From assembly GCA_002238905.1 (NCBI GenBank), contig MPNG01000009.1, positions 1 through 51,694 on the forward strand: a DNA stretch of 51,694 bases. Direction: 5' to 3'. Positions 1 through 51,694 of the stretch are shown in pieces. The DNA is from Alphaproteobacteria bacterium bin98. GTDB taxonomy: Bacteria > Pseudomonadota > Alphaproteobacteria > Bin98. How positions within the stretch are numbered: the first letter of the stretch is position 1; each line of letters opens with the position of its first letter. The translations under genes were made by a program, and so were the position numbers. The notes beneath the pieces are model-generated. The model did not search any database, had not been told where the DNA came from, and worked only from the letters and a program-made list of their open reading frames with translations.

Positions 1-1
1 T

Positions 2-2908
2 ACCCGTCTCGATTCTCTTGAGAAGGTAGTGTGGAGTGAAGAGGATTCAGCACTTGATCATTTTAAGAAGGCGAGCGCTTCAGAAAGATCTAAAATTGTA
101 AAGAGTAAGATGCGTCTGCTATTATCTCAATCATCCGCTGCGAGAAGTCCAGAAGGTGAAGCGAATCAATATTTGAGAGTGAAAGAAGTACTAAAAAGTT
201 TGAGTGCATTTTTTCGATATCTGTATCCTAGTTTGAACGCTGAATCTTTTACAAATGCTGAACAACCTGGGATTTGGGTGCAAACAGAGAAGGAATTTAA
301 ACCGCTGTCACAAGATGAGTTAGATCGTGCAGAAAATATGGAAAAAAGTTTTTTGTGTGTAAATAAAGTTTATAAATTTCAGCACAAGTTGCCGGGTGAG
401 GATGAGTTGTCTATGATTTTGGGCATTGCGGTAATGCCAGTTTCTGAGTACTGCGAAAAGAGAGTAAGAAGTGAGCTACTTCTTGAAAGGCTTGAGGCTG
501 AAATTAAGAAATGTGCTAAACCTGGTGAATCTGGCATGCTGAAAAAAGAAATGAATCTTTTGTTTCAGATAGGTATTTTATTCCCTCATTTTGAGGAAAA
601 GAAAGAGAATGCTGTCAAAGCATGGAAGGCGCGTATGAGTGCCTTTAAGTCGGTTAAGTCGGTTAAGATTCGGGAAGGTCTTGTGGCACGAGGAGATCTC
701 AATGGATTGATGGAGACAATGGATATCATTACTGAACAAAGACGCGCACAGTGTCATGAATATATGGCAAAGATATTATCCAACGTAAAACCTTTAGGCA
801 ATAAAAGCGAGAGGGAGGCTCAATTTCGTGTAATGCGCGGAGCAATTGATGGCATGATAGCATTTTTTAGAGAGCTGTATAATATTGGACATGATGAATG
901 GCTTGATCTTTTTGTTTACGATGAATGCTGGAAACAAAGAGGTGATGCCTTTGAACTGTGCCAAGATGCGTTGGGAGAGAAAACCCTTTGTATAAAGGAG
1001 ATTCGTAAATATAAGCAGGGATCAGATCATTTGCTGGCTATTTCTGCAATACCATGCGCTGTTTGCCGTGAAAAAGATATGCAATGTGGTGCATTGCTTA
1101 ATAGCTGGCAGGCTGAAATCAAGAAGAGTTTTTCTCATCCTGATATAATGAAGGTCCGCATTCGGACTTTTTTGCACATAGGTGCTATGTTTCCTTATTG
1201 TCTGAAAGATAAAGATTATATTGCACGAGAATGTAAAATGCGTTTGAGCGAGCAGAAAAAATTAGAGTTAAGAGTGTCACCAAAAACAGTTTCTAATGCT
1301 ATCAAAGAAATGTGTTTGCAGAAGATGTCTGCAATATTATCGAGATTATCAAAGAATGATCAAGATCTGACTGCGATAATGGATGAATTGAAGAGTGTGG
1401 AAAAATTGCTTGCTGTGAACGAGATTCAAGACTCTGGTATTGTTGCGCAAGCACAAGAAGTTTCTTCGACTATTTCAGGAAGGTTTGCGGGCGAGAGGGG
1501 TTTTGATGATCTGATTGAGGAAGCACAATCCATTGCCGCATTTATTGTAAGAAGCTGTTCTGAAGATGATTACGAGGATATGGTTATGCCAACAGGAAAG
1601 CCAAGCTTGCCGCAACCTATGCATGGCGTTGGTATGTCTCGAGGAAAGCCAAGCTTGCCGCAACCTATGCATGGCGTTGGTATGTCTCGAGGAAAGCCAA
1701 GCTTGCCGCAACCTATACATGGCGTTGGTATGTCTCGAGGAAAGCCAAGCTTGCCGCAACCTATGCATGGCGTTGGTATGTCTCGAAGTTGTGAGCAAGG
1801 ATCTTCATCTGAATTTATGCATGATGCTTGGGAAATCGCGCGTCAGGAAGGTATCTATTGGGATGTGGGGGCGCCTAAGCAAAGATCTTCATCTGAATTA
1901 GGTGTGCATGATGCTAGGAAAGCAGTGTGTCAGGAACGTATGTCTTGGAGTATGCAGGCATTGCCATCTCAGCAAGATGATTCCTCTGAAAGCGTTGATT
2001 CAGTTTCTTATGATATGAACAATATGAAAAAAATGTGTAAGATCTATGTGGATTGTATTACATCAAAATTATACTGTCAGAAAAATGAAAAGATAGCTCA
2101 GAACAATTTTGTGGTGGCGCAAACATTTCATAATATGATGGACTTGTTTCAAGGTCGGTATGCCCTTCCAGAGAGTGATTGTCTTGATATTTTCACTTGT
2201 CCTAAGCTATGGGAAAGAAAAGACAAAAACACTGATTTGAGTCTGATTCAAGGAAAAACACTGGCGGGACGTGAGGCTTTCCGTGTATTTATAATCTCTA
2301 AATTTAATTGTAAGGATAAAGAGTATTCTTTTTTGGATATTGCTGTAATACCAAACGATACTGCCTCTCACAAAGAGTTTCTATGGGAGCAAATTGTGCT
2401 AAAATTTGATTCTGCAATCCAAACTTTATACGATCAAGCTTTCCGTGCTAGTCAAGAAGATCATACTCAAGCACCTAAAAAATCTCAGAGTGACGCGCCT
2501 CCTCGCAAAGCGTCCATGAGCGCTGTATTGTCTTCAAAACCTAAAAAATATCAGAGTGACGCGCCTCCTCGCAAAGCGTCCATGAGCGCTGTATTGTCTT
2601 CAGAACCTAAAAAATCTCAGAGTGACGCACCTCCTCGCAAAGCGTCCATGAGCGCTGTATTGTCTTCTGCTTGGAGACGCTCAAAAGCAAATCCGGGATA
2701 TGTATCAGTGATTCAAGCATTGAGGGGGTGTTGGCGTCTAGTCAATATACTTCCTTTTTTGGAACAAAGTGAAGATAAAGATGCTGTTGAGGCATTATGG
2801 TATAAGCGATTTCAGCGCCACCAAATTAATTTTAAATCTAAAACAGATCACCAAAAAATTTATCTGAGTTTGCACCAAAATTTATCTGAGTGTGTACAAA
2901 AAAGGTGA
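2..2908 (+). CDS. Family-1 secreted-type protein, three domains, 5' end outside window
   Basis: The frame is already open at base 2 and the first possible start is a GTG at 29, so the true start with its signal peptide lies upstream of the window. Numbering from that GTG (959 residues), family-1 domains occupy about 40-215, 245-410 and 665-930. Each shows the LLDIAVMPY-like and FPYF-like blocks (ILGIAVMP, LLAISAIPC, FLDIAVIP; FPHF, FPYC). Between domains 2 and 3 is a Pro/Gly-rich tandem repeat of 16 residues x4 (523-586), and a second repeat of 22 residues x3 (816-881) is inserted inside domain 3 before its last helix. I do not recognise the family. Its neighbours downstream are further paralogues. 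It is the largest member seen, and probably exported like the others, but the export signal cannot be checked here. Confidence 0.85.
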   Translation, partial: TRLDSLEKVVWSEEDSALDHFKKASASERSKIVKSKMRLLLSQSSAARSPEGEANQYLRVKEVLKSLSAFFRYLYPSLNAESFTNAEQPGIWVQTEKEFKPLSQDELDRAENMEKSFLCVNKVYKFQHKLPGEDELSMILGIAVMPVSEYCEKRVRSELLLERLEAEIKKCAKPGESGMLKKEMNLLFQIGILFPHFEEKKENAVKAWKARMSAFKSVKSVKIREGLVARGDLNGLMETMDIITEQRRAQCHEYMAKILSNVKPLGNKSEREAQFRVMRGAIDGMIAFFRELYNIGHDEWLDLFVYDECWKQRGDAFELCQDALGEKTLCIKEIRKYKQGSDHLLAISAIPCAVCREKDMQCGALLNSWQAEIKKSFSHPDIMKVRIRTFLHIGAMFPYCLKDKDYIARECKMRLSEQKKLELRVSPKTVSNAIKEMCLQKMSAILSRLSKNDQDLTAIMDELKSVEKLLAVNEIQDSGIVAQAQEVSSTISGRFAGERGFDDLIEEAQSIAAFIVRSCSEDDYEDMVMPTGKPSLPQPMHGVGMSRGKPSLPQPMHGVGMSRGKPSLPQPIHGVGMSRGKPSLPQPMHGVGMSRSCEQGSSSEFMHDAWEIARQEGIYWDVGAPKQRSSSELGVHDARKAVCQERMSWSMQALPSQQDDSSESVDSVSYDMNNMKKMCKIYVDCITSKLYCQKNEKIAQNNFVVAQTFHNMMDLFQGRYALPESDCLDIFTCPKLWERKDKNTDLSLIQGKTLAGREAFRVFIISKFNCKDKEYSFLDIAVIPNDTASHKEFLWEQIVLKFDSAIQTLYDQAFRASQEDHTQAPKKSQSDAPPRKASMSAVLSSKPKKYQSDAPPRKASMSAVLSSEPKKSQSDAPPRKASMSAVLSSAWRRSKANPGYVSVIQALRGCWRLVNILPFLEQSEDKDAVEALWYKRFQRHQINFKSKTDHQKIYLSLHQNLSECVQKR
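1595..1786 (+). repeat. In-frame 48-base tandem repeat, 4 copies
   Basis: Four head-to-tail copies encode GKPSLPQPMHGVGMSR. The third copy differs by Met to Ile; the DNA is otherwise almost identical, so the amplification is recent. Copies start at 1595, 1643, 1691 and 1739. Confidence 0.95.
2474..2671 (+). repeat. In-frame 66-base tandem repeat, 3 copies
   Basis: Three copies of a 22-residue unit beginning PKKSQSDAPPRKASMS. Copies start at 2474, 2540 and 2606 and differ at only a few bases. The unit is basic and Ser/Pro-rich, probably disordered. Confidence 0.95.
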
Positions 2909-3307
2909 TGAAATTAACTATGTATTGTGATAATAGTTCCCGATGTGTGTGTAGTGTGTGAGGGATGTGCGAGTTCTGGATTTCTGTATTGCGTTTCCTT
3001 CACTTATGCAAAAAGGATTTCTATGGATTTGTGAATGGTTTTTATATTGCAAGATTGTGCGAGGGAAGTGAAAAGCTGTAGAATTACCCTAATCTATCAT
3101 TTGACAGAAAAATAATATAAATTTGTTAAGATTGTGCTATAATATTTTAAGATTAGCGACTCAATATCTGTATGTATCCATTATCGCTAAAAGATATAAT
3201 GGGCATAAAAAATTCTCGTGTAATGCAAAAATATTGCCTTGATGCTGTGATTAAAGACAAAACTCTTCACACATATTGGCAAGAATGTTTTTTGAAGAAA
3301 GTGTGAA
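2909..3307. other. Intergenic region with a promoter-like box
   Basis: No credible gene. It holds a TTGACA hexamer at 3101 without a well-spaced partner and an extended -10 box (TGCTATAAT) at 3135-3143. Related boxes lie before other family-1 genes, near 15181, 19371 and 26850. Confidence 0.5.
3135..3143 (+). promoter_or_regulatory. Extended -10 promoter box
   Basis: TGC-TATAAT fits an extended sigma-70 -10 element; the -35 region 17 bases upstream is weak. Variants of the same sequence, each followed by an AT-rich tract, lie ahead of the genes at 15431 (TGTTATAGT), 19453 and 27126. The downstream gene starts at 3308, which would give a leader of about 155 bases. Confidence 0.4.
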
Positions 3308-4549
3308 ATGAAATATTTATTATTAATAATGTTGCCGGCTATATTGTTTGGAGCAAAAGGGGGGCCAGAATTGGTAGCACCTCCTGAATTTATCACTACT
3401 GTCCATCCAGAAGCAGACAAGTTGTGTAAGAAAAGTATGAGTTTGATGCCATCAAAAGCATTCGAGGATTATCAAACTGCAGAAGAAGGTGAGCAACTTT
3501 GTGTAATGATGCAAGCCATTAACCATCTGACTTTACATTTTCGAGATGTGTATGATGTTCAAGATGATCACTGTGTTGATACGGTTATTTACCCTTATAT
3601 ATGGAAGAAAACGGGCAATGACGTTGCAATAGTCTCCAGAAATCAGCTAAAAAAGAATGCAGAAAACTGTCTTTGTTTAGGGATGTTTTTTCAATCGAAG
3701 AATGAGGAATTGCATTTGTTGGATGTGTCTGTGATGCCTTACTGGTATTGCGAGAAAGCGCATAAGAAATGTTCTGAAATTCCTCAAAAACTTTGGCATG
3801 TATTAAGCAGTACTTACAGTAAACCTTCTGTAATAATCGATCAAATGAAGCATGCTTTGCGTTTAGAATTCATGTCTGATCACTTTGTAAGAAATGAGGG
3901 TGATCGACAAAAATGGAAACGTCGTGTGGAGGAGTATGAACAGTATATAGCTGATTGCTCAAGAAGAAAAAGAGGTTCTGCTGAAGTAACAGAGAAACTT
4001 CCGTCGCTAGAAGAAGAGATTTCTGTTTTTGTGTATGGTGGCGATCTAATGAGGCGTGAGGTATGCAAGGTGAGGATGGATTTTATACTATCGCAATTAG
4101 AGTGTCATGACCACGACAAAAAGAGGGAGCGCAAATTTCAGCTTATGATGAACGATCTTCACGATCTGAGTTTCTTTTTTAGAAATCTGTATGGTATTAC
4201 CGATGGCTTTTCTCTTGATATGGTTATTGATTCTTGCATCTGGAAGAAAACAGATGGTGGCTTTCAAGCGATGTTAAAAAGTCAGTGTAAAAGTGATGAA
4301 AAAAATATTTTTTGTGTAGGTACGTTGTGTAAAGTTAAAGGCGAGCTGCGCTCTTTATTGAGTGTTGCTGTAATGCCGTATAGGGAGTTTGTGGCAATTG
4401 ATAATAAATATTTTAAATTTTTTGTAAACTTTAAGTCTGAAATTAGTCGTCAGCGTCCTGCCATACTAGAATCTCAAATACAGGCTTGTATACGTGTAGG
4501 ATTTATGTTTCCTCATTTTCTGAAAAAGGATAGTGCTCAACAAGCATAG
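3308..4549 (+). CDS. Family-1 secreted protein, two domains
   Basis: 413 residues. The start is fixed by the family signal peptide MKYLLLIMLPAILFGA, preceded by the family leader (AAGAAAGTGTGAA). The predicted product is exported through Sec, with cleavage probably after FGA. Two tandem domains follow, about 35-215 and 240-405. Each has the IWKKT motif, an LFCV-like strand (LCLG, FCVG), LLDVSVMPY or LLSVAVMPY and a closing helix; the second ends FPHFLKKD. Each domain begins with a Cys-containing helix (CKKSMSLM, CKVRMDFILSQ). Cysteines near these positions recur across the family, so disulphide bonding outside the cytoplasm is possible. No known function is recognised. Confidence 0.9.
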   Translation: MKYLLLIMLPAILFGAKGGPELVAPPEFITTVHPEADKLCKKSMSLMPSKAFEDYQTAEEGEQLCVMMQAINHLTLHFRDVYDVQDDHCVDTVIYPYIWKKTGNDVAIVSRNQLKKNAENCLCLGMFFQSKNEELHLLDVSVMPYWYCEKAHKKCSEIPQKLWHVLSSTYSKPSVIIDQMKHALRLEFMSDHFVRNEGDRQKWKRRVEEYEQYIADCSRRKRGSAEVTEKLPSLEEEISVFVYGGDLMRREVCKVRMDFILSQLECHDHDKKRERKFQLMMNDLHDLSFFFRNLYGITDGFSLDMVIDSCIWKKTDGGFQAMLKSQCKSDEKNIFCVGTLCKVKGELRSLLSVAVMPYREFVAIDNKYFKFFVNFKSEISRQRPAILESQIQACIRVGFMFPHFLKKDSAQQA

Positions 4550-4667
4550 AAACTTCGTTTGTGTCAGAATAAACTAAAGGGTTGAGAAGGCAAATGATAA
4601 TGATATATTGCGCTTATCGGTAGGGAATAAAAGTTGTAGGAATTCCTGTACTTATCTAAAATTTTAA

Positions 4668-4874
4668 GTATACATATTTTTATGTGTAGGATCTTTTGCT
4701 CAACATGAACAATTATCACTGGATCTGATGACCATGTGTGTTAATGCGATCATTCAAAAAAAAGGGTTAAATATTTTAAGATCGGATAGAGATTGTATGC
4801 TATCGCAATATTGTGAAAAAAATCTAGAGGGAGATTTAAAAAAAATGGGAAAAATATCTCATAAAGGCGTGTAA
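4668..4874 (+). pseudogene. Possible gene relic (open frame without a clear start)
   Basis: The frame is open from 4668 to TAA at 4874. It begins with a hydrophobic stretch ending in SFAQ, resembling a signal peptide without its Met, and continues KKGLNILRSDRDCMLSQ. The end vaguely recalls the C-terminus of an OmpH/Skp-type periplasmic protein, but this is weak and I do not assign it. It could equally be a relic of a family-1 first helix (MLSQ) or chance. Confidence 0.2.
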
Positions 4875-5105
4875 CACTGTCGAGTCAAGATAAGTTTATA
4901 ATTATTTTAGTGGAAGCAAATGAGGAGCCATGTGCAAAGATACTTATTAATGTTTGGTCATAAGTGAAACAACTTTGTTATGTTGAGAAAGTGTTGAATG
5001 TGTTGAAATACTTTGAAATGAGACTGTTTTTCTGTTTCGATCAAACAGCAAGGTAGCTCAAGATGTTGATCTTCACCTGATCGGAAATCATTCCTGTCGA
5101 ATGGT

Positions 5106-5372
5106 ATGCCACTACCCGAGTATAGGTCGTCGCCTCCGAGTGAGGCGCCTGCTGATGTGCTGGATCAGGGAAGCGCGCAAAGAAAGGTGAAGGCTGTTGG
5201 TCAAAATTGTCAAAGCACATCAAAGAAGATAGCTTCAGAAGAGCTTGAGACAGGACTCTCTAAGCATAGGTGGAAATATCATGCATTTAAAGAGAAGAGG
5301 ATTGGAGATGCTGGTGCGAGTGGAGACGCTAGCAAGGTTAGATGTGGGGACATGGGCACAGCATGCTGGTGA
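5106..5372 (+). CDS. Small uncharacterised ORF, doubtful
   Basis: 88 codons from ATG. The product is hydrophilic, Pro/Ser-rich at the start and Lys-rich later, with no motif I recognise. Base composition is visibly more GC-rich than the flanks. A strong terminator follows about 95 bases downstream. The - strand frame across the same patch (5041-5223) is equally open, so neither is secure. No clear ribosome-binding site. Confidence 0.2.
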   Translation: MPLPEYRSSPPSEAPADVLDQGSAQRKVKAVGQNCQSTSKKIASEELETGLSKHRWKYHAFKEKRIGDAGASGDASKVRCGDMGTACW

Positions 5373-5466
5373 ATGTAAGAGATGCCAAAAGGTTGATGAA
5401 AGAACGCCGAAGATAGATTAATAAGAACTTGATCAAAGATTCTCTAAGGTTGGCATAGCTAGTCAT

Positions 5467-5500
5467 AAAAACGAAGAGGATTTTCATCCTCTTCGTTTTT
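5467..5500. terminator. Rho-independent terminator, probably bidirectional
   Basis: A perfect 15-base-pair stem (AAAAACGAAGAGGAT with its complement) closes on a TTTC loop, giving an A-tract on one side and a T-tract on the other. It can work on either strand. It isolates the 5106-5372 patch from the family-1 gene at 5844. Confidence 0.85.
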
Positions 5501-5701
5501 ATTGCTAGCGTGTTCATGTTTGCTGTGTGTGAAGTTTTGGTATGCAATCGTAAAAGATATGTGATGTGGTGAGTGCGTTTTATAAACCTGTGGTTGGACG
5601 GCCAAATTTGAAGTGTCATATATCTTGAAGGCGGAGCATTTGTATCAATTGCTAAAGATATTTTCAAGTCTGCGATTTTTGTCAATATATTGCATTTTAT
5701 T

Positions 5702-5730
5702 TTGACATTGTATGATTTATGTTATATATT
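5702..5730 (+). promoter_or_regulatory. Sigma-70 promoter for the gene at 5844
   Basis: TTGACA at 5702-5707, 17-base spacer, TATATT at 5725-5730: near consensus. The expected transcript would have a leader of about 105 bases before ATG 5844. Confidence 0.65.
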
Positions 5731-5843
5731 CTCACTGTTATATAGAGATTATGATTGCTTTTCAAAGAGATTGGATTGCTTTTTATATCTCAAACAAAGT
5801 AGTTAAAAAGATTGAACACAGTGTGTTGTTCAGAGAGTGTGAA

Positions 5844-6290
5844 ATGAAATATTTATTTTTAATAATGTTACCGGTTATTTTATTTGGAGGCGTAGAAGAG
5901 CGAGAGCGGCTGAAAGAGAGTCATGCATTAGTAATGGAGAGTTTAAAGGAGCAGCTTAGTGCAAAAGAATGTTTTAGCACACAACGTTTTGAAGAAGAAA
6001 TAACCGTTGAGGAAAAAGCAGTTTTGATTGATCGTGGCAATGAGGCCTACCGGAAGAGAGCGAGGGCTGTAACACAGTTAGACAAACAAGTGCTGCGCCC
6101 AAATAATGCTCCTAGCATTTTTGAAGATTCCCTTGAAGACAGTGCTCCTAGCGATTTTGCAGTTTTAATTCAGTATGGCAAGAAGCAACTAAGGAAGCCG
6201 CAGGATGCTCCTAGCGATTTTGAACTTTTAATTCGGAAAAGCAGGGATCAAATTCGGGAAAATGCTCAAAAATATAGTAAGCAGGTCTAG
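5844..6290 (+). CDS. Family-1 signal peptide with a short charged mature part
   Basis: 148 residues starting at the ATG of MKYLFLIMLPVILFGG. An earlier in-frame start at 5712 would put 44 residues ahead of the signal peptide and overlap the promoter, so I reject it. The mature part lacks the WKKT/VMPY domain. It is highly charged and helical (Glu/Lys/Arg-rich) and ends with a diverged short repeat containing APSDF (about 103-135). It therefore shares only the export cassette with its neighbours: either a truncated paralogue or a different protein fused to the same signal block. Function unknown. Confidence 0.8.
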   Translation: MKYLFLIMLPVILFGGVEERERLKESHALVMESLKEQLSAKECFSTQRFEEEITVEEKAVLIDRGNEAYRKRARAVTQLDKQVLRPNNAPSIFEDSLEDSAPSDFAVLIQYGKKQLRKPQDAPSDFELLIRKSRDQIRENAQKYSKQV

Positions 6291-6332
6291 AGTGTTTGAA
6301 GCTTCAATTCAGTAAAGGAATTAGAAGCAAAA

Positions 6333-6350
6333 CGAAACAAAAACACCTAC
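6333..6350. other. Small hairpin in the 6291-6541 gap
   Basis: ACACCT and AGGTGT pair around a 6-base loop, without a T-run, so this is not a convincing terminator. The following segment (about 6390-6460) is repeated in diverged form at about 20430-20530, upstream of another family-1 gene. Confidence 0.3.
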
Positions 6351-6541
6351 GTTGAGGTGTCACAAATCCTGGAGTAGGAGCTCTTGTAGAAACGCCTGCT
6401 CCAGAATTGTACTTTGGCCGTTAATAATTGCCTGTAATGTTTTGATTGAATAATGCTAAAGAAGATTGGGTTGATGCTATGTATTAAACAGTAAAGCGGT
6501 TCAAAATATTGTGAACATTGTAGTTTTTAAGAAAGTGTGAA

Positions 6542-7456
6542 ATGAAATATTTATTTTTAATCCTGTTTCCGGTGATCTTATTTGGTGCAATGAAAGTAGA
6601 ACCGTCGTGTTCAGAAGTAGAAGATCTCTGCAATGATTATGCAAGAGCATTAACATTGCAGAGTTCAAAAGATCAAATTTCTGATTTTATGAGTGCAGAT
6701 TCTCTCACTCAACGCGATATGTTTCAGAAAAAGATAGATTTGATAATATCAATATTGCCAAGGATTAATCCACCGAAAATATCGCAACTTGCTTCATATG
6801 GGCGCTTATGCAATTTTAGTCAGGATGCAGAACAATCAGCATGCTCTTCCCACGAAAGCAAAGGGGATGTCGTACCTCTTGAGTTGCTGCAAAATTTGGC
6901 CCGAGAAATCAAAGGGCGTACAAATTGGAAACCAACAGAAGTGTTTCAGGTGCTGAGAAGCGAAGTTGATTTGATGATTTTATTTTTGAAAAAAATGTAT
7001 AAGATTCAAGGTGCTGATTATATTGATGTTATTGATTCTGATCCCTATTGCGTTTGGAAAAAAACAAACAATGACTTTGTTTCAGTGCCAAAAGATGAAT
7101 TGAATGCTGAAGAAAAATTCTCTGTATCTATTCTTGTCAAAACTGGTGGTCAGGAGTATGCTTTCCTTGGCGTTGCTGTCATGCCATGCAAGCATTGCTC
7201 CGCAATTGATGATAAATATTTCAAAATTCTTAGCAAGTTTGAATCTCAATTAAAAGATTTATGCATTTATGAAAAAATACTGCTTTGTTGTAAAATTGGC
7301 TCGATGTTGTCTTATTTTCATGAAGACCCAATGTTGGTCCAGAAATGGGATGAGCGTCTTGATAGTAATCGGGCGGTATTCAAAAGATATGGCGGTGCAA
7401 TATGGACAATAACAACTCCAAAAGAAACACGGCCACTTTGCACGATTGCTAAGTAA
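6542..7456 (+). CDS. Family-1 secreted protein, one domain
   Basis: 304 residues, beginning MKYLFLILFPVILFGA after a conserved leader (AAGAAAGTGTGAA). A linker with its own Cys-rich stretch fills about 20-130. A single family-1 domain occupies about 130-285: LMILFLKKMYKIQ, VWKKTNNDF, FLGVAVMPC in place of VMPY, and a final helix with LSYF. The sequence upstream (from about 6480) is shared with the gene at 8135, so the two seem to be duplicates including their leaders. Function unknown; predicted to be exported. Confidence 0.88.
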   Translation: MKYLFLILFPVILFGAMKVEPSCSEVEDLCNDYARALTLQSSKDQISDFMSADSLTQRDMFQKKIDLIISILPRINPPKISQLASYGRLCNFSQDAEQSACSSHESKGDVVPLELLQNLAREIKGRTNWKPTEVFQVLRSEVDLMILFLKKMYKIQGADYIDVIDSDPYCVWKKTNNDFVSVPKDELNAEEKFSVSILVKTGGQEYAFLGVAVMPCKHCSAIDDKYFKILSKFESQLKDLCIYEKILLCCKIGSMLSYFHEDPMLVQKWDERLDSNRAVFKRYGGAIWTITTPKETRPLCTIAK

Positions 7457-8134
7457 TAATCCTTGTTATGGCTATTGTATCGTGCGAGAAGAGGAGGGTT
7501 TTGTGCAGATATGCAAAAGGATCGTGCACAGTCCATGTGCTTTTCAGAATATTTGATACCTTAATCGGCCATTTTTTGTATTGGACTGGCAAGGTTTGTT
7601 TTTTATTTTTCTCAAACCTCTACTCATTAACGTTGAAAGAAAATATATGATAATCATAAAAAGATTCCTATGTAATAATTTGTCAAACGGCGTTTTTCAA
7701 GAAGAAACTAAATATGTCAATAATATACGCTCTTGTGATATTGCCATTACAACTTTGTGAGAATAAAGAAAGAGGAGCGAGTAAAATGAAGGGGATCAAT
7801 TGGCGATCTTCAGTTATTTGCTCAACATCTGTATAGAGCATGATCCACTTCAATCACTTTGTTCTATAGATAATATAGTATGACATATCTTTAAGATATG
7901 CTATGGTACATCAAAGATTGAAAGAGTTTAGCAGTTTTGAAAAAAATCACCCATTGCCCTTTGGGTTTAGAGTGATCTTAATCATCCACATTTTGTATTG
8001 AAACCTTTGCTTTGAAACTCTACAACCAGATCTGCAAGAATTGTTGGGTAAAGAGATGATTTTGATGCTGAGCGCAAACGGTAAAGTGGCTCAAAAAATT
8101 TGCAGAAACAATGACTTTTATCGGAGTGTGTGAA
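7457..8134. other. Intergenic region
   Basis: No convincing gene; short frames here lack leaders and signal peptides. The last 60 bases are the conserved leader shared with the gene at 6542. An imperfect inverted repeat lies near 7945-7978 (ATCAC ... GTGAT), possibly a decayed terminator. Confidence 0.45.
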
Positions 8135-10228
8135 ATGAAATGTCTATTTTTAATAATGTTGCCATTTTTGTTATTTGGAGCATTCATGGGTGGTGATGAA
8201 TACTATACTCAGTCTGATCCGGTGGAGGATTTTACGGTTTGTAAAGAGTTTTTTAAATCGAAACTTGAAATCGCTTTAGCAAGATCTGTGCAGACCTCAT
8301 CGTCGAAAAACGGACCCTGTGTCGCTCCTAATCCTGTGTCAGGCAGTATGACATCTGATGGAGTGATGCAGCCTAGAAATCAAGGACAAAAAGCTCAACC
8401 ATCTGTGCAGACCTCGTTGCCGAAAAACGCACCCTATATCGTTCCTGATCCTGTGCCAGACGATATGAAATCTTATGGAGTGATGCAGCCTAGAAATCAA
8501 GGAAAAAAAGCTCAACAATCTGTGCAGACCTCGTCGCCGAAAAACGCACCCTATATCGTGCCTGATCCTGTGTCAGACGATATGAAATCTTATGGAGCGC
8601 TGAAGCCTAGAAATCCAATAAAAAAAGCTCAACAATCTGCGCAGACCGCGTCGCCGGAAGACGTATACTATATCTTTCCTGAGAATACACCACACAAGCC
8701 GCATCTGATGAGAGTGCGACCAGAAGCAAGAAAAAGCCCTGCACTCGTGCAGACTCGGCCGACAGAAAACCAAGACTGTCTCGTTCTTGAGCATGTGCTA
8801 CAAAATTCGACTAGATCTTTGACACCACATTCGAAATCTGATGCAATGCTACAGACAAGCAGTCAAAAACAAAAAGAGTGTCACTCTGCTAAATGGATAC
8901 TTCCAAAGAATCTAGAAAGCAAAGGTTTGAAACTTGCTCAATTTAAGTGTGGAACCGCTTTAGCAAAAGAGGAAATGTGTCAGCACGAGCTGAGTATTTT
9001 CCAATTGGAATTATTCGATCCTTATGAAGACTTAAAAACGAAAAAAAGGCAATTTGAGGCAGCGATAGCTGCAGTGAATCAGCTGATCTCATTTTTTGAA
9101 AACTTTTATGAGATTGCAGATAATGAATCTCTTCAATCGAATCTATTTTGGTGTTGGGAAAAAGATAGAATGAAGTGTACACTGCCGCCAAAATCTGAGT
9201 TGAGGCATTCTATAAGTAAAACTTTTGTGCGAGAGCAGATTGAGCAAGTGAGTGCTGACGGATCTCGTGTGTTGGGTGTTGCGGAGTTACAATCATCTTA
9301 TGTCCAAGACAAGGTTCGGGAATGTGATGCGTTTTTTGCAAAATTTTCAGATGAATTAAACCAATTTTACACTGCGGAACAGCAAGAAAGGATGATGGGT
9401 TTTGTGAATCTGGGCTATGTATTTCCTTATTTTGAGAAAGATACAGGGGGTGTTGTAAACGCATGTGAGCGTATGGTAAAAGGGCTTCCTGTGGCGAAGG
9501 CTGCTTCAGAGGCTCCAGTGCAAAAGACACTAAAAGAGATGGCAGCAATCTTTGTAGGGAGACGCATGTGTCAACAACAGCTGCAGTTTATATTAGAGCA
9601 ATATTCAAAAGCCTGTACAACTCAAAAAAATATGGATCATCAATTTTTGCAATTAAAACAAAGATTTGATAGGTTGGATGCATTTTTTAGAAGAGCGTAT
9701 CAAATGAAACACGATGATCGTTTTTGTGTGTGCGTTGAGCCTTACATTTGGCTAGAAAGAGAAGAGACCTATGCGGCAACGAACGATGCTGGAGTAAAAA
9801 CTTTTTATACCTATGTGGCGACGAACAATGCTGGACCAAACACTTTTTGTGCACAGATGCTTTGTAAAGAGAGTGGTGCAGAATTTTCTGTTTTGGAGCT
9901 GTCTGTCATGCCATACGAGGCTTTCTGGAAAAAGAATGATCAAACTTTGAAATTGCTTCGAAAATTTAAGAATGCATTCAGGAGATACTGCGAGCGTGTA
10001 CAACGTGCAGGTTGCAATGCACCTTCCATGACTATAGAATCTTTATCAATGTATCTGAACATCGCCTCTATGCTCCCATATTCTCCTATGAGTCAGGATG
10101 TAAAATCTACTGAAGAAGAATGGCGGAAGCGTGTGATTGCGCAAGACAAGTCTGCTTCTGTGTGTGATCGGTATACTAGCAAATGGGAGCAATGGCAGAA
10201 AGATATAAAGCAAGTGTTAAGCTCATGA
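8135..10228 (+). CDS. Family-1 secreted protein with N-terminal repeats and two domains
   Basis: 697 residues from ATG of MKCLFLIMLPFLLFGA; the in-frame start at 8111 is rejected because it precedes the signal peptide. After a short acidic segment come three and a half copies of a 39-residue repeat (about 51-185; SVQTSSPKNAPYIVPDP type), probably disordered. A Pro/Ser-rich linker follows, then two family-1 domains at about 270-445 and 470-680. The first is diverged (WCWEKD instead of WKKT). The second has ELSVMPYEAF and contains a local 14-residue duplication (545-572). It ends without a visible terminator. Function unknown. Confidence 0.9.
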   Translation: MKCLFLIMLPFLLFGAFMGGDEYYTQSDPVEDFTVCKEFFKSKLEIALARSVQTSSSKNGPCVAPNPVSGSMTSDGVMQPRNQGQKAQPSVQTSLPKNAPYIVPDPVPDDMKSYGVMQPRNQGKKAQQSVQTSSPKNAPYIVPDPVSDDMKSYGALKPRNPIKKAQQSAQTASPEDVYYIFPENTPHKPHLMRVRPEARKSPALVQTRPTENQDCLVLEHVLQNSTRSLTPHSKSDAMLQTSSQKQKECHSAKWILPKNLESKGLKLAQFKCGTALAKEEMCQHELSIFQLELFDPYEDLKTKKRQFEAAIAAVNQLISFFENFYEIADNESLQSNLFWCWEKDRMKCTLPPKSELRHSISKTFVREQIEQVSADGSRVLGVAELQSSYVQDKVRECDAFFAKFSDELNQFYTAEQQERMMGFVNLGYVFPYFEKDTGGVVNACERMVKGLPVAKAASEAPVQKTLKEMAAIFVGRRMCQQQLQFILEQYSKACTTQKNMDHQFLQLKQRFDRLDAFFRRAYQMKHDDRFCVCVEPYIWLEREETYAATNDAGVKTFYTYVATNNAGPNTFCAQMLCKESGAEFSVLELSVMPYEAFWKKNDQTLKLLRKFKNAFRRYCERVQRAGCNAPSMTIESLSMYLNIASMLPYSPMSQDVKSTEEEWRKRVIAQDKSASVCDRYTSKWEQWQKDIKQVLSS
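8285..8680 (+). repeat. In-frame 117-base tandem repeat, about 3.4 copies
   Basis: Copies start at 8285, 8402, 8519 and 8636 (the last partial and diverged). Each encodes a 39-residue Pro/Ser/Gln-rich unit. Copies 2 and 3 are nearly identical; copy 1 and the partial copy 4 have drifted, so the edges look older. Confidence 0.93.
9767..9850 (+). repeat. In-frame 42-base duplication inside a domain
   Basis: Two adjacent copies (9767-9808 and 9809-9850) encode TYAATNDAGVKTFY and TYVATNNAGPNTFC, lengthening the loop between the W-motif and the FC strand. Confidence 0.85.
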
Positions 10229-10378
10229 GAAGAATTTAATAAAAAGTGATGTTTTTGAACGAGTTTTGATAGAAAGAAGGTTGTTATGCACTCGCTGTGA
10301 CTATGCTCTTGTATCAACTACTATGTGATTAATCAAACGGAAAGGGAGCGTAAAGTGTTGTTTTTTTTTAAAGAGAAT

Positions 10379-11014
10379 GTGCAGAAATATTTATTCTTAA
10401 TAATGTTGCCGGTTATTTTATTTGGAGCGGATCGGATGCCGTTTGCAGAAGATTGGAATCCTCCTTCTGTATACAAAATTTGTCAGAAAAAGTCGGATTG
10501 GCTAAGATCAGAATTATTAAAACCATATAAGGATCAAAAAAAGAAATTGGTCAAAAAAGAATTTCAGGATTTGATGTCATTTATGCGATCGATACCTGAG
10601 ATACAGGAAGCTTATTGTTTTGGTGTGTCTTGGGTCGATGAAGTCTACAAAAGAGATTGTAATTCATTTCAAAAGGTCCCGAATTCTAGAGGTGTCCATG
10701 ATTTAGAAAACAGTTTTTCTGTACTTAAGCTTTTTCAAGAGAGGCATGATAGGTTATATATGCATGGCATTGCTATACTTCCAAGTAAAGATTTTAAAGA
10801 AATTAATCAAGCATTATCCTGCATCTTCAATCATTACTCCAAGACAGAAGAGGACAGGGGTCATGCTTCAAGAGTGGATAGTTTTTTTTTAGCAGGATCT
10901 ATATTATATTGTTGTAACGCAAGACAAGAATATATTACCCAATGGGAAAATTATTTAGAGGAGAAACTAGCGGATGATGATAAGAGCGCAAATTGGGAGC
11001 AAGGAGTGCGCTAA
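10379..11014 (+). CDS. Family-1 short secreted protein, GTG start
   Basis: 211 residues if it starts at GTG 10379 (reads VQKYLFLIMLPVILFGA; initiated as Met). Relatives have ATG followed by AAATAT. Here the bases fit loss of two bases (AT) from a leader ending GTGCAATG, which destroyed the normal start and brought an upstream GTG into frame. Another GTG at 10325 would add 18 residues before the signal peptide. The mature part matches the gene at 47239 closely (PPxxYKICQxxSDxLRxELLKP; IPxIQ) and forms a subgroup lacking WKKT. The shared terminator and flank downstream show that a whole unit was duplicated. Expression depends on the weak start. Confidence 0.75.
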   Translation: MQKYLFLIMLPVILFGADRMPFAEDWNPPSVYKICQKKSDWLRSELLKPYKDQKKKLVKKEFQDLMSFMRSIPEIQEAYCFGVSWVDEVYKRDCNSFQKVPNSRGVHDLENSFSVLKLFQERHDRLYMHGIAILPSKDFKEINQALSCIFNHYSKTEEDRGHASRVDSFFLAGSILYCCNARQEYITQWENYLEEKLADDDKSANWEQGVR

Positions 11015-11622
11015 TAGAGCGAAAGATGGAGCGTGAGGGTGGGGTTTTAACAGAAGAAAATCGCTCTCAACAAATACGTAAAGAGTATCCACTATAGGAG
11101 ATGTTCTTAGAACGACGCCGTTCGGTAGTGATGAAAAAAGGGGGGATCCTCCTTTTATTACTTTCGTCCATGTTTTATATTTGTGTGGGATTTTTCATGC
11201 AATAACGTTTGACAATATCTTGATATTTTTTCTCAAATACAAAACCGAATAGTTTAAGTGCGTAAGAGATCTGATGCGACACTGTCAATACTGTCTGCAA
11301 GCTTGTTTTTTTGATGATGTGCTCTCATTTCTCTCTGGTGATGAATGGCGGTGGTTACTTTTTCTGCCAATCGTATCCTTTCAGAATATTGAGGCGTGTG
11401 ATCAGCATGGTGTGTCGTGTAGAGGTGCTTCGACTTGAATAATCTGTTTGACTTCAACTTTGCTTGCATTGCAGAGTATCAGTTGCGAGAAATTTGAATG
11501 GGTGATAAAATTACTATAATCACAGCAATATTTATGATGCTGAGGCTGTGCAAATCATAACTATGTTATTGACAAAACAACAGATAGAGCCGGGGGGGGA
11601 GTATTTTTAAGGAGTGTATGAA
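11015..11622. other. Intergenic region with terminator
   Basis: Contains a block shared with 47848-48075 (a CAAATACGTAAAGAG-like segment, then terminator, then CGTCCATGTTT and TTTTTCATGCAATAA), marking it as a duplicated 3' flank. No credible gene; the - strand frame at 11254-11469 has no support. Confidence 0.55.
11134..11157 (+). terminator. Rho-independent terminator (copy 1 of 3)
   Basis: AAAAGG-G-GGATCC-T-CCTTTT folds into a hairpin with one G-U pair and a T-tract. Same family as those at 12675 and 47989, and followed by the same CGTCCATGTTT sequence. Confidence 0.75.
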
Positions 11623-12645
11623 GTGAAATATTTATTATTAATAATGTTGCCGATTATTTTATTTGGAGCAAAAGAGACATTACCGATTGTGGGAGAAGGA
11701 GAAAAAACTGAAGATAGCCCCTTTCAGCTCTGTCAGAAAAGTGTGGATGCACTGTTAACACTAAAGCGATCAAAATATGATGATGGTGCAACGAAGATGG
11801 CGCAATCTCTTGTCATGGATCGAGAGTTTAACAATCTGAAGACAATTTTTTCACAGTTCGTTGGTATTAATGTTGCTGACTTTAGTCACTGTATGGTGTG
11901 GAAAAAAACAAAAGCAATGGTGTGGAAAGATGATATAGTAACACAAATAGATAGCTTTGAATGGTCTACAGAACTCTCAACAGATAAATCTGCACATTAT
12001 GTTGTCTTGTATGGTGCTGCTGAAAATATCGTCAATTCTTGTGTGTTTGTTGCACACCAGTCAAGTGCCGATATTTCTGAAGATGATAAGAAATGTTTGG
12101 AATTTTTTAAAAAATTTGATTTTAGTGAGCAAAGCCATTCAACTTTGCCGACTGTTGATAGTATGAAGCATTATTTGCGTTTTGCTTTGATTTTTCCTGC
12201 AATAGAGTATCAGGTGCAGCGGGAAGAATGGAAAAAATTTAAGGAGGAACGTGCAAAAGCGGAGCAAAATCTTCCAAAAAGGTGGCAAGATGGGCTCAAA
12301 GATCTTGAAGTAGCGTGTCAAGATGGGCTCAAAGATCTTGAAGTAGCGTGTCAAGATGAGGCGGAAAAGCTTAAAATGTGTGAAACCAAGAAGCAAATCC
12401 TTACTCTTTTAGAAAGGATCAACGAGTGGAAAAAATGGCGGACAACGCAGGAAATTCTTACTCTTGCAGAAAGTCTCGACGAATGGCAGAAATTGCGGAC
12501 AACGCAGGAAATTCTTACTCTTTTGCAAAGTCTCGATAAGTGCAAAGAATTTTGGACAACATGGGAAAATAAGGAAAAAACTCTTCAAAATGATTGGAAA
12601 AAGACTTATAAGCTAAAGTGGAATGGATTGTCTGCATCAAGTTAG
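11623..12645 (+). CDS. Family-1 secreted protein with helical C-terminal repeats, GTG start
   Basis: 340 residues starting at GTG 11623, which stands exactly where relatives have ATG before AAATATTTATTA (VKYLLLIMLPIILFGA). An alternative GTG at 11614 is three codons earlier. The mature N-terminal half is a diverged family-1 domain (C-Q-K first helix, MVWKKT, a strand around VVLYG). The C-terminal 120 residues are two sets of tandem helical repeats: 11 residues x2 and 19 residues x3 (EILTLAESLDEWQKLRTTQ type), likely coiled coil. A strong terminator follows. Function unknown. Confidence 0.85.
   Translation: MKYLLLIMLPIILFGAKETLPIVGEGEKTEDSPFQLCQKSVDALLTLKRSKYDDGATKMAQSLVMDREFNNLKTIFSQFVGINVADFSHCMVWKKTKAMVWKDDIVTQIDSFEWSTELSTDKSAHYVVLYGAAENIVNSCVFVAHQSSADISEDDKKCLEFFKKFDFSEQSHSTLPTVDSMKHYLRFALIFPAIEYQVQREEWKKFKEERAKAEQNLPKRWQDGLKDLEVACQDGLKDLEVACQDEAEKLKMCETKKQILTLLERINEWKKWRTTQEILTLAESLDEWQKLRTTQEILTLLQSLDKCKEFWTTWENKEKTLQNDWKKTYKLKWNGLSASS
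12289..12354 (+). repeat. In-frame 33-base duplication
   Basis: Two identical-looking copies encode DGLKDLEVACQ (12289-12321, 12322-12354). Confidence 0.92.
12394..12564 (+). repeat. In-frame 57-base tandem repeat, 3 copies
   Basis: Copies at 12394, 12451 and 12508 encode a 19-residue helical unit (ILTLLxSLDEWxKxRTTQE type). The middle copy is closest to both neighbours. Confidence 0.9.
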
Positions 12646-12674
12646 AATAGTGCTTTGCGCAATCAGAAGTGATA

Positions 12675-12703
12675 AAAAAAGGAGGAAATAATCCTCCTTT
12701 TTT
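12675..12703. terminator. Rho-independent terminator (copy 2 of 3)
   Basis: A-tract, AGGAGGA, short loop, TCCTCCT, T-tract. The stem is perfect and usable on both strands. It lies about 30 bases after the stop of the gene at 11623. Confidence 0.88.
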
Positions 12704-12938
12704 ATTGTCGTCCATGTTTTGTATATGTGTAGATTTTGTGACCTTATTTTCTTCAAAAAATTAAGATTCTAAGTTTGAAATCGTAAAATATATTTGATGT
12801 GATTAAGATCTCTCCTTTTCATCTGCTTGGGTATTACCTTAAATCAGAGTATTTAAGGAGGTCAAAGAGGGAGCAAGGTAAATGACATAATATGCTTTGG
12901 GTTTGTGTTGATAGAGCCTGACCCTAGTTGTAAATTAC

Positions 12939-12966
12939 TTGACGTATTTGCACTTTTTGGTATAAA
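12939..12966 (+). promoter_or_regulatory. Promoter-like element
   Basis: TTGACG, 16-base spacer, TATAAA. A related element is at 18054-18081. It is 400 bases from the next start (13366), so the target is uncertain. Confidence 0.4.
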
Positions 12967-13365
12967 TCTTTGAGAGTTTGGCGTGATAATTTGTGGAATT
13001 GTGTAGTGCATTTTATTTTTACTATCAAGAAAATAATTTGATTGAAAGTGGTGTTTGAAGGCGCAAAGGAAAAAAGGTCTGGAGCGATTTTTCTGAATAA
13101 ACTTGTTGTTTGCAAATATGAAATATCCATGCATTTCCTGCAATATATGGAGCGTTTATTGACAGAGTTTTAATTTTATGTGACAATCTGATTTGCAAGG
13201 TGATATGTTTTGTGGAAGGGGTGATCAAAATCTCTGTTATTTGAAAAACATGTATGAATTCAGTGAATCATTGCAGGAGTTTCCTCGTCATGAAACATCG
13301 ATTACCCTTATAATGTGGCTCTGCCATATAATGTTTTTTTTGAGAAAATATAAGGATCATATAAA

Positions 13366-13914
13366 ATGAAATATTTATTTTTAATAATACTACCAGTTAT
13401 TTTATTTGCAGCGACGAGCCAAAAGATGCAAGAAACTTCTGAAATCACGAGTGCTAGAGCTGAAAAAATGCAATTAATATCAGCAAAATTTGATGCAGCT
13501 CTCATGAATTGTCGATTTTCTTTACTGAAAACAGCAGCTCAGGAGGTAGAGGATCTCTGTCGAGAAGCGTATGGTATAGAAAAGGGCTGCATGCGTTTAG
13601 TGATTAACCCTTGTGTGTTGCACAAAATTGAAAATGGTAGGTTAGCTCTTTTAAACTCAGACTCTTCTGATACACAAGGTTTTCGTCAATGTCATCTGCT
13701 CAACATGCAAAAAATAGACTGGGTGCTTGCTTTTCACGTACGAAAAGAGTCTTTTCGTGAGATTGAGGGGAGATGGGATATGATCCAAAGACAATTTTCG
13801 GATGATATTAAGGGTGCCAAAACTCAAATTTCTGAGGAAAAAATAAAGAATGGTGTATTGTTGTCCGCTTTATTTTATCCTTTTGGTAATAATATACAGA
13901 TTCTAACCCAATGA
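13366..13914 (+). CDS. Family-1 secreted protein, short subgroup B
   Basis: 182 residues, starting MKYLFLIILPVILFAA right after the AT-rich leader. It belongs to a compact subgroup with the genes at 38119, 48440, 49244 and 50085. Shared features are an early RxMxxISxKFxxA helix, VxDxCRExYxIExGxMRLxINP, a DSxSSDTQGFR segment, a WVLxFxVRxExFREI strand-helix and a short C-terminus ending in ITQ. The classical VMPY block is replaced by FHVRKESF. The 3' flank (13915-14090) is the same repeated intergenic element that follows the other subgroup members. Predicted exported; function unknown. Confidence 0.88.
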   Translation: MKYLFLIILPVILFAATSQKMQETSEITSARAEKMQLISAKFDAALMNCRFSLLKTAAQEVEDLCREAYGIEKGCMRLVINPCVLHKIENGRLALLNSDSSDTQGFRQCHLLNMQKIDWVLAFHVRKESFREIEGRWDMIQRQFSDDIKGAKTQISEEKIKNGVLLSALFYPFGNNIQILTQ

Positions 13915-13923
13915 GAGCAAATA

Positions 13924-14090
13924 TAGCAGTTGAAATCTTTGATTCTGAAGGTATATGCAAATCCTCACTGTCTCCACGACCCTAGAAATACTCAGAACTA
14001 AGGTATGATTTCTGTCACTACTGCAAGGTGGTAGTTTTGAGCCTGCATATCAAAGAACAAAGTAAATCATAAGATTGCAAACAGTGTGTT
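13924..14090. repeat. Conserved intergenic element (copy 1 of 4)
   Basis: Begins GTTGAAATCTTTGATTCTGAAGG-like and includes AAGGTATGATTTxTGT and ACTACTGCAAxGGTGG. Other copies follow the genes at 48440, 49244 and 50085. It contains a GGxAG/CTxC hairpin candidate and lies upstream of the next family-1 gene. Confidence 0.7.
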
Positions 14091-14106
14091 TCCCAATGAG
14101 TGTGCG

Positions 14107-14997
14107 ATGAAATATTTATTTTTAATGATGTCATCGGTTATTTTGTTTGGAGCAGAAGTCCTAGCTTTATGCGGAAAAGAAAGTTCTACTTCCTTCTTGG
14201 AAGAAAGTGAGGAGTTTAAGGATCCTGATCTTTATGATTTTATGTTTGCGACACCTCAACAAAAACGCAATATGTATGAGACGCAGGTGCCTCTTATATT
14301 ATCAAAAGCATCAGAACCTTGTGAAGGCCTAGAAGAGCAGAAGACGCTATTTTGTGTGCTGCGCAAAGAAATCTACAGGCTGAGGTCATTTTTGCGATAT
14401 CGATATAACATTAAAGATGATAGTAAAAAATATTATAGAGTGCAGAGGTATCTGAACTCTTGGGTTTGGAAAGAAAAAGAAGGGGATTTTACCCCCGTAG
14501 GGAATGTGAGAGATAACTTAGATAATACACAAAAAGACTTTTTTTGTGTATTGATGCTTTGGGGGGATAAGAGAAGCGAGCGTTGTTCTTTGCTAGGTAT
14601 TGCTGTAATGCCATACGACTATTTCCTAGAAACTACTCAGAAATGTTGTGAAATTTTTGCAAAATTTCAGCATGCTATCGAAGATTTAAAAGAACCTGAA
14701 GAAAGTATTGACACAATGAAGGGTTGTTTGTCTGTAGGTATGATGTGCCCTTATTTGAAAAAAGATAAAGAGTCTGCTGTAAAAGAGTGGATAGGTCGTA
14801 CAGTGAAGCATAATTGTGCTGTATATGAATGTATACAAAACACCCACCTCACAGGTGGTGGCGTATATGATTGCACAGAAAAAAGCGTCCTCAGTGAATG
14901 GAAGGGTTGTGTGATTCGTCTTCAGCGTACATGGAATCCTTTAGAACTTCATTTTTGGCATACAGATGAGTGTCAAGAGCCTAAAAAAGATCTCTGA
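14107..14997 (+). CDS. Family-1 secreted protein, one domain
   Basis: 296 residues from the ATG of MKYLFLMMSSVILFGA; the start at 14086 would place seven residues before the signal peptide. One full family-1 domain lies at about 50-235: ILSKASEPC, REIYRLRSFLRYRYNI, VWKEKEGDF, FFCVLMLW, LLGIAVMPYDYF, CPYLKKDKES. A C-terminal extension (about 240-296) contains Cys, Trp and His. It is close to the gene at 27126 (shared YDFM, SKASExC, LFCVLREEIYxLR), and a fragment of a similar gene survives at 50790-50914. Function unknown. Confidence 0.9.
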   Translation: MKYLFLMMSSVILFGAEVLALCGKESSTSFLEESEEFKDPDLYDFMFATPQQKRNMYETQVPLILSKASEPCEGLEEQKTLFCVLRKEIYRLRSFLRYRYNIKDDSKKYYRVQRYLNSWVWKEKEGDFTPVGNVRDNLDNTQKDFFCVLMLWGDKRSERCSLLGIAVMPYDYFLETTQKCCEIFAKFQHAIEDLKEPEESIDTMKGCLSVGMMCPYLKKDKESAVKEWIGRTVKHNCAVYECIQNTHLTGGGVYDCTEKSVLSEWKGCVIRLQRTWNPLELHFWHTDECQEPKKDL

Positions 14998-15430
14998 AGA
15001 TGCCTTTGATTTATGCTGATCAAATCTTATGCCTCACCCTAGAAAATCCTTAACGTGTTTGCAATTTTGAGAGTCACATTTAGAATGGTATTTTTCTGTT
15101 ATGATTAATAATGGTGTTCATTTGTACCTCCACTTGTCTCAATCGATAAAGGAATAATATAACATTTGTGTTAAGGTTTTGTTATAGTATTTTAATATTG
15201 TAGGGATTGACTGTCGGCAGGAAGCTCGTGCAAAGGTGATGCGACTTGCAAGATCTGTAGATCTCTGTATTTAATGCTGCGTGTCACTTCTCACAGTGCT
15301 GCAATAGCGGTACAGGATATGATAAGAATCAAAAAATCTCCGTATTATGTCAAAAGTTTTTCTTGAGGTTGTGTCGAATAACTAAGTAGTTTGAATAATT
15401 ATCAATAGTGTGTTTTTAAGAGAGTGGAAA
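14998..15430. other. Intergenic region with shared 80-base block and promoter-like box
   Basis: A block at about 15038-15120 (CCTTAACGTGTTTGCAATTTTGAG) recurs at 17165-17250 and 18047-18118. A TGTTATAGT extended -10-like box lies at 15181-15188. A short GATGCGACTTGCA motif near 15238 recurs near 26918. No gene seen. Confidence 0.5.
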
Positions 15431-16906
15431 ATGAAATATTTATTTTTAATAATATTGCCAGTAGTTTTGTTTGGAGCAAAAAAGCAACCATGGGACGAAG
15501 CAGTAATAGCTTTGCTTCCAAAGATAAGGATGCACGAATTTGCCCCTCTGAAGAAAAAATCTTACATTATGAAGCAAAAGATTGACGCTATGAAGATGAA
15601 GCCTGAAGAAATTTTTTATTTTTCCAAAAGTGCTTTTGAGGTTAGCCGTCAAATATGTCAGGAAAAGTTAGACAGTGTACTCTCCTTAGCTTCAGAGCAT
15701 TTTGCGGACTCAAGCGATAGGGAGGATCAATTTGTGCGGATGATGAGCACAGTTGATCATCTCCGCCTACTTCTAGCAGAGCGGTTTAATGTTCAACAAG
15801 ATGAATGTTATAGGATCTGTAGTCCTTACATCTGTAAGAAAACAGGTGGTGATTTGGTAATAATGCTAAGGCAGGATTGTCAGGAAGATGAAGATAATCA
15901 AGACATTTTTTATTTAGCTCAAATCTTGAAATGGAAGAAGTGCGCCTTAGACACACATGATTTTTTGTTTTTTTCTGAAGTTCCATGCCAAGAATGCAGT
16001 ATGATGCAGAATCAATACTCTCGGCTTGTGAGAAGATTTTCGCATGAATTCAGAATTTTTTCTAGTCAATTTTGTCCGGAAATGCAAAATATGGGCGCGC
16101 CACTTTTAAATACTCAAGATTTTAATGCTAGGCTTAAGTGTCGAGTTATCGAAAAAATACGAGCAGTGCATATTACTGTGAGGATCGCTTTAAGTTTTTG
16201 TTATTGTCTGGAAAATCAAGAATTAGCTATAAAAAAATGGGACTCTGCCCTGGCTTGTCAAGCAGTGCGGCTCAAGCGAGTAGAAGAAGGGTTGGCAAAG
16301 CGAGCAGAGAGAGAGGATGAGATAAGAAAGGAATTGTCTGCTTTTCTAATGACTGATGTTCAAGGAAAGCGGGCAATGTTTCGGAAACATATAAAGCTTA
16401 TGCAATTACAATTGCCTGACAAGGGGCAATCTAGGCAGCAGCAAGGTGAGGAGGTGATGATCGAAATGGATTATCTTATGTTGTTTGTGCAAAAAATGTA
16501 TAATATAACAACCAGGGACCGTCTTGAGGGGGAGTCTTACAGGTACGCTTGGCGAACCAAAGACCCTAAATCTTGGATTGTACACACTGATCTTCACCAT
16601 TCTTTTTACTCTGTAAGAGCGTTTTATAAAGTTTGCGGTCATTCTCGTTTCTTTGTGGGTCTTGGTATCATACTCAGTTCGAATTGCCAGGTAATTGATG
16701 CACAATATTCTGCATTTACTGAAAAATTTTCCCTTGAAATCCAAAGCTTATCTCTAATAAATCAGTGTCTTCCTCAAGCAATGAAGGATTGTTTGCGCTT
16801 CAGTCTTACCTTTGATTTTCTGGAAAGCGCAGAATCTGCACTGCTATGGAAATCTTATATAGATCATTTGAATTTTGGTGATCCCCCCTTCAAGATAATT
16901 TTGTAG
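15431..16906 (+). CDS. Family-1 secreted protein, two domains
   Basis: 491 residues from ATG of MKYLFLIILPVVLFGA; the start at 15410 lies before the signal peptide. Two domains at about 65-285 and 300-485. The first has ICKKTGGDL, a DFLFFSEVPC segment in place of LLDIAVMPY and an ALSFCYCL end. The second has YAWRTKDPKSW, FFVGLGIILSS and a final helix around LRFSLTFDFL. The gene at 22097 and its frameshifted remainder are a close paralogue over the full length, so this copy shows what the intact form looks like. Function unknown; predicted to be exported. Confidence 0.9.
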   Translation: MKYLFLIILPVVLFGAKKQPWDEAVIALLPKIRMHEFAPLKKKSYIMKQKIDAMKMKPEEIFYFSKSAFEVSRQICQEKLDSVLSLASEHFADSSDREDQFVRMMSTVDHLRLLLAERFNVQQDECYRICSPYICKKTGGDLVIMLRQDCQEDEDNQDIFYLAQILKWKKCALDTHDFLFFSEVPCQECSMMQNQYSRLVRRFSHEFRIFSSQFCPEMQNMGAPLLNTQDFNARLKCRVIEKIRAVHITVRIALSFCYCLENQELAIKKWDSALACQAVRLKRVEEGLAKRAEREDEIRKELSAFLMTDVQGKRAMFRKHIKLMQLQLPDKGQSRQQQGEEVMIEMDYLMLFVQKMYNITTRDRLEGESYRYAWRTKDPKSWIVHTDLHHSFYSVRAFYKVCGHSRFFVGLGIILSSNCQVIDAQYSAFTEKFSLEIQSLSLINQCLPQAMKDCLRFSLTFDFLESAESALLWKSYIDHLNFGDPPFKIIL

Positions 16907-17307
16907 GTTTGTGTTTTTGGATATAAATATTTTAGAGTGTTGGGTATTATAATTTGTGGAGTTGTGCAAAAGATGATGACCAAGAAATGTCGCTGTTTCT
17001 GCATTTGTTCCCTCTGTTTGCTTATATGAGAAATCCAAATGAGATTGCAGTAGAAGGATATTCCATCGAGTGAGATAGTCTGAGACAATAAGTCAGTCAG
17101 GTGTGCAAGATTTGATAAAATACCTGGAGGATTGATGCTTAGCATTAAGAGATATTCACCTCTTCTGCTAGAAAAACCTTAATATGTCTGCAATTTTGAG
17201 TAGCACATTTGGATGTACAGGCACTTTTCTTTTATGCTTAATAACTGTGATGCTATCATGATCTATATTATTAATAATGTAGTGTGTGTTTTTATAGAGT
17301 TTCTAAA
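16907..17307. other. Intergenic region of shared blocks
   Basis: The first 100 bases resemble 12955-13040; the segment at about 17165-17250 is the recurring 80-base block. No gene, no clear terminator. Confidence 0.45.
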
Positions 17308-18048
17308 ATGAAATATTTATTTTTTATAATGCTGCCGGTTATTATGTTGGGAGCAGAAAAAAGTGTGGACTCTATGCATCCATATGATGTATTGTTTGAA
17401 CAGCTTTATTATGTGATGACTAAAGGTCGTGTGGTGAATGAGGTGGATCTGGATTATTGTTTTTTGGCATGCCCTCTAAACATAAAACGCAAGGTGTATG
17501 AGAGAGGTATAGAAATGATGTTATCACTACTATCAAAACAAGATGACGATCAAAAGAGGAGGGAGAAATTTAGTTTGATGATAAGATTTATGGACAATCT
17601 TATATTCTTGTCTCAATTGTCGTATAAAAAAGAATACTTTCCTCAAAGATGTGAGTCTTTTGAGTTAAGGGTTGATTCGTGTTTGTGGCAAGAAATAGAA
17701 GATGCTTATATAATAGTTCCAGCAGATGATAAAAATAATCCTGAAAAGCTCTTTTATGTATGGTGGCTTTATACTCTACCTCAGCCATCTAAGTTACTGG
17801 ATGCTTTTGTGATTCGCAAGAAAGATGCAGAGGAAATGCGGAAAAAAATTGCAGCAATTTGTACACAATTTTCTCTTGAAATGCAAAATGATGGCAGAAA
17901 ACCGGACATAATTCGCAGTCGTTTGCAAACAGCTTCTCTACTGCCTCATTTTTTGGGAAATCGAGACTCTGTATACCAATTGCAAAAACATAAGAATTTG
18001 TGGCTAAAAATGTTGAGAGAATACAGCCTCGCACCTCAAACTGCATAA
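17308..18048 (+). CDS. Family-1 secreted protein, one domain
   Basis: 246 residues from ATG of MKYLFFIMLPVIMLGA (upstream in-frame start at 17284 rejected). One domain: KRKVYERGIEMMLSLLSKQ, LIFLSQLSYKKEYF, LWQEIEDAY in place of WKKTGDDF, LLDAFVIRKKDAEE in place of LLDIAVMPY, and LPHFLGNRDS near the end. It is thus a diverged single-domain member. The next gene begins 136 bases later with its own promoter-like element. Function unknown. Confidence 0.88.
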   Translation: MKYLFFIMLPVIMLGAEKSVDSMHPYDVLFEQLYYVMTKGRVVNEVDLDYCFLACPLNIKRKVYERGIEMMLSLLSKQDDDQKRREKFSLMIRFMDNLIFLSQLSYKKEYFPQRCESFELRVDSCLWQEIEDAYIIVPADDKNNPEKLFYVWWLYTLPQPSKLLDAFVIRKKDAEEMRKKIAAICTQFSLEMQNDGRKPDIIRSRLQTASLLPHFLGNRDSVYQLQKHKNLWLKMLREYSLAPQTA

Positions 18049-18053
18049 GACCT

Positions 18054-18081
18054 TTGACGTGTCTGCGATTTTGAGTAATAT
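18054..18081 (+). promoter_or_regulatory. Promoter candidate for the gene at 18184
   Basis: TTGACG at 18054-18059, 16-base spacer, TAATAT at 18076-18081, inside the recurring 80-base intergenic block. The predicted leader is about 95 bases. Confidence 0.5.
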
Positions 18082-18183
18082 TAATAGATAGGCGCTTTTC
18101 TTTCAGAGTGCAATAGTGTCTAGTATCGTAGTGAATTTTTTTAAGATATTGTGAAAAATCGTATATTTTTAAGAGAGTGTGTA

Positions 18184-18936
18184 ATGAAGTATTTATTTTT
18201 AATAATGTTGTCAGTCATTTTATTTGGAGTAGAAAATCAATTAAAATGTGGATCTGCGCTCGTGAAGGACCCTGTTTTTGCTTTTATAGGTGCGGAGCCT
18301 CAAACAAGACGAGTTATGGTTAAAGAGCAGATGGCCATTATAGTCGCGCAAGTGCCAGATTCTAATGACGATAAAGATGTGTATGATAAATTTGCAATAG
18401 TGCTAAAGCACATCAACTATCTGAGTTTATTTTGGGAGAAACTGTATGAAATCAAATCCACGGATTTGGTGATTTTGGATCGTGACATGCATATCTGGAA
18501 AAAAACAGGTGATGACTTTGAAGTGTTCAGAGAAGCCGCGTTCGATAATACTCGAAAAGACCTTTTTTGTTTCGAAGCTTTTTTCAAATCTAGAGATCAG
18601 TTATTGGATGCTTTTGCAGTTCCATACCACCATTTAGTGAAAAATGATGCTGAATGTGTTGCGCTTATCCAAAGATTTTTTGGTGTAATTGACCAAGCAT
18701 TCTCTCACCCTACCCTAATGCTTGCAAACATACTACGGGTTTTGCGCCTAGGTTTTGTATGGCCTTACTTTGTGCAAAATAAAAAAGCTATACAAGACAG
18801 GAGAGATCGTTTGGGTGCAAAAAAAAGAGATCAACATGATCTGTCGTTGGCGCCAGCTCCTCCTGCTGTGCAAGCTCTTTTTGGTCTTGAGTGTTGGAAG
18901 GTGATGGCAAATCGCAAGCGCAGCGCATCCATATGA
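18184..18936 (+). CDS. Family-1 secreted protein, one domain
   Basis: 250 residues beginning MKYLFLIMLSVILFGV at ATG 18184; the frame extends to 18151 but that start precedes the signal peptide. The domain is well kept: RRVMVKEQMAIIVAQVPDS, LSLFWEKLYEI, IWKKTGDDF, LFCFEAFFKS, LLDAFAVPYHHL, VWPYFVQNKKA. The C-terminus after about 215 is Lys/Ala-rich. Immediately downstream, a different frame stays open (to 19085), so the C-terminus may have been shortened by a frameshift. Function unknown. Confidence 0.88.
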   Translation: MKYLFLIMLSVILFGVENQLKCGSALVKDPVFAFIGAEPQTRRVMVKEQMAIIVAQVPDSNDDKDVYDKFAIVLKHINYLSLFWEKLYEIKSTDLVILDRDMHIWKKTGDDFEVFREAAFDNTRKDLFCFEAFFKSRDQLLDAFAVPYHHLVKNDAECVALIQRFFGVIDQAFSHPTLMLANILRVLRLGFVWPYFVQNKKAIQDRRDRLGAKKRDQHDLSLAPAPPAVQALFGLECWKVMANRKRSASI

Positions 18937-19452
18937 TATCTGAGCGCCAGTTAAAAACTTTTTTGCTTTTTCTAAAGAGCATTCAGTGGCTATGCGAAAT
19001 TTCTATAGATCATCAAATGCTAAGGGCGCATATTGATTCTGATGTGCAAAAGGAGACTGTCTTGGTTGCTCAAGCAATTGGGTGATTCAGGGGGTGAGTG
19101 TTTTAAAGAATGCGGCTGGTTATATTGTTTGAAGAAAGCAAGGAGATATCGTGCAAGTGGAAAGAGTTGATGAATCAAGGTTGAAGAGTGGAAAAAAGCA
19201 TACGACACTCTATTGCCTGTCAGAGAAGATGCGGGCCATGTGACTATCTCTGATTTGTGCGTATCGCGCCTGATCCACAGCTGAAGAAATTACTTACGTA
19301 TTTACTTTTTTAGATAGATCTATTGATATCTTCCTCTTAATTTGTGATGATTCATTGTTATATATTATGTGCTAACATTTTAATGACTAGGACTAATGTG
19401 CAAAGTAGAGCCAAAGGTTGTTTGAGATATTTTTGCAAATAAGGGTGATGAG
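18937..19452. other. Intergenic region with relics
   Basis: An open frame continuing to 19085 has no start of its own and may be the former C-terminus of the preceding gene. A decayed signal-peptide cassette lies at 19099-19140. Around 19285-19380 are shared upstream blocks and a GCTAACAT box. Confidence 0.45.
19099..19140 (+). pseudogene. Relic of a family-1 signal-peptide cassette
   Basis: GAATGCGGCTGGTTATATTG followed by TTTGAAGAAAGCA aligns with the family block AATGTTGCCGGTTATTTTAT then TTGGAGCAAAA, but the reading frame is lost. Confidence 0.5.
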
Positions 19453-20214
19453 ATGTTATATTTATTCTTAACAATGCTGCCGGCTATCTTATTTGGAGCA
19501 GAAGTTCAATTTTTACCCAGTGATGCGATAGCCACAATACGAAAAAGGACTCTCCCAGCCTCTCCATTAACTTATGTACATCATAAATTTGCAGCTAGAC
19601 CCTCTTTAAAGGATACTCCGAATAGACCGCTAAATAGGGAGGTCGAATGTGATGTCTTTATGAGTGTGAGTAAGCAACTAAGAGCTGAGATGTGTCAATC
19701 AAAGTTAGAGCTGATACGCGAACAACTATTAAGAGGTGATGATAAAGTAAGGAAGGATGCGCAATTTTCTGTGATTTGCGAAGAAAGTTATTATTTGATT
19801 TTATGGTTTCAAAAACTGTACAATATTAAAAGCACTGAGAGCCTTAAAGTTTTTTATGATGTGGGTGAAAGAGATGGCTGTAAATTTATGGAGCAAGATC
19901 GGTTAAACAGCACGGATGCTGAAACAAAAGTGTATTATGTACGTCACCTCTATAAATGTGCTGAACCAAATGTCCAAATTTTTTTGGGTAGTGTTACACT
20001 GACAGACAGGGATTTATGGGACATTGATTCTTTATTTTCTCAAATCATGAGCAGATATAGGTGGCAATTTAAAGATTTTAGCGTTCAAAAACATCAAAAA
20101 GCGCTTTGTGCGAACCCTCCTGCCTATAGTAGCGATACTTCTTGCCGCACCTTAATGATCAGCACAATGCGTTCTGTTTTGCGTATAACTGCTATGCACA
20201 CTTATTACGTTTGA
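19453..20214 (+). CDS. Family-1 secreted protein, one domain
   Basis: 253 residues starting at ATG 19453 (MLYLFLTMLPAILFGA; one Lys fewer than the usual n-region, so the signal is weaker). A basic linker (about 20-65) is followed by one domain: MCQSKLELIREQLLRG, LILWFQKLYNI, a diverged GCKFMEQDR in place of WKKT, and IFLGSVTLTDRD in place of LLDIAVMPY. The last helix (LRITAMHTYYV) is short and the FPYF block is missing. Function unknown. Confidence 0.85.
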   Translation: MLYLFLTMLPAILFGAEVQFLPSDAIATIRKRTLPASPLTYVHHKFAARPSLKDTPNRPLNREVECDVFMSVSKQLRAEMCQSKLELIREQLLRGDDKVRKDAQFSVICEESYYLILWFQKLYNIKSTESLKVFYDVGERDGCKFMEQDRLNSTDAETKVYYVRHLYKCAEPNVQIFLGSVTLTDRDLWDIDSLFSQIMSRYRWQFKDFSVQKHQKALCANPPAYSSDTSCRTLMISTMRSVLRITAMHTYYV

Positions 20215-20635
20215 TAAAAAGAAAGTTGCACGAGAATGAGCTAATGCTTTGGACCTATGAAAAGATTTTGTTTCAAATAAGGAATAGTGTGGCAAGGTAA
20301 AGCGAACCATCCTGAAAACTTTTTCCTCAAACAAAGGAATGAGAGGTGCAATCGTCAAATATCTGTGAGTTTTGATGTGAAGGTATCCTATAAATTTGTT
20401 CCTGGCATGCCAATGAGATATCACAGATCCCATAGGGAGAGATTTTGTAGAAACTTTTAAATAAATCTCCAGAATTGTATTTTGATCGTTAATGATTGCC
20501 TGTGATCGTAATTGATTTTTTGATCGAATGAAGATATTATGGGTTTAGTGCTATAAAATATCAGTTTTTCTATATTTCAAACAAAAAATCTGTTCAAAAG
20601 ATTGTTAAAATCGTATGTTTTTAAGAGAGTATGCA
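20215..20635. other. Intergenic region
   Basis: About 20430-20530 repeats in diverged form the region upstream of 6542 (TGTAGAAAC, CCAGAATTGTA, TTAATxATTGCCTGT). No gene seen. Confidence 0.45.
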
Positions 20636-21856
20636 ATGAAGTATTTATTTTTCATAATGTTACCAGTGATGGCATTTGGAGCGGAAGCGCAAGATCCATG
20701 GCAAACAGAAGTCTTGTCTTCCTTTTCCGGAAGGGAGGTGCATGATGAGTCGAGGGATCTGCGTTCTGATGGTATGGAGATTGATGAAGAGCAAGGCAAG
20801 GTATGTGCTGAAAATGTCAGGTTTATGGTAGAAAAATTACCCCTTTCCGGTGGAACGGAAGCGCAAGATCCATGGCAAACAGAAGTCTTGTCTTCCTTTT
20901 CCGGAAGGGAGGCGCATGATGAGTCGAGGGATCTGCGTTCTGATGGTATGGAGATTGATGAAGAGCAAGGCAAGGTATGTGCTGAAAATGTCAGTTTTAT
21001 GGTAGAAAAATTATCCCTTTCCGGTGGAACAGAAGCGCAAGATCCAAGGCAAACAGAAGTCTTGCCTTCCTTTTCCGGAAGGGAGGTGCATGATGAGTCG
21101 AGGGATCTGCGTGCTGATGGTATGGAGATTCATGAAGAGCAAGGCAAGGTATGTGCTAAAAATGTAGATTTTGTCAATTTTATGATAAAAAAATTATCCC
21201 AAGGTAATGATCAAGACAGGGCATTAGTGATCAAAGAACTAAAAAAGATGGAGTCATGTTTTATAAATGTGTTTGGTGTTGCAAAAAATGCAAAGCTTTC
21301 TACACTCTTCCGTCATCCCTGCTTGGAAGAAATCAATGGTCGCCTTGTAGAGACAGCCTGTAGTGCAAACGCTTTTTTTTGGATTGATATTTATCAAAAT
21401 ACTGAGGAAGATGAGGCAGCAGAGTTGGAATATCTGGAGAATCTCAGAAAAAACTCAAGCCTTCTTTTGGAAGAGCCGAATGCTATAGATGATGCAGGGT
21501 GGTTTGATCGGCCAAGTGGTTTTGTGGTCAGCGCGCTAATGCGAGTCAATGATCGCTTTGAATTTTTGTTTCAATTTGAAGAGATGGAGAAATCATGGCT
21601 GAACTGGTGGGACGCCTATCCAAATCTGAAATGTATGCTGAATGTATGCGCGATACTGGATTGTTTGAAGACAGGTATAAAAGAAGAAGAAGGCCGTGCC
21701 ATTATGATGCCTGCGCGGCGTAAAAGCAGGGCAAAAGGCGTATCATCCCTTTCAGAGATAGCATCAGCATATTGCAACTTTTGTGATAAAAAAAGAGTGA
21801 GAATATTTGATCGCATTATCAAAAAATATGTGATAAAAAAGCGTGAGAATGTTTGA
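20636..21856 (+). CDS. Secreted protein with family-1 signal peptide and three 58-residue repeats
   Basis: 406 residues from ATG of MKYLFFIMLPVMAFGA (start at 20615 rejected). Residues about 17-190 are three tandem copies of a 58-residue acidic unit (EAQDPWQTEVLSSFSGRE...), the last diverging into the downstream region. The rest (about 190-390) is a very diverged family-1-like region (MESCFINVFGVAKN; LFRHPCLEEI) without WKKT or VMPY. The 3' end contains a 46/47-base duplication whose one-base length difference decides where translation stops. Function unknown. Confidence 0.87.
   Translation: MKYLFFIMLPVMAFGAEAQDPWQTEVLSSFSGREVHDESRDLRSDGMEIDEEQGKVCAENVRFMVEKLPLSGGTEAQDPWQTEVLSSFSGREAHDESRDLRSDGMEIDEEQGKVCAENVSFMVEKLSLSGGTEAQDPRQTEVLPSFSGREVHDESRDLRADGMEIHEEQGKVCAKNVDFVNFMIKKLSQGNDQDRALVIKELKKMESCFINVFGVAKNAKLSTLFRHPCLEEINGRLVETACSANAFFWIDIYQNTEEDEAAELEYLENLRKNSSLLLEEPNAIDDAGWFDRPSGFVVSALMRVNDRFEFLFQFEEMEKSWLNWWDAYPNLKCMLNVCAILDCLKTGIKEEEGRAIMMPARRKSRAKGVSSLSEIASAYCNFCDKKRVRIFDRIIKKYVIKKRENV
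20684..21205 (+). repeat. In-frame 174-base tandem repeat, 3 copies
   Basis: Copies start at 20684, 20858 and 21032. Copies 1 and 2 are nearly identical; the third differs at scattered positions and its last part has diverged. Confidence 0.95.
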
Positions 21857-21874
21857 GCGCGTTATCAAAAAATA
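21782..21874 (+). repeat. 46/47-base tandem duplication across the stop codon
   Basis: Copy 1 (21782-21828) has seven A's where copy 2 (21829-21874) has six. The first is read through in frame; the second carries the stop at 21854-21856. Confidence 0.8.
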
Positions 21875-21910
21875 TAGGAGAAGGGTAAATCCTCCTTATA
21901 TTGCAACAGA

Positions 21911-21992
21911 TTTTTTATATTAAGGAATAAAAAAATCTGCATGAATTTCATTTTTTTATATTAAGGAATAAAAAAATCTGCATGAATTTCAT
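21911..21992. repeat. Perfect 41-base tandem duplication
   Basis: Two adjacent identical copies (21911-21951, 21952-21992) in the gap before the gene at 22097. Each contains an AGATTTTTT/AAAAAAATCT inverted repeat of terminator-like shape with an AT-only stem. A weak GGAG/CTCC hairpin lies just before (21863-21896). Confidence 0.9.
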
Positions 21993-22096
21993 TAGTGACC
22001 CCAGCAATTGACGTGTATAGTGTAAAAGAGATAGTTTTGATATTATGGAAAAAACAACAAAATACTGCACAAAACAAATATTGTGAGGAGTGCGCA

Positions 22097-22924
22097 ATGA
22101 AATATTTATTTTTAATAATGTTGGCAGTTGTTTTGTTTGGATCAGAGCAATCGCCGGAAGAAGCAGCGCTTGCTACTCTTCGGCCGATGACGGCAGAAGA
22201 AATCTCTAGTATTAAGCAAAGTAAGCAAAGATTTGTAATTAGGAAGATAGATGCTTCAGAAAGGCGTGATTTTTTGGCAGGTGACGATAGCACAAGGCGC
22301 ACAATCTTGCAGAACAAGTTAGATCTTATATCATCAGCACTATCACCTTTTGGTCACCAAGAAGAGAAGGAGGCGCAATTTATGAGTATGATGAGTGCAT
22401 ATGAGTATCTGTATTCACTTTTATACAAAGGGTTTTCTGTTGCAAAAGATGAATGTTTTGTGGAATTTCCGTCTACTTTGAAGCCAGTAGGTGATCACTT
22501 TGAAGTGGTGCGAGACATGAGGCAGCACAAGGATGATGAAGGCCTTTTTTCTTGCAGTAAGATCTGTAAAATCAAGGTTGCATCCTTTTCTTTGGAGAGG
22601 GCTGATTTTTTGTTTTTTTCTCAAATTTCATGCGAGAAATCTAGGGTTATGGAGGAAGAGTATTTGCAGGTTATTACAAAATTTGCGAATGAATTCAGAC
22701 TTTTGGTTGCTTCATCTTGCTTAGAAACGCAAAATATGCAGATGCAATGTCCAGGTAGAGGAATGTCTGATACCCTTGTTCCTAAAATTGTCGCAAAAAT
22801 GCAATTCATGCGTTCTATGTGGCGTATAGCTATGCATTTTTGTTGTTATGTGGAAAATAAAGATTTAGCTAAAAAAAATGAAAAGATGTTGTGGAGCCAC
22901 ATGAAGCGAAGGTCAGTCAAATAA
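22097..22924 (+). CDS. Family-1 secreted protein, truncated by decay of its second half
   Basis: 275 residues from ATG of MKYLFLIMLAVVLFGS; earlier in-frame starts (21995) precede the signal peptide. It aligns with the first domain of the gene at 15431: FLAGDDSTRRTILQNKLDLI, DFLFFSQISCEKS in place of LLDIAVMPY, and ALHFCCYVENKDLAKK-like end. The frame then stops, while the following 590 bases still encode the second domain of that paralogue in shifted frames. It probably yields a one-domain protein. Function unknown. Confidence 0.8.
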   Translation: MKYLFLIMLAVVLFGSEQSPEEAALATLRPMTAEEISSIKQSKQRFVIRKIDASERRDFLAGDDSTRRTILQNKLDLISSALSPFGHQEEKEAQFMSMMSAYEYLYSLLYKGFSVAKDECFVEFPSTLKPVGDHFEVVRDMRQHKDDEGLFSCSKICKIKVASFSLERADFLFFSQISCEKSRVMEEEYLQVITKFANEFRLLVASSCLETQNMQMQCPGRGMSDTLVPKIVAKMQFMRSMWRIAMHFCCYVENKDLAKKNEKMLWSHMKRRSVK

Positions 22925-23512
22925 AAGGGGTTTGGAAAAAATGTCAGGAAAAAAAGGAGGAGAGTGAAAAACACACATCTTGTTTTTTACAGGCTGGTGA
23001 GCAAGAAAAGCGAGAGATACTTCGGAAACATACAGACTGTATACCATCACAATTCTCGCAAAGTGAAAGTGATAGGAGTCATCAAGCTGCAGTGGTATTG
23101 TGTAGAAAGCTGTCCCGCCCCTCTTAAAGAGGAATGTTACCCTTACCGTTGGCTCACACAACCCTAAATCTTTGATGGGACTCAGTGCTAATTTGGACTC
23201 CAATTATTTCTGTGTACGAGAGTTTGCTAAAGTTACGGATAAGGGCTTTGTTTTTTATCTCTTGCTGGCATGCGCATTGAGGTTTGTACGGAAATAGATG
23301 ATATTTTTGAGAATATTATTGATACATTTTCTCCTGAAATTGAAACTCTTGTCGTGATCAGTCCGAAACTTCCTCAAATGATGAAAGATTCTTTACGCTT
23401 CGGCTTGTATGCTGGTTTTATGCCAGATATAGAAGATGCAAAAATATGCAAATCTCACACAGAGTGTTTGGAATCCGGTACTGCAGCCAAAATATTGTTC
23501 AGGAGTGTATAA
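22925..23512 (+). pseudogene. Frameshifted second domain of the preceding gene
   Basis: In three different frames the translation follows the second half of the protein at 15431: CFLQAGEQEKREILRKHTD at about 22980-23040; ECYPYRWLT near 23131; an NPKSLMGL...NYFCVREF segment near 23165-23230; and SPEIETLVVISPKLPQMMKD then LRFGLYAGF at about 23330-23420. At least two frameshifts are therefore needed. The relic ends one base before the next signal-peptide start. Confidence 0.8.
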
Positions 23513-23513
23513 A

Positions 23514-23621
23514 ATGAAATATTTATTTTTAATAATGTTTCCGACTATCTTATTTGGGGTAGAAGAGGGTGGCTGCGCTAATCTATGGTTCTGCGGATTT
23601 ATAGACTGTAGTATTTACTGA
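23514..23621 (+). CDS. Orphan family-1 signal peptide, 35 residues
   Basis: MKYLFLIMFPTILFGV followed by only 19 residues before TGA. The leader and the coding sequence of the signal peptide are intact, so it may still be translated and exported as a tiny peptide, but it looks like a truncated paralogue. The stop is directly followed by four copies of a 7-base repeat. Confidence 0.55.
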   Translation: MKYLFLIMFPTILFGVEEGGCANLWFCGFIDCSIY

Positions 23622-23649
23622 TTGATCCTTGATCCTTGATCCTTGATCC
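23622..23649. repeat. 7-base simple repeat, 4 copies
   Basis: TTGATCC x4, starting one base after the stop of the 35-residue ORF. A unit not divisible by three, prone to slippage. Confidence 0.95.
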
Positions 23650-23777
23650 TGATTGGAAACGTTTTTTTGTGTCTAAATAATATGATATAATCTTTGGATG
23701 TTAAAATATGTCTTGAACCTTTTGAGCAACAAATTGGTTGCAAAGATTGGCAGTAATGTTTTGATGAGAGAGTGAAA

Positions 23778-24923
23778 ATGAAATATTTATTTTTAATAAT
23801 GTTGCCGGTAATCTTATGTGGAGCACTGGAGAAGCCGAGCGAAGATTATGTCGGCATGGGTCGTAGAAGTTGCGAGAAGTTGCTCGCCCAAAATGAAGAA
23901 CAGACTAAGCGTCGGGAAGATATTGAGTTACAAGATGGGCAAAAGCTTGAGGTTCAAGATGAGCGACAGCATCAGGCAGAGCTTAATGATCAGCTCACTC
24001 TTGCGCGGCAAAAGAAGCTTCAGGAAGATATGGATTATGCGTTTTCTCTTGAGCTGCAAAATATGGAATTGCAAGAAGATCAGGAGCAGCCGGAAGGCGA
24101 GAAACGGCGTAAGAAGAAGATTGCGGTGCAAAGACAGAAGATGTGCCAGAGTGAGATTGAGGTAAAAAAGAGGATAAAGAAACAGTATGAGCAACAGAGT
24201 GAGATTGAGGTAAAAAAGAGGATACAGAAACAGTATGAGAAACAGCGTGAGATTGAGTTGACAAAAAAGGGGCGGGATGAGCAACAGCGTAAGTTAGAGA
24301 GGCGATATGAGCAACAGCGTCAGCAGCAGTTTGCGTTGAAAAAACGGAAGACATTTAAGGATCATATGGATTGCATAATGTCCAGTGCACAACAAGGCCT
24401 TAGCCATGAAACAAGCAAATTGATTTCGGATAAAAGAGCTAGAATGGTCTCAATCTTGAAGAATATGTATGCTCTTCAATCTAACGCAGAGGCTGAGAGG
24501 ATTTATTTTGGATATAATGTTGTACGCAAAATTGTGCGCCCAACACACACTACCTTTCTGATAATGTCAGGGCATGGTTTGTCTGTAAGAAGTGCTGCAG
24601 AGAGAGAAAATGATAAAGGAGCGCTGTTTTCTGTGATGAGGCTTTTTAAGCGTGCTAAACCTGGGTGTGAAGACTCTGTGCTGGACGTTGCTTTAGTGCC
24701 ATATGAGGATGTTGAGAAAATTGATCAGAAATGTAAGGAGGTCGAAACACTTTTTTCCGACTGTTTAATACATTCTACTCTTCTACACCTCCAGCATTGT
24801 TTGCGCCTTAGTTCTATATTTCAGTATTGTTTGCCAGTGCAAGAGCACGAAGAATGGAATGTTCGTTTAGAGCAGCAACTTAATGATATGCGGGTATATA
24901 CTGCTCAGGGAGACATTTGGTGA
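23778..24923 (+). CDS. Family-1 secreted protein with long coiled coil
   Basis: 381 residues from ATG of MKYLFLIMLPVILCGA (a GTG two codons earlier is possible). Residues about 30-195 are extremely rich in Glu, Lys, Gln and Arg and predicted coiled coil, with a tandem 16-residue unit (SEIEVKKRIKKQYEQQ type, about 131-162, and a degenerate third). The single C-terminal domain (about 195-365) is diverged: MVSILKNMYALQS, a long loop with HTTFLIMSGHG, LFSVMRLFKRAKP, VLDVALVPYEDV, LRLSSIFQYCLPV. The Cys in CGA might allow lipidation, but no proper lipobox context is evident. Function unknown. Confidence 0.88.
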   Translation: MKYLFLIMLPVILCGALEKPSEDYVGMGRRSCEKLLAQNEEQTKRREDIELQDGQKLEVQDERQHQAELNDQLTLARQKKLQEDMDYAFSLELQNMELQEDQEQPEGEKRRKKKIAVQRQKMCQSEIEVKKRIKKQYEQQSEIEVKKRIQKQYEKQREIELTKKGRDEQQRKLERRYEQQRQQQFALKKRKTFKDHMDCIMSSAQQGLSHETSKLISDKRARMVSILKNMYALQSNAEAERIYFGYNVVRKIVRPTHTTFLIMSGHGLSVRSAAERENDKGALFSVMRLFKRAKPGCEDSVLDVALVPYEDVEKIDQKCKEVETLFSDCLIHSTLLHLQHCLRLSSIFQYCLPVQEHEEWNVRLEQQLNDMRVYTAQGDIW

Positions 24924-25117
24924 TACTCGGATATATACTTGACTTCCACAATCTGTATCTTTTGTCTCAAAACATACAAAATCTAATATTTGAAGCATGA
25001 AATCGTACACGATTTGTGATGTAACAGTGTGAGCACTCTCTATAAACTTGTTGTTTGAGCGGCAATAGGTTATTTTAAGCATAGAGCAGCGTTCTGACGC
25101 TGCCATGGGGTGAAATA

Positions 25118-25501
25118 ATGTTACATTTAAGCACGGGTACAATGTGCATGTGCAGTTTTGGAGTAGCGCCTTCGGTGCTGAACATCGTTCAAACTGAAAT
25201 GACTGGCAATATGCCGGGTGCAAATATGATGGACAATATACCTTTTATGAATGTACCCCCCTTTGGTATGTGTACTACGCCAAGTAACCCCGCGGTGGCA
25301 GCGGCTACAGCAGCTGCATTAGGTGTTCCAACACCTATGCCATGCACGCCGGTATTGGTGGCGCCATGGATTCCGGGTCCCGTAAAATCTTTATTGATGA
25401 ATTTTCCAATGATTAACCAAATTTCAACATTAATGTGTGCGTATGGCGGCGTTATTATGCCTGTAGTACCAGCGCAGTTTAATACACTAATACAGAGTTA
25501 A
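25118..25501 (+). CDS. DUF4280 PAAR-like spike-tip protein
   Basis: 127 residues with the full hallmark pattern of DUF4280: an N-terminal CxCSFG (C10, C12), PFGMCTTPSNPAVAAATAAA around 48-67, a PMPC turn (C76), VAPWIPG and a final MCAYGGVI (C107). DUF4280 proteins are PAAR-like caps of contractile injection systems; Francisella IglG, a T6SS component, belongs here. The expected role is the metal-stabilised tip of a VgrG-like spike. A GGGGTG ribosome-binding site precedes ATG. The next gene starts on the stop codon (TAATG), implying translational coupling. No tube or sheath gene is in the window. Family assignment is firm; role in this organism is inferred. Confidence 0.88.
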   Translation: MLHLSTGTMCMCSFGVAPSVLNIVQTEMTGNMPGANMMDNIPFMNVPPFGMCTTPSNPAVAAATAAALGVPTPMPCTPVLVAPWIPGPVKSLLMNFPMINQISTLMCAYGGVIMPVVPAQFNTLIQS

Positions 25502-26196
25502 TGATGAAGTGGTGGGGTGTCCTCTTATTGATAATGTTAATATGTGGTGTGGGAGCTGGCTCTTTTTTCTTAGGAAAATACTTAACGAAGCCTAACGTTT
25601 CGACTGCCACAAAAGCCACCGATGAAGCCAAAGATGTAACGGCGCCCAAAGACAAGGATTCTAAAGAAAAGGGTGACAAAAAAGAGGAGAAACTTGAAAA
25701 GAAAGAGAAAGTCATTGCACCTACAATGCCAAGGTTGAAAAGATATTTAAAGCCAGTGCAAGCAACGGATGTTTTTTCCCAACGTTATGCTGCCGCTCAT
25801 GTGAAGCCGCACTGGAATGGACAAACCGCTTATGGTCCACCAGATAATGTGCAAGATATTATTTTTTCACCTGATGTTATGCTTGGAGATGATGTGCGTG
25901 CAAAAAAAAGTATTGCTAGTACATCTAGAGCGGTTGGTCGCACGATTCATCAACCAAAATTTCAAATTGAATTTGGGCATTTTCGATATTATCGACAAGC
26001 CGAAAAACGTATGCAAGATTTGACTCAGAAAATAACAGACCCTTTGATTATTTGTGATATCCTAGATAAGAAAGGTCTTGTGCAGTACTCATTGCGTGTG
26101 CGACGTCCCATGACTAAAGAAGAAGCGCATGAATATGTGGGATACTGTTTAGAAGAGGCTGATATGGTACCAAGGATTGTGCGTTATGTTTTTTAA
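25501..26196 (+). CDS. Membrane-anchored protein with SPOR-like C-terminal domain
   Basis: 231 residues. One N-terminal membrane segment (about 5-26) is followed by a Lys/Glu/Asp-rich linker (35-75). The C-terminal 80 residues have the SPOR layout: FQIEFGHFRYYRQAEKRMQD, then a strand, then YSLRVRRPMTKEEAHEYVG. SPOR domains bind denuded peptidoglycan, so it probably sits in the inner membrane reaching into the periplasm. It overlaps its upstream neighbour by one base and its downstream neighbour by 11, so the three genes form one translational unit. ATG 25504 is an equally possible start. The SPOR call rests on pattern only. Confidence 0.7.
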   Translation: MMKWWGVLLLIMLICGVGAGSFFLGKYLTKPNVSTATKATDEAKDVTAPKDKDSKEKGDKKEEKLEKKEKVIAPTMPRLKRYLKPVQATDVFSQRYAAAHVKPHWNGQTAYGPPDNVQDIIFSPDVMLGDDVRAKKSIASTSRAVGRTIHQPKFQIEFGHFRYYRQAEKRMQDLTQKITDPLIICDILDKKGLVQYSLRVRRPMTKEEAHEYVGYCLEEADMVPRIVRYVF

Positions 26197-26665
26197 ATAT
26201 TTTACATACATACTTATTGCTTTGTTGTTAGTTTCTTGTGTGAAAAACAGCAAAAATAAACCTGAAGCAGTTGTTTCTACTAAGCACGTTGTGCATCCTT
26301 TAAACCGCGCAGAAATTGTTATGCACACAGAGTCTAACCGAGGTGTTCCTTTGGTTTTGCAGTGGGTGTTTGTTGATGGAGAAAAAGCGCGCAAAGCTGT
26401 GAGTGCTCTTACAGCGTCACAGTTTTTACAATCTGAAGAAGCTCTGAAGCGTGAATTTCCACGATCTATTCGTGTGAGAAAGCACACTATGATGCCGGGA
26501 GAGACAGATATTTTGGGATTTAAAGTTAGGCCTATAGAAGACCATATTTTTCTGTATGCGCATTTTCTTGAAAAAGGAGTGAATCGATGGGTTGTGCTTC
26601 CCAGAGCGCGTGTGCGCGTCAATATCTACAGTAATACGTTGAAAATTCAAACGCGTGAACCTTAA
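26186..26665 (+). CDS. Lipoprotein, TssJ-like
   Basis: 159 residues from ATG 26186, overlapping the end of the upstream gene. Signal sequence with lipobox LVSC (Cys18). The mature part reads like a small beta-sandwich with the TssJ/SciN layout: PLVLQWVFVDG, a helix with ASQFLQSEEAL, RKHTMMPGETDILGFKV, FLYAHFLEKGVNRWVVLPRA and a last strand. TssJ is the outer-membrane lipoprotein of the T6SS membrane complex (IglE is a counterpart in Francisella). Next to a DUF4280 protein this is suggestive, but sequence identity in TssJ is low and I could not test it. The 3' end is copied, in decayed form, next to both downstream ruvX copies. Confidence 0.6.
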   Translation: MFFKYFTYILIALLLVSCVKNSKNKPEAVVSTKHVVHPLNRAEIVMHTESNRGVPLVLQWVFVDGEKARKAVSALTASQFLQSEEALKREFPRSIRVRKHTMMPGETDILGFKVRPIEDHIFLYAHFLEKGVNRWVVLPRARVRVNIYSNTLKIQTREP

Positions 26666-26772
26666 GAAAACGTGATTTTTCTCAATCAGCTGTTAAAATT
26701 GGTCTTGCTGACACGTTGTCTTCTATTTGTTTGTGTTGACGTGTTTCCCATCCTTTCTGCTCATGGTTCTTG
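26666..26772 (-). pseudogene. ruvX: Relic of the ruvX 3' end (junction copy a)
   Basis: The sequence CTGTTAAAATTGGTCTTGCT and on to CCATCCTTTCTGCTCATGG follows the 3' end of intact ruvX (31314 onward), with many substitutions and indels. Only the last 30 or so codons survive. It directly abuts the 3' end of the TssJ-like gene, which is probably the ancestral convergent arrangement. Confidence 0.75.
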
Positions 26773-27125
26773 AGGATTAGCTACAGAAACCGTAGCTATG
26801 CTTCCTTTTTTGAACAAAAATAAAAATTATGCTAAACAGTAGTAAACGATTGTGCTAGATTATTGTGAATTGGCTCACCAAAGAATGTCTTCTGATCAGG
26901 GCGCAAGTTTTGCAGAGGTGATGCGATTTGCAGCGCCTATATGACACCTTCGGGAGGCGATTTTTGTATTGCCAATATCAGAGGGCTTGAATGAGATCTG
27001 ATGAAAATGCATGATAGTGATAAAATATGACAGTTTCATGATAAGAAATTTTCTGAAGCCATGGCTAAAATAACAAAGTGATTACAAATATTGGCAGGAA
27101 TTTTTTCATTTCAGGACAGTGCGCA
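26773..27125. other. Intergenic region upstream of a family-1 gene
   Basis: Contains TTGTGCTAGATTATT near 26850 and GGTGATGCGATTTGCA near 26918, both resembling the region upstream of 15431. No gene. Confidence 0.4.
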
Positions 27126-27941
27126 ATGCAATATTTATTGTTAATAACGCTACCACTTATTTTATTTGGAAATGATCCGAGAAGTTTTGAAAAAATGATT
27201 CGAGAGAGTCCAGAATTTTGTGATTTTATGCATGCGCCCAATAATGAAATAAGATACTCTATGTGTCAGAAAAAGATGAATCTGATATTGTCAAAAGCAT
27301 CAGAATCTTGCAAAGATTCTGAAATATATAAGCTGTTTTGTGTGCTACGGGAAGAAATTTACAAGCTAAGGTTATTTTTCCAATATCTGTATAATGTGCC
27401 ATATAATCTTTCAGAATCTGAAGATGTTTATGTGCTCTCTCACTCTTCCATATGGAAAAAAACAGGCGATGATTTTTCCTTTGCAGGATGGATCAGAAAT
27501 GAGTTCGATAATGTTGAAAATCTTTATTGTGTTGCGAGAGTTTATCGTGATAATGATTTATTGGATATTGCAGTTCTTCCATACGATTATTTAATGAAAA
27601 GTCAGCAGGCATGCTTTGATATGTTCACAAGATTCACTGATGCAATAAAAGAGTGCAAAGAATCTGACCAAAGTATAAAAAAAATGCAATCTTGTTTATA
27701 CCTGGGCATTCTGTCTTTTTGTTTTTCAGAAAATCAAAAGTCGTCTGTTGAGCAAGCATGGTTGCGTCGTATGAGTCCGTATGAATCTAGTGGTTTAAAA
27801 AAGAAGTCTATGCCAAAATCATCTCTTTGTGAGCCTTTACCTAATGTGTGCGTGCCTAAACGAAAGGTATCAATTGTTCCAGGTATGCGGCGCTTTTTTA
27901 AACACAGATTGAGATCTGTCTTTTTGTGTTGTATCCAATAA
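27126..27941 (+). CDS. Family-1 secreted protein, one domain
   Basis: 271 residues from ATG of MQYLLLITLPLILFGN (the in-frame start at 27078 precedes the signal peptide). Domain at about 35-225: MCQKKMNLILSKASESC, LREEIYKLRLFFQYLYNV, IWKKTGDDF, LYCVARVYR, LLDIAVLPYDYL, LSFCFSENQKS. A basic C-terminal tail (about 235-271) follows. It is a close relative of the gene at 14107. Its last 200 bases are duplicated in decayed form just downstream. It stands between junction copies a and b of ruvX. Function unknown. Confidence 0.9.
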   Translation: MQYLLLITLPLILFGNDPRSFEKMIRESPEFCDFMHAPNNEIRYSMCQKKMNLILSKASESCKDSEIYKLFCVLREEIYKLRLFFQYLYNVPYNLSESEDVYVLSHSSIWKKTGDDFSFAGWIRNEFDNVENLYCVARVYRDNDLLDIAVLPYDYLMKSQQACFDMFTRFTDAIKECKESDQSIKKMQSCLYLGILSFCFSENQKSSVEQAWLRRMSPYESSGLKKKSMPKSSLCEPLPNVCVPKRKVSIVPGMRRFFKHRLRSVFLCCIQ

Positions 27942-28120
27942 AAAGTCTGTTGAGCAAGCATGATTGTGTCATAGGATTCCGTATGAATTTGGCAGTGTTA
28001 AACAGCAGTTTGTGTCAAAGGTAGCAGCGCTCTGTGATAGGTCTGTTCCTGATGCTGGCACGCCTAAACGATTTGTATCAATTTTTCCACGTATGATCCG
28101 TTTTTTTTAGATACACGTTT
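27942..28120 (+). pseudogene. Decayed tandem copy of the preceding gene's 3' end
   Basis: AAAAGTCTGTTGAGCAAGCA at 27941 repeats 27738-27760. The similarity continues through ATTCCGTATGAATxT, TGATGCTGGCACGCCTAAACG, TATCAATTTTTCCA and a final TTTTTTTAGAxACA, offset by about 205 bases. Frameshifts and stops are present. Confidence 0.8.
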
Positions 28121-28253
28121 AGAGTGGATGGAATTTTGTGATGATTAGTAATTGTATATAATCTAGTGTGTGTAACAATAATGATGTTGCGCTACTTTCA
28201 TAATCAGTCAAAAATGAAATAATCTTCTCTCAAGGTGATGGGTTGCCCTTTTC

Positions 28254-28840
28254 TTGAGAGTGCTGTGTGGCGTGGGATCGGACTTCTTTTCTTAGCAAAT
28301 ACTTAACAAACGCGCGCGCCTTAAGTAAAAAGTGCGCCTTCTAAATAAGTTGTTAAAATGAGGCTTGCTGCTACTTTATCTTCTATCTGCTTGCGCTTAG
28401 CAAAGGTTTTTCCATCCTTTTTGCTCATGGTGTCTGCGATTTTGGATGTGAAGCGCTCGTCCATAAGTAAGATGGGAAGAGCATATTCTGAAAAGATGAA
28501 TTCAGCAAACCGCCTGACGGGTTCGCATTGGGTACCTTCTTCACCGTTAAAGTTGAGGGGCCAGCCTATAATAAAGCCAATGGGAGTACGTTTTTCTAGA
28601 TGATGCTGTCATCGTTTCATAATTTTTTTATGGCCAGAATTTTGAATTGCGCATAAAGGGCTTGCGATAATTTGTTGTGTGTCTGATATAGCAACGCCTA
28701 CAACGCTTTGACTGTAATCCAGAGACACAATGTTCCCTTGATTGTTTACAGATATTACGAAAACAAGATGTATCTTTTGTGATCATGCGTTTTTCAAATC
28801 GTATTGTACTTCGTGCCGTAAGCGATAGATGGCGGCTATA
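28254..28840. repeat. Segmental duplication of the ruvX junction (copy b of 31249-31832)
   Basis: Starts at TTGAGAGTGCTGTGTGG, includes the former 3' end of the TssJ-like gene (AACAAACGCGCG...CTTAAG), all of ruvX and the last 55 or so bases of the symporter gene (encoding AIYRLRHEVQYDLKNA), then breaks off abruptly into a family-2 pseudogene. Similarity to the functional copy is high, so this copy is younger than the relic at 26666. Confidence 0.9.
28321..28786 (-). pseudogene. ruvX: ruvX pseudogene
   Basis: 466 bases against 465 in the intact gene: one extra base near 28753 (CAGATATTACG versus CAGATTTACG) shifts the frame shortly after the start, and a CGA-TGA change near 28611 adds a stop. 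Otherwise nearly identical to 31314-31778. Confidence 0.92.
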
Positions 28841-29319
28841 CTAATATCGTGATTCCGTGTTGACGTGAAGAATAATATCTTTTTTGCGCATCATGCCATG
28901 CGCTATACGCCATCTGAGCGAAGCCCTGATTTCCCTTAAAGCAATGTTGGCAAGCTAATATGAGAAATTCTTTCGGCGCACCTGGATCTAAAGTAACTTG
29001 TAGACTTGCACTTGTTCCCACATTTTGCGTTATGGAAGCAAAAGCAGTGTGTAAAATGCGTATATTAAGGACGATTGCTTCATGCAGATCAATTGGATCA
29101 ACTGCTGGACCAGTTGTAGTTAGGTTTTCTTGAGGGTTTTTTATTCGAATAAGTTGCCCAAGGCTAAACGCTATGTTTGCGGCTTCATCAGGAGTATACT
29201 CGTTATATTTTTTTTGGAGATGGCTTGTAACATGACCTTGTTACAGGATTAAAATCATCAGGCATGACAGTCGTGCCATTTGCGTAGAAACATAATAAAA
29301 ATAATAATATAAATTTCAT
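28836..29319 (-). pseudogene. Family-2 secreted protein, frameshifted
   Basis: Begins with MKFILLFLLCFYANGTTVMP at 29319 and is interrupted near 29230-29260, where the frame shifts. The rest reads KKYNEYTPDEAANIA, an AFASITQ segment, LDPGAPKEFLILACQHCF and MAYSAWHDAQKRYY, matching the intact relatives at 29618 and 30493. The last codons run into the duplicated symporter tail, so its natural 3' end was lost at the junction. Confidence 0.85.
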
Positions 29320-29430
29320 AATATATCCTTTAGGTAGGTTATTTTTGCATATGTGATATGCATATTTAATACGTGAAGGAGATTTTTCTGCTCATATTTG
29401 GCAAAAAAAGAATGGTTTCTTGCAGTTAAT

Positions 29431-29467
29431 AAAAAAATGAGCCCCAAATTACAACTTCGTGCTCATT
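29431..29467 (-). terminator. Terminator-like hairpin of a family-2 relic
   Basis: ATGAGC/GCTCAT stem with a T-tract on the - strand; the inner stem is broken by substitutions compared with the perfect version at 30475-30511. Confidence 0.5.
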
Positions 29468-29479
29468 AATGAGAGTGTT

Positions 29480-29617
29480 AAGCTCTCCTCGTCTTGTATA
29501 GATAGTCTTGTTGAGCAGAATGCCACAGTTTATACGATGACGCAGCGGACGCCAGTCTTCCCGGATTAGGATATGAATCTAAAGTAACAATGTTGTCATC
29601 CGATTTTGCATTTTGCG
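29480..29617 (-). pseudogene. Relic of a family-2 gene
   Basis: Contains the codons for the C-terminal LWHSA-like block (GAGCAGAATGCCACAGTTTA) and a displaced LDS/ITQ segment (GAATCTAAAGTAAC, TTTTGCGTTATGGAAGCGA), with a deletion joining them. It is fused to the 3' end of the gene at 29618. Confidence 0.65.
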
Positions 29618-30088
29618 TTATGGAAGCGAATATTCTTGTTCAGCAGAATGCCACAGTTTATACGATGACTCAGCGTCCGCCAGTATTCTCGCACTAAGAT
29701 GAGGGTGAAATAAATGTTGACATGATAATATGAGTTGTTCCTTCGGCGCACATGGATCTAAAGTAATGTTTTCATCCGCTGTCACACTTTGCGTGATGGA
29801 AGAAAAAGCAGTACGTAAAACGTGTAGATCAAGCGGAGATCCGTTTTGCGAATCAACTGTTCGAGCGTTAAGACCAAAAGAGAATGGTTCGACTGATTTG
29901 TCGGCAAGTCGAAGAAGTGCGCAAATATGAGATGCTATGCTTGATGCTTCATCGTTAGTATACTCGTGATATTTTTTTGCGTGGAGTTGTTGTCTAATAA
30001 ATTCCGTTTTTTCAGGGTCACAATCAGTAGGCATGACAGTCGCGCCATTTGCGTAGAAACATAATAAAAATAATAATATAAATTTCAT
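29618..30088 (-). CDS. Family-2 secreted protein
   Basis: 156 residues from ATG 30088 (signal peptide MKFILLFLLCFYANGA); the frame extends to 30163 but those residues precede the signal. An AAGGATATATT leader gives a good ribosome-binding site. Landmarks: KKYHEYTNDEASSIASHI (helix), LDLHVLRTAFSSITQS, LDPCAPKEQLILSCQHLF, and an SSYKLWHSAEQEY end. The last few codons come from recombination with the adjacent relic. I do not recognise the family. The YTNDEASS, LDPxAPK and LWH blocks define it. Likely exported small helical protein; function unknown. Confidence 0.85.
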   Translation of the reverse strand: MKFILLFLLCFYANGATVMPTDCDPEKTEFIRQQLHAKKYHEYTNDEASSIASHICALLRLADKSVEPFSFGLNARTVDSQNGSPLDLHVLRTAFSSITQSVTADENITLDPCAPKEQLILSCQHLFHPHLSARILADAESSYKLWHSAEQEYSLP

Positions 30089-30492
30089 AATATATCCTTT
30101 AGACAAGCTATTTTTGCATATGTGATATGCATATTCAATACGTGAAGGAGATTGTTCACTCAATTGCTTGAGATGAAGTGATTACTTAGGTTCCAATCAT
30201 ATTTGGCAAAAAAGCATGATTTCTTGGATTATACGATTCTACTGATCCTTATACTTTACAATAAGATATGGCTATAAATTCAAATGGGGAGAGTATAAAG
30301 GTGTGATAGGCATAGTGTTTCTTTCACTAAATATCTAGCGAAGTGATTACTGCTAGACAAAGCAAAAGTTAATCATAAGTTTCAGTTTTCGATTGTAATA
30401 AAGAAGATCCCATGCAATGTAGAAAAGGAGCATAAATATTATGCAAATGATTGATAGATGAATGATCTTGTAATAAAAAAATGAGCACAAAA
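30089..30492. other. Intergenic region upstream of a family-2 gene
   Basis: The 120 bases next to 30088 (GTGATATGCATATTCAATACG, GTGATTACTTAGGTTCCAATC, ATATTTGGCAAAAAAGCATG) recur at 31010-31130 and partly at 29340-29425, so the family-2 upstream region is conserved. Its far end holds the terminator of the next gene. Confidence 0.5.
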
Positions 30493-30511
30493 TTACAATT
30501 TTGTGCTCATT
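30475..30511 (-). terminator. Rho-independent terminator overlapping a coding end
   Basis: Perfect 15-base-pair stem (AATGAGCACAAAATT and complement) around 2 bases, then seven T's on the - strand. Its 5' arm encodes the last codons (MSTKL) of the family-2 gene at 30493. Confidence 0.9.
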
Positions 30512-30984
30512 ATGGGGCAATAGTCTTGTTGCTCACGATGCCACATGTTATACGCTGCCCCAGCTTGCACATAGCTTGCCTCTCCCTCAAATAAATATTG
30601 GCAAGCTAATATGAGTTTTGATTTCGGCGCCCATGGATCTAAAGTAATTTTCTCATCCGCTTTCGCACTTTGCCGTATGGAAGAAAAAGCACTCTGGAAA
30701 AGGCGTAGATCTAGCCGAGATTCGCTTTCCGGATCAATTTCTGGAGCTTCCTGATGATCACGTCGTAATGATTCCATTGAGATGCCGGTAAGTCGAACAA
30801 GTTTGTAAATGTGAGATGCTATGCTTGATGCTTCATCATTAGTATACTCGTAATACTGTTTTGCTAAGAGTAGTTGCCTAAGATCCTTCGTTTCTTCCGG
30901 TGTGAAATCAGAAGGCATCAAAGTCGCGTTAAAAGTCGCGCCATTTGCGTATAAACATAATAAAAATAACAATATAAATTGCAT
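30493..30984 (-). CDS. Family-2 secreted protein
   Basis: 163 residues from ATG 30984 (MQFILLFLLCLYANGA), with AAGGATATATT as leader. Same landmarks as the gene at 29618: KQYYEYTNDEASSIASHI, LDLRLFQSAFSSIRQS, LDPWAPKSKLILACQYLF, AAYNMWHREQQDY. It has a Glu/Asp-rich insertion (about 90-105) and is the best-preserved member, with its own terminator overlapping the 3' coding end. Predicted Sec export; function unknown. Confidence 0.88.
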   Translation of the reverse strand: MQFILLFLLCLYANGATFNATLMPSDFTPEETKDLRQLLLAKQYYEYTNDEASSIASHIYKLVRLTGISMESLRRDHQEAPEIDPESESRLDLRLFQSAFSSIRQSAKADEKITLDPWAPKSKLILACQYLFEGEASYVQAGAAYNMWHREQQDYCPIMSTKL

Positions 30985-31313
30985 AATATATCCTTCAGAT
31001 AGGTTATTCTTGCATATGTGATATGAATATTCAATGCGTGAAGGAGACTTTTTTCACTCCATTACTTGAGGAAGTGATTACTTACTTCCAATCATATTTG
31101 GCAAGAAATCATGCTTTCTTGAATTATACGTAACCTCACTCTCGGAGCACTCTTTTGCCATCGTCACTCCTTTCACCCTGCATTGATTGCTGATGCCATG
31201 AGCAATACTCTTGATGAGCGTATCTCTTATTTTCATCAAGGCCTTTTATTGAGAGTGCTGTGTGGTGTGGGAATCGAATTTTTCTTAGAAAATACTTAAC
31301 AAACGCGCGACCC
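30985..31313. other. Intergenic region before ruvX
   Basis: Conserved family-2 upstream block (31010-31130), then unique sequence, then from 31249 the start of the duplicated ruvX junction, including a decayed 3' end of the TssJ-like gene (about 31290-31316). No separate gene. Confidence 0.5.
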
Positions 31314-31778
31314 TTAAGTGAAAAGTGAGCCTTCTAAATAAGTTGTTAAAATGAGGCTTGCCGCTACTTTATCTTCTATATGCTTGCGCTTGGCAAAGGT
31401 TTTTCCATCCTTTTTGCTCATGGTGTCTGCAATTTTGGATGTGAAACGCTCGTCCATAAGTAAGATGGGAAGAGCATATTCTGCAAGGATGAATTCAGCA
31501 AACCGCCTGACGGGTTCGCATTGGGCTCCTTCTTCACCGTTAAAGTTAAGGGGCCAACCGATAATAAAGCCAATGGGAGTACGTTTTTCTAGATGATGTT
31601 GTAATCGTGCACTAATTTTTTTATGGCCAGAATTCTGAATTGCGCATAAAGGGCTCGCAATAATTTGCTGTGTGTCTGATATAGCAACACCCACAACGCT
31701 TTGACTGTAATCCAGAGACACAATGTTCCCTTGATTATTTACAGATTTACGAAAATAAGATGTATCTTTTGTGATCAT
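31314..31778 (-). CDS. ruvX: Putative pre-16S rRNA nuclease (YqgF/RuvX)
   Basis: 154 residues, RNase-H fold. Motifs: IVSLDYSQSVVGVAISD (Asp23), GWPLNFNGEEGAQCEPVRRF (family: GxPxxxxGxxg), MDERFTS and DKVAASLILTTYLE at the end. The protein processes the 5' end of 16S rRNA. A 17-residue N-terminal extension precedes the usual start, but ATG 31778 overlaps the symporter stop (ATGA), so coupling supports it. This is the only intact copy; dead copies lie at 28321 and 26666. Confidence 0.93.
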   Translation of the reverse strand: MITKDTSYFRKSVNNQGNIVSLDYSQSVVGVAISDTQQIIASPLCAIQNSGHKKISARLQHHLEKRTPIGFIIGWPLNFNGEEGAQCEPVRRFAEFILAEYALPILLMDERFTSKIADTMSKKDGKTFAKRKHIEDKVAASLILTTYLEGSLFT

Positions 31779-33112
31779 GCGTTTTTTAAATCGTATTGTA
31801 CTTCGTGCCGTAAGCGATAGATGGCGGCTATATGAATATACAGCAACAAACCACCTGCCAAACTTGTAATTGCAAAGGCATATTCTGCTTTAAAAAACGA
31901 GAAAAAGAAGAATGATAGCGCGGCAATCACAAAGAATATTTTCTTGCCATTTTTTGGAGCTAAGAACTCTGCTGTTGGAAGACCGCTTAAAAGGTAAGAA
32001 ATAATCGTAGAGTACCCCAAAATAAAGATCATGAATGGCATAAAATACTCCATGTATGGAAAGTGCAGGCTGAGGGCGTTTTGGACAAGAAGGGCGCTGT
32101 CTGCGTTTGTTTTCCAAACACCCGTAATGAGCACTAATACCATGGTGGTAGAACAAATGAGTATAGTGTCTAAGAAGATAGACATTAAGGCTAGACTCGC
32201 TTGCTGCGCTGGTTTTGTTGATTGCGTTTCAATGTGAATCAAGGAGTTGTAGCCAACACCAATATCGCCAGAAAAAGCAGCTGCAGATGCACCTCGCGAT
32301 AACGCGATTAACATAGTCGCGCCGGCAAAACCTGTGGCGGCAGCGTGGCCATTCCAAGCTGAGTAAAAGATTGTTTTGAGGAGAGGGAGGATTTGGTCGC
32401 TGCATTGAGTTAAAATGTAGGCGGTCATTCCTAAGTATAAGACTACAAAAATGGGCAAAATCACTGTATTGATACGACCAACACGCTCAATGCCTCCGCG
32501 AATAGCATAAAAAATGCTTATAATCATGGTTAACGCAAAGATGGTTGGGTTGACATGAAAGTTTGATACAAAAGAATCTTTGATAATGTTGAAAGAGTAA
32601 AATTCAATGCTGTATATCGCCATTAAAAGCGCTGTAATATATGGAAGTGCTTTAAATTTAGGAAAAGCTTTTGCCACAAAATACATTGATCCACCCATAA
32701 ATTTTTTGTTTTCCTTATCCAAAAAACGGTGTGTGAGCGCCAAGTACACTTCTGAGTATTTGAGAATCATGCCGATAAAGGCCACAACCCATACCCAAAA
32801 CAGAGCGCCCGGACCACCTATTTGAGCTGCCATTGCGACGGTGGCAAGGTTGCCGATGCCAACACAGCCACCAAGAGAAGTGAAGAAAATGTGTAGTGGC
32901 CTTGTTCCGATCCCATCAGTTTTTGGTTGTCTCAATGACTCTTTAAACAGACGAAATATATGTTTGATTTGAGTGATTTGAAACCAGTTAGCTTTGTGAG
33001 AAAGAAGAGTGCCTAGAGAAAGTATGCAAAATAGTGCGCCGTACCCCCATAGATACTCTGCGCCAAAATTGTCAATTGCGAGGATGGCTCTATCTAAATA
33101 GTCTATAAACAT
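31775..33112 (-). CDS. Sodium:alanine/glycine symporter family (AGCS)
   Basis: 445 residues, about ten membrane segments. AGCS hallmarks: FFTSLGGCVGIGNLATVAMA, IGGPGALFWVWVVAFIGMI with LKYSEVYLALTHR, and GDIGVGYNSLIHIET in the middle. Predicted inner-membrane uptake of small neutral amino acids coupled to Na+. The start matches family length and is preceded by a short gap to lepA. It overlaps ruvX by four bases. The last 16 codons were copied into the duplicated segment at 28783-28840. Confidence 0.9.
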   Translation of the reverse strand: MFIDYLDRAILAIDNFGAEYLWGYGALFCILSLGTLLSHKANWFQITQIKHIFRLFKESLRQPKTDGIGTRPLHIFFTSLGGCVGIGNLATVAMAAQIGGPGALFWVWVVAFIGMILKYSEVYLALTHRFLDKENKKFMGGSMYFVAKAFPKFKALPYITALLMAIYSIEFYSFNIIKDSFVSNFHVNPTIFALTMIISIFYAIRGGIERVGRINTVILPIFVVLYLGMTAYILTQCSDQILPLLKTIFYSAWNGHAAATGFAGATMLIALSRGASAAAFSGDIGVGYNSLIHIETQSTKPAQQASLALMSIFLDTILICSTTMVLVLITGVWKTNADSALLVQNALSLHFPYMEYFMPFMIFILGYSTIISYLLSGLPTAEFLAPKNGKKIFFVIAALSFFFFSFFKAEYAFAITSLAGGLLLYIHIAAIYRLRHEVQYDLKNA

Positions 33113-33189
33113 CTTTGTTTCCTTCGTTCTCTATCTCTTATTGTTTTTTTGCGCACGCAATATTATAACAAGGTTTGAGATAAAAAGCT

Positions 33190-34992
33190 TTAATCTTGTG
33201 ATCGCAATGCTTTTATAAAAATATCTCTAGGAACCTGAACGCGCCCAATGGACTGCATGCGCTTTTTGCCTTCTTTTTGTTTTTCAAGGAGTTTGCGCTT
33301 ACGAGAGGCATCTCCACCGTAACATTTTGCGGTTACGTCTTTACGCACAGCGGGAATAGTTTCACGTGCAATAATGCGACCTCCGATGGCAGCTTGCAAG
33401 GGCACTTTAAACATTTGGCGAGGTATCAAGTCTTTGAGCCTCTCGCAAATGAGTCTTCCACGGGATTCTGAGTGTGATCGGTGACACATAAAGCACAAAG
33501 ATTCCACTTGTTCTGCATTAATTAAAATGTCCACACGCACAATAGAGGAAGGCCTGTAACCATCTTGGGTGTAGTCCATACTGGCGTATCCACGTGAGCG
33601 TGACATGAGTGTGTCATAAAAATCAAAAACAATCTCGTTTAACGGCATTTTATAAATAAGCATAGCGCGCTCGTTTTCGGTATAAGTATAGTCCACTTGC
33701 TCTCCTCGTCGTTCTGTACAGAGGGTTAAAATAGGTCCTACATACTCAGTTGGGCATAGAATGGTGACTTCCGCCCAAGGTTCTTCAATGCTTTTGATGC
33801 GTGATGGATCTTCTAGATCCGTTGGGGTGCTGACCATATGCGTTTCCCCGTCCTGGGTGGTCATCTTGTAAATAACATTTGGCGCTGTGCTGATCAAGGG
33901 AATGCCGTATTCGCGCAAAAGACGCTCTTGAACAATCTCTAGGTGTAAAAGCCCCAAAAAACCACAACGGAATCCCATACCAAGTCCGGGAGAGTGCTCG
34001 TTTTCAAATGTGAGGCTTGCGTCGTTTAGTTGTAATTTTTCTAAGGCAATTTTGAGGTTAGGGTAGGCGCCGGTTTCTTCAGGGAAAAAGGAGCAGTAAA
34101 CCATAGAGCGAACTTTTTGAAATCCTTCAAGAGGTTCTGCGCAAGGGCGTCGTGATTCTGTAATGGTATCTCCCACTTGACAGTCTTTCACGGTTTTGAT
34201 GTTGGCAATCATATACCCAATTTCACCGGGCCCAAGCACTTTTTGTTTTTCAGGCTTTGGTGTGAACGTTCCCACTTGGTCTACGTCATACTGCTGGTTT
34301 GTGTGCATCATACGAATACGCATGCCTTTGCTGATGTGGCCATTCATTACGCGCACTAAGGTAATAATGCCTAAAAAGTTATCAAACCAGCAGTCTACAA
34401 TAAGTGCGCACAAGGGTTCCCCTTCTTTTGTGGTAGGAGGGGGGATGCGCTCAATAATTGCAGCCATTAATTCCTCTACACCGAGACCTGTTTTTGCCGA
34501 TATTCCCAAGACATCTTCTTTATCCAGACCAATTGTGCGTTCGATTTCAGAAGAAACGGCGTCTACATCTGCTGCGGCAAGATCAATTTTATTTAAAACA
34601 GGAATAAGAAGGTGATTGTGATTGATCGCTTGATAGGTTGTGGAAAGCGTTTGAGCTTGAATGCCTTGCGCTGCGTCTACCAATAGTAAAGAGCCTTCAC
34701 AGGCTGCTAAAGAGCGGCTGACTTCATAAGAAAAGTCTACGTGGCCTGGTGTATCAATCAGATTGAGAGCGTATGTTTCGTTATTTTTATCTGTGTAGTG
34801 CAGGCGCACGGTTTGCGCCTTAATGGTAATGCCGCGTTCGCGTTCAATATCCATTGAGTCGAGCATTTGTGCTTTCGCGTTGCGAAAATTAATGCCAGAA
34901 TACAGTTCAATAAAACGATCAGCCAAGGTGGATTTGCCGTGATCAATGTGTGCAATAATGCTGAAGTTTCTTATGTTTTTTGGATTAATCAT
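33190..34992 (-). CDS. lepA: Elongation factor 4 (LepA)
   Basis: 600 residues, typical length. GTPase motifs: AHIDHGKST (14-22), RGITIKAQTVRL (switch I), DTPGHVDFSYEV and NKIDL. The LepA-specific C-terminal domain (YKPSSIVRVDIL-like, SRGYASMDY, RKRKLLEKQKEGKKRM) is intact. It acts on stalled ribosomes. Start ATG 34992 overlaps the pheT stop (ATGA), so the two are probably cotranscribed. Confidence 0.98.
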   Translation of the reverse strand: MINPKNIRNFSIIAHIDHGKSTLADRFIELYSGINFRNAKAQMLDSMDIERERGITIKAQTVRLHYTDKNNETYALNLIDTPGHVDFSYEVSRSLAACEGSLLLVDAAQGIQAQTLSTTYQAINHNHLLIPVLNKIDLAAADVDAVSSEIERTIGLDKEDVLGISAKTGLGVEELMAAIIERIPPPTTKEGEPLCALIVDCWFDNFLGIITLVRVMNGHISKGMRIRMMHTNQQYDVDQVGTFTPKPEKQKVLGPGEIGYMIANIKTVKDCQVGDTITESRRPCAEPLEGFQKVRSMVYCSFFPEETGAYPNLKIALEKLQLNDASLTFENEHSPGLGMGFRCGFLGLLHLEIVQERLLREYGIPLISTAPNVIYKMTTQDGETHMVSTPTDLEDPSRIKSIEEPWAEVTILCPTEYVGPILTLCTERRGEQVDYTYTENERAMLIYKMPLNEIVFDFYDTLMSRSRGYASMDYTQDGYRPSSIVRVDILINAEQVESLCFMCHRSHSESRGRLICERLKDLIPRQMFKVPLQAAIGGRIIARETIPAVRKDVTAKCYGGDASRKRKLLEKQKEGKKRMQSIGRVQVPRDIFIKALRSQD

Positions 34993-37373
34993 TGACGTAG
35001 CTGTGCTTGAAATTGATTGGTAACACAGTCGATAGTTTTGTTAACAATGCTTTGAATTTCTGCATCGGTAAGAGGATGCTCTTGAGGTTGTATATCTAAG
35101 TGTATTCCTAAAGAAATTTTTCCTTCAGGAACATTTTGTCCGATGTATCGGTCAAATATGCGAACATTGGTGATCCAGGGTGATCCTTGCTTGCGCACGG
35201 AAGCGATGATGTCTTGTGCGAGCACTTTATCATTCATAATAAAGACAAGATCACGATGAATAGTGTGATGAAGGGGCTGTGGTTGTGGGCGTACGCGGTC
35301 TTTGAGGGATGATACGCATTCCAATATCTCATCTAAAAATAGTTCAAAAAAGGCGATAGATTCTGTGGTTTTCATGAGTGTGTCGACTAACGTTGGATGA
35401 AAAACACCAAACATACCTATGGACTTTCCTTCATATAAAAGGTGGGCACTTTGACCGGGATGGCAGAAAGTGGGAAGGTCACTTTGTTTTGTTGCCACAT
35501 TAGCTGTTATAAGGCCCATACTTTCTAAAATGTGGTAAACATCACCTTTTGCCATAAGCGCGTTGGCAGAGGTGCTTTTGTGTCCCCAATGATGCGCGTT
35601 AAAAGGGCCGCACAAAACGCCACCTATACGCAAAGAGCGCCCTTCTGGAGTGATGTTTGTGTACGCTGGTCCTACTTCGCAAATTTTCACAGGATAAATT
35701 TTTCTATCCACATTTTGCTTGACTGCAAGTATTAGTGTGGAAGCAAGATTGGGGCGAATAAACGCCAAATCTTGGCTGATAGGGTTTTGAATGTGGTTGG
35801 CAGTATCTTGGCCGCCAAACGCTTCATAAATGCCCTGATTGATCATAATGAAGGGTGTAGTCTCACAATATCCTGATGAGTGTAAGGCTGTACGCGCATG
35901 TGTAAGATAATTTTCTTTTTCTGAAGGTGTGTGCCATTGGGTGACAGGCAGTGGTGTGCCGGCATCAGCATTGTTATAGCTTAGGCGCCACAAATCGGCA
36001 AAAATGTCTTCAGGAAATTGCACATCGCTTCGCCATGATGGTGCAACCCATGTCTTATCTTTTGGGTGAGTGTATCCAAGATTTTTTAAAATTTCATGAG
36101 CATTTTCTGGAATTTTTGATCCAATAAAGCGCTCATATTTTTCTTCATCTAATATGAGGGGAGAGCGATGATCGGGTGCAGATCCATGCTCAACAATGGA
36201 TCCAGCCTCGCCACCACACATGTCTAAAATCATTTGGGTGGCGCGCTCAATGCCTTCATGAGCGCTTTGTGCGTCCACTGTGCGTTCAAAACGGCTTCGT
36301 GCTTCGGTAATGATATGTGATAACTGGCCGGTTTTTCCTATAAAATGAGGTGTGAAGTAAGCGCACTCTAAGATGATATCCGTGGTTTCTTCATAAGATC
36401 CAGAGTTTTTTCCGCCCATAATACCTGCCAAAGAAATGCAGCGATCTTTTTGATCAGCAATGACAAGAGAGTTGTCTGGCAATGTATACTCTTGATCGTC
36501 TAATCCTAAAAACTTTTCTTGTGCATGTGACATGCGCAAGTGCATATGTGATCCGACTGATTTTTTATCAAAAACATGTAAAGGTCGGCATTTATCAAAT
36601 AGTAAGTAATTGGTAATATCTACCAGTGCAGAAATAGGAGATCCACCAGCTTCCCGCAATCGTGTTTGTAGCCAATCAGGGCTAGGAATATTTTTCACAT
36701 TGCGTATCACGCGAGCCAAAAAGTGTGGACAAGCTTCTTGAGCTTCTGATGTGGATGTGATGGAGATATCCGATGTAAAAGAGGGTGTGAGAGGCTTGAA
36801 ATCTTTTTCTGTGAAAGGAAGGTTGAGCTTGGCAGCCAATTCCCGTGCTACACCTCGGGCACCTAAGCAATCGCCTCTGTTTGGTGTGACGCAAATATTA
36901 AAAATAACACTGTCTAAATTTAGTGCGGTTGCTAAAGGTGTTTCCAGAGGTATGGAATCATTGATTTCCATGATGCCGCGTGATGTGCGTGATGCAAGTC
37001 CCAGTTCATCACGACTACAAAGCATGCCGTTACTGACTTCGCCACGAATTTTAGATTTGCGAATTTTTAGTCCACTAGGCATGGTTGTCCCAACTGGCGC
37101 GTACGCTACCTGCATGCCAGCTCGCACATTGGGTGCTCCGCAAACAACAGATAGCACCTCAGATTCTGAAATTCGCACTTGGCATAAGGATAATTTATCA
37201 GCGTTTGGGTGCTTCACGGCTTCTTCGATGCGTGCGACATAAAAGTTTTTAAGGTGCGTGAAAGTTAAAATCTCTTCCACCTCTAAACCAATAGCGGTCA
37301 GTGTTTCAGCAACAATATCTGGTGATGGCAATTCATTAATGTAGTCTTGTAACCAACGGTATGAAATACGCAT
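34989..37373 (-). CDS. pheT: Phenylalanyl-tRNA synthetase beta subunit
   Basis: 794 residues from ATG 37373 (MRISYRWLQDYI), chosen over the 61-codon longer frame because it has GAGGATTAAAT as ribosome-binding site and matches family length. Domains: EMAP-type tRNA-binding domain (about 40-150), B3/B4 editing region with GMLCSRDELGL, B5, the catalytic-like core and the C-terminal FDX-ACB domain (HHTIHRDLVFIM, IFDRYIGQNVPEGKISL). It works with PheS to charge tRNA-Phe; the usual neighbour pheS is not here, since acpS lies divergently upstream. Confidence 0.97.
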   Translation of the reverse strand: MRISYRWLQDYINELPSPDIVAETLTAIGLEVEEILTFTHLKNFYVARIEEAVKHPNADKLSLCQVRISESEVLSVVCGAPNVRAGMQVAYAPVGTTMPSGLKIRKSKIRGEVSNGMLCSRDELGLASRTSRGIMEINDSIPLETPLATALNLDSVIFNICVTPNRGDCLGARGVARELAAKLNLPFTEKDFKPLTPSFTSDISITSTSEAQEACPHFLARVIRNVKNIPSPDWLQTRLREAGGSPISALVDITNYLLFDKCRPLHVFDKKSVGSHMHLRMSHAQEKFLGLDDQEYTLPDNSLVIADQKDRCISLAGIMGGKNSGSYEETTDIILECAYFTPHFIGKTGQLSHIITEARSRFERTVDAQSAHEGIERATQMILDMCGGEAGSIVEHGSAPDHRSPLILDEEKYERFIGSKIPENAHEILKNLGYTHPKDKTWVAPSWRSDVQFPEDIFADLWRLSYNNADAGTPLPVTQWHTPSEKENYLTHARTALHSSGYCETTPFIMINQGIYEAFGGQDTANHIQNPISQDLAFIRPNLASTLILAVKQNVDRKIYPVKICEVGPAYTNITPEGRSLRIGGVLCGPFNAHHWGHKSTSANALMAKGDVYHILESMGLITANVATKQSDLPTFCHPGQSAHLLYEGKSIGMFGVFHPTLVDTLMKTTESIAFFELFLDEILECVSSLKDRVRPQPQPLHHTIHRDLVFIMNDKVLAQDIIASVRKQGSPWITNVRIFDRYIGQNVPEGKISLGIHLDIQPQEHPLTDAEIQSIVNKTIDCVTNQFQAQLRQ

Positions 37374-37436
37374 ATTTAATCCTCTATCTATATAGGATAC
37401 CATGTTATGAATATGTTTGTAGGGACATGGTGAGAA

Positions 37437-37829
37437 ATGATTGTTGGTGTGGGCTGTGATGTCGTAGATATACGCCGCATAGAAAAAATTTGGAATCGAT
37501 ATAAGTATGTATTTGTGGAGCGTTATTTCATAGGGGAAGAAGTTCAACGTGCGCATTCTATGCGCGCGCCGAGTGTGCCTGCATTTTTAGCAAGCCGCTT
37601 TGCTGCAAAAGAAGCGTTTGTGAAAGCTATAGGGTCAGGTTTTTCCAATGGTATTGTCCCTAAAAACATTGAGGTTTGCTCGCACAAAACAGGAGAGCCT
37701 TACTTGCGACTTCATGGTGCCGCTTTGCGCCTTTTGCAGGTAAAAAATGCAAAAACTTATGTGACGATCTCTCATGAAAAAGAGTACGCAATGTCTTTTG
37801 TCGTGCTAGATTTGTTTGTTGAAAAGTGA
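37437..37829 (+). CDS. acpS: Holo-[acyl-carrier-protein] synthase
   Basis: 130 residues. Metal-binding Asp8 (GVGCDVVDI) and Glu59 (FAAKEAFVKAIGSG) are present, with TISHEKEYAM near the end. It transfers 4'-phosphopantetheine to ACP. It is divergent from pheT with 63 bases between the starts. In alphaproteobacteria acpS usually directly precedes lepB; here 2.9 kb of inserted genes and junction copies separate them. Confidence 0.96.
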   Translation: MIVGVGCDVVDIRRIEKIWNRYKYVFVERYFIGEEVQRAHSMRAPSVPAFLASRFAAKEAFVKAIGSGFSNGIVPKNIEVCSHKTGEPYLRLHGAALRLLQVKNAKTYVTISHEKEYAMSFVVLDLFVEK

Positions 37830-37935
37830 TGCTTTGGACGAATGATTGCTTTGTAAAAAAAAAGAGATTGAAAAAAATCGTAGTTGCGTGAGCGAATTTG
37901 GATCATTGTGAGTGTAGTTGCCGCGTACGCCTTTG
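37830..37935 (+). pseudogene. lepB: Relic of the lepB 5' end (junction copy a)
   Basis: ACGAATGATTGCTTTGTAAA, AAATCGTAGTTGCGTGAGC and TGGATCATTGTGAGTGTAGT align with the first 100 bases of lepB (40759 onward), with frameshifts. It shows where lepB once followed acpS directly. Confidence 0.85.
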
Positions 37936-38118
37936 TGTAAATGTTCTGTTGGGTGCGCCAGTGCAATAGTGTGATCAGAATGCATATATAAATGTGTGAA
38001 TTGTGTGGATAACGTTGATTTTTTAAGTGTTGTGATCAGCGAGAATATTTTTTCATGCAAAGGATATTTCTTGATGTTGTAAAAAAACAATACAGTAATT
38101 CGAAAAAAAGAGTGTGAA

Positions 38119-38637
38119 ATGAAATATTTATTATTAATAATGTTGCCAGTTGTTTTGTTTGGATCTATGAGCCAAGAGAGTGAGGAAGCTGAAGGAAAAC
38201 GCAAGATATGTCGGGGCAAGGTGAGCGCAATGCTTTTACAATCATCAAGTGATGCTTCACCGCACGAGCGATTTTCTAAACTGATGCAAGTATCTCAAGA
38301 GATAGAGGATTTCTTTCGCACAGAGTTTGATATACACGATGACTATAGTATACATTTAAGGGTTGTCAGTTGGTTTAAAAGCGGGGGCGATTGCTCTTAT
38401 CACTGCAAGCTGTTCAAAAGTTTGCGCACAAATAGTAATCTGCGCTCTGATGAGGACATAGTTAACTTTTCAGTAGAATTCACGTATTTTCATGAGATTA
38501 TCAAGCAATGGGATAAAATTTATGCCGCATTTAAGAGTGAAATGCGTGCAGATTTATGGCGTATGCATACAATAAACATGCGTTTTGTATTCGCCGCTAT
38601 GTTTCCTCATTTTGCAAACAGAGTATGCTATACATGA
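38119..38637 (+). CDS. Family-1 secreted protein, subgroup B-like
   Basis: 172 residues beginning MKYLLLIMLPVVLFGS after an AAAAAGAGTGTGAA leader. Landmarks: ICRGKVSAMLLQSSS, MQVSQEIEDFFRTEFDIHDD, then a shortened central region without WKKT (VVSWFKSGGD), VEFTYFHEIIKQWDKI replacing the VMPY block, and MRFVFAAMFPHFANR at the end. It is intermediate between subgroup B and the standard domain. It sits between acpS/lepB junction copies a and b. Function unknown. Confidence 0.87.
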   Translation: MKYLLLIMLPVVLFGSMSQESEEAEGKRKICRGKVSAMLLQSSSDASPHERFSKLMQVSQEIEDFFRTEFDIHDDYSIHLRVVSWFKSGGDCSYHCKLFKSLRTNSNLRSDEDIVNFSVEFTYFHEIIKQWDKIYAAFKSEMRADLWRMHTINMRFVFAAMFPHFANRVCYT

Positions 38638-38757
38638 TTTGCAAAAAAATTGTGTGTTGCACGAAAAAAAATATAATCTCGCGCAGACCAAAACTGTTTT
38701 AATGAATCAGAGCGGATCAGATCTTTGATTCCAGTGTATGGCGAGAGATAATGTGAG

Positions 38758-39399
38758 GTGAAACATTTATTTTTACTAATATTGCCAGTGATTTTATTTG
38801 GAGCAGAAAGGCAAGAAATCTTGAAATTCAGGCAAGATATCATCGAAGAAGGATATCGTGTAAGACGTGAGGCTATAAATAATAAGAGAAAGGAGATGCA
38901 AGCGATTTTTGTGTGTAAGAACGAGTTATATTGGACACTAAGAGATGTCTTGAACAATGCATTAAAAAAACCATCTTCTGACTATAAAAAAAATAAACGT
39001 ATGAACAAGTTGCTCTCATCTGTGCGCAGTTTGTATAATCTCAAGGAAGCTGATTATGTTCAGGTAGATTTTGTCTCTGGTTTTGACGATATAGACGATG
39101 CAGCCTTTGTTTATGATCTTTTTAAATTTAATGGTGACCTCAATCACTTGCCTCCCTGTGCTCAACCATGGTCTTTTTTGATACGCTTTGAAATAACATC
39201 ACAGTATCACAAACTACTTAGAAGTAACTTGGAAGAAATATTGAAATTTTTTAAAGATTGCGAAAATATGATTATGCAAGAGACAAAATATATGCTAGAA
39301 GCAAGCCTTGTGTTGTACTATTCTGAGTCCGAATCAAAGAGGAGATTTCCAATCCCCCAGATCTCAAGAGGAATAGCAATGCACTGTAATGCACTGTGA
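38758..39399 (+). CDS. Family-1 secreted protein, GTG start, diverged
   Basis: 213 residues from GTG 38758, at the exact place where relatives have ATG (reads VKHLFLLILPVILFGA). No ATG upstream fits. The mature part is basic and diverged: MQAIFVCKNELYWTLRDVLN, MNKLLSSVRSLYNLKEADY (matching FFRxLYxI), a VYDLFKFNG strand and a helix-rich end. WKKT and FPYF are absent, VMPY is only hinted at by CAQPWSF. It is followed by a 180-base block that recurs before lepB. Function unknown. Confidence 0.8.
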   Translation: MKHLFLLILPVILFGAERQEILKFRQDIIEEGYRVRREAINNKRKEMQAIFVCKNELYWTLRDVLNNALKKPSSDYKKNKRMNKLLSSVRSLYNLKEADYVQVDFVSGFDDIDDAAFVYDLFKFNGDLNHLPPCAQPWSFLIRFEITSQYHKLLRSNLEEILKFFKDCENMIMQETKYMLEASLVLYYSESESKRRFPIPQISRGIAMHCNAL

Positions 39400-39590
39400 A
39401 TGTTAGTGTGTATTTGCATAGAAAATGATATAAAAACACGTGTTCGAATACGAGCGTAAAGAGGAGGTTGCAAAAGAGATAGGTAGGTTGTGCGCAGATG
39501 TGAGGAGATCGTTTACGCTTGTGGAGATGAGATGAAGAGTACGCAATGTCTTTATGTTGTGTTAGATTCGTGTGGCAAAAATTGACCCTT
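39398..39590 (+). repeat. Repeat block also present at 40577-40745
   Basis: AATGTTAGTGTGTATTTGCA, a GAGGAGGTTGCAAAAGAGA-like stretch and GCTTGTGGAGATGAG recur at 40577-40745 with moderate divergence. Both copies run into the acpS 3' end/lepB 5' start. Confidence 0.75.
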
Positions 39591-39700
39591 TAGATGGATG
39601 ACTGCTTTATTAAAAGCGGTCAAAGTGAGAGCAGAGAGCAAAAAATCATGAAATCATGGTTAGGAAATCTGATTTGATGATTGATTGAGAACAAGAAAAG
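39530..39700 (+). pseudogene. Relic of the acpS 3' end plus lepB 5' end (junction copy b)
   Basis: AAGAGTACGCAATGTCTTTA and TGTTAGATTCGTGTGG match the end of acpS. ATGGATGACTGCTTTATTAA, AAATCATGGTTAGGAAATCT and GATTTGATGATTG match the start of lepB. Both genes are out of frame. This is the oldest-looking of the three copies. Confidence 0.82.
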
Positions 39701-39732
39701 ATATACGTTTGATAAGTAAAAGAGGGAAAGAT

Positions 39733-40350
39733 ATGACATTAATACTATTGTTTTTAATTTGTTTTCGCGCTCATGGAGCTAGCCTAGACGCAATCCGTGA
39801 TGAGACAGAATTAAGCCAGGCTGAAATCGCAAGGCTGCAGGAGCTAGGATCTCTATCAAATTTCGAACAAGCCATGCATGCTTCTTGTCAAGCTACATAT
39901 GCTTGTTGTGAGAAAGTAGATGCATTTACCCTCATTCAAAATGTGAAGTCTCTCTTAATCTCGGAGAAATTTTTGCTTATGGACACTGTTCAGGAATTAA
40001 TAGATTTTGTACAACCAATAAAGAAGAAGTTTCTAGCATACCACAAAGAAAAATATCCTGAAGTAAGTGATGAAAGAATGAGAGCGCAAGTTGAGAATAT
40101 GCTAAGTCCTAAATTCCATATTAATCCAGAACTCTTCATGCATGCTCTTGTTTTTGTTGATCAAAGATATCTTATTGATGCCAACAATGTTTTGAAACCG
40201 AATAATTCAAATGATTTGCAAGAAAAATATGTGTCCGCTTACCGTTATATTCTATACTCTTGCTACTATTTCTACGTCTGTGAGAATAATAAAGTAGCCA
40301 ATCAGGTTTATGAGGTCTGGCGTACCCTGCCCTTTTTCCAAAAGGATTGA
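39733..40350 (+). CDS. Diverged family-2 secreted protein
   Basis: 205 residues from ATG 39733 (MTLILLFLICFRAHGA), with GAGGGAAAG as ribosome-binding site; the longer frame from 39685 precedes the signal peptide. The signal peptide and the C-terminal YILYSCYYFYVCENNKVANQ then YEVWRTL correspond to the LILACQYLF...MWH block of family 2. The middle is longer and contains HKEKYPEVSDERMRAQVENM. On the + strand, unlike the other family-2 genes. Function unknown. Confidence 0.78.
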   Translation: MTLILLFLICFRAHGASLDAIRDETELSQAEIARLQELGSLSNFEQAMHASCQATYACCEKVDAFTLIQNVKSLLISEKFLLMDTVQELIDFVQPIKKKFLAYHKEKYPEVSDERMRAQVENMLSPKFHINPELFMHALVFVDQRYLIDANNVLKPNNSNDLQEKYVSAYRYILYSCYYFYVCENNKVANQVYEVWRTLPFFQKD

Positions 40351-40480
40351 ATGCAAAATTAGAGAAGCTTGCGATAGTGTACAAGAAGCATTCAGAGGTG
40401 AGTGATGAGGCAGGGCGCCTCTGAATCTGAAACCTTCAAAGAGATCCTTCCAACACTTTCATACCTACATACGATCTGCT
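40351..40480 (+). pseudogene. Relic resembling the middle of the preceding gene
   Basis: The frame reads NAKLEKLAIVYKKHSEVSDEAGR before a stop, matching FLAYHKEKYPEVSDERMR of the gene at 39733. Probably a tandem partial copy. Confidence 0.5.
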
Positions 40481-40578
40481 CAAACAATCTAAAAAAGACA
40501 GTTATATCAGGTGATTCAGGCGATATTAAAAAATCAATAGATCGTCTATTGCAGTCGCAAAAAAACAGTGAAAAATGA
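40405..40578 (+). CDS. Small ORF, doubtful
   Basis: 57 codons from ATG 40405, hydrophilic, containing SETFKEILPTLSYLHTICSN. It continues in another frame the relic that begins at 40351, so it is more likely part of a decayed family-2 gene than an independent one. No clear ribosome-binding site. Confidence 0.25.
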   Translation: MRQGASESETFKEILPTLSYLHTICSNNLKKTVISGDSGDIKKSIDRLLQSQKNSEK

Positions 40579-40761
40579 ATGTTAGTGTGTAGTCGCATAG
40601 AAAGTGATGTGAGAGCGTGCTTGAGAGTGCGAGTGTCAAGGGGGAGGCTGCAAGAAGAGAGGGCGTTATATGCCGATGTAAGCAGAGCATTTATGCTTGG
40701 AGATGAGGAAAAAAGTTTTGTCGTGCTAGATTCGTTTGTTAAAAAATGATACTTTGAATGG
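40577..40761 (+). repeat. Junction copy c: repeat block and acpS 3' remnant before lepB
   Basis: 40577-40745 is the partner of 39398-39590. Then TTTTGTCGTGCTAGATTCG at 40717 is a remnant of the acpS 3' end, leading directly into lepB as in the ancestral arrangement. Confidence 0.85.
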
Positions 40762-41523
40762 ATGATGACATTATTTAAAAGAAAGAAAAAAGATCGCAAA
40801 AAGTCGTGGTTGCGTGAGCTGATTTGGACTATTGTGATTGTGGTTGCCGCTCGTGCTTTTCTGTTAGAACCTTTTACAATCCCTTCAGGGTCTATGATGC
40901 CCAATTTATTGATAGGTGATTACTTGTTTGTTAACAAGTGGCGCTATGGTTGGTGCAAACACTCATTTGTCTTTAGTCTTCCTTTGCTTCCAGGGCGTGT
41001 ATTTGGCTCAGCTCCTGTTGCAGGTGATACCGTAGTGTTTCGTTTGCCATCTGATTTAAATGTGCACTATGTAAAAAGACTGATTGGCGTACCTGGTGAT
41101 CGTGTGCAAGTGAAAGATGGTATCGTTTTCCTTAATGGAAAACCTCTAAAGCAAAAAGAAGTGGAAAGCTATAATATACGTAGTGCTGTTGGATATGATA
41201 AGCCTGCGAGAGCGTTTATTGAAGAGCTTCCTAATGGAAAGTCTTATAAAATTCTTCGCGCTGATTACGGAAAAGATACACGTGCAAACAACACTGAAGA
41301 GTTTGTTGTGCCAGAAGGACACTACTTCTTTTTGGGCGACAACCGTGATAATTCTGCAGATAGTCGATTTTCTTTAGGATTTGTGAGTGAAGAGTTGATT
41401 GTAGGAACGCCATTCTTAGTCTTTTTGTCAGTGAATGAAAGCATTTTGGACTTGCTTAAGGTAAGTGAGTGGTCAAAAAACGTACGACTTGAGCGCTTTT
41501 TCTCTTTTGTGGGAGATATATAA
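40762..41523 (+). CDS. lepB: Signal peptidase I
   Basis: 253 residues. One N-terminal membrane segment (about 19-36), catalytic Ser44 in PSGSMMP, catalytic Lys105 in HYVKRLIGVPGD, and FFLGDNRDNSADSRF. It removes Sec signal peptides, and so presumably matures the many family-1 and family-2 exports in this window. It starts at ATG 40762, the second of two candidate Met codons being at 40765. rnc follows after a 3-base gap. Confidence 0.97.
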   Translation: MMTLFKRKKKDRKKSWLRELIWTIVIVVAARAFLLEPFTIPSGSMMPNLLIGDYLFVNKWRYGWCKHSFVFSLPLLPGRVFGSAPVAGDTVVFRLPSDLNVHYVKRLIGVPGDRVQVKDGIVFLNGKPLKQKEVESYNIRSAVGYDKPARAFIEELPNGKSYKILRADYGKDTRANNTEEFVVPEGHYFFLGDNRDNSADSRFSLGFVSEELIVGTPFLVFLSVNESILDLLKVSEWSKNVRLERFFSFVGDI

Positions 41524-41526
41524 AGA

Positions 41527-42141
41527 TTGCCTCTCCATAAGGAAGCCTCTCATTTTCAACACCCTAGTGTGATAAGTGAATCTTTATCAGCCTTTGAGCG
41601 TTACGAATTCTTAGGTGATAAAGTTTTGGGGTTTTGTATGGCGGATATTCTTTTGCGCCTATACCCTAAAAAAACAGAAGGTGAGCTCAGCAGCGTTTTA
41701 AACACTTTGGTGTCAAAGGAAATTTTATCTAAAGTTGCGAAAAGATTGGAGTTGATTGCTCATTTTCAGCATAAATTGCAGACTATTTCTCCTTCTGTGT
41801 TGGCCAGTATGTGTGAAGTGGTCATCGCTGATTTGTATGTGCAAAAAGGCACTGAACATGTGAAAGATTTTATCAAAGAGCATTGGCAAGCGTGGCTAAT
41901 CGATTTGAGCACGCTTCCCTTGGACTACAAAACGCTTTTGCAAGAATACTCCGCTCGCGCCAACATTTCAGATCCTGTTTATTTGCTAGAAAAGAAAAGC
42001 GGACCGGCTCACTGTACAATATTTGTTTGTTCTGTAAACATAGCTGAGGTTGGAAGTGCTGATGGATCTGGAAGATCAAAAAAAGAAGCAGAAATTAATG
42101 CCGTGAAAAATTTATGTATTCAGTGTAAGATAGAGTTATGA
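41527..42141 (+). CDS. rnc: Ribonuclease III, N-terminally short
   Basis: 204 residues if TTG 41527 is used. The lepB stop is in the same frame two codons upstream, so no extension is possible. The usual first 25-30 residues (helix ending LTHRS) are absent. Catalytic ERYEFLGD (Glu24, Glu27, Asp31) is intact. In the second motif, family ADxxEAxIG, it reads ASMCEVVIA: Glu97 is kept but the Asp is Ser94. A dsRNA-binding domain lies at about 130-200 (GSGRSKKEAEINAV). It should process rRNA precursors, perhaps with altered activity. Overlaps era by four bases. Confidence 0.88.
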   Translation: MPLHKEASHFQHPSVISESLSAFERYEFLGDKVLGFCMADILLRLYPKKTEGELSSVLNTLVSKEILSKVAKRLELIAHFQHKLQTISPSVLASMCEVVIADLYVQKGTEHVKDFIKEHWQAWLIDLSTLPLDYKTLLQEYSARANISDPVYLLEKKSGPAHCTIFVCSVNIAEVGSADGSGRSKKEAEINAVKNLCIQCKIEL

Positions 42142-42995
42142 TTGATCAAGAAAAGAAAAGAGCAGGATATCTTGCTATTGTTGGGCAAACAAATGCTGGG
42201 AAATCCACGCTTCTTAACGCTTTGGTGGGCAGCCGCATAGCGAGTGTTTCGCACAAAGTGCAAACGACAAGCGTCTGTCTCACAGGTATTGTTTCTTACG
42301 GAAATGCACAAATTGTTTTGATTGATACCCCAGGTATTTTTCATGCTACTGCTAACACAAGAGGACAAAGTGTTTTAATGCGTCATGTTCTTTACGGCGT
42401 TGAGCAGTCAAACGCTGTTCTTCTTATGGTGGATGGACAAAAGCCATTGAACGAAAAAGTACTTAATCACTTGCGTGACTTAAAAGCCTCTAAGGATACT
42501 TATTTGGCTATTAACAAAATAGACGCTATTCATGGAAAAGAAGCGCTTCTTCCTTTAATAGAAGCTTATAATAAAGCTTATGATTTTAAAGAAACATTTT
42601 TAATCTCTTCTTTGAGAAATAAAGGGGTGGCTGAAATGATGAGGCGTATTGCATCTCTCATGCCAGAGCATCCCTGGCTTTATGCTGATGATTACCTTAC
42701 AACAATGGCAGGAAAAGAATTGGCCGCTGAAGCGTTGCGAGGCTTTATTTTTCAAAGGTTTAATAAAGAAATTCCTTATGAAACAACTATTAAAGTGCTG
42801 AGTTGGAACCGCAATGATGACAATGTTGTGGTGATCGAAATGCTCATTGCTGTCAAAACTATCAGCCACAAACGAATTTTATTAGGCGATAAGGGATCAG
42901 GCATTGCGTATTTGAGAGAGCGGACACAAGCGCGTCTGCAAGGCGTTTTGGGTGAGAAAGTGCGTGTTGTGTTAACTATTCAGATGAATAAGTGA
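42138..42995 (+). CDS. era: GTPase Era
   Basis: 285 residues. P-loop GQTNAGKST (16-24; family usually GxPNVGKST), switch region QTTSVCLTGI, DTPGIF, NKID, and the C-terminal KH domain around EIPYETTIKVLSW with ISHKRILLGDKGSGI. It assists 16S rRNA maturation and 30S assembly. Start ATGA overlaps rnc, the standard order. Confidence 0.97.
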   Translation: MIDQEKKRAGYLAIVGQTNAGKSTLLNALVGSRIASVSHKVQTTSVCLTGIVSYGNAQIVLIDTPGIFHATANTRGQSVLMRHVLYGVEQSNAVLLMVDGQKPLNEKVLNHLRDLKASKDTYLAINKIDAIHGKEALLPLIEAYNKAYDFKETFLISSLRNKGVAEMMRRIASLMPEHPWLYADDYLTTMAGKELAAEALRGFIFQRFNKEIPYETTIKVLSWNRNDDNVVVIEMLIAVKTISHKRILLGDKGSGIAYLRERTQARLQGVLGEKVRVVLTIQMNK

Positions 42996-42996
42996 T

Positions 42997-43731
42997 ATGC
43001 AGCAGGGTGCGGTTGTTGCTGGCATTGTTTTGTATCAAAAAGCATTGATGCGCGGTACATCTTACATAGAGATGCTGTCAGAGGATGAAGGCGCTTTAAA
43101 AGGTGTTGTTTCATTAGATAAGAAAAAACTCTCTATCTCTGGATCTATAGAGGGTCGTTTTTGTCGCGGGGAGCGTACGTCGCGTATGTACCGCGATCTT
43201 CCTTTTTGGGATATTAGCGATGTAGGAGATGGCTTGTATGCAGAGCTCTTGCACGCACCAATGCCTTTACTTATATGGAAATCAGCGCTGGATGTGATGC
43301 GTGTTATTAGAGAGCCAGCGTCTCCTAAAGAGATATACAATATACTCCTTCGTGTGCGAGAGGATGCGCGGCAAAGCGCTGATTCGCTTTATTGGAGAGC
43401 GTCTTATGTGGCTCTGGAGCTTTATGTTTTGCAATCTTTAGGTTTTGGATTAAATATTCATAGCTGCGCTGTGACTAATGAAAAAGAGAATTTGTTTTAT
43501 ATTTCTCCAAAAACAGGGGCTGCTGTTGTGGAAAAAGTAGGTGCTCCCTATGCAGATAAACTTCTGCCTTACCCAGACCTTTTTGCAAAAATTATCCGCA
43601 AAAATGTATGTAGTGCGTCTGATTCAGAGTTTTTTCAAGCTCTGGATGTCACAGGTTTTTTTCTTAAGCGTTATGTAAAGAGATCTTTGGTCAGAGAGCA
43701 AATATTTGTGTGGAGAGAGATGAATCTATAG
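42997..43731 (+). CDS. recO: DNA repair protein RecO
   Basis: 244 residues. The N-terminal OB-fold (VVAGIVLYQKALMRGTSYIEM) and the central alphaproteobacterial-type motif LQSLGFGLNIHSCAVTN then YISPKTGAAV and GAPYADKLLPYP identify it. It loads RecA at gaps with RecF/RecR. It follows era by one base, part of the same operon. Confidence 0.94.
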   Translation: MQQGAVVAGIVLYQKALMRGTSYIEMLSEDEGALKGVVSLDKKKLSISGSIEGRFCRGERTSRMYRDLPFWDISDVGDGLYAELLHAPMPLLIWKSALDVMRVIREPASPKEIYNILLRVREDARQSADSLYWRASYVALELYVLQSLGFGLNIHSCAVTNEKENLFYISPKTGAAVVEKVGAPYADKLLPYPDLFAKIIRKNVCSASDSEFFQALDVTGFFLKRYVKRSLVREQIFVWREMNL

Positions 43732-43756
43732 GGTATTATGGGCAAGAGGTCTTAGG

Positions 43757-45061
43757 GTGGAAGGCAAAATTTTAACAGTTACCGAACTTTCGCGAGGCAT
43801 TAAGCAGTCGCTAGAGATTTCTTTTGGGCATGTGCGCTTGAAGGGTGAGATATCAGGTTTTTTGCATCATGCATCTGGTCATATGTATTTTGCGCTTAAA
43901 GATGCAAGTTCAGTTATTGATTGCGTTTGTTGGCGTTCACAAGCTCCAGGTTTGTCAGTGAAACCAGCAGACGGCATGGAAGTTGTGTGTGAAGGAAAAG
44001 TCACCACCTATGCTATGCGGTCAAAATATCAAATTGTTATCCACTCTGTGCAAATGGAAGGTGCAGGCGCCATCTTGAAAATGCTAGAAGAGCGCAAAAA
44101 AAAGCTAAAAGAGGAGGGGCTTTTTGATCAAGAGCACAAAAAGTCATTGCCCGCGCATCCGTGCCATATTGCTGTTTTGACATCACCTACAGGTGCTGTG
44201 ATACGTGATATTTTGCATCGAGTGCGTGACCGTTATCCTTGTTATGTGCGATTATGGCCCGTAGTAGTGCAAGGACCTTCAGCTTCAGAGAGTGTTATTG
44301 AAGCATTGGATGCTATTGAAAAAAGCGATGATTTGCCAGATTTGATTATTATTGCGCGTGGCGGTGGTAGTGTGGAGGACTTACTTCCTTTTAGCGATGA
44401 ACTCCTTGTTCGACGTGTATTTAATTGCTCTATTCCGGTTGTGTCAGCTATAGGCCATGAAACTGACATTACTCTTCTGGACTATGTGGCTGACGTTCGT
44501 GCGCCTACGCCCACAGGCGCCGCGGAAATTGCCTTACCTAACCGCAAAGACTTACTGCAAATAACAGAGCAACTTTCGCAAAGATGTGCGCGTTTTATCG
44601 CACAAACTTTAGCAGAGCGATTGATGTTCTTGAGTACGCAAACGTTTATTCCTCAGCGTTTGGTTGAGCAAAAATGGATGATGTTTGATGATTGTTGGCG
44701 CCAAATGGTTGCTGGTGCGAACCTGATGCTGCAAAGAAGGCGTACGGCAATAGAGCGCTTTATTGCTTTGACCTCTACGGTGGGTGTTCAGAGCATGATG
44801 CGTCAAGCGCAAGGGGAAATGCAACGTACACACGAAACCATTAATCTTGTGACAACAGGACATCTTAAGCAGTTGCGAGAAAGTGTGCACTCTGTGAGTC
44901 GCGTCCTTTATAATGTGGCCCCTCAATCGGTTATGAGCAGAGGGTATGCTGTTGTGAAGATGCAAGGAAAAGCGGTTATGAAAGCGCAGGGTTTGAAGAA
45001 AGGAGATTCAATAGACTTAACCTTTTTGGACGGTAAGAGGGTGGCTCATGTTACAGAATAA
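43757..45061 (+). CDS. xseA: Exodeoxyribonuclease VII large subunit
   Basis: 434 residues from GTG 43757 (VEGKILTVTELSRGIKQSLE); no ATG fits upstream. OB-fold (VRLKGEISGFLHHASGHMYF), then the catalytic region with VLTSPTGAVIRDILHRVRDRYP, ARGGGSVEDLLPFSDE, SAIGHETDITLLDYVADVRAPTPT in successive blocks, and a coiled-coil tail. Degrades single-stranded DNA with XseB. Overlaps dnaG by 14 bases. Confidence 0.97.
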   Translation: MEGKILTVTELSRGIKQSLEISFGHVRLKGEISGFLHHASGHMYFALKDASSVIDCVCWRSQAPGLSVKPADGMEVVCEGKVTTYAMRSKYQIVIHSVQMEGAGAILKMLEERKKKLKEEGLFDQEHKKSLPAHPCHIAVLTSPTGAVIRDILHRVRDRYPCYVRLWPVVVQGPSASESVIEALDAIEKSDDLPDLIIIARGGGSVEDLLPFSDELLVRRVFNCSIPVVSAIGHETDITLLDYVADVRAPTPTGAAEIALPNRKDLLQITEQLSQRCARFIAQTLAERLMFLSTQTFIPQRLVEQKWMMFDDCWRQMVAGANLMLQRRRTAIERFIALTSTVGVQSMMRQAQGEMQRTHETINLVTTGHLKQLRESVHSVSRVLYNVAPQSVMSRGYAVVKMQGKAVMKAQGLKKGDSIDLTFLDGKRVAHVTE

Positions 45062-46715
45062 AGCTGGGCATTTCTCTGAACATTTCCTATCTGATTTGCG
45101 CCAAAAGGTTCCTTTGTCTGCCATAGTGCGTGAGCGTTGTCGTTTGGTAGAAAAGGGGGGGCGTTTGGTGGCTTGTTGTCCTTTTCATCAAGAGAAGACC
45201 CCCTCTTTTTCTGTGAGCGACGAAAAGGGATTTTTTTATTGTTTTGGTTGTGGCGCTAAGGGGGATGTTTTTCATTTTTTAATGCAAATGAATGGATTAA
45301 CATTTCCACAAGCTGTGGAAGATATGGCGAAAAAGGCGGGGGTTGATTTACCAACTGCAGGAAAACAAGAAACAAAAGAATCATTAAAGAAAGAAAAATC
45401 TTTGCAGCAATTAGAGCTTTTATGTCAATTTTATGAAGATTGCTTGTGGGGGGAAGGCGGAACAAGCGCGCGCGCATACCTTGAAGATCGCGGTTTTTCA
45501 CAGGCAACATGCCAATATTTTCGTATTGGTTTCTCACCTAATCGCGGAGGAGCAACGGCCGATTTATGGAGTAAGAAGGGTTGGGATGGAGATTTGCTGT
45601 CTTATGTAGGTAACCTTTCTGTGAGTAAAACTGGTTTGGCTTATGACCGTTTTGCGGGTAGATTAATTTTTCCTGTTTTTAATATACAGAAAAAAGTTAT
45701 TGCTTTTTCTGGTCGTGTGTTGGGTAACGCAAAGGTTGCCAAGTATTTAAACTCACCAGAAACGCCTATTTTTCATAAAAAATACGTTTTGTATAACAGC
45801 GCTGTGTTGCGTGGAAAACAGAAAAAAGTTTATTTGGTTGAGGGATTTACTGATGTTATGCGACTGTATCAAGCTGAGCAAGCGATTGCTGTATCTACAA
45901 TGGGAACAGCCATTTCTTCCCATCAAATAGAACTTCTTTGGCGCAGTTGTGACGTGCCACTGGTTTTGCTTGATGGAGATAAGGCGGGAAAAAGTGCTGC
46001 GCAAAGATTGGTGGAAATTGTGCTGCCATTATTGTGTGCAGGAAAAAGCCTTAATATACAAATACTTCCTGAAGGTATGGATCCTGATACTTATATTGCT
46101 ACCTCAGGAAACCAAATAGAAAGTTTGCCCTCTATGCCGCTTAATGAATATTTGTGGGCAATGGTAGAGGAAATCAAAAAACCTAAAACGCCGGAAGATT
46201 ACGCTGCGCTTGAGAAAACATTATCCGAATATATTGGTATGATTAAAGACCCTAGTGTGCGCAAATACTACAAACAGTATTGTGAAAAGAAAACATTTTA
46301 TTATACGCGCAGCGCTTCTGTTAATGTGCGTGTTCCATCTTATAAACCTAAGGGAGCATTCATGGCAAGGCATATTAGAGAAAGAATTGTACTCTCTGCT
46401 TTATGCCTTTATCCAGAATTGCTATCAAAAATGGATGAAAAGATTGCGAATATTTGCTGGACGCAACCGGATTGGAGCAGTATGGTGGAGTGTGTTCTGC
46501 GTGCTTATGTGCAACATTATCCATTAACTACGTATAAGATTTTGCGTATTTTATGTCGTGAATGTGATGTGAAAGATATACGACTTATCTATAATGATAC
46601 GCTTTATACACATGCGCCGTACCTGTTTGTGAAATCAGATATTGCAGATGTGAGTTTGGCGGTAGAAGATATAGTGCAGTATTTATTACAGTCTGATCGC
46701 AATGATTTTAGCTAG
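45048..46715 (+). CDS. dnaG: DNA primase
   Basis: 555 residues. Zinc-binding CHC2 domain with Cys44, His47, Cys65, Cys68. Toprim core: VYLVEGFTDVMRL, ISTMGTAIS-like segment and VLLDGDKAGKSAA. The C-terminal helicase-interaction part is short compared with most DnaG (typically 580-650 residues) but ends normally. It makes Okazaki primers. Its last about 220 bases, plus about 110 bases of downstream sequence, are duplicated at 50915-51243. Confidence 0.97.
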   Translation: MLQNKAGHFSEHFLSDLRQKVPLSAIVRERCRLVEKGGRLVACCPFHQEKTPSFSVSDEKGFFYCFGCGAKGDVFHFLMQMNGLTFPQAVEDMAKKAGVDLPTAGKQETKESLKKEKSLQQLELLCQFYEDCLWGEGGTSARAYLEDRGFSQATCQYFRIGFSPNRGGATADLWSKKGWDGDLLSYVGNLSVSKTGLAYDRFAGRLIFPVFNIQKKVIAFSGRVLGNAKVAKYLNSPETPIFHKKYVLYNSAVLRGKQKKVYLVEGFTDVMRLYQAEQAIAVSTMGTAISSHQIELLWRSCDVPLVLLDGDKAGKSAAQRLVEIVLPLLCAGKSLNIQILPEGMDPDTYIATSGNQIESLPSMPLNEYLWAMVEEIKKPKTPEDYAALEKTLSEYIGMIKDPSVRKYYKQYCEKKTFYYTRSASVNVRVPSYKPKGAFMARHIRERIVLSALCLYPELLSKMDEKIANICWTQPDWSSMVECVLRAYVQHYPLTTYKILRILCRECDVKDIRLIYNDTLYTHAPYLFVKSDIADVSLAVEDIVQYLLQSDRNDFS

Positions 46716-46823
46716 CAATATGACGAAGAATTATGTGTGACAAGCGGAAAGAGGTTCGATGATCACCGAAGAAAATTTGAAATTTTTAAAGATGTAAGCA
46801 CTGATGATGTTGTAGAGAGTGGC
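46716..46823 (+). repeat. Flank of dnaG duplicated at 51137-51243
   Basis: GCAATATGACGAAGAATTAT, CGATGATCACCGAAGAAAAT and AAGCACTGATGATGTTGTAG recur after the dnaG relic with few differences. A short frame starting ATGATCACCGAAGAA is present in both and stops after 12 codons; perhaps the lost start of a gene that once followed dnaG. Confidence 0.85.
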
Positions 46824-47110
46824 CTATTCTTTTTTTTCAGATTTTGGCCATATTCAATAGCTGACGATATTATTTTGTGCGCGCTGTTATAGGTTGCACC
46901 TGCACCAATAGTTAGGTGACCAACTTCCGAGTTACCTTGTAATCCTTCCAGCAAACTTACTGCCGCACCTGATGCGTTAAGTTGCACATGTTTGTGTTGA
47001 GAAAGTGAACTGACAAAAGGGGCTGTTTCCAGAGTGATGGCGCTTTCTTGTCCAGATTGTGGAACGCTCCATTCGTCTGAAGTGCACAGCAATAGTCTTG
47101 GATTTTATTG
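46800..47110 (-). pseudogene. gpmI: N-terminal fragment of phosphoglycerate mutase (GpmI type)
   Basis: The - strand reads LCTSDEWSVPQSGQESAIT..., then NASGAAVSLLEGLQGNSEVG and HLTIGAGATYN. This is the N-terminal region of cofactor-independent phosphoglycerate mutase (family: ASGxAVGLPxGQMGNSEVGH with the catalytic Ser). It breaks off after about 100 codons near 46810 and has no proper start, so it is a dead fragment. The functional gene should lie elsewhere. Confidence 0.82.
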
Positions 47111-47238
47111 AAGAGTATTTGTATATTTGTATTGTGATAAATGTGAAAGATTAGTAAAATAATACATCAGATGGATGATTTTGTGAAAAAATAAACAGTC
47201 TTTTTGTTTTAACCCAAAACCTTTAGAGAGAGTACGAA

Positions 47239-47847
47239 ATGAAATACTTATGTTTAATAATGTTGCCGGTTATTTTATTTGGATCAGCCGATTTATTGCT
47301 ACCGCTTGAAGAAAGTTGGACGCCTCCTGCTGCATATAAAATTTGTCAGACAATGTCGGATCAGCTAAGATTAGAATTATTAAAACCTGATGCACAGCAA
47401 GAACAGGGTGTGATAAAAGCAAAATTTAACGCGTTGCTGTTATTCATGCAAGGTATACCTGGGATACAGGAGAATACCTTCTTTTGTGCGGAGTGTGTTG
47501 CTGTAGTCTATAAAACAAAAGTCTATGAAATAAAAAAGAATGTATTGCAATATGTATTGCAAAATGCGCCCTATTCTGAACTCATCTGTAATGCTGCAAA
47601 CCTTTTTGCTGTATGTAGGATTCTTCAATGTACGCTTGGTGGAGGCTATGTGAAGAGCTTGGCTATACTGCCATACAACGATTACCTGGCAATTACTGCA
47701 ACATCACTTGCGCTCAAAGAAGTTTTAAAAGATGAATGTCTTCACCCACATATTAATACTTTTTTTGTAGCAGGATCTATGTTGTGTTATGGTAATGAAG
47801 AATTAAAATATATTCAAAAATGGAATGATTATTTAGAATATAAGTGA
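47239..47847 (+). CDS. Family-1 short secreted protein, sister of the gene at 10379
   Basis: 202 residues beginning MKYLCLIMLPVILFGS with a normal ATG. It pairs with the gene at 10379: PPAAYKICQTMSDQLRLELLKP, LLLFMQGIPGIQE, VAVVYKTK, ILQCTLGGGYVKSLAILPYNDYLAI in two parts (the VMPY block), INTFFVAGSMLCY and a closing WNDYLE. It shows what the other gene looked like before losing its ATG. The 3' flank and terminator are also shared. Function unknown; predicted exported. Confidence 0.88.
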   Translation: MKYLCLIMLPVILFGSADLLLPLEESWTPPAAYKICQTMSDQLRLELLKPDAQQEQGVIKAKFNALLLFMQGIPGIQENTFFCAECVAVVYKTKVYEIKKNVLQYVLQNAPYSELICNAANLFAVCRILQCTLGGGYVKSLAILPYNDYLAITATSLALKEVLKDECLHPHINTFFVAGSMLCYGNEELKYIQKWNDYLEYK

Positions 47848-48439
47848 AAACTGATGATAAACGACAAGGTTGGATGCAATGGTACGCATGGAGCAGTGGT
47901 TCACAGATCATTATCAATCTACGTAAAGAGAGTCCATTATTGGAGAAGCAGTGATATTAGCTGCTCTGTTGAGTTTCAATTAGTGGTGAAAAAAGGAGGA
48001 AAAAATCCTCCTTTTTTATTACTCTCGTCCATGTTTAATATGTGTGGCTTTTTCATGCAATAAAGTTTGGCAATATCTTTTTCTTTTTTTCTCAAAAAAT
48101 ACAAAATCTAATAGTGTAAGTGTGAAAAATATGTGATCTGACAGTGTGAGTACTCTTTGAAAAATAATACGGTTATTTTAATCATAAAATAGCATTCTGA
48201 AGTAGTTTGGAGATGTTGTTCATCTCTTGAATACTTACATGGCATCGTTCCATGTGTAATTTTGAGATGTTGTCTGTGCTGGGCAATATCATTTACACTG
48301 AGATTGAGAAACTTCTACAGTTTGTATGAGTGCAATAAATCACTGAAGGAATGTTGGTATCATGTTTAGGGGGGCAGGATGTTATGATCAAAACAACAAA
48401 AGGTGTTGGAGAAAATGTTTGCTTTTGATATAATATGAA
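47848..48439. other. Intergenic region with terminator and shared blocks
   Basis: Contains terminator copy 3. After it, 48100-48210 resembles 24980-25090 (AAATCTAATA, GTGTGAG, GGTTATTTTAATCATA). No gene. Confidence 0.5.
47989..48017. terminator. Rho-independent terminator (copy 3 of 3)
   Basis: AAAAAAGGAGGA, five A's as loop, TCCTCCTTTTTT. Perfect stem, T-tract on both strands; followed by CGTCCATGTTT as at the other two copies. Confidence 0.9.
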
Positions 48440-48979
48440 ATGAAATATTTATTATTAATCATGCTCCCAGTGATTTTATTAGGTGCTATGAGCAAAGAGG
48501 TGGCAGAGCCTTCTATGAGTGGCCCTGAAGAAAAAGGGAGGCGTGTGATGCCAGTAATATTATCAAAATTTGAAGCAGCTTACATGAAGGGTAAACTTTC
48601 TTTACTCCAAAAAGCAACTGAGGATGTAATGGATTTCTTCCGAGAGAATTATAGGATAGAAAAGGGATTTCTGCGTTTAACGATTAACCCTTTTTTGTGG
48701 AAAAAAGCTGACGGTGTCTGGGAGACTCTCTCAGATTCAGAACCTTCTGATACACAAGGTTTTCATGAGTGTCATCTGCTCAACCTTGATCGAGACAGTA
48801 AACATTGGATGCTTAGGTTTTTCGTACGACAAGAGTGTTTTCGTGAAATTGATGAAAAATGTCAGATGATTCAAGCAAAATTTTCGTCTAGGAGCGATTT
48901 GGATATAAAGTATAGTTTTTTGTTGTCCTCCTTTTTTAGTGCTTGTTTTTCGAGAGATGTAGAGATAATAACTCGGTAA
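48440..48979 (+). CDS. Family-1 secreted protein, subgroup B
   Basis: 179 residues beginning MKYLLLIMLPVILLGA. Very close to the genes at 49244 and 50085 and similar to 13366: GRRVMPVILSKFEAA, FLRLTINPFLWKKADGVWE, DSEPSDTQGFHECHLL, WMLRFFVRQECFREI and FLLSSFFSACFSRDVEI. The conserved blocks thus include a retained WKKA and the FFVRQECF strand in place of VMPY. Followed by a copy of the conserved intergenic element. Function unknown. Confidence 0.9.
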   Translation: MKYLLLIMLPVILLGAMSKEVAEPSMSGPEEKGRRVMPVILSKFEAAYMKGKLSLLQKATEDVMDFFRENYRIEKGFLRLTINPFLWKKADGVWETLSDSEPSDTQGFHECHLLNLDRDSKHWMLRFFVRQECFREIDEKCQMIQAKFSSRSDLDIKYSFLLSSFFSACFSRDVEIITR

Positions 48980-49230
48980 GCAGTTAAAATCTTTGATTCT
49001 GAAGGCATAAATTCCTCTTGCATCCAAGAAATATACAGGATAAGCTAATTTTTGCGATATTGATTACAATTAAAAGTGATAGTGCAAAATGATTCTAGAT
49101 ATATCCAGTCCTAAGGTATGATTTTTGTAACTACTGCAAAGGTGGGAGTTTTGATCTCCTGCATATCAAGCAAAAAAGTAAGTCGCAAGAAGAGTAAATC
49201 TCAAGATTGACAATAGTATGTTTTTTAACG
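48980..49230. repeat. Conserved intergenic element (copy 2 of 4, longest)
   Basis: Starts GCAGTTAAAATCTTTGATTC, includes TATACAGGATAAG, CCAGTCCTAAGGTATGAT, ACTACTGCAAAGGTGGGAG and GATCTCCTGCA. The GGAG/CTCC arms can pair. Ends just before the leader of the gene at 49244. Confidence 0.85.
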
Positions 49231-49243
49231 AGGGTAAGATGAA

Positions 49244-49903
49244 ATGAAATGTTTATTATTAATAATGCTTCCAGTGATTTTATTGGGAGGTATGAGCAAA
49301 GAGGTGGAGGATACTTCTACATGTGTATATGTGAGAGTTTCAAAAATACTTAAGAGATGTTGTGACAAGTTGAGCGCAATGCTATCGAGTGATAGCCCTG
49401 AAGCAAGAGGGAGGCGTGTGATGCCATTAATATTATCACAATTTAATGAAGCGTGTATGACTTGTAAATCTTCTTTACTCAAAGACGCAGTTCTGGAGGT
49501 AACTGATTTCTGCCGAGAGGAATATGCTATAGAAGAGAGATTTATGAGTTTAGAGATTAGCCATTATTTGTGGAAAAAAGCTAACGGTGGCTGGGAAGCT
49601 CTGTCAGACTCAGAATCTTCTGATCCACAAGCTTTTCGTATGTGTACTCTGACCAACGCTGATCCACCAATCCAACATTGGGTGCTTATATTTTTCGTAC
49701 GACAAGAGTGTTTTCGTAAAGTGGAGGGAAAATATGAGATGATTCAACAAAAATTTTTAGATTACATAAATGATGGTCACATTTCTGGGGCAAAACTAAA
49801 GAATAGTTTTTTGTTGTCCTCCTTTTTTACTCTTTGTTCTGCGAGATCCTCCTTTTTTACTCTTTTTTTTGCGAGAGATATAGAGATCATAACTCAGTTA
49901 TAG
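49244..49903 (+). CDS. Family-1 secreted protein, subgroup B with insertion
   Basis: 219 residues from ATG of MKCLLLIMLPVILLGG. Compared with its neighbours it carries an N-terminal insertion (about 25-45, VSKILKRCCDKLSAMLSS, which looks like an extra first helix) and a 30-base duplication at the 3' end (SSFFTLCSAR/SSFFTLFFAR). Otherwise the same order of blocks: GRRVMPLILSQF, LWKKANGGWE, DSESSDPQAF, WVLIFFVRQECFRKV, ARDIEIITQL. Function unknown. Confidence 0.9.
   Translation: MKCLLLIMLPVILLGGMSKEVEDTSTCVYVRVSKILKRCCDKLSAMLSSDSPEARGRRVMPLILSQFNEACMTCKSSLLKDAVLEVTDFCREEYAIEERFMSLEISHYLWKKANGGWEALSDSESSDPQAFRMCTLTNADPPIQHWVLIFFVRQECFRKVEGKYEMIQQKFLDYINDGHISGAKLKNSFLLSSFFTLCSARSSFFTLFFARDIEIITQL
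49817..49876 (+). repeat. In-frame 30-base duplication
   Basis: TCCTCCTTTTTTACTCTTT... repeated once (49817-49846 and 49847-49876), with two base differences. It encodes a second SSFFTL stretch. Confidence 0.9.
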
Positions 49904-50065
49904 CAGTGAAAATCTTTGATTCTGAAGGTGTATGAAAATTCTTCACGATTTTAGATATATCCAGTCCTAGGGTATGATTTTTGTAACTACTGCAAAGGTG
50001 GGAGTTTTGATCTCCTGCAGATCAAGCAAAAAAGTAAGTCTCAAGATTGACAATAATGTGTTTTT
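49904..50065. repeat. Conserved intergenic element (copy 3 of 4)
   Basis: Nearly identical to copy 2 from CCAGTCCTAGGGTATGAT through the GATCTCCTGCAGATCAAGC stretch, with about 80 bases missing in between. Confidence 0.85.
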
Positions 50066-50084
50066 AAACGAGGAGAAGATGGAA

Positions 50085-50633
50085 ATGAAATGTTTATTAT
50101 TCATAATGCTCCCAGTGATTTTATTAGGTGCTATGAGCAAAGAGGAGGCAGAGCCTTCTGTGAGTGGCCCTGAAGTAAAAGGGAGGCGTGTGATGCCATT
50201 AGTATTATCAAAATTTAATGAAGCTTACGAGACTCGTAACTCTTATTTACTCAAAGAAGCAGTTCTGGAGGTAATTGATTTTTGCCAAGAAGAATATAAT
50301 ATAGAAGAGAGATTTATGAGTTTAGAGATTCGCCCTTATGTGTGGAAAAAAGCTGACGGTGGCTGGGAAGTTCTGTCAGACTCAGAATCTTCTGATACAC
50401 AAGGTTTGCGTGCGTGTACTCTGATTAACGCTGATCCAGCAGTCGAACATTGGGTGCTTAGGTTTTTCGTACGACAAGAGTGTTTTCGTGAAATTGAGAA
50501 AAAGTGTGAGAGAATTCAACAAAAATTTAAGTGTCGTCGCGATTTGCAAAAAAACGTAAAGGCTAGTTTTTTGTTGTCCTCATTCTTTAGTCTTTGTTCT
50601 GCGAGAGATATAGAGATCACAACTCAGTTATAG
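50085..50633 (+). CDS. Family-1 secreted protein, subgroup B
   Basis: 182 residues if starting at ATG 50085 (MKCLLFIMLPVILLGA), which lies at a good distance from a GAGGAG box at about 50070. ATG 50079, two codons earlier, is also possible, but 49974 is not, because it precedes the signal. Blocks: GRRVMPLVLSKFNEA, VWKKADGGWE, DSESSDTQGLRACTLI, WVLRFFVRQECFREI, FLLSSFFSLCSARDIEI. Together with 48440 and 49244 it forms a recent tandem triplet. Function unknown. Confidence 0.9.
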   Translation: MKCLLFIMLPVILLGAMSKEEAEPSVSGPEVKGRRVMPLVLSKFNEAYETRNSYLLKEAVLEVIDFCQEEYNIEERFMSLEIRPYVWKKADGGWEVLSDSESSDTQGLRACTLINADPAVEHWVLRFFVRQECFREIEKKCERIQQKFKCRRDLQKNVKASFLLSSFFSLCSARDIEITTQL

Positions 50634-50750
50634 CAGTTAAAATCTTTGATTCTGAAGGCATAAATTCCTCTTTTATCCAAGCAATATACAGGATAAGATC
50701 ATTTTTGCGATATTGATATACAATTAAAGGTGATAGTGCAAAATACGATA
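50634..50750. repeat. Conserved intergenic element (copy 4 of 4, truncated)
   Basis: Same opening as copy 2 (GCAGTTAAAATCTTTGATTC ... TATACAGGATAAG ... GATAGTGCAAAAT) but breaks off before the GGTATGAT part. Confidence 0.8.
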
Positions 50751-50789
50751 GAGTGCATTTTTGGGTTTAATAAGAAAAAGAAGGAGCTT

Positions 50790-50914
50790 TTGTTCGTGCC
50801 GGAATGTCAGAGAGAATTTAGATAATATGAACAAGACTTTTTGTATATTAATGATTTGGAGCGCTAAGGGGAATACCTTTGCCAGGTATTGTTGTAATGC
50901 CATACGAATATTGC
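50790..50914 (+). pseudogene. Fragment of a family-1 gene like the one at 14107
   Basis: GGAATGTCAGAGAGAATTTA followed by GATAATATGAACAAGACT matches 14503-14540. TTGTATATTAATGATTTGG and GGTATTGTTGTAATGCCATA match the LFCVLMLW and IAVMPY regions of that gene. Start and end are missing; the 3' side is fused directly to dnaG sequence. Confidence 0.8.
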
Positions 50915-51136
50915 CTGGATGCAAGCAAATTGGAGTAGTGTAGTGTATTGCGTGCTTATATGCAACACTATCTATAACTACGTATAAGTTTTTGCGTGTT
51001 TTATGTCGTGATTGTGATGCAAAAGATATACGATTTGTCCATAATGATACGTTTTATACATTGTACGATGTGAGCTTGGCGGTAGAAGATATCGTGCAGT
51101 ACTTATTACAGTCTGATCGCAATGATTTGAGCTAGC
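50915..51136 (+). pseudogene. dnaG: Relic of the dnaG 3' end
   Basis: From TGGATGCAAGCAAATTGGAG to CGCAATGATTTGAGCTAGCA the sequence follows 46457-46717, with a deletion of about 30 bases, frame changes and substitutions. The stop region CTAGC is preserved. Confidence 0.92.
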
Positions 51137-51243
51137 AATATGATGAAGAATTATGTGTAATAGCGGCAAGATGTTCGATGATCACCGAAGAAAATCTGAA
51201 GTTTTTAAAGATATAAGCACAGATGATGTTGTAGAATGTGGCA
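51137..51243 (+). repeat. Duplicate of the dnaG downstream flank
   Basis: Matches 46716-46823 to within a few bases and ends where the gpmI fragment begins in the other copy. Here the sequence instead leads directly to a family-1 gene. Confidence 0.88.
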
Positions 51244-51291
51244 TTGCTATCACCAACTGTTTTCCTTCAAAACTTTTAGAGAGACTATGAA

Positions 51292-51694
51292 ATGAAATAT
51301 TTATTGTTAATCATCTGTCCGGTTCTGTTATTTGCAGCAATGGGTGAGAGCAGGCAAGAGCAATCTCAAGATGATGGTGATTTTTCTTTGCAGAGAAATT
51401 GTGCATCTGTACTTCCAAAGGAGGCAGGCTTTAGAGATGTGACGAGTGTAGATATAGTAGCATTGCAGAAAAAGATAGATTGTCTGCTAAGTTTTGTGCA
51501 AAATAGACCACAAAAAGAATCAGGCACTGAGGGTTATGAGCGCGGGAGACGCATAATGACTGAAACGGATAATTTGATGTCAGAGCTGAAAACTATATAT
51601 CAGATGAAAGGCGATGAAGCTTTTTATTTCCAACACGCTACCTTATGTGAAACAGATGATGTTTTGCAAATAGCATTAGCAGAGCAGTTATGTG
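51292..51694 (+). CDS. Family-1 secreted protein, 3' end outside window
   Basis: The frame is open from ATG 51292 to the window end (134 residues). Signal peptide MKYLLLIICPVLLFAA after a GAGAGACTATGAA leader. The mature part so far: an acidic linker, then VALQKKIDCLLSFVQNRPQK (first helix), RIMTETDNLMSELKTIYQMKGDE (matching the FFRxLYxI helix). The WKKT region is only just reached. Expected to be a standard single- or multi-domain member. Confidence 0.85.
   Translation, partial: MKYLLLIICPVLLFAAMGESRQEQSQDDGDFSLQRNCASVLPKEAGFRDVTSVDIVALQKKIDCLLSFVQNRPQKESGTEGYERGRRIMTETDNLMSELKTIYQMKGDEAFYFQHATLCETDDVLQIALAEQLC

Follow-up and report, generated by a model that had tools for sequence, protein, structure and literature searches.

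The acpS/lepB locus

The window analysed here is the 51,694-bp stretch 1-51,694 of contig MPNG01000009.1 of Alphaproteobacteria bacterium bin98. In the region 36500-42500, which was read and aligned, the acpS-3′/lepB-5′ junction was present three times (37780-37938, 39535-~39690 and 40716-40864). The array began on the left with intact acpS and closed on the right with intact lepB. The three junction copies framed two family-1 genes (starting at 38119 and 38758), followed by one family-2 gene (39685), in agreement with the original prediction. The features were as follows.

37437..37829, + strand: intact acpS (Pfam ACPS, 6.9e-17)
37780..37938, + strand: junction copy A, acpS 3′ end and lepB 5′ relic (78-80% to copy C, E 3e-24)
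38119..38637, + strand: inserted family-1 gene (family profile, 1.5e-47)
38758..39399, + strand: inserted family-1 gene (family profile, 2e-33)
39397..39534, + strand: insert tail, first copy (common to 40576-40707)
39535..39690, + strand: junction copy B, acpS 3′ relic and lepB 5′ relic (64/80 to copy A)
39685..40350, + strand: inserted family-2 gene (family profile, 1.6e-70; the gene helped to build the profile)
40576..40707, + strand: insert tail, second copy (73% to 39397-39535, E 2.6e-12)
40716..40864, + strand: junction copy C, acpS 3′ relic leading into intact lepB (alignment to copies A and B)
40762..41523, + strand: intact lepB (Pfam Peptidase_S26, 1.1e-45)

The three junction copies lay where they had been predicted. 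Copies A and C shared 108/129 ungapped identities (blastn E 3e-24), A and B 64/80 (E 3e-11), and B and C 164/227 with gaps included (E 5e-15). Local alignment scores were compared with 1000 shuffles and amounted to 75 for A and B (shuffled, 18.3+/-2.7), 53 for B and C (18.1+/-2.5) and 129 for A and C (17.9+/-2.5). The pairs were 14-45 SD above the shuffles, copy B being 21 SD above them when aligned to A and 14 SD when aligned to C. The prediction had staked itself on a significant alignment of 39530-39700 with the acpS-lepB boundary, and this alignment was recovered. In copy B, 39535-39616 was aligned and the lepB portion was followed to ~39690 (MKSWLGNLI versus KKSWLRELI); the score of the lepB part past 39616, taken alone against copy C, was reached by 1/2000 shuffles. 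The lepB 5′ relic of copy A ran from after the stop of intact acpS to ~37938.

Copies B and C also had in common a non-acpS tail of ~130 bp before the relic (39397-39534 and 40576-40707, 82% ungapped), and acpS was entered at about the same point in both. No further copy of this tail was found elsewhere in a search of the genome. Decayed acpS was rejected as its identity, the similarity not being significant (p about 0.15), and an origin as a family-1 remnant had at most weak backing (lowest p among five comparisons, 0.047).

Relatives were found in the same class only, and a LepA search of the genome contigs led to distant species at about 60% identity or less. A comparison with genomes in which the two genes are neighbours had been proposed. 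Among nine other Alphaproteobacteria with a LepB match and available flanks, none of them a close relative, acpS was adjacent to lepB in seven, at a spacing of tens to about 150 bases and with rnc and era next. The order acpS, lepB, rnc, era was the same in the window. Since this order was kept and the acpS-lepB adjacency was found in 7/9 of these genomes, the inserts appear to be derived and lineage-specific.

Inserted gene families

Families 1 and 2 were without Pfam or NCBIfam match. Their members had N-termini resembling signal peptides, from which alone they are predicted to be exported proteins. The N-terminus of the family-1 gene 38119..38637 was MKYLLLIMLPVVLFGS, and the family-2 gene 39685..40350 has its likely start at 39733, MTLILLFLICFRAHG. 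AlphaFold gave a confident alpha-beta model for the former (pLDDT 85), for which no PDB match below E 0.001 was found. Donor copies of the inserts could not be identified, the sequences being too diverged.

Several other genes were encountered. Contig C50 carried, as assembled, one uninterrupted reading frame of 24,235 codons on the minus strand (7993-80700) with a signal-peptide-like start; no Pfam match was obtained in the stretches of about 4,000-5,000 residues tested near each end. Type VI secretion-like genes, read from ORF starts only, were present on C13 and C17; C77 had a VgrG-like gene, and the window a DUF4280 gene at 25118-25501.

The ruvX and dnaG/rpoD sites

The second site within the window had a junction made up of the 3′ end of a lipoprotein-like gene, ruvX and the 3′ end of a transporter gene. 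It was likewise present three times (26648-26770, 28247-28847 and 31242-31839).

26177..26665, + strand: lipoprotein-like gene, left flank of the site (ORF; no Pfam or NCBIfam family)
26648..26770, + coordinates (ruvX on the minus strand): junction copy 1 (99/131 to copy 3)
27126..27941, + strand: inserted family-1 gene (profile, 4.1e-68; nearest relative 36%, at 14107 on the same contig)
28247..28847, − strand: junction copy 2, broken ruvX and transporter 3′ end (93% to 31242-31839)
28872..30984, − strand: three inserted family-2 genes, the first one decayed (profile matches)
31242..31839, − strand: junction copy 3 with intact ruvX, 31314-31778 (Pfam RuvX, 1.5e-31)

A dnaG/rpoD site, which had not been predicted, extended from the right end of the window to contig C43.

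46447..46823, + strand: junction copy 1, dnaG 3′ end and rpoD 5′ relic (91% to C43:1667-2044)
46816..47106, − strand: filler, inverted gpmI 5′ fragment (91% to C43:9130-9421)
47239..50633, + strand: four inserted family-1 genes (profile matches)
50905..51242, + strand: junction copy 2 (80% to copy 1)
C43:1667-2044: third copy, dnaG 3′ relic ahead of intact rpoD

The rpoD relic of copy 1 was joined to the inverted gpmI fragment (290 bp) by 8 bp, of which 7 matched, and intact gpmI was located 5.4-7.4 kb past rpoD on C43. At CGAATATT, a family-1 remnant (profile match 50666-50929) gave way to the dnaG part of copy 2. Copies 2 and 3 had the insert tail and the junction in common. On first impression gpmI was taken for a third target, wrongly: the target was dnaG/rpoD, and gpmI was the filler.

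At L094:4029-9425 (minus strand), two diverged gpmI-like copies came after gpmI, of which the second lacked a Pfam match. Both had signal-peptide-like N-termini resembling that of the adjoining M23 peptidase gene, as if a tandem duplication had joined an export signal to a glycolytic enzyme. In the same stretch (L094:3725-4045) the rpoD 3′ end and a likely tRNA gene formed a tandem duplicate of about 160 bp (94%) without an insert.

The original prediction held that the same structure at two unrelated sites was hard to explain by chance. We agree, and at least five sites showed it. The prediction also pointed to a shared insert order, and family 1 did precede family 2 at both acpS/lepB and ruvX, but this order is rejected as evidence. 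Two of two is a coin toss, and further sites disagree. The argument has no weight since the strands differ, the family-2 genes at ruvX being on the minus strand, and only family 1 was present at dnaG/rpoD in the sequence read. What the sites have in common is the insertion process and not a cassette copied from site to site, because the repeat at each site was its own local junction.

Additional sites and enrichment

Two more sites not covered by the prediction were found on other contigs. The mutS 3′ end and the start of an EamA-like gene were repeated on C43 (12901-13066 and 24479-24657), with about 11.4 kb of mostly signal-peptide-like genes between the copies. On C2, an 875-bp repeat (91%) of partial sodB, gatC and the gatA start flanked one signal-peptide gene, and the gatA start gave way, over 6 bp with 5 matching, to 60 bp of gatB (95%). 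This gatC/gatA site was the clearest case, in which insert and duplication boundaries coincided without an extra partial copy. The repeat was confined to the 3′ end of the left gene, beside inserted genes, at nth (C22) and atpC (C13); the nth 3′ end recurred about seven times among signal-peptide genes (C22:5347-16234, L122). A tandem duplicate of gatB was present on C2 without an insert (18904-21792, L121; 91%, 1.4 kb), both copies being open. An 88-bp fragment of a C103 gene (47448-47535) lay in opposite orientation beside a family-2 gene at C43:21532-21619 and is possibly another filler.

The stretches of contig read came to 680 kb of the 1.58 Mb genome, a draft assembly in 105 contigs. A duplicated flank was found at 7/10 island sites, the remaining three having no flank repeat, and in 24/749 housekeeping windows. 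The latter were 200-bp windows from 151 kb of housekeeping blocks, scored as positive when a direct copy occurred on the same contig no more than 30 kb away; one gatB tandem duplication accounted for 16 of the 24 positive windows and one SCO1-like pair for three. The enrichment (Fisher p about 1e-8, or 8e-4 when the three sites of the window are left out together with gatC/gatA, which was ascertained by its repeat) is a rough figure, as the windows were non-independent and the island sites were defined by hand.

Ungapped identities between copies were 80-84% at acpS/lepB, 88-91% at dnaG/rpoD, 80-94% at ruvX, 88% at mutS and 92% at gatC/gatA. This range suggests that the insertion events differ in age, with the reservation that part of each junction is under selection in one copy. 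An assembly artefact or chance similarity is hardly credible as the source of the repeats. The assembly is a draft in many contigs, and the contig of the window breaks inside repeats; however, the copies differed by 6-20% from the functional genes, with gaps, as in decayed DNA, and they were located in contig interiors with scores far above the shuffles. The window (1-1247) and L096 (1-1241) start with the same gene at 86% identity, and both contigs are probably broken inside a repeat.

The length of the duplications (~150 to 875 bp) was far greater than that of a transposon target duplication. A transposon-like or integrase-driven element making unusually long target duplications could explain why the same gene families were inserted again and again at several sites. 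Against it, duplication length varied, the insert ends differed at every site (such an element should have fixed ends and a constant short duplication), the region around the acpS/lepB inserts (36500-42500) yielded no inverted repeats, and nothing resembling a transposase gene was noticed in the inserts. We consider such an element highly improbable.

A model of duplicative insertion

We suggest that exported-protein genes were repeatedly and separately inserted into tightly packed housekeeping gene pairs by a duplicative, homology-poor process that copied the target junction, an explanation that we regard as fairly probable. At five sites the insert was situated between direct repeats of the host target. 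The mechanism was probably replication template switching. A replication fork or repair end would halt inside the downstream gene (lepB, rpoD or gatA), and the new strand would switch by short microhomology to another template, sometimes through a stray fragment (gpmI, gatB). Having copied one or more exported-protein genes, it would return to a position upstream of the halt point, within the 3′ portion of the upstream gene. The product would be junction, insert and junction, with 0.15-0.9 kb of the target junction copied. We infer the single step, its direction and the order of events from this anatomy.

A later insertion at the same place would duplicate the target together with the tail of the earlier insert, and would thus give three junction copies, two of them with a common tail. 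A second insertion is the simplest account of the tails common to B and C at acpS/lepB and to copies 2 and 3 at dnaG/rpoD.

Template switching is consistent with the fillers from other loci, namely the gpmI fragment at dnaG/rpoD and the gatB fragment at gatC/gatA. Matches of 5-8 bp were present at three borders (rpoD-gpmI, gatA-gatB and family-1 remnant-dnaG) and none were seen at the others, in sequences that have diverged. Taken together, fillers and microhomologies may be read as signs of template switching in old, diverged sequence. RecA was present in the genome, and no match to Ku was found in it. Against this reading, no filler was found at acpS/lepB itself, where the left border was searched locally and against the whole genome.

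The coincident boundaries at gatC/gatA are as a one-step model predicts. The left-end repeats at nth and atpC, in tandem with the neighbour gene, are nevertheless explicable by plain tandem duplication, and insert-free tandem duplications of a like kind do exist (rpoD 3′/tRNA and gatB), which leaves room for duplication and insertion as two events. In that case the junction would first have undergone a short tandem duplication, creating a redundant site, and exported-protein genes would have been inserted later between the copies by any route. Short tandem duplication is common in the islands. However, a later insertion could be expected at any point of the duplicated region and should leave an extra partial junction beside the full one, and none was seen at the aligned sites, while the fillers were located at the duplication border itself. 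We consider two steps unlikely.

An identical final anatomy would be produced if a circle carrying junction and insert, released from another cell or strain by recombination between junction copies, integrated by homologous crossover at a single junction. RecA was present, and a model of this kind has been put forward for Arabidopsis genes that transposed and are flanked by repeats (PMC2869330). Yet the first circle would require an earlier event, which shifts the origin elsewhere, and there was no sign here of circles or DNA uptake. This origin seems to us improbable. Very improbable is a process, dedicated or strongly favoured, by which genes for exported proteins would be copied out of large islands and into the junctions of housekeeping operons, the target being duplicated; if it did exist, it would be a transposase-free route to spread and diversify host-interaction proteins.

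Under duplicative insertion by template switching, inserts would survive in a spacer-free operon because both neighbour genes stay intact, one at each end. This suggests that target duplication is what allows them to persist there.

Comparison with known systems

Transposon-free gene movement within bacterial genomes is poorly understood, and long target duplication has, to our knowledge, been reported mostly for restriction-modification genes of Helicobacter. The present genome holds at least five independent cases, apparently of different ages, all with expanding exported-protein families and some with fillers and stacking. Its decaying half-gene copies would be a record of a known, little-studied transposon-free mode of gene movement, and whether one or two steps are involved becomes testable in sister strains.

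In Helicobacter pylori, insertion with long target duplication was described for restriction-modification genes (Nobusato et al. 2000, as cited in PMC1643837 and PMC4978471). As summarised there, direct repeats of the host target likewise enclose a block of non-transposon genes, with no loss of the flanking host genes. Those cases were demonstrated by comparison of two strains, whereas ours are deduced from one genome. Compared with these accounts, the inserts here are exported-protein paralogs, insertions are stacked at one site and some borders carry fillers. In the features tested, the anatomy appears to agree with insertion with long target duplication, with cargo, stacking and fillers as probable new elements. 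Transposed Arabidopsis genes also have flanking direct repeats, of mostly genic target, around members of tandemly duplicating families at new sites, and the authors favour excision of a circle and its reinsertion (PMC2869330). Unlike in that eukaryote, the target copies here were longer, were located in operons and had unrelated fillers at some borders. Template switching, or microhomology-mediated break-induced replication, offers a further likeness in breakpoint microhomology, templated fillers from other loci and duplication around the break, features that in our case are read from old, diverged junctions only.
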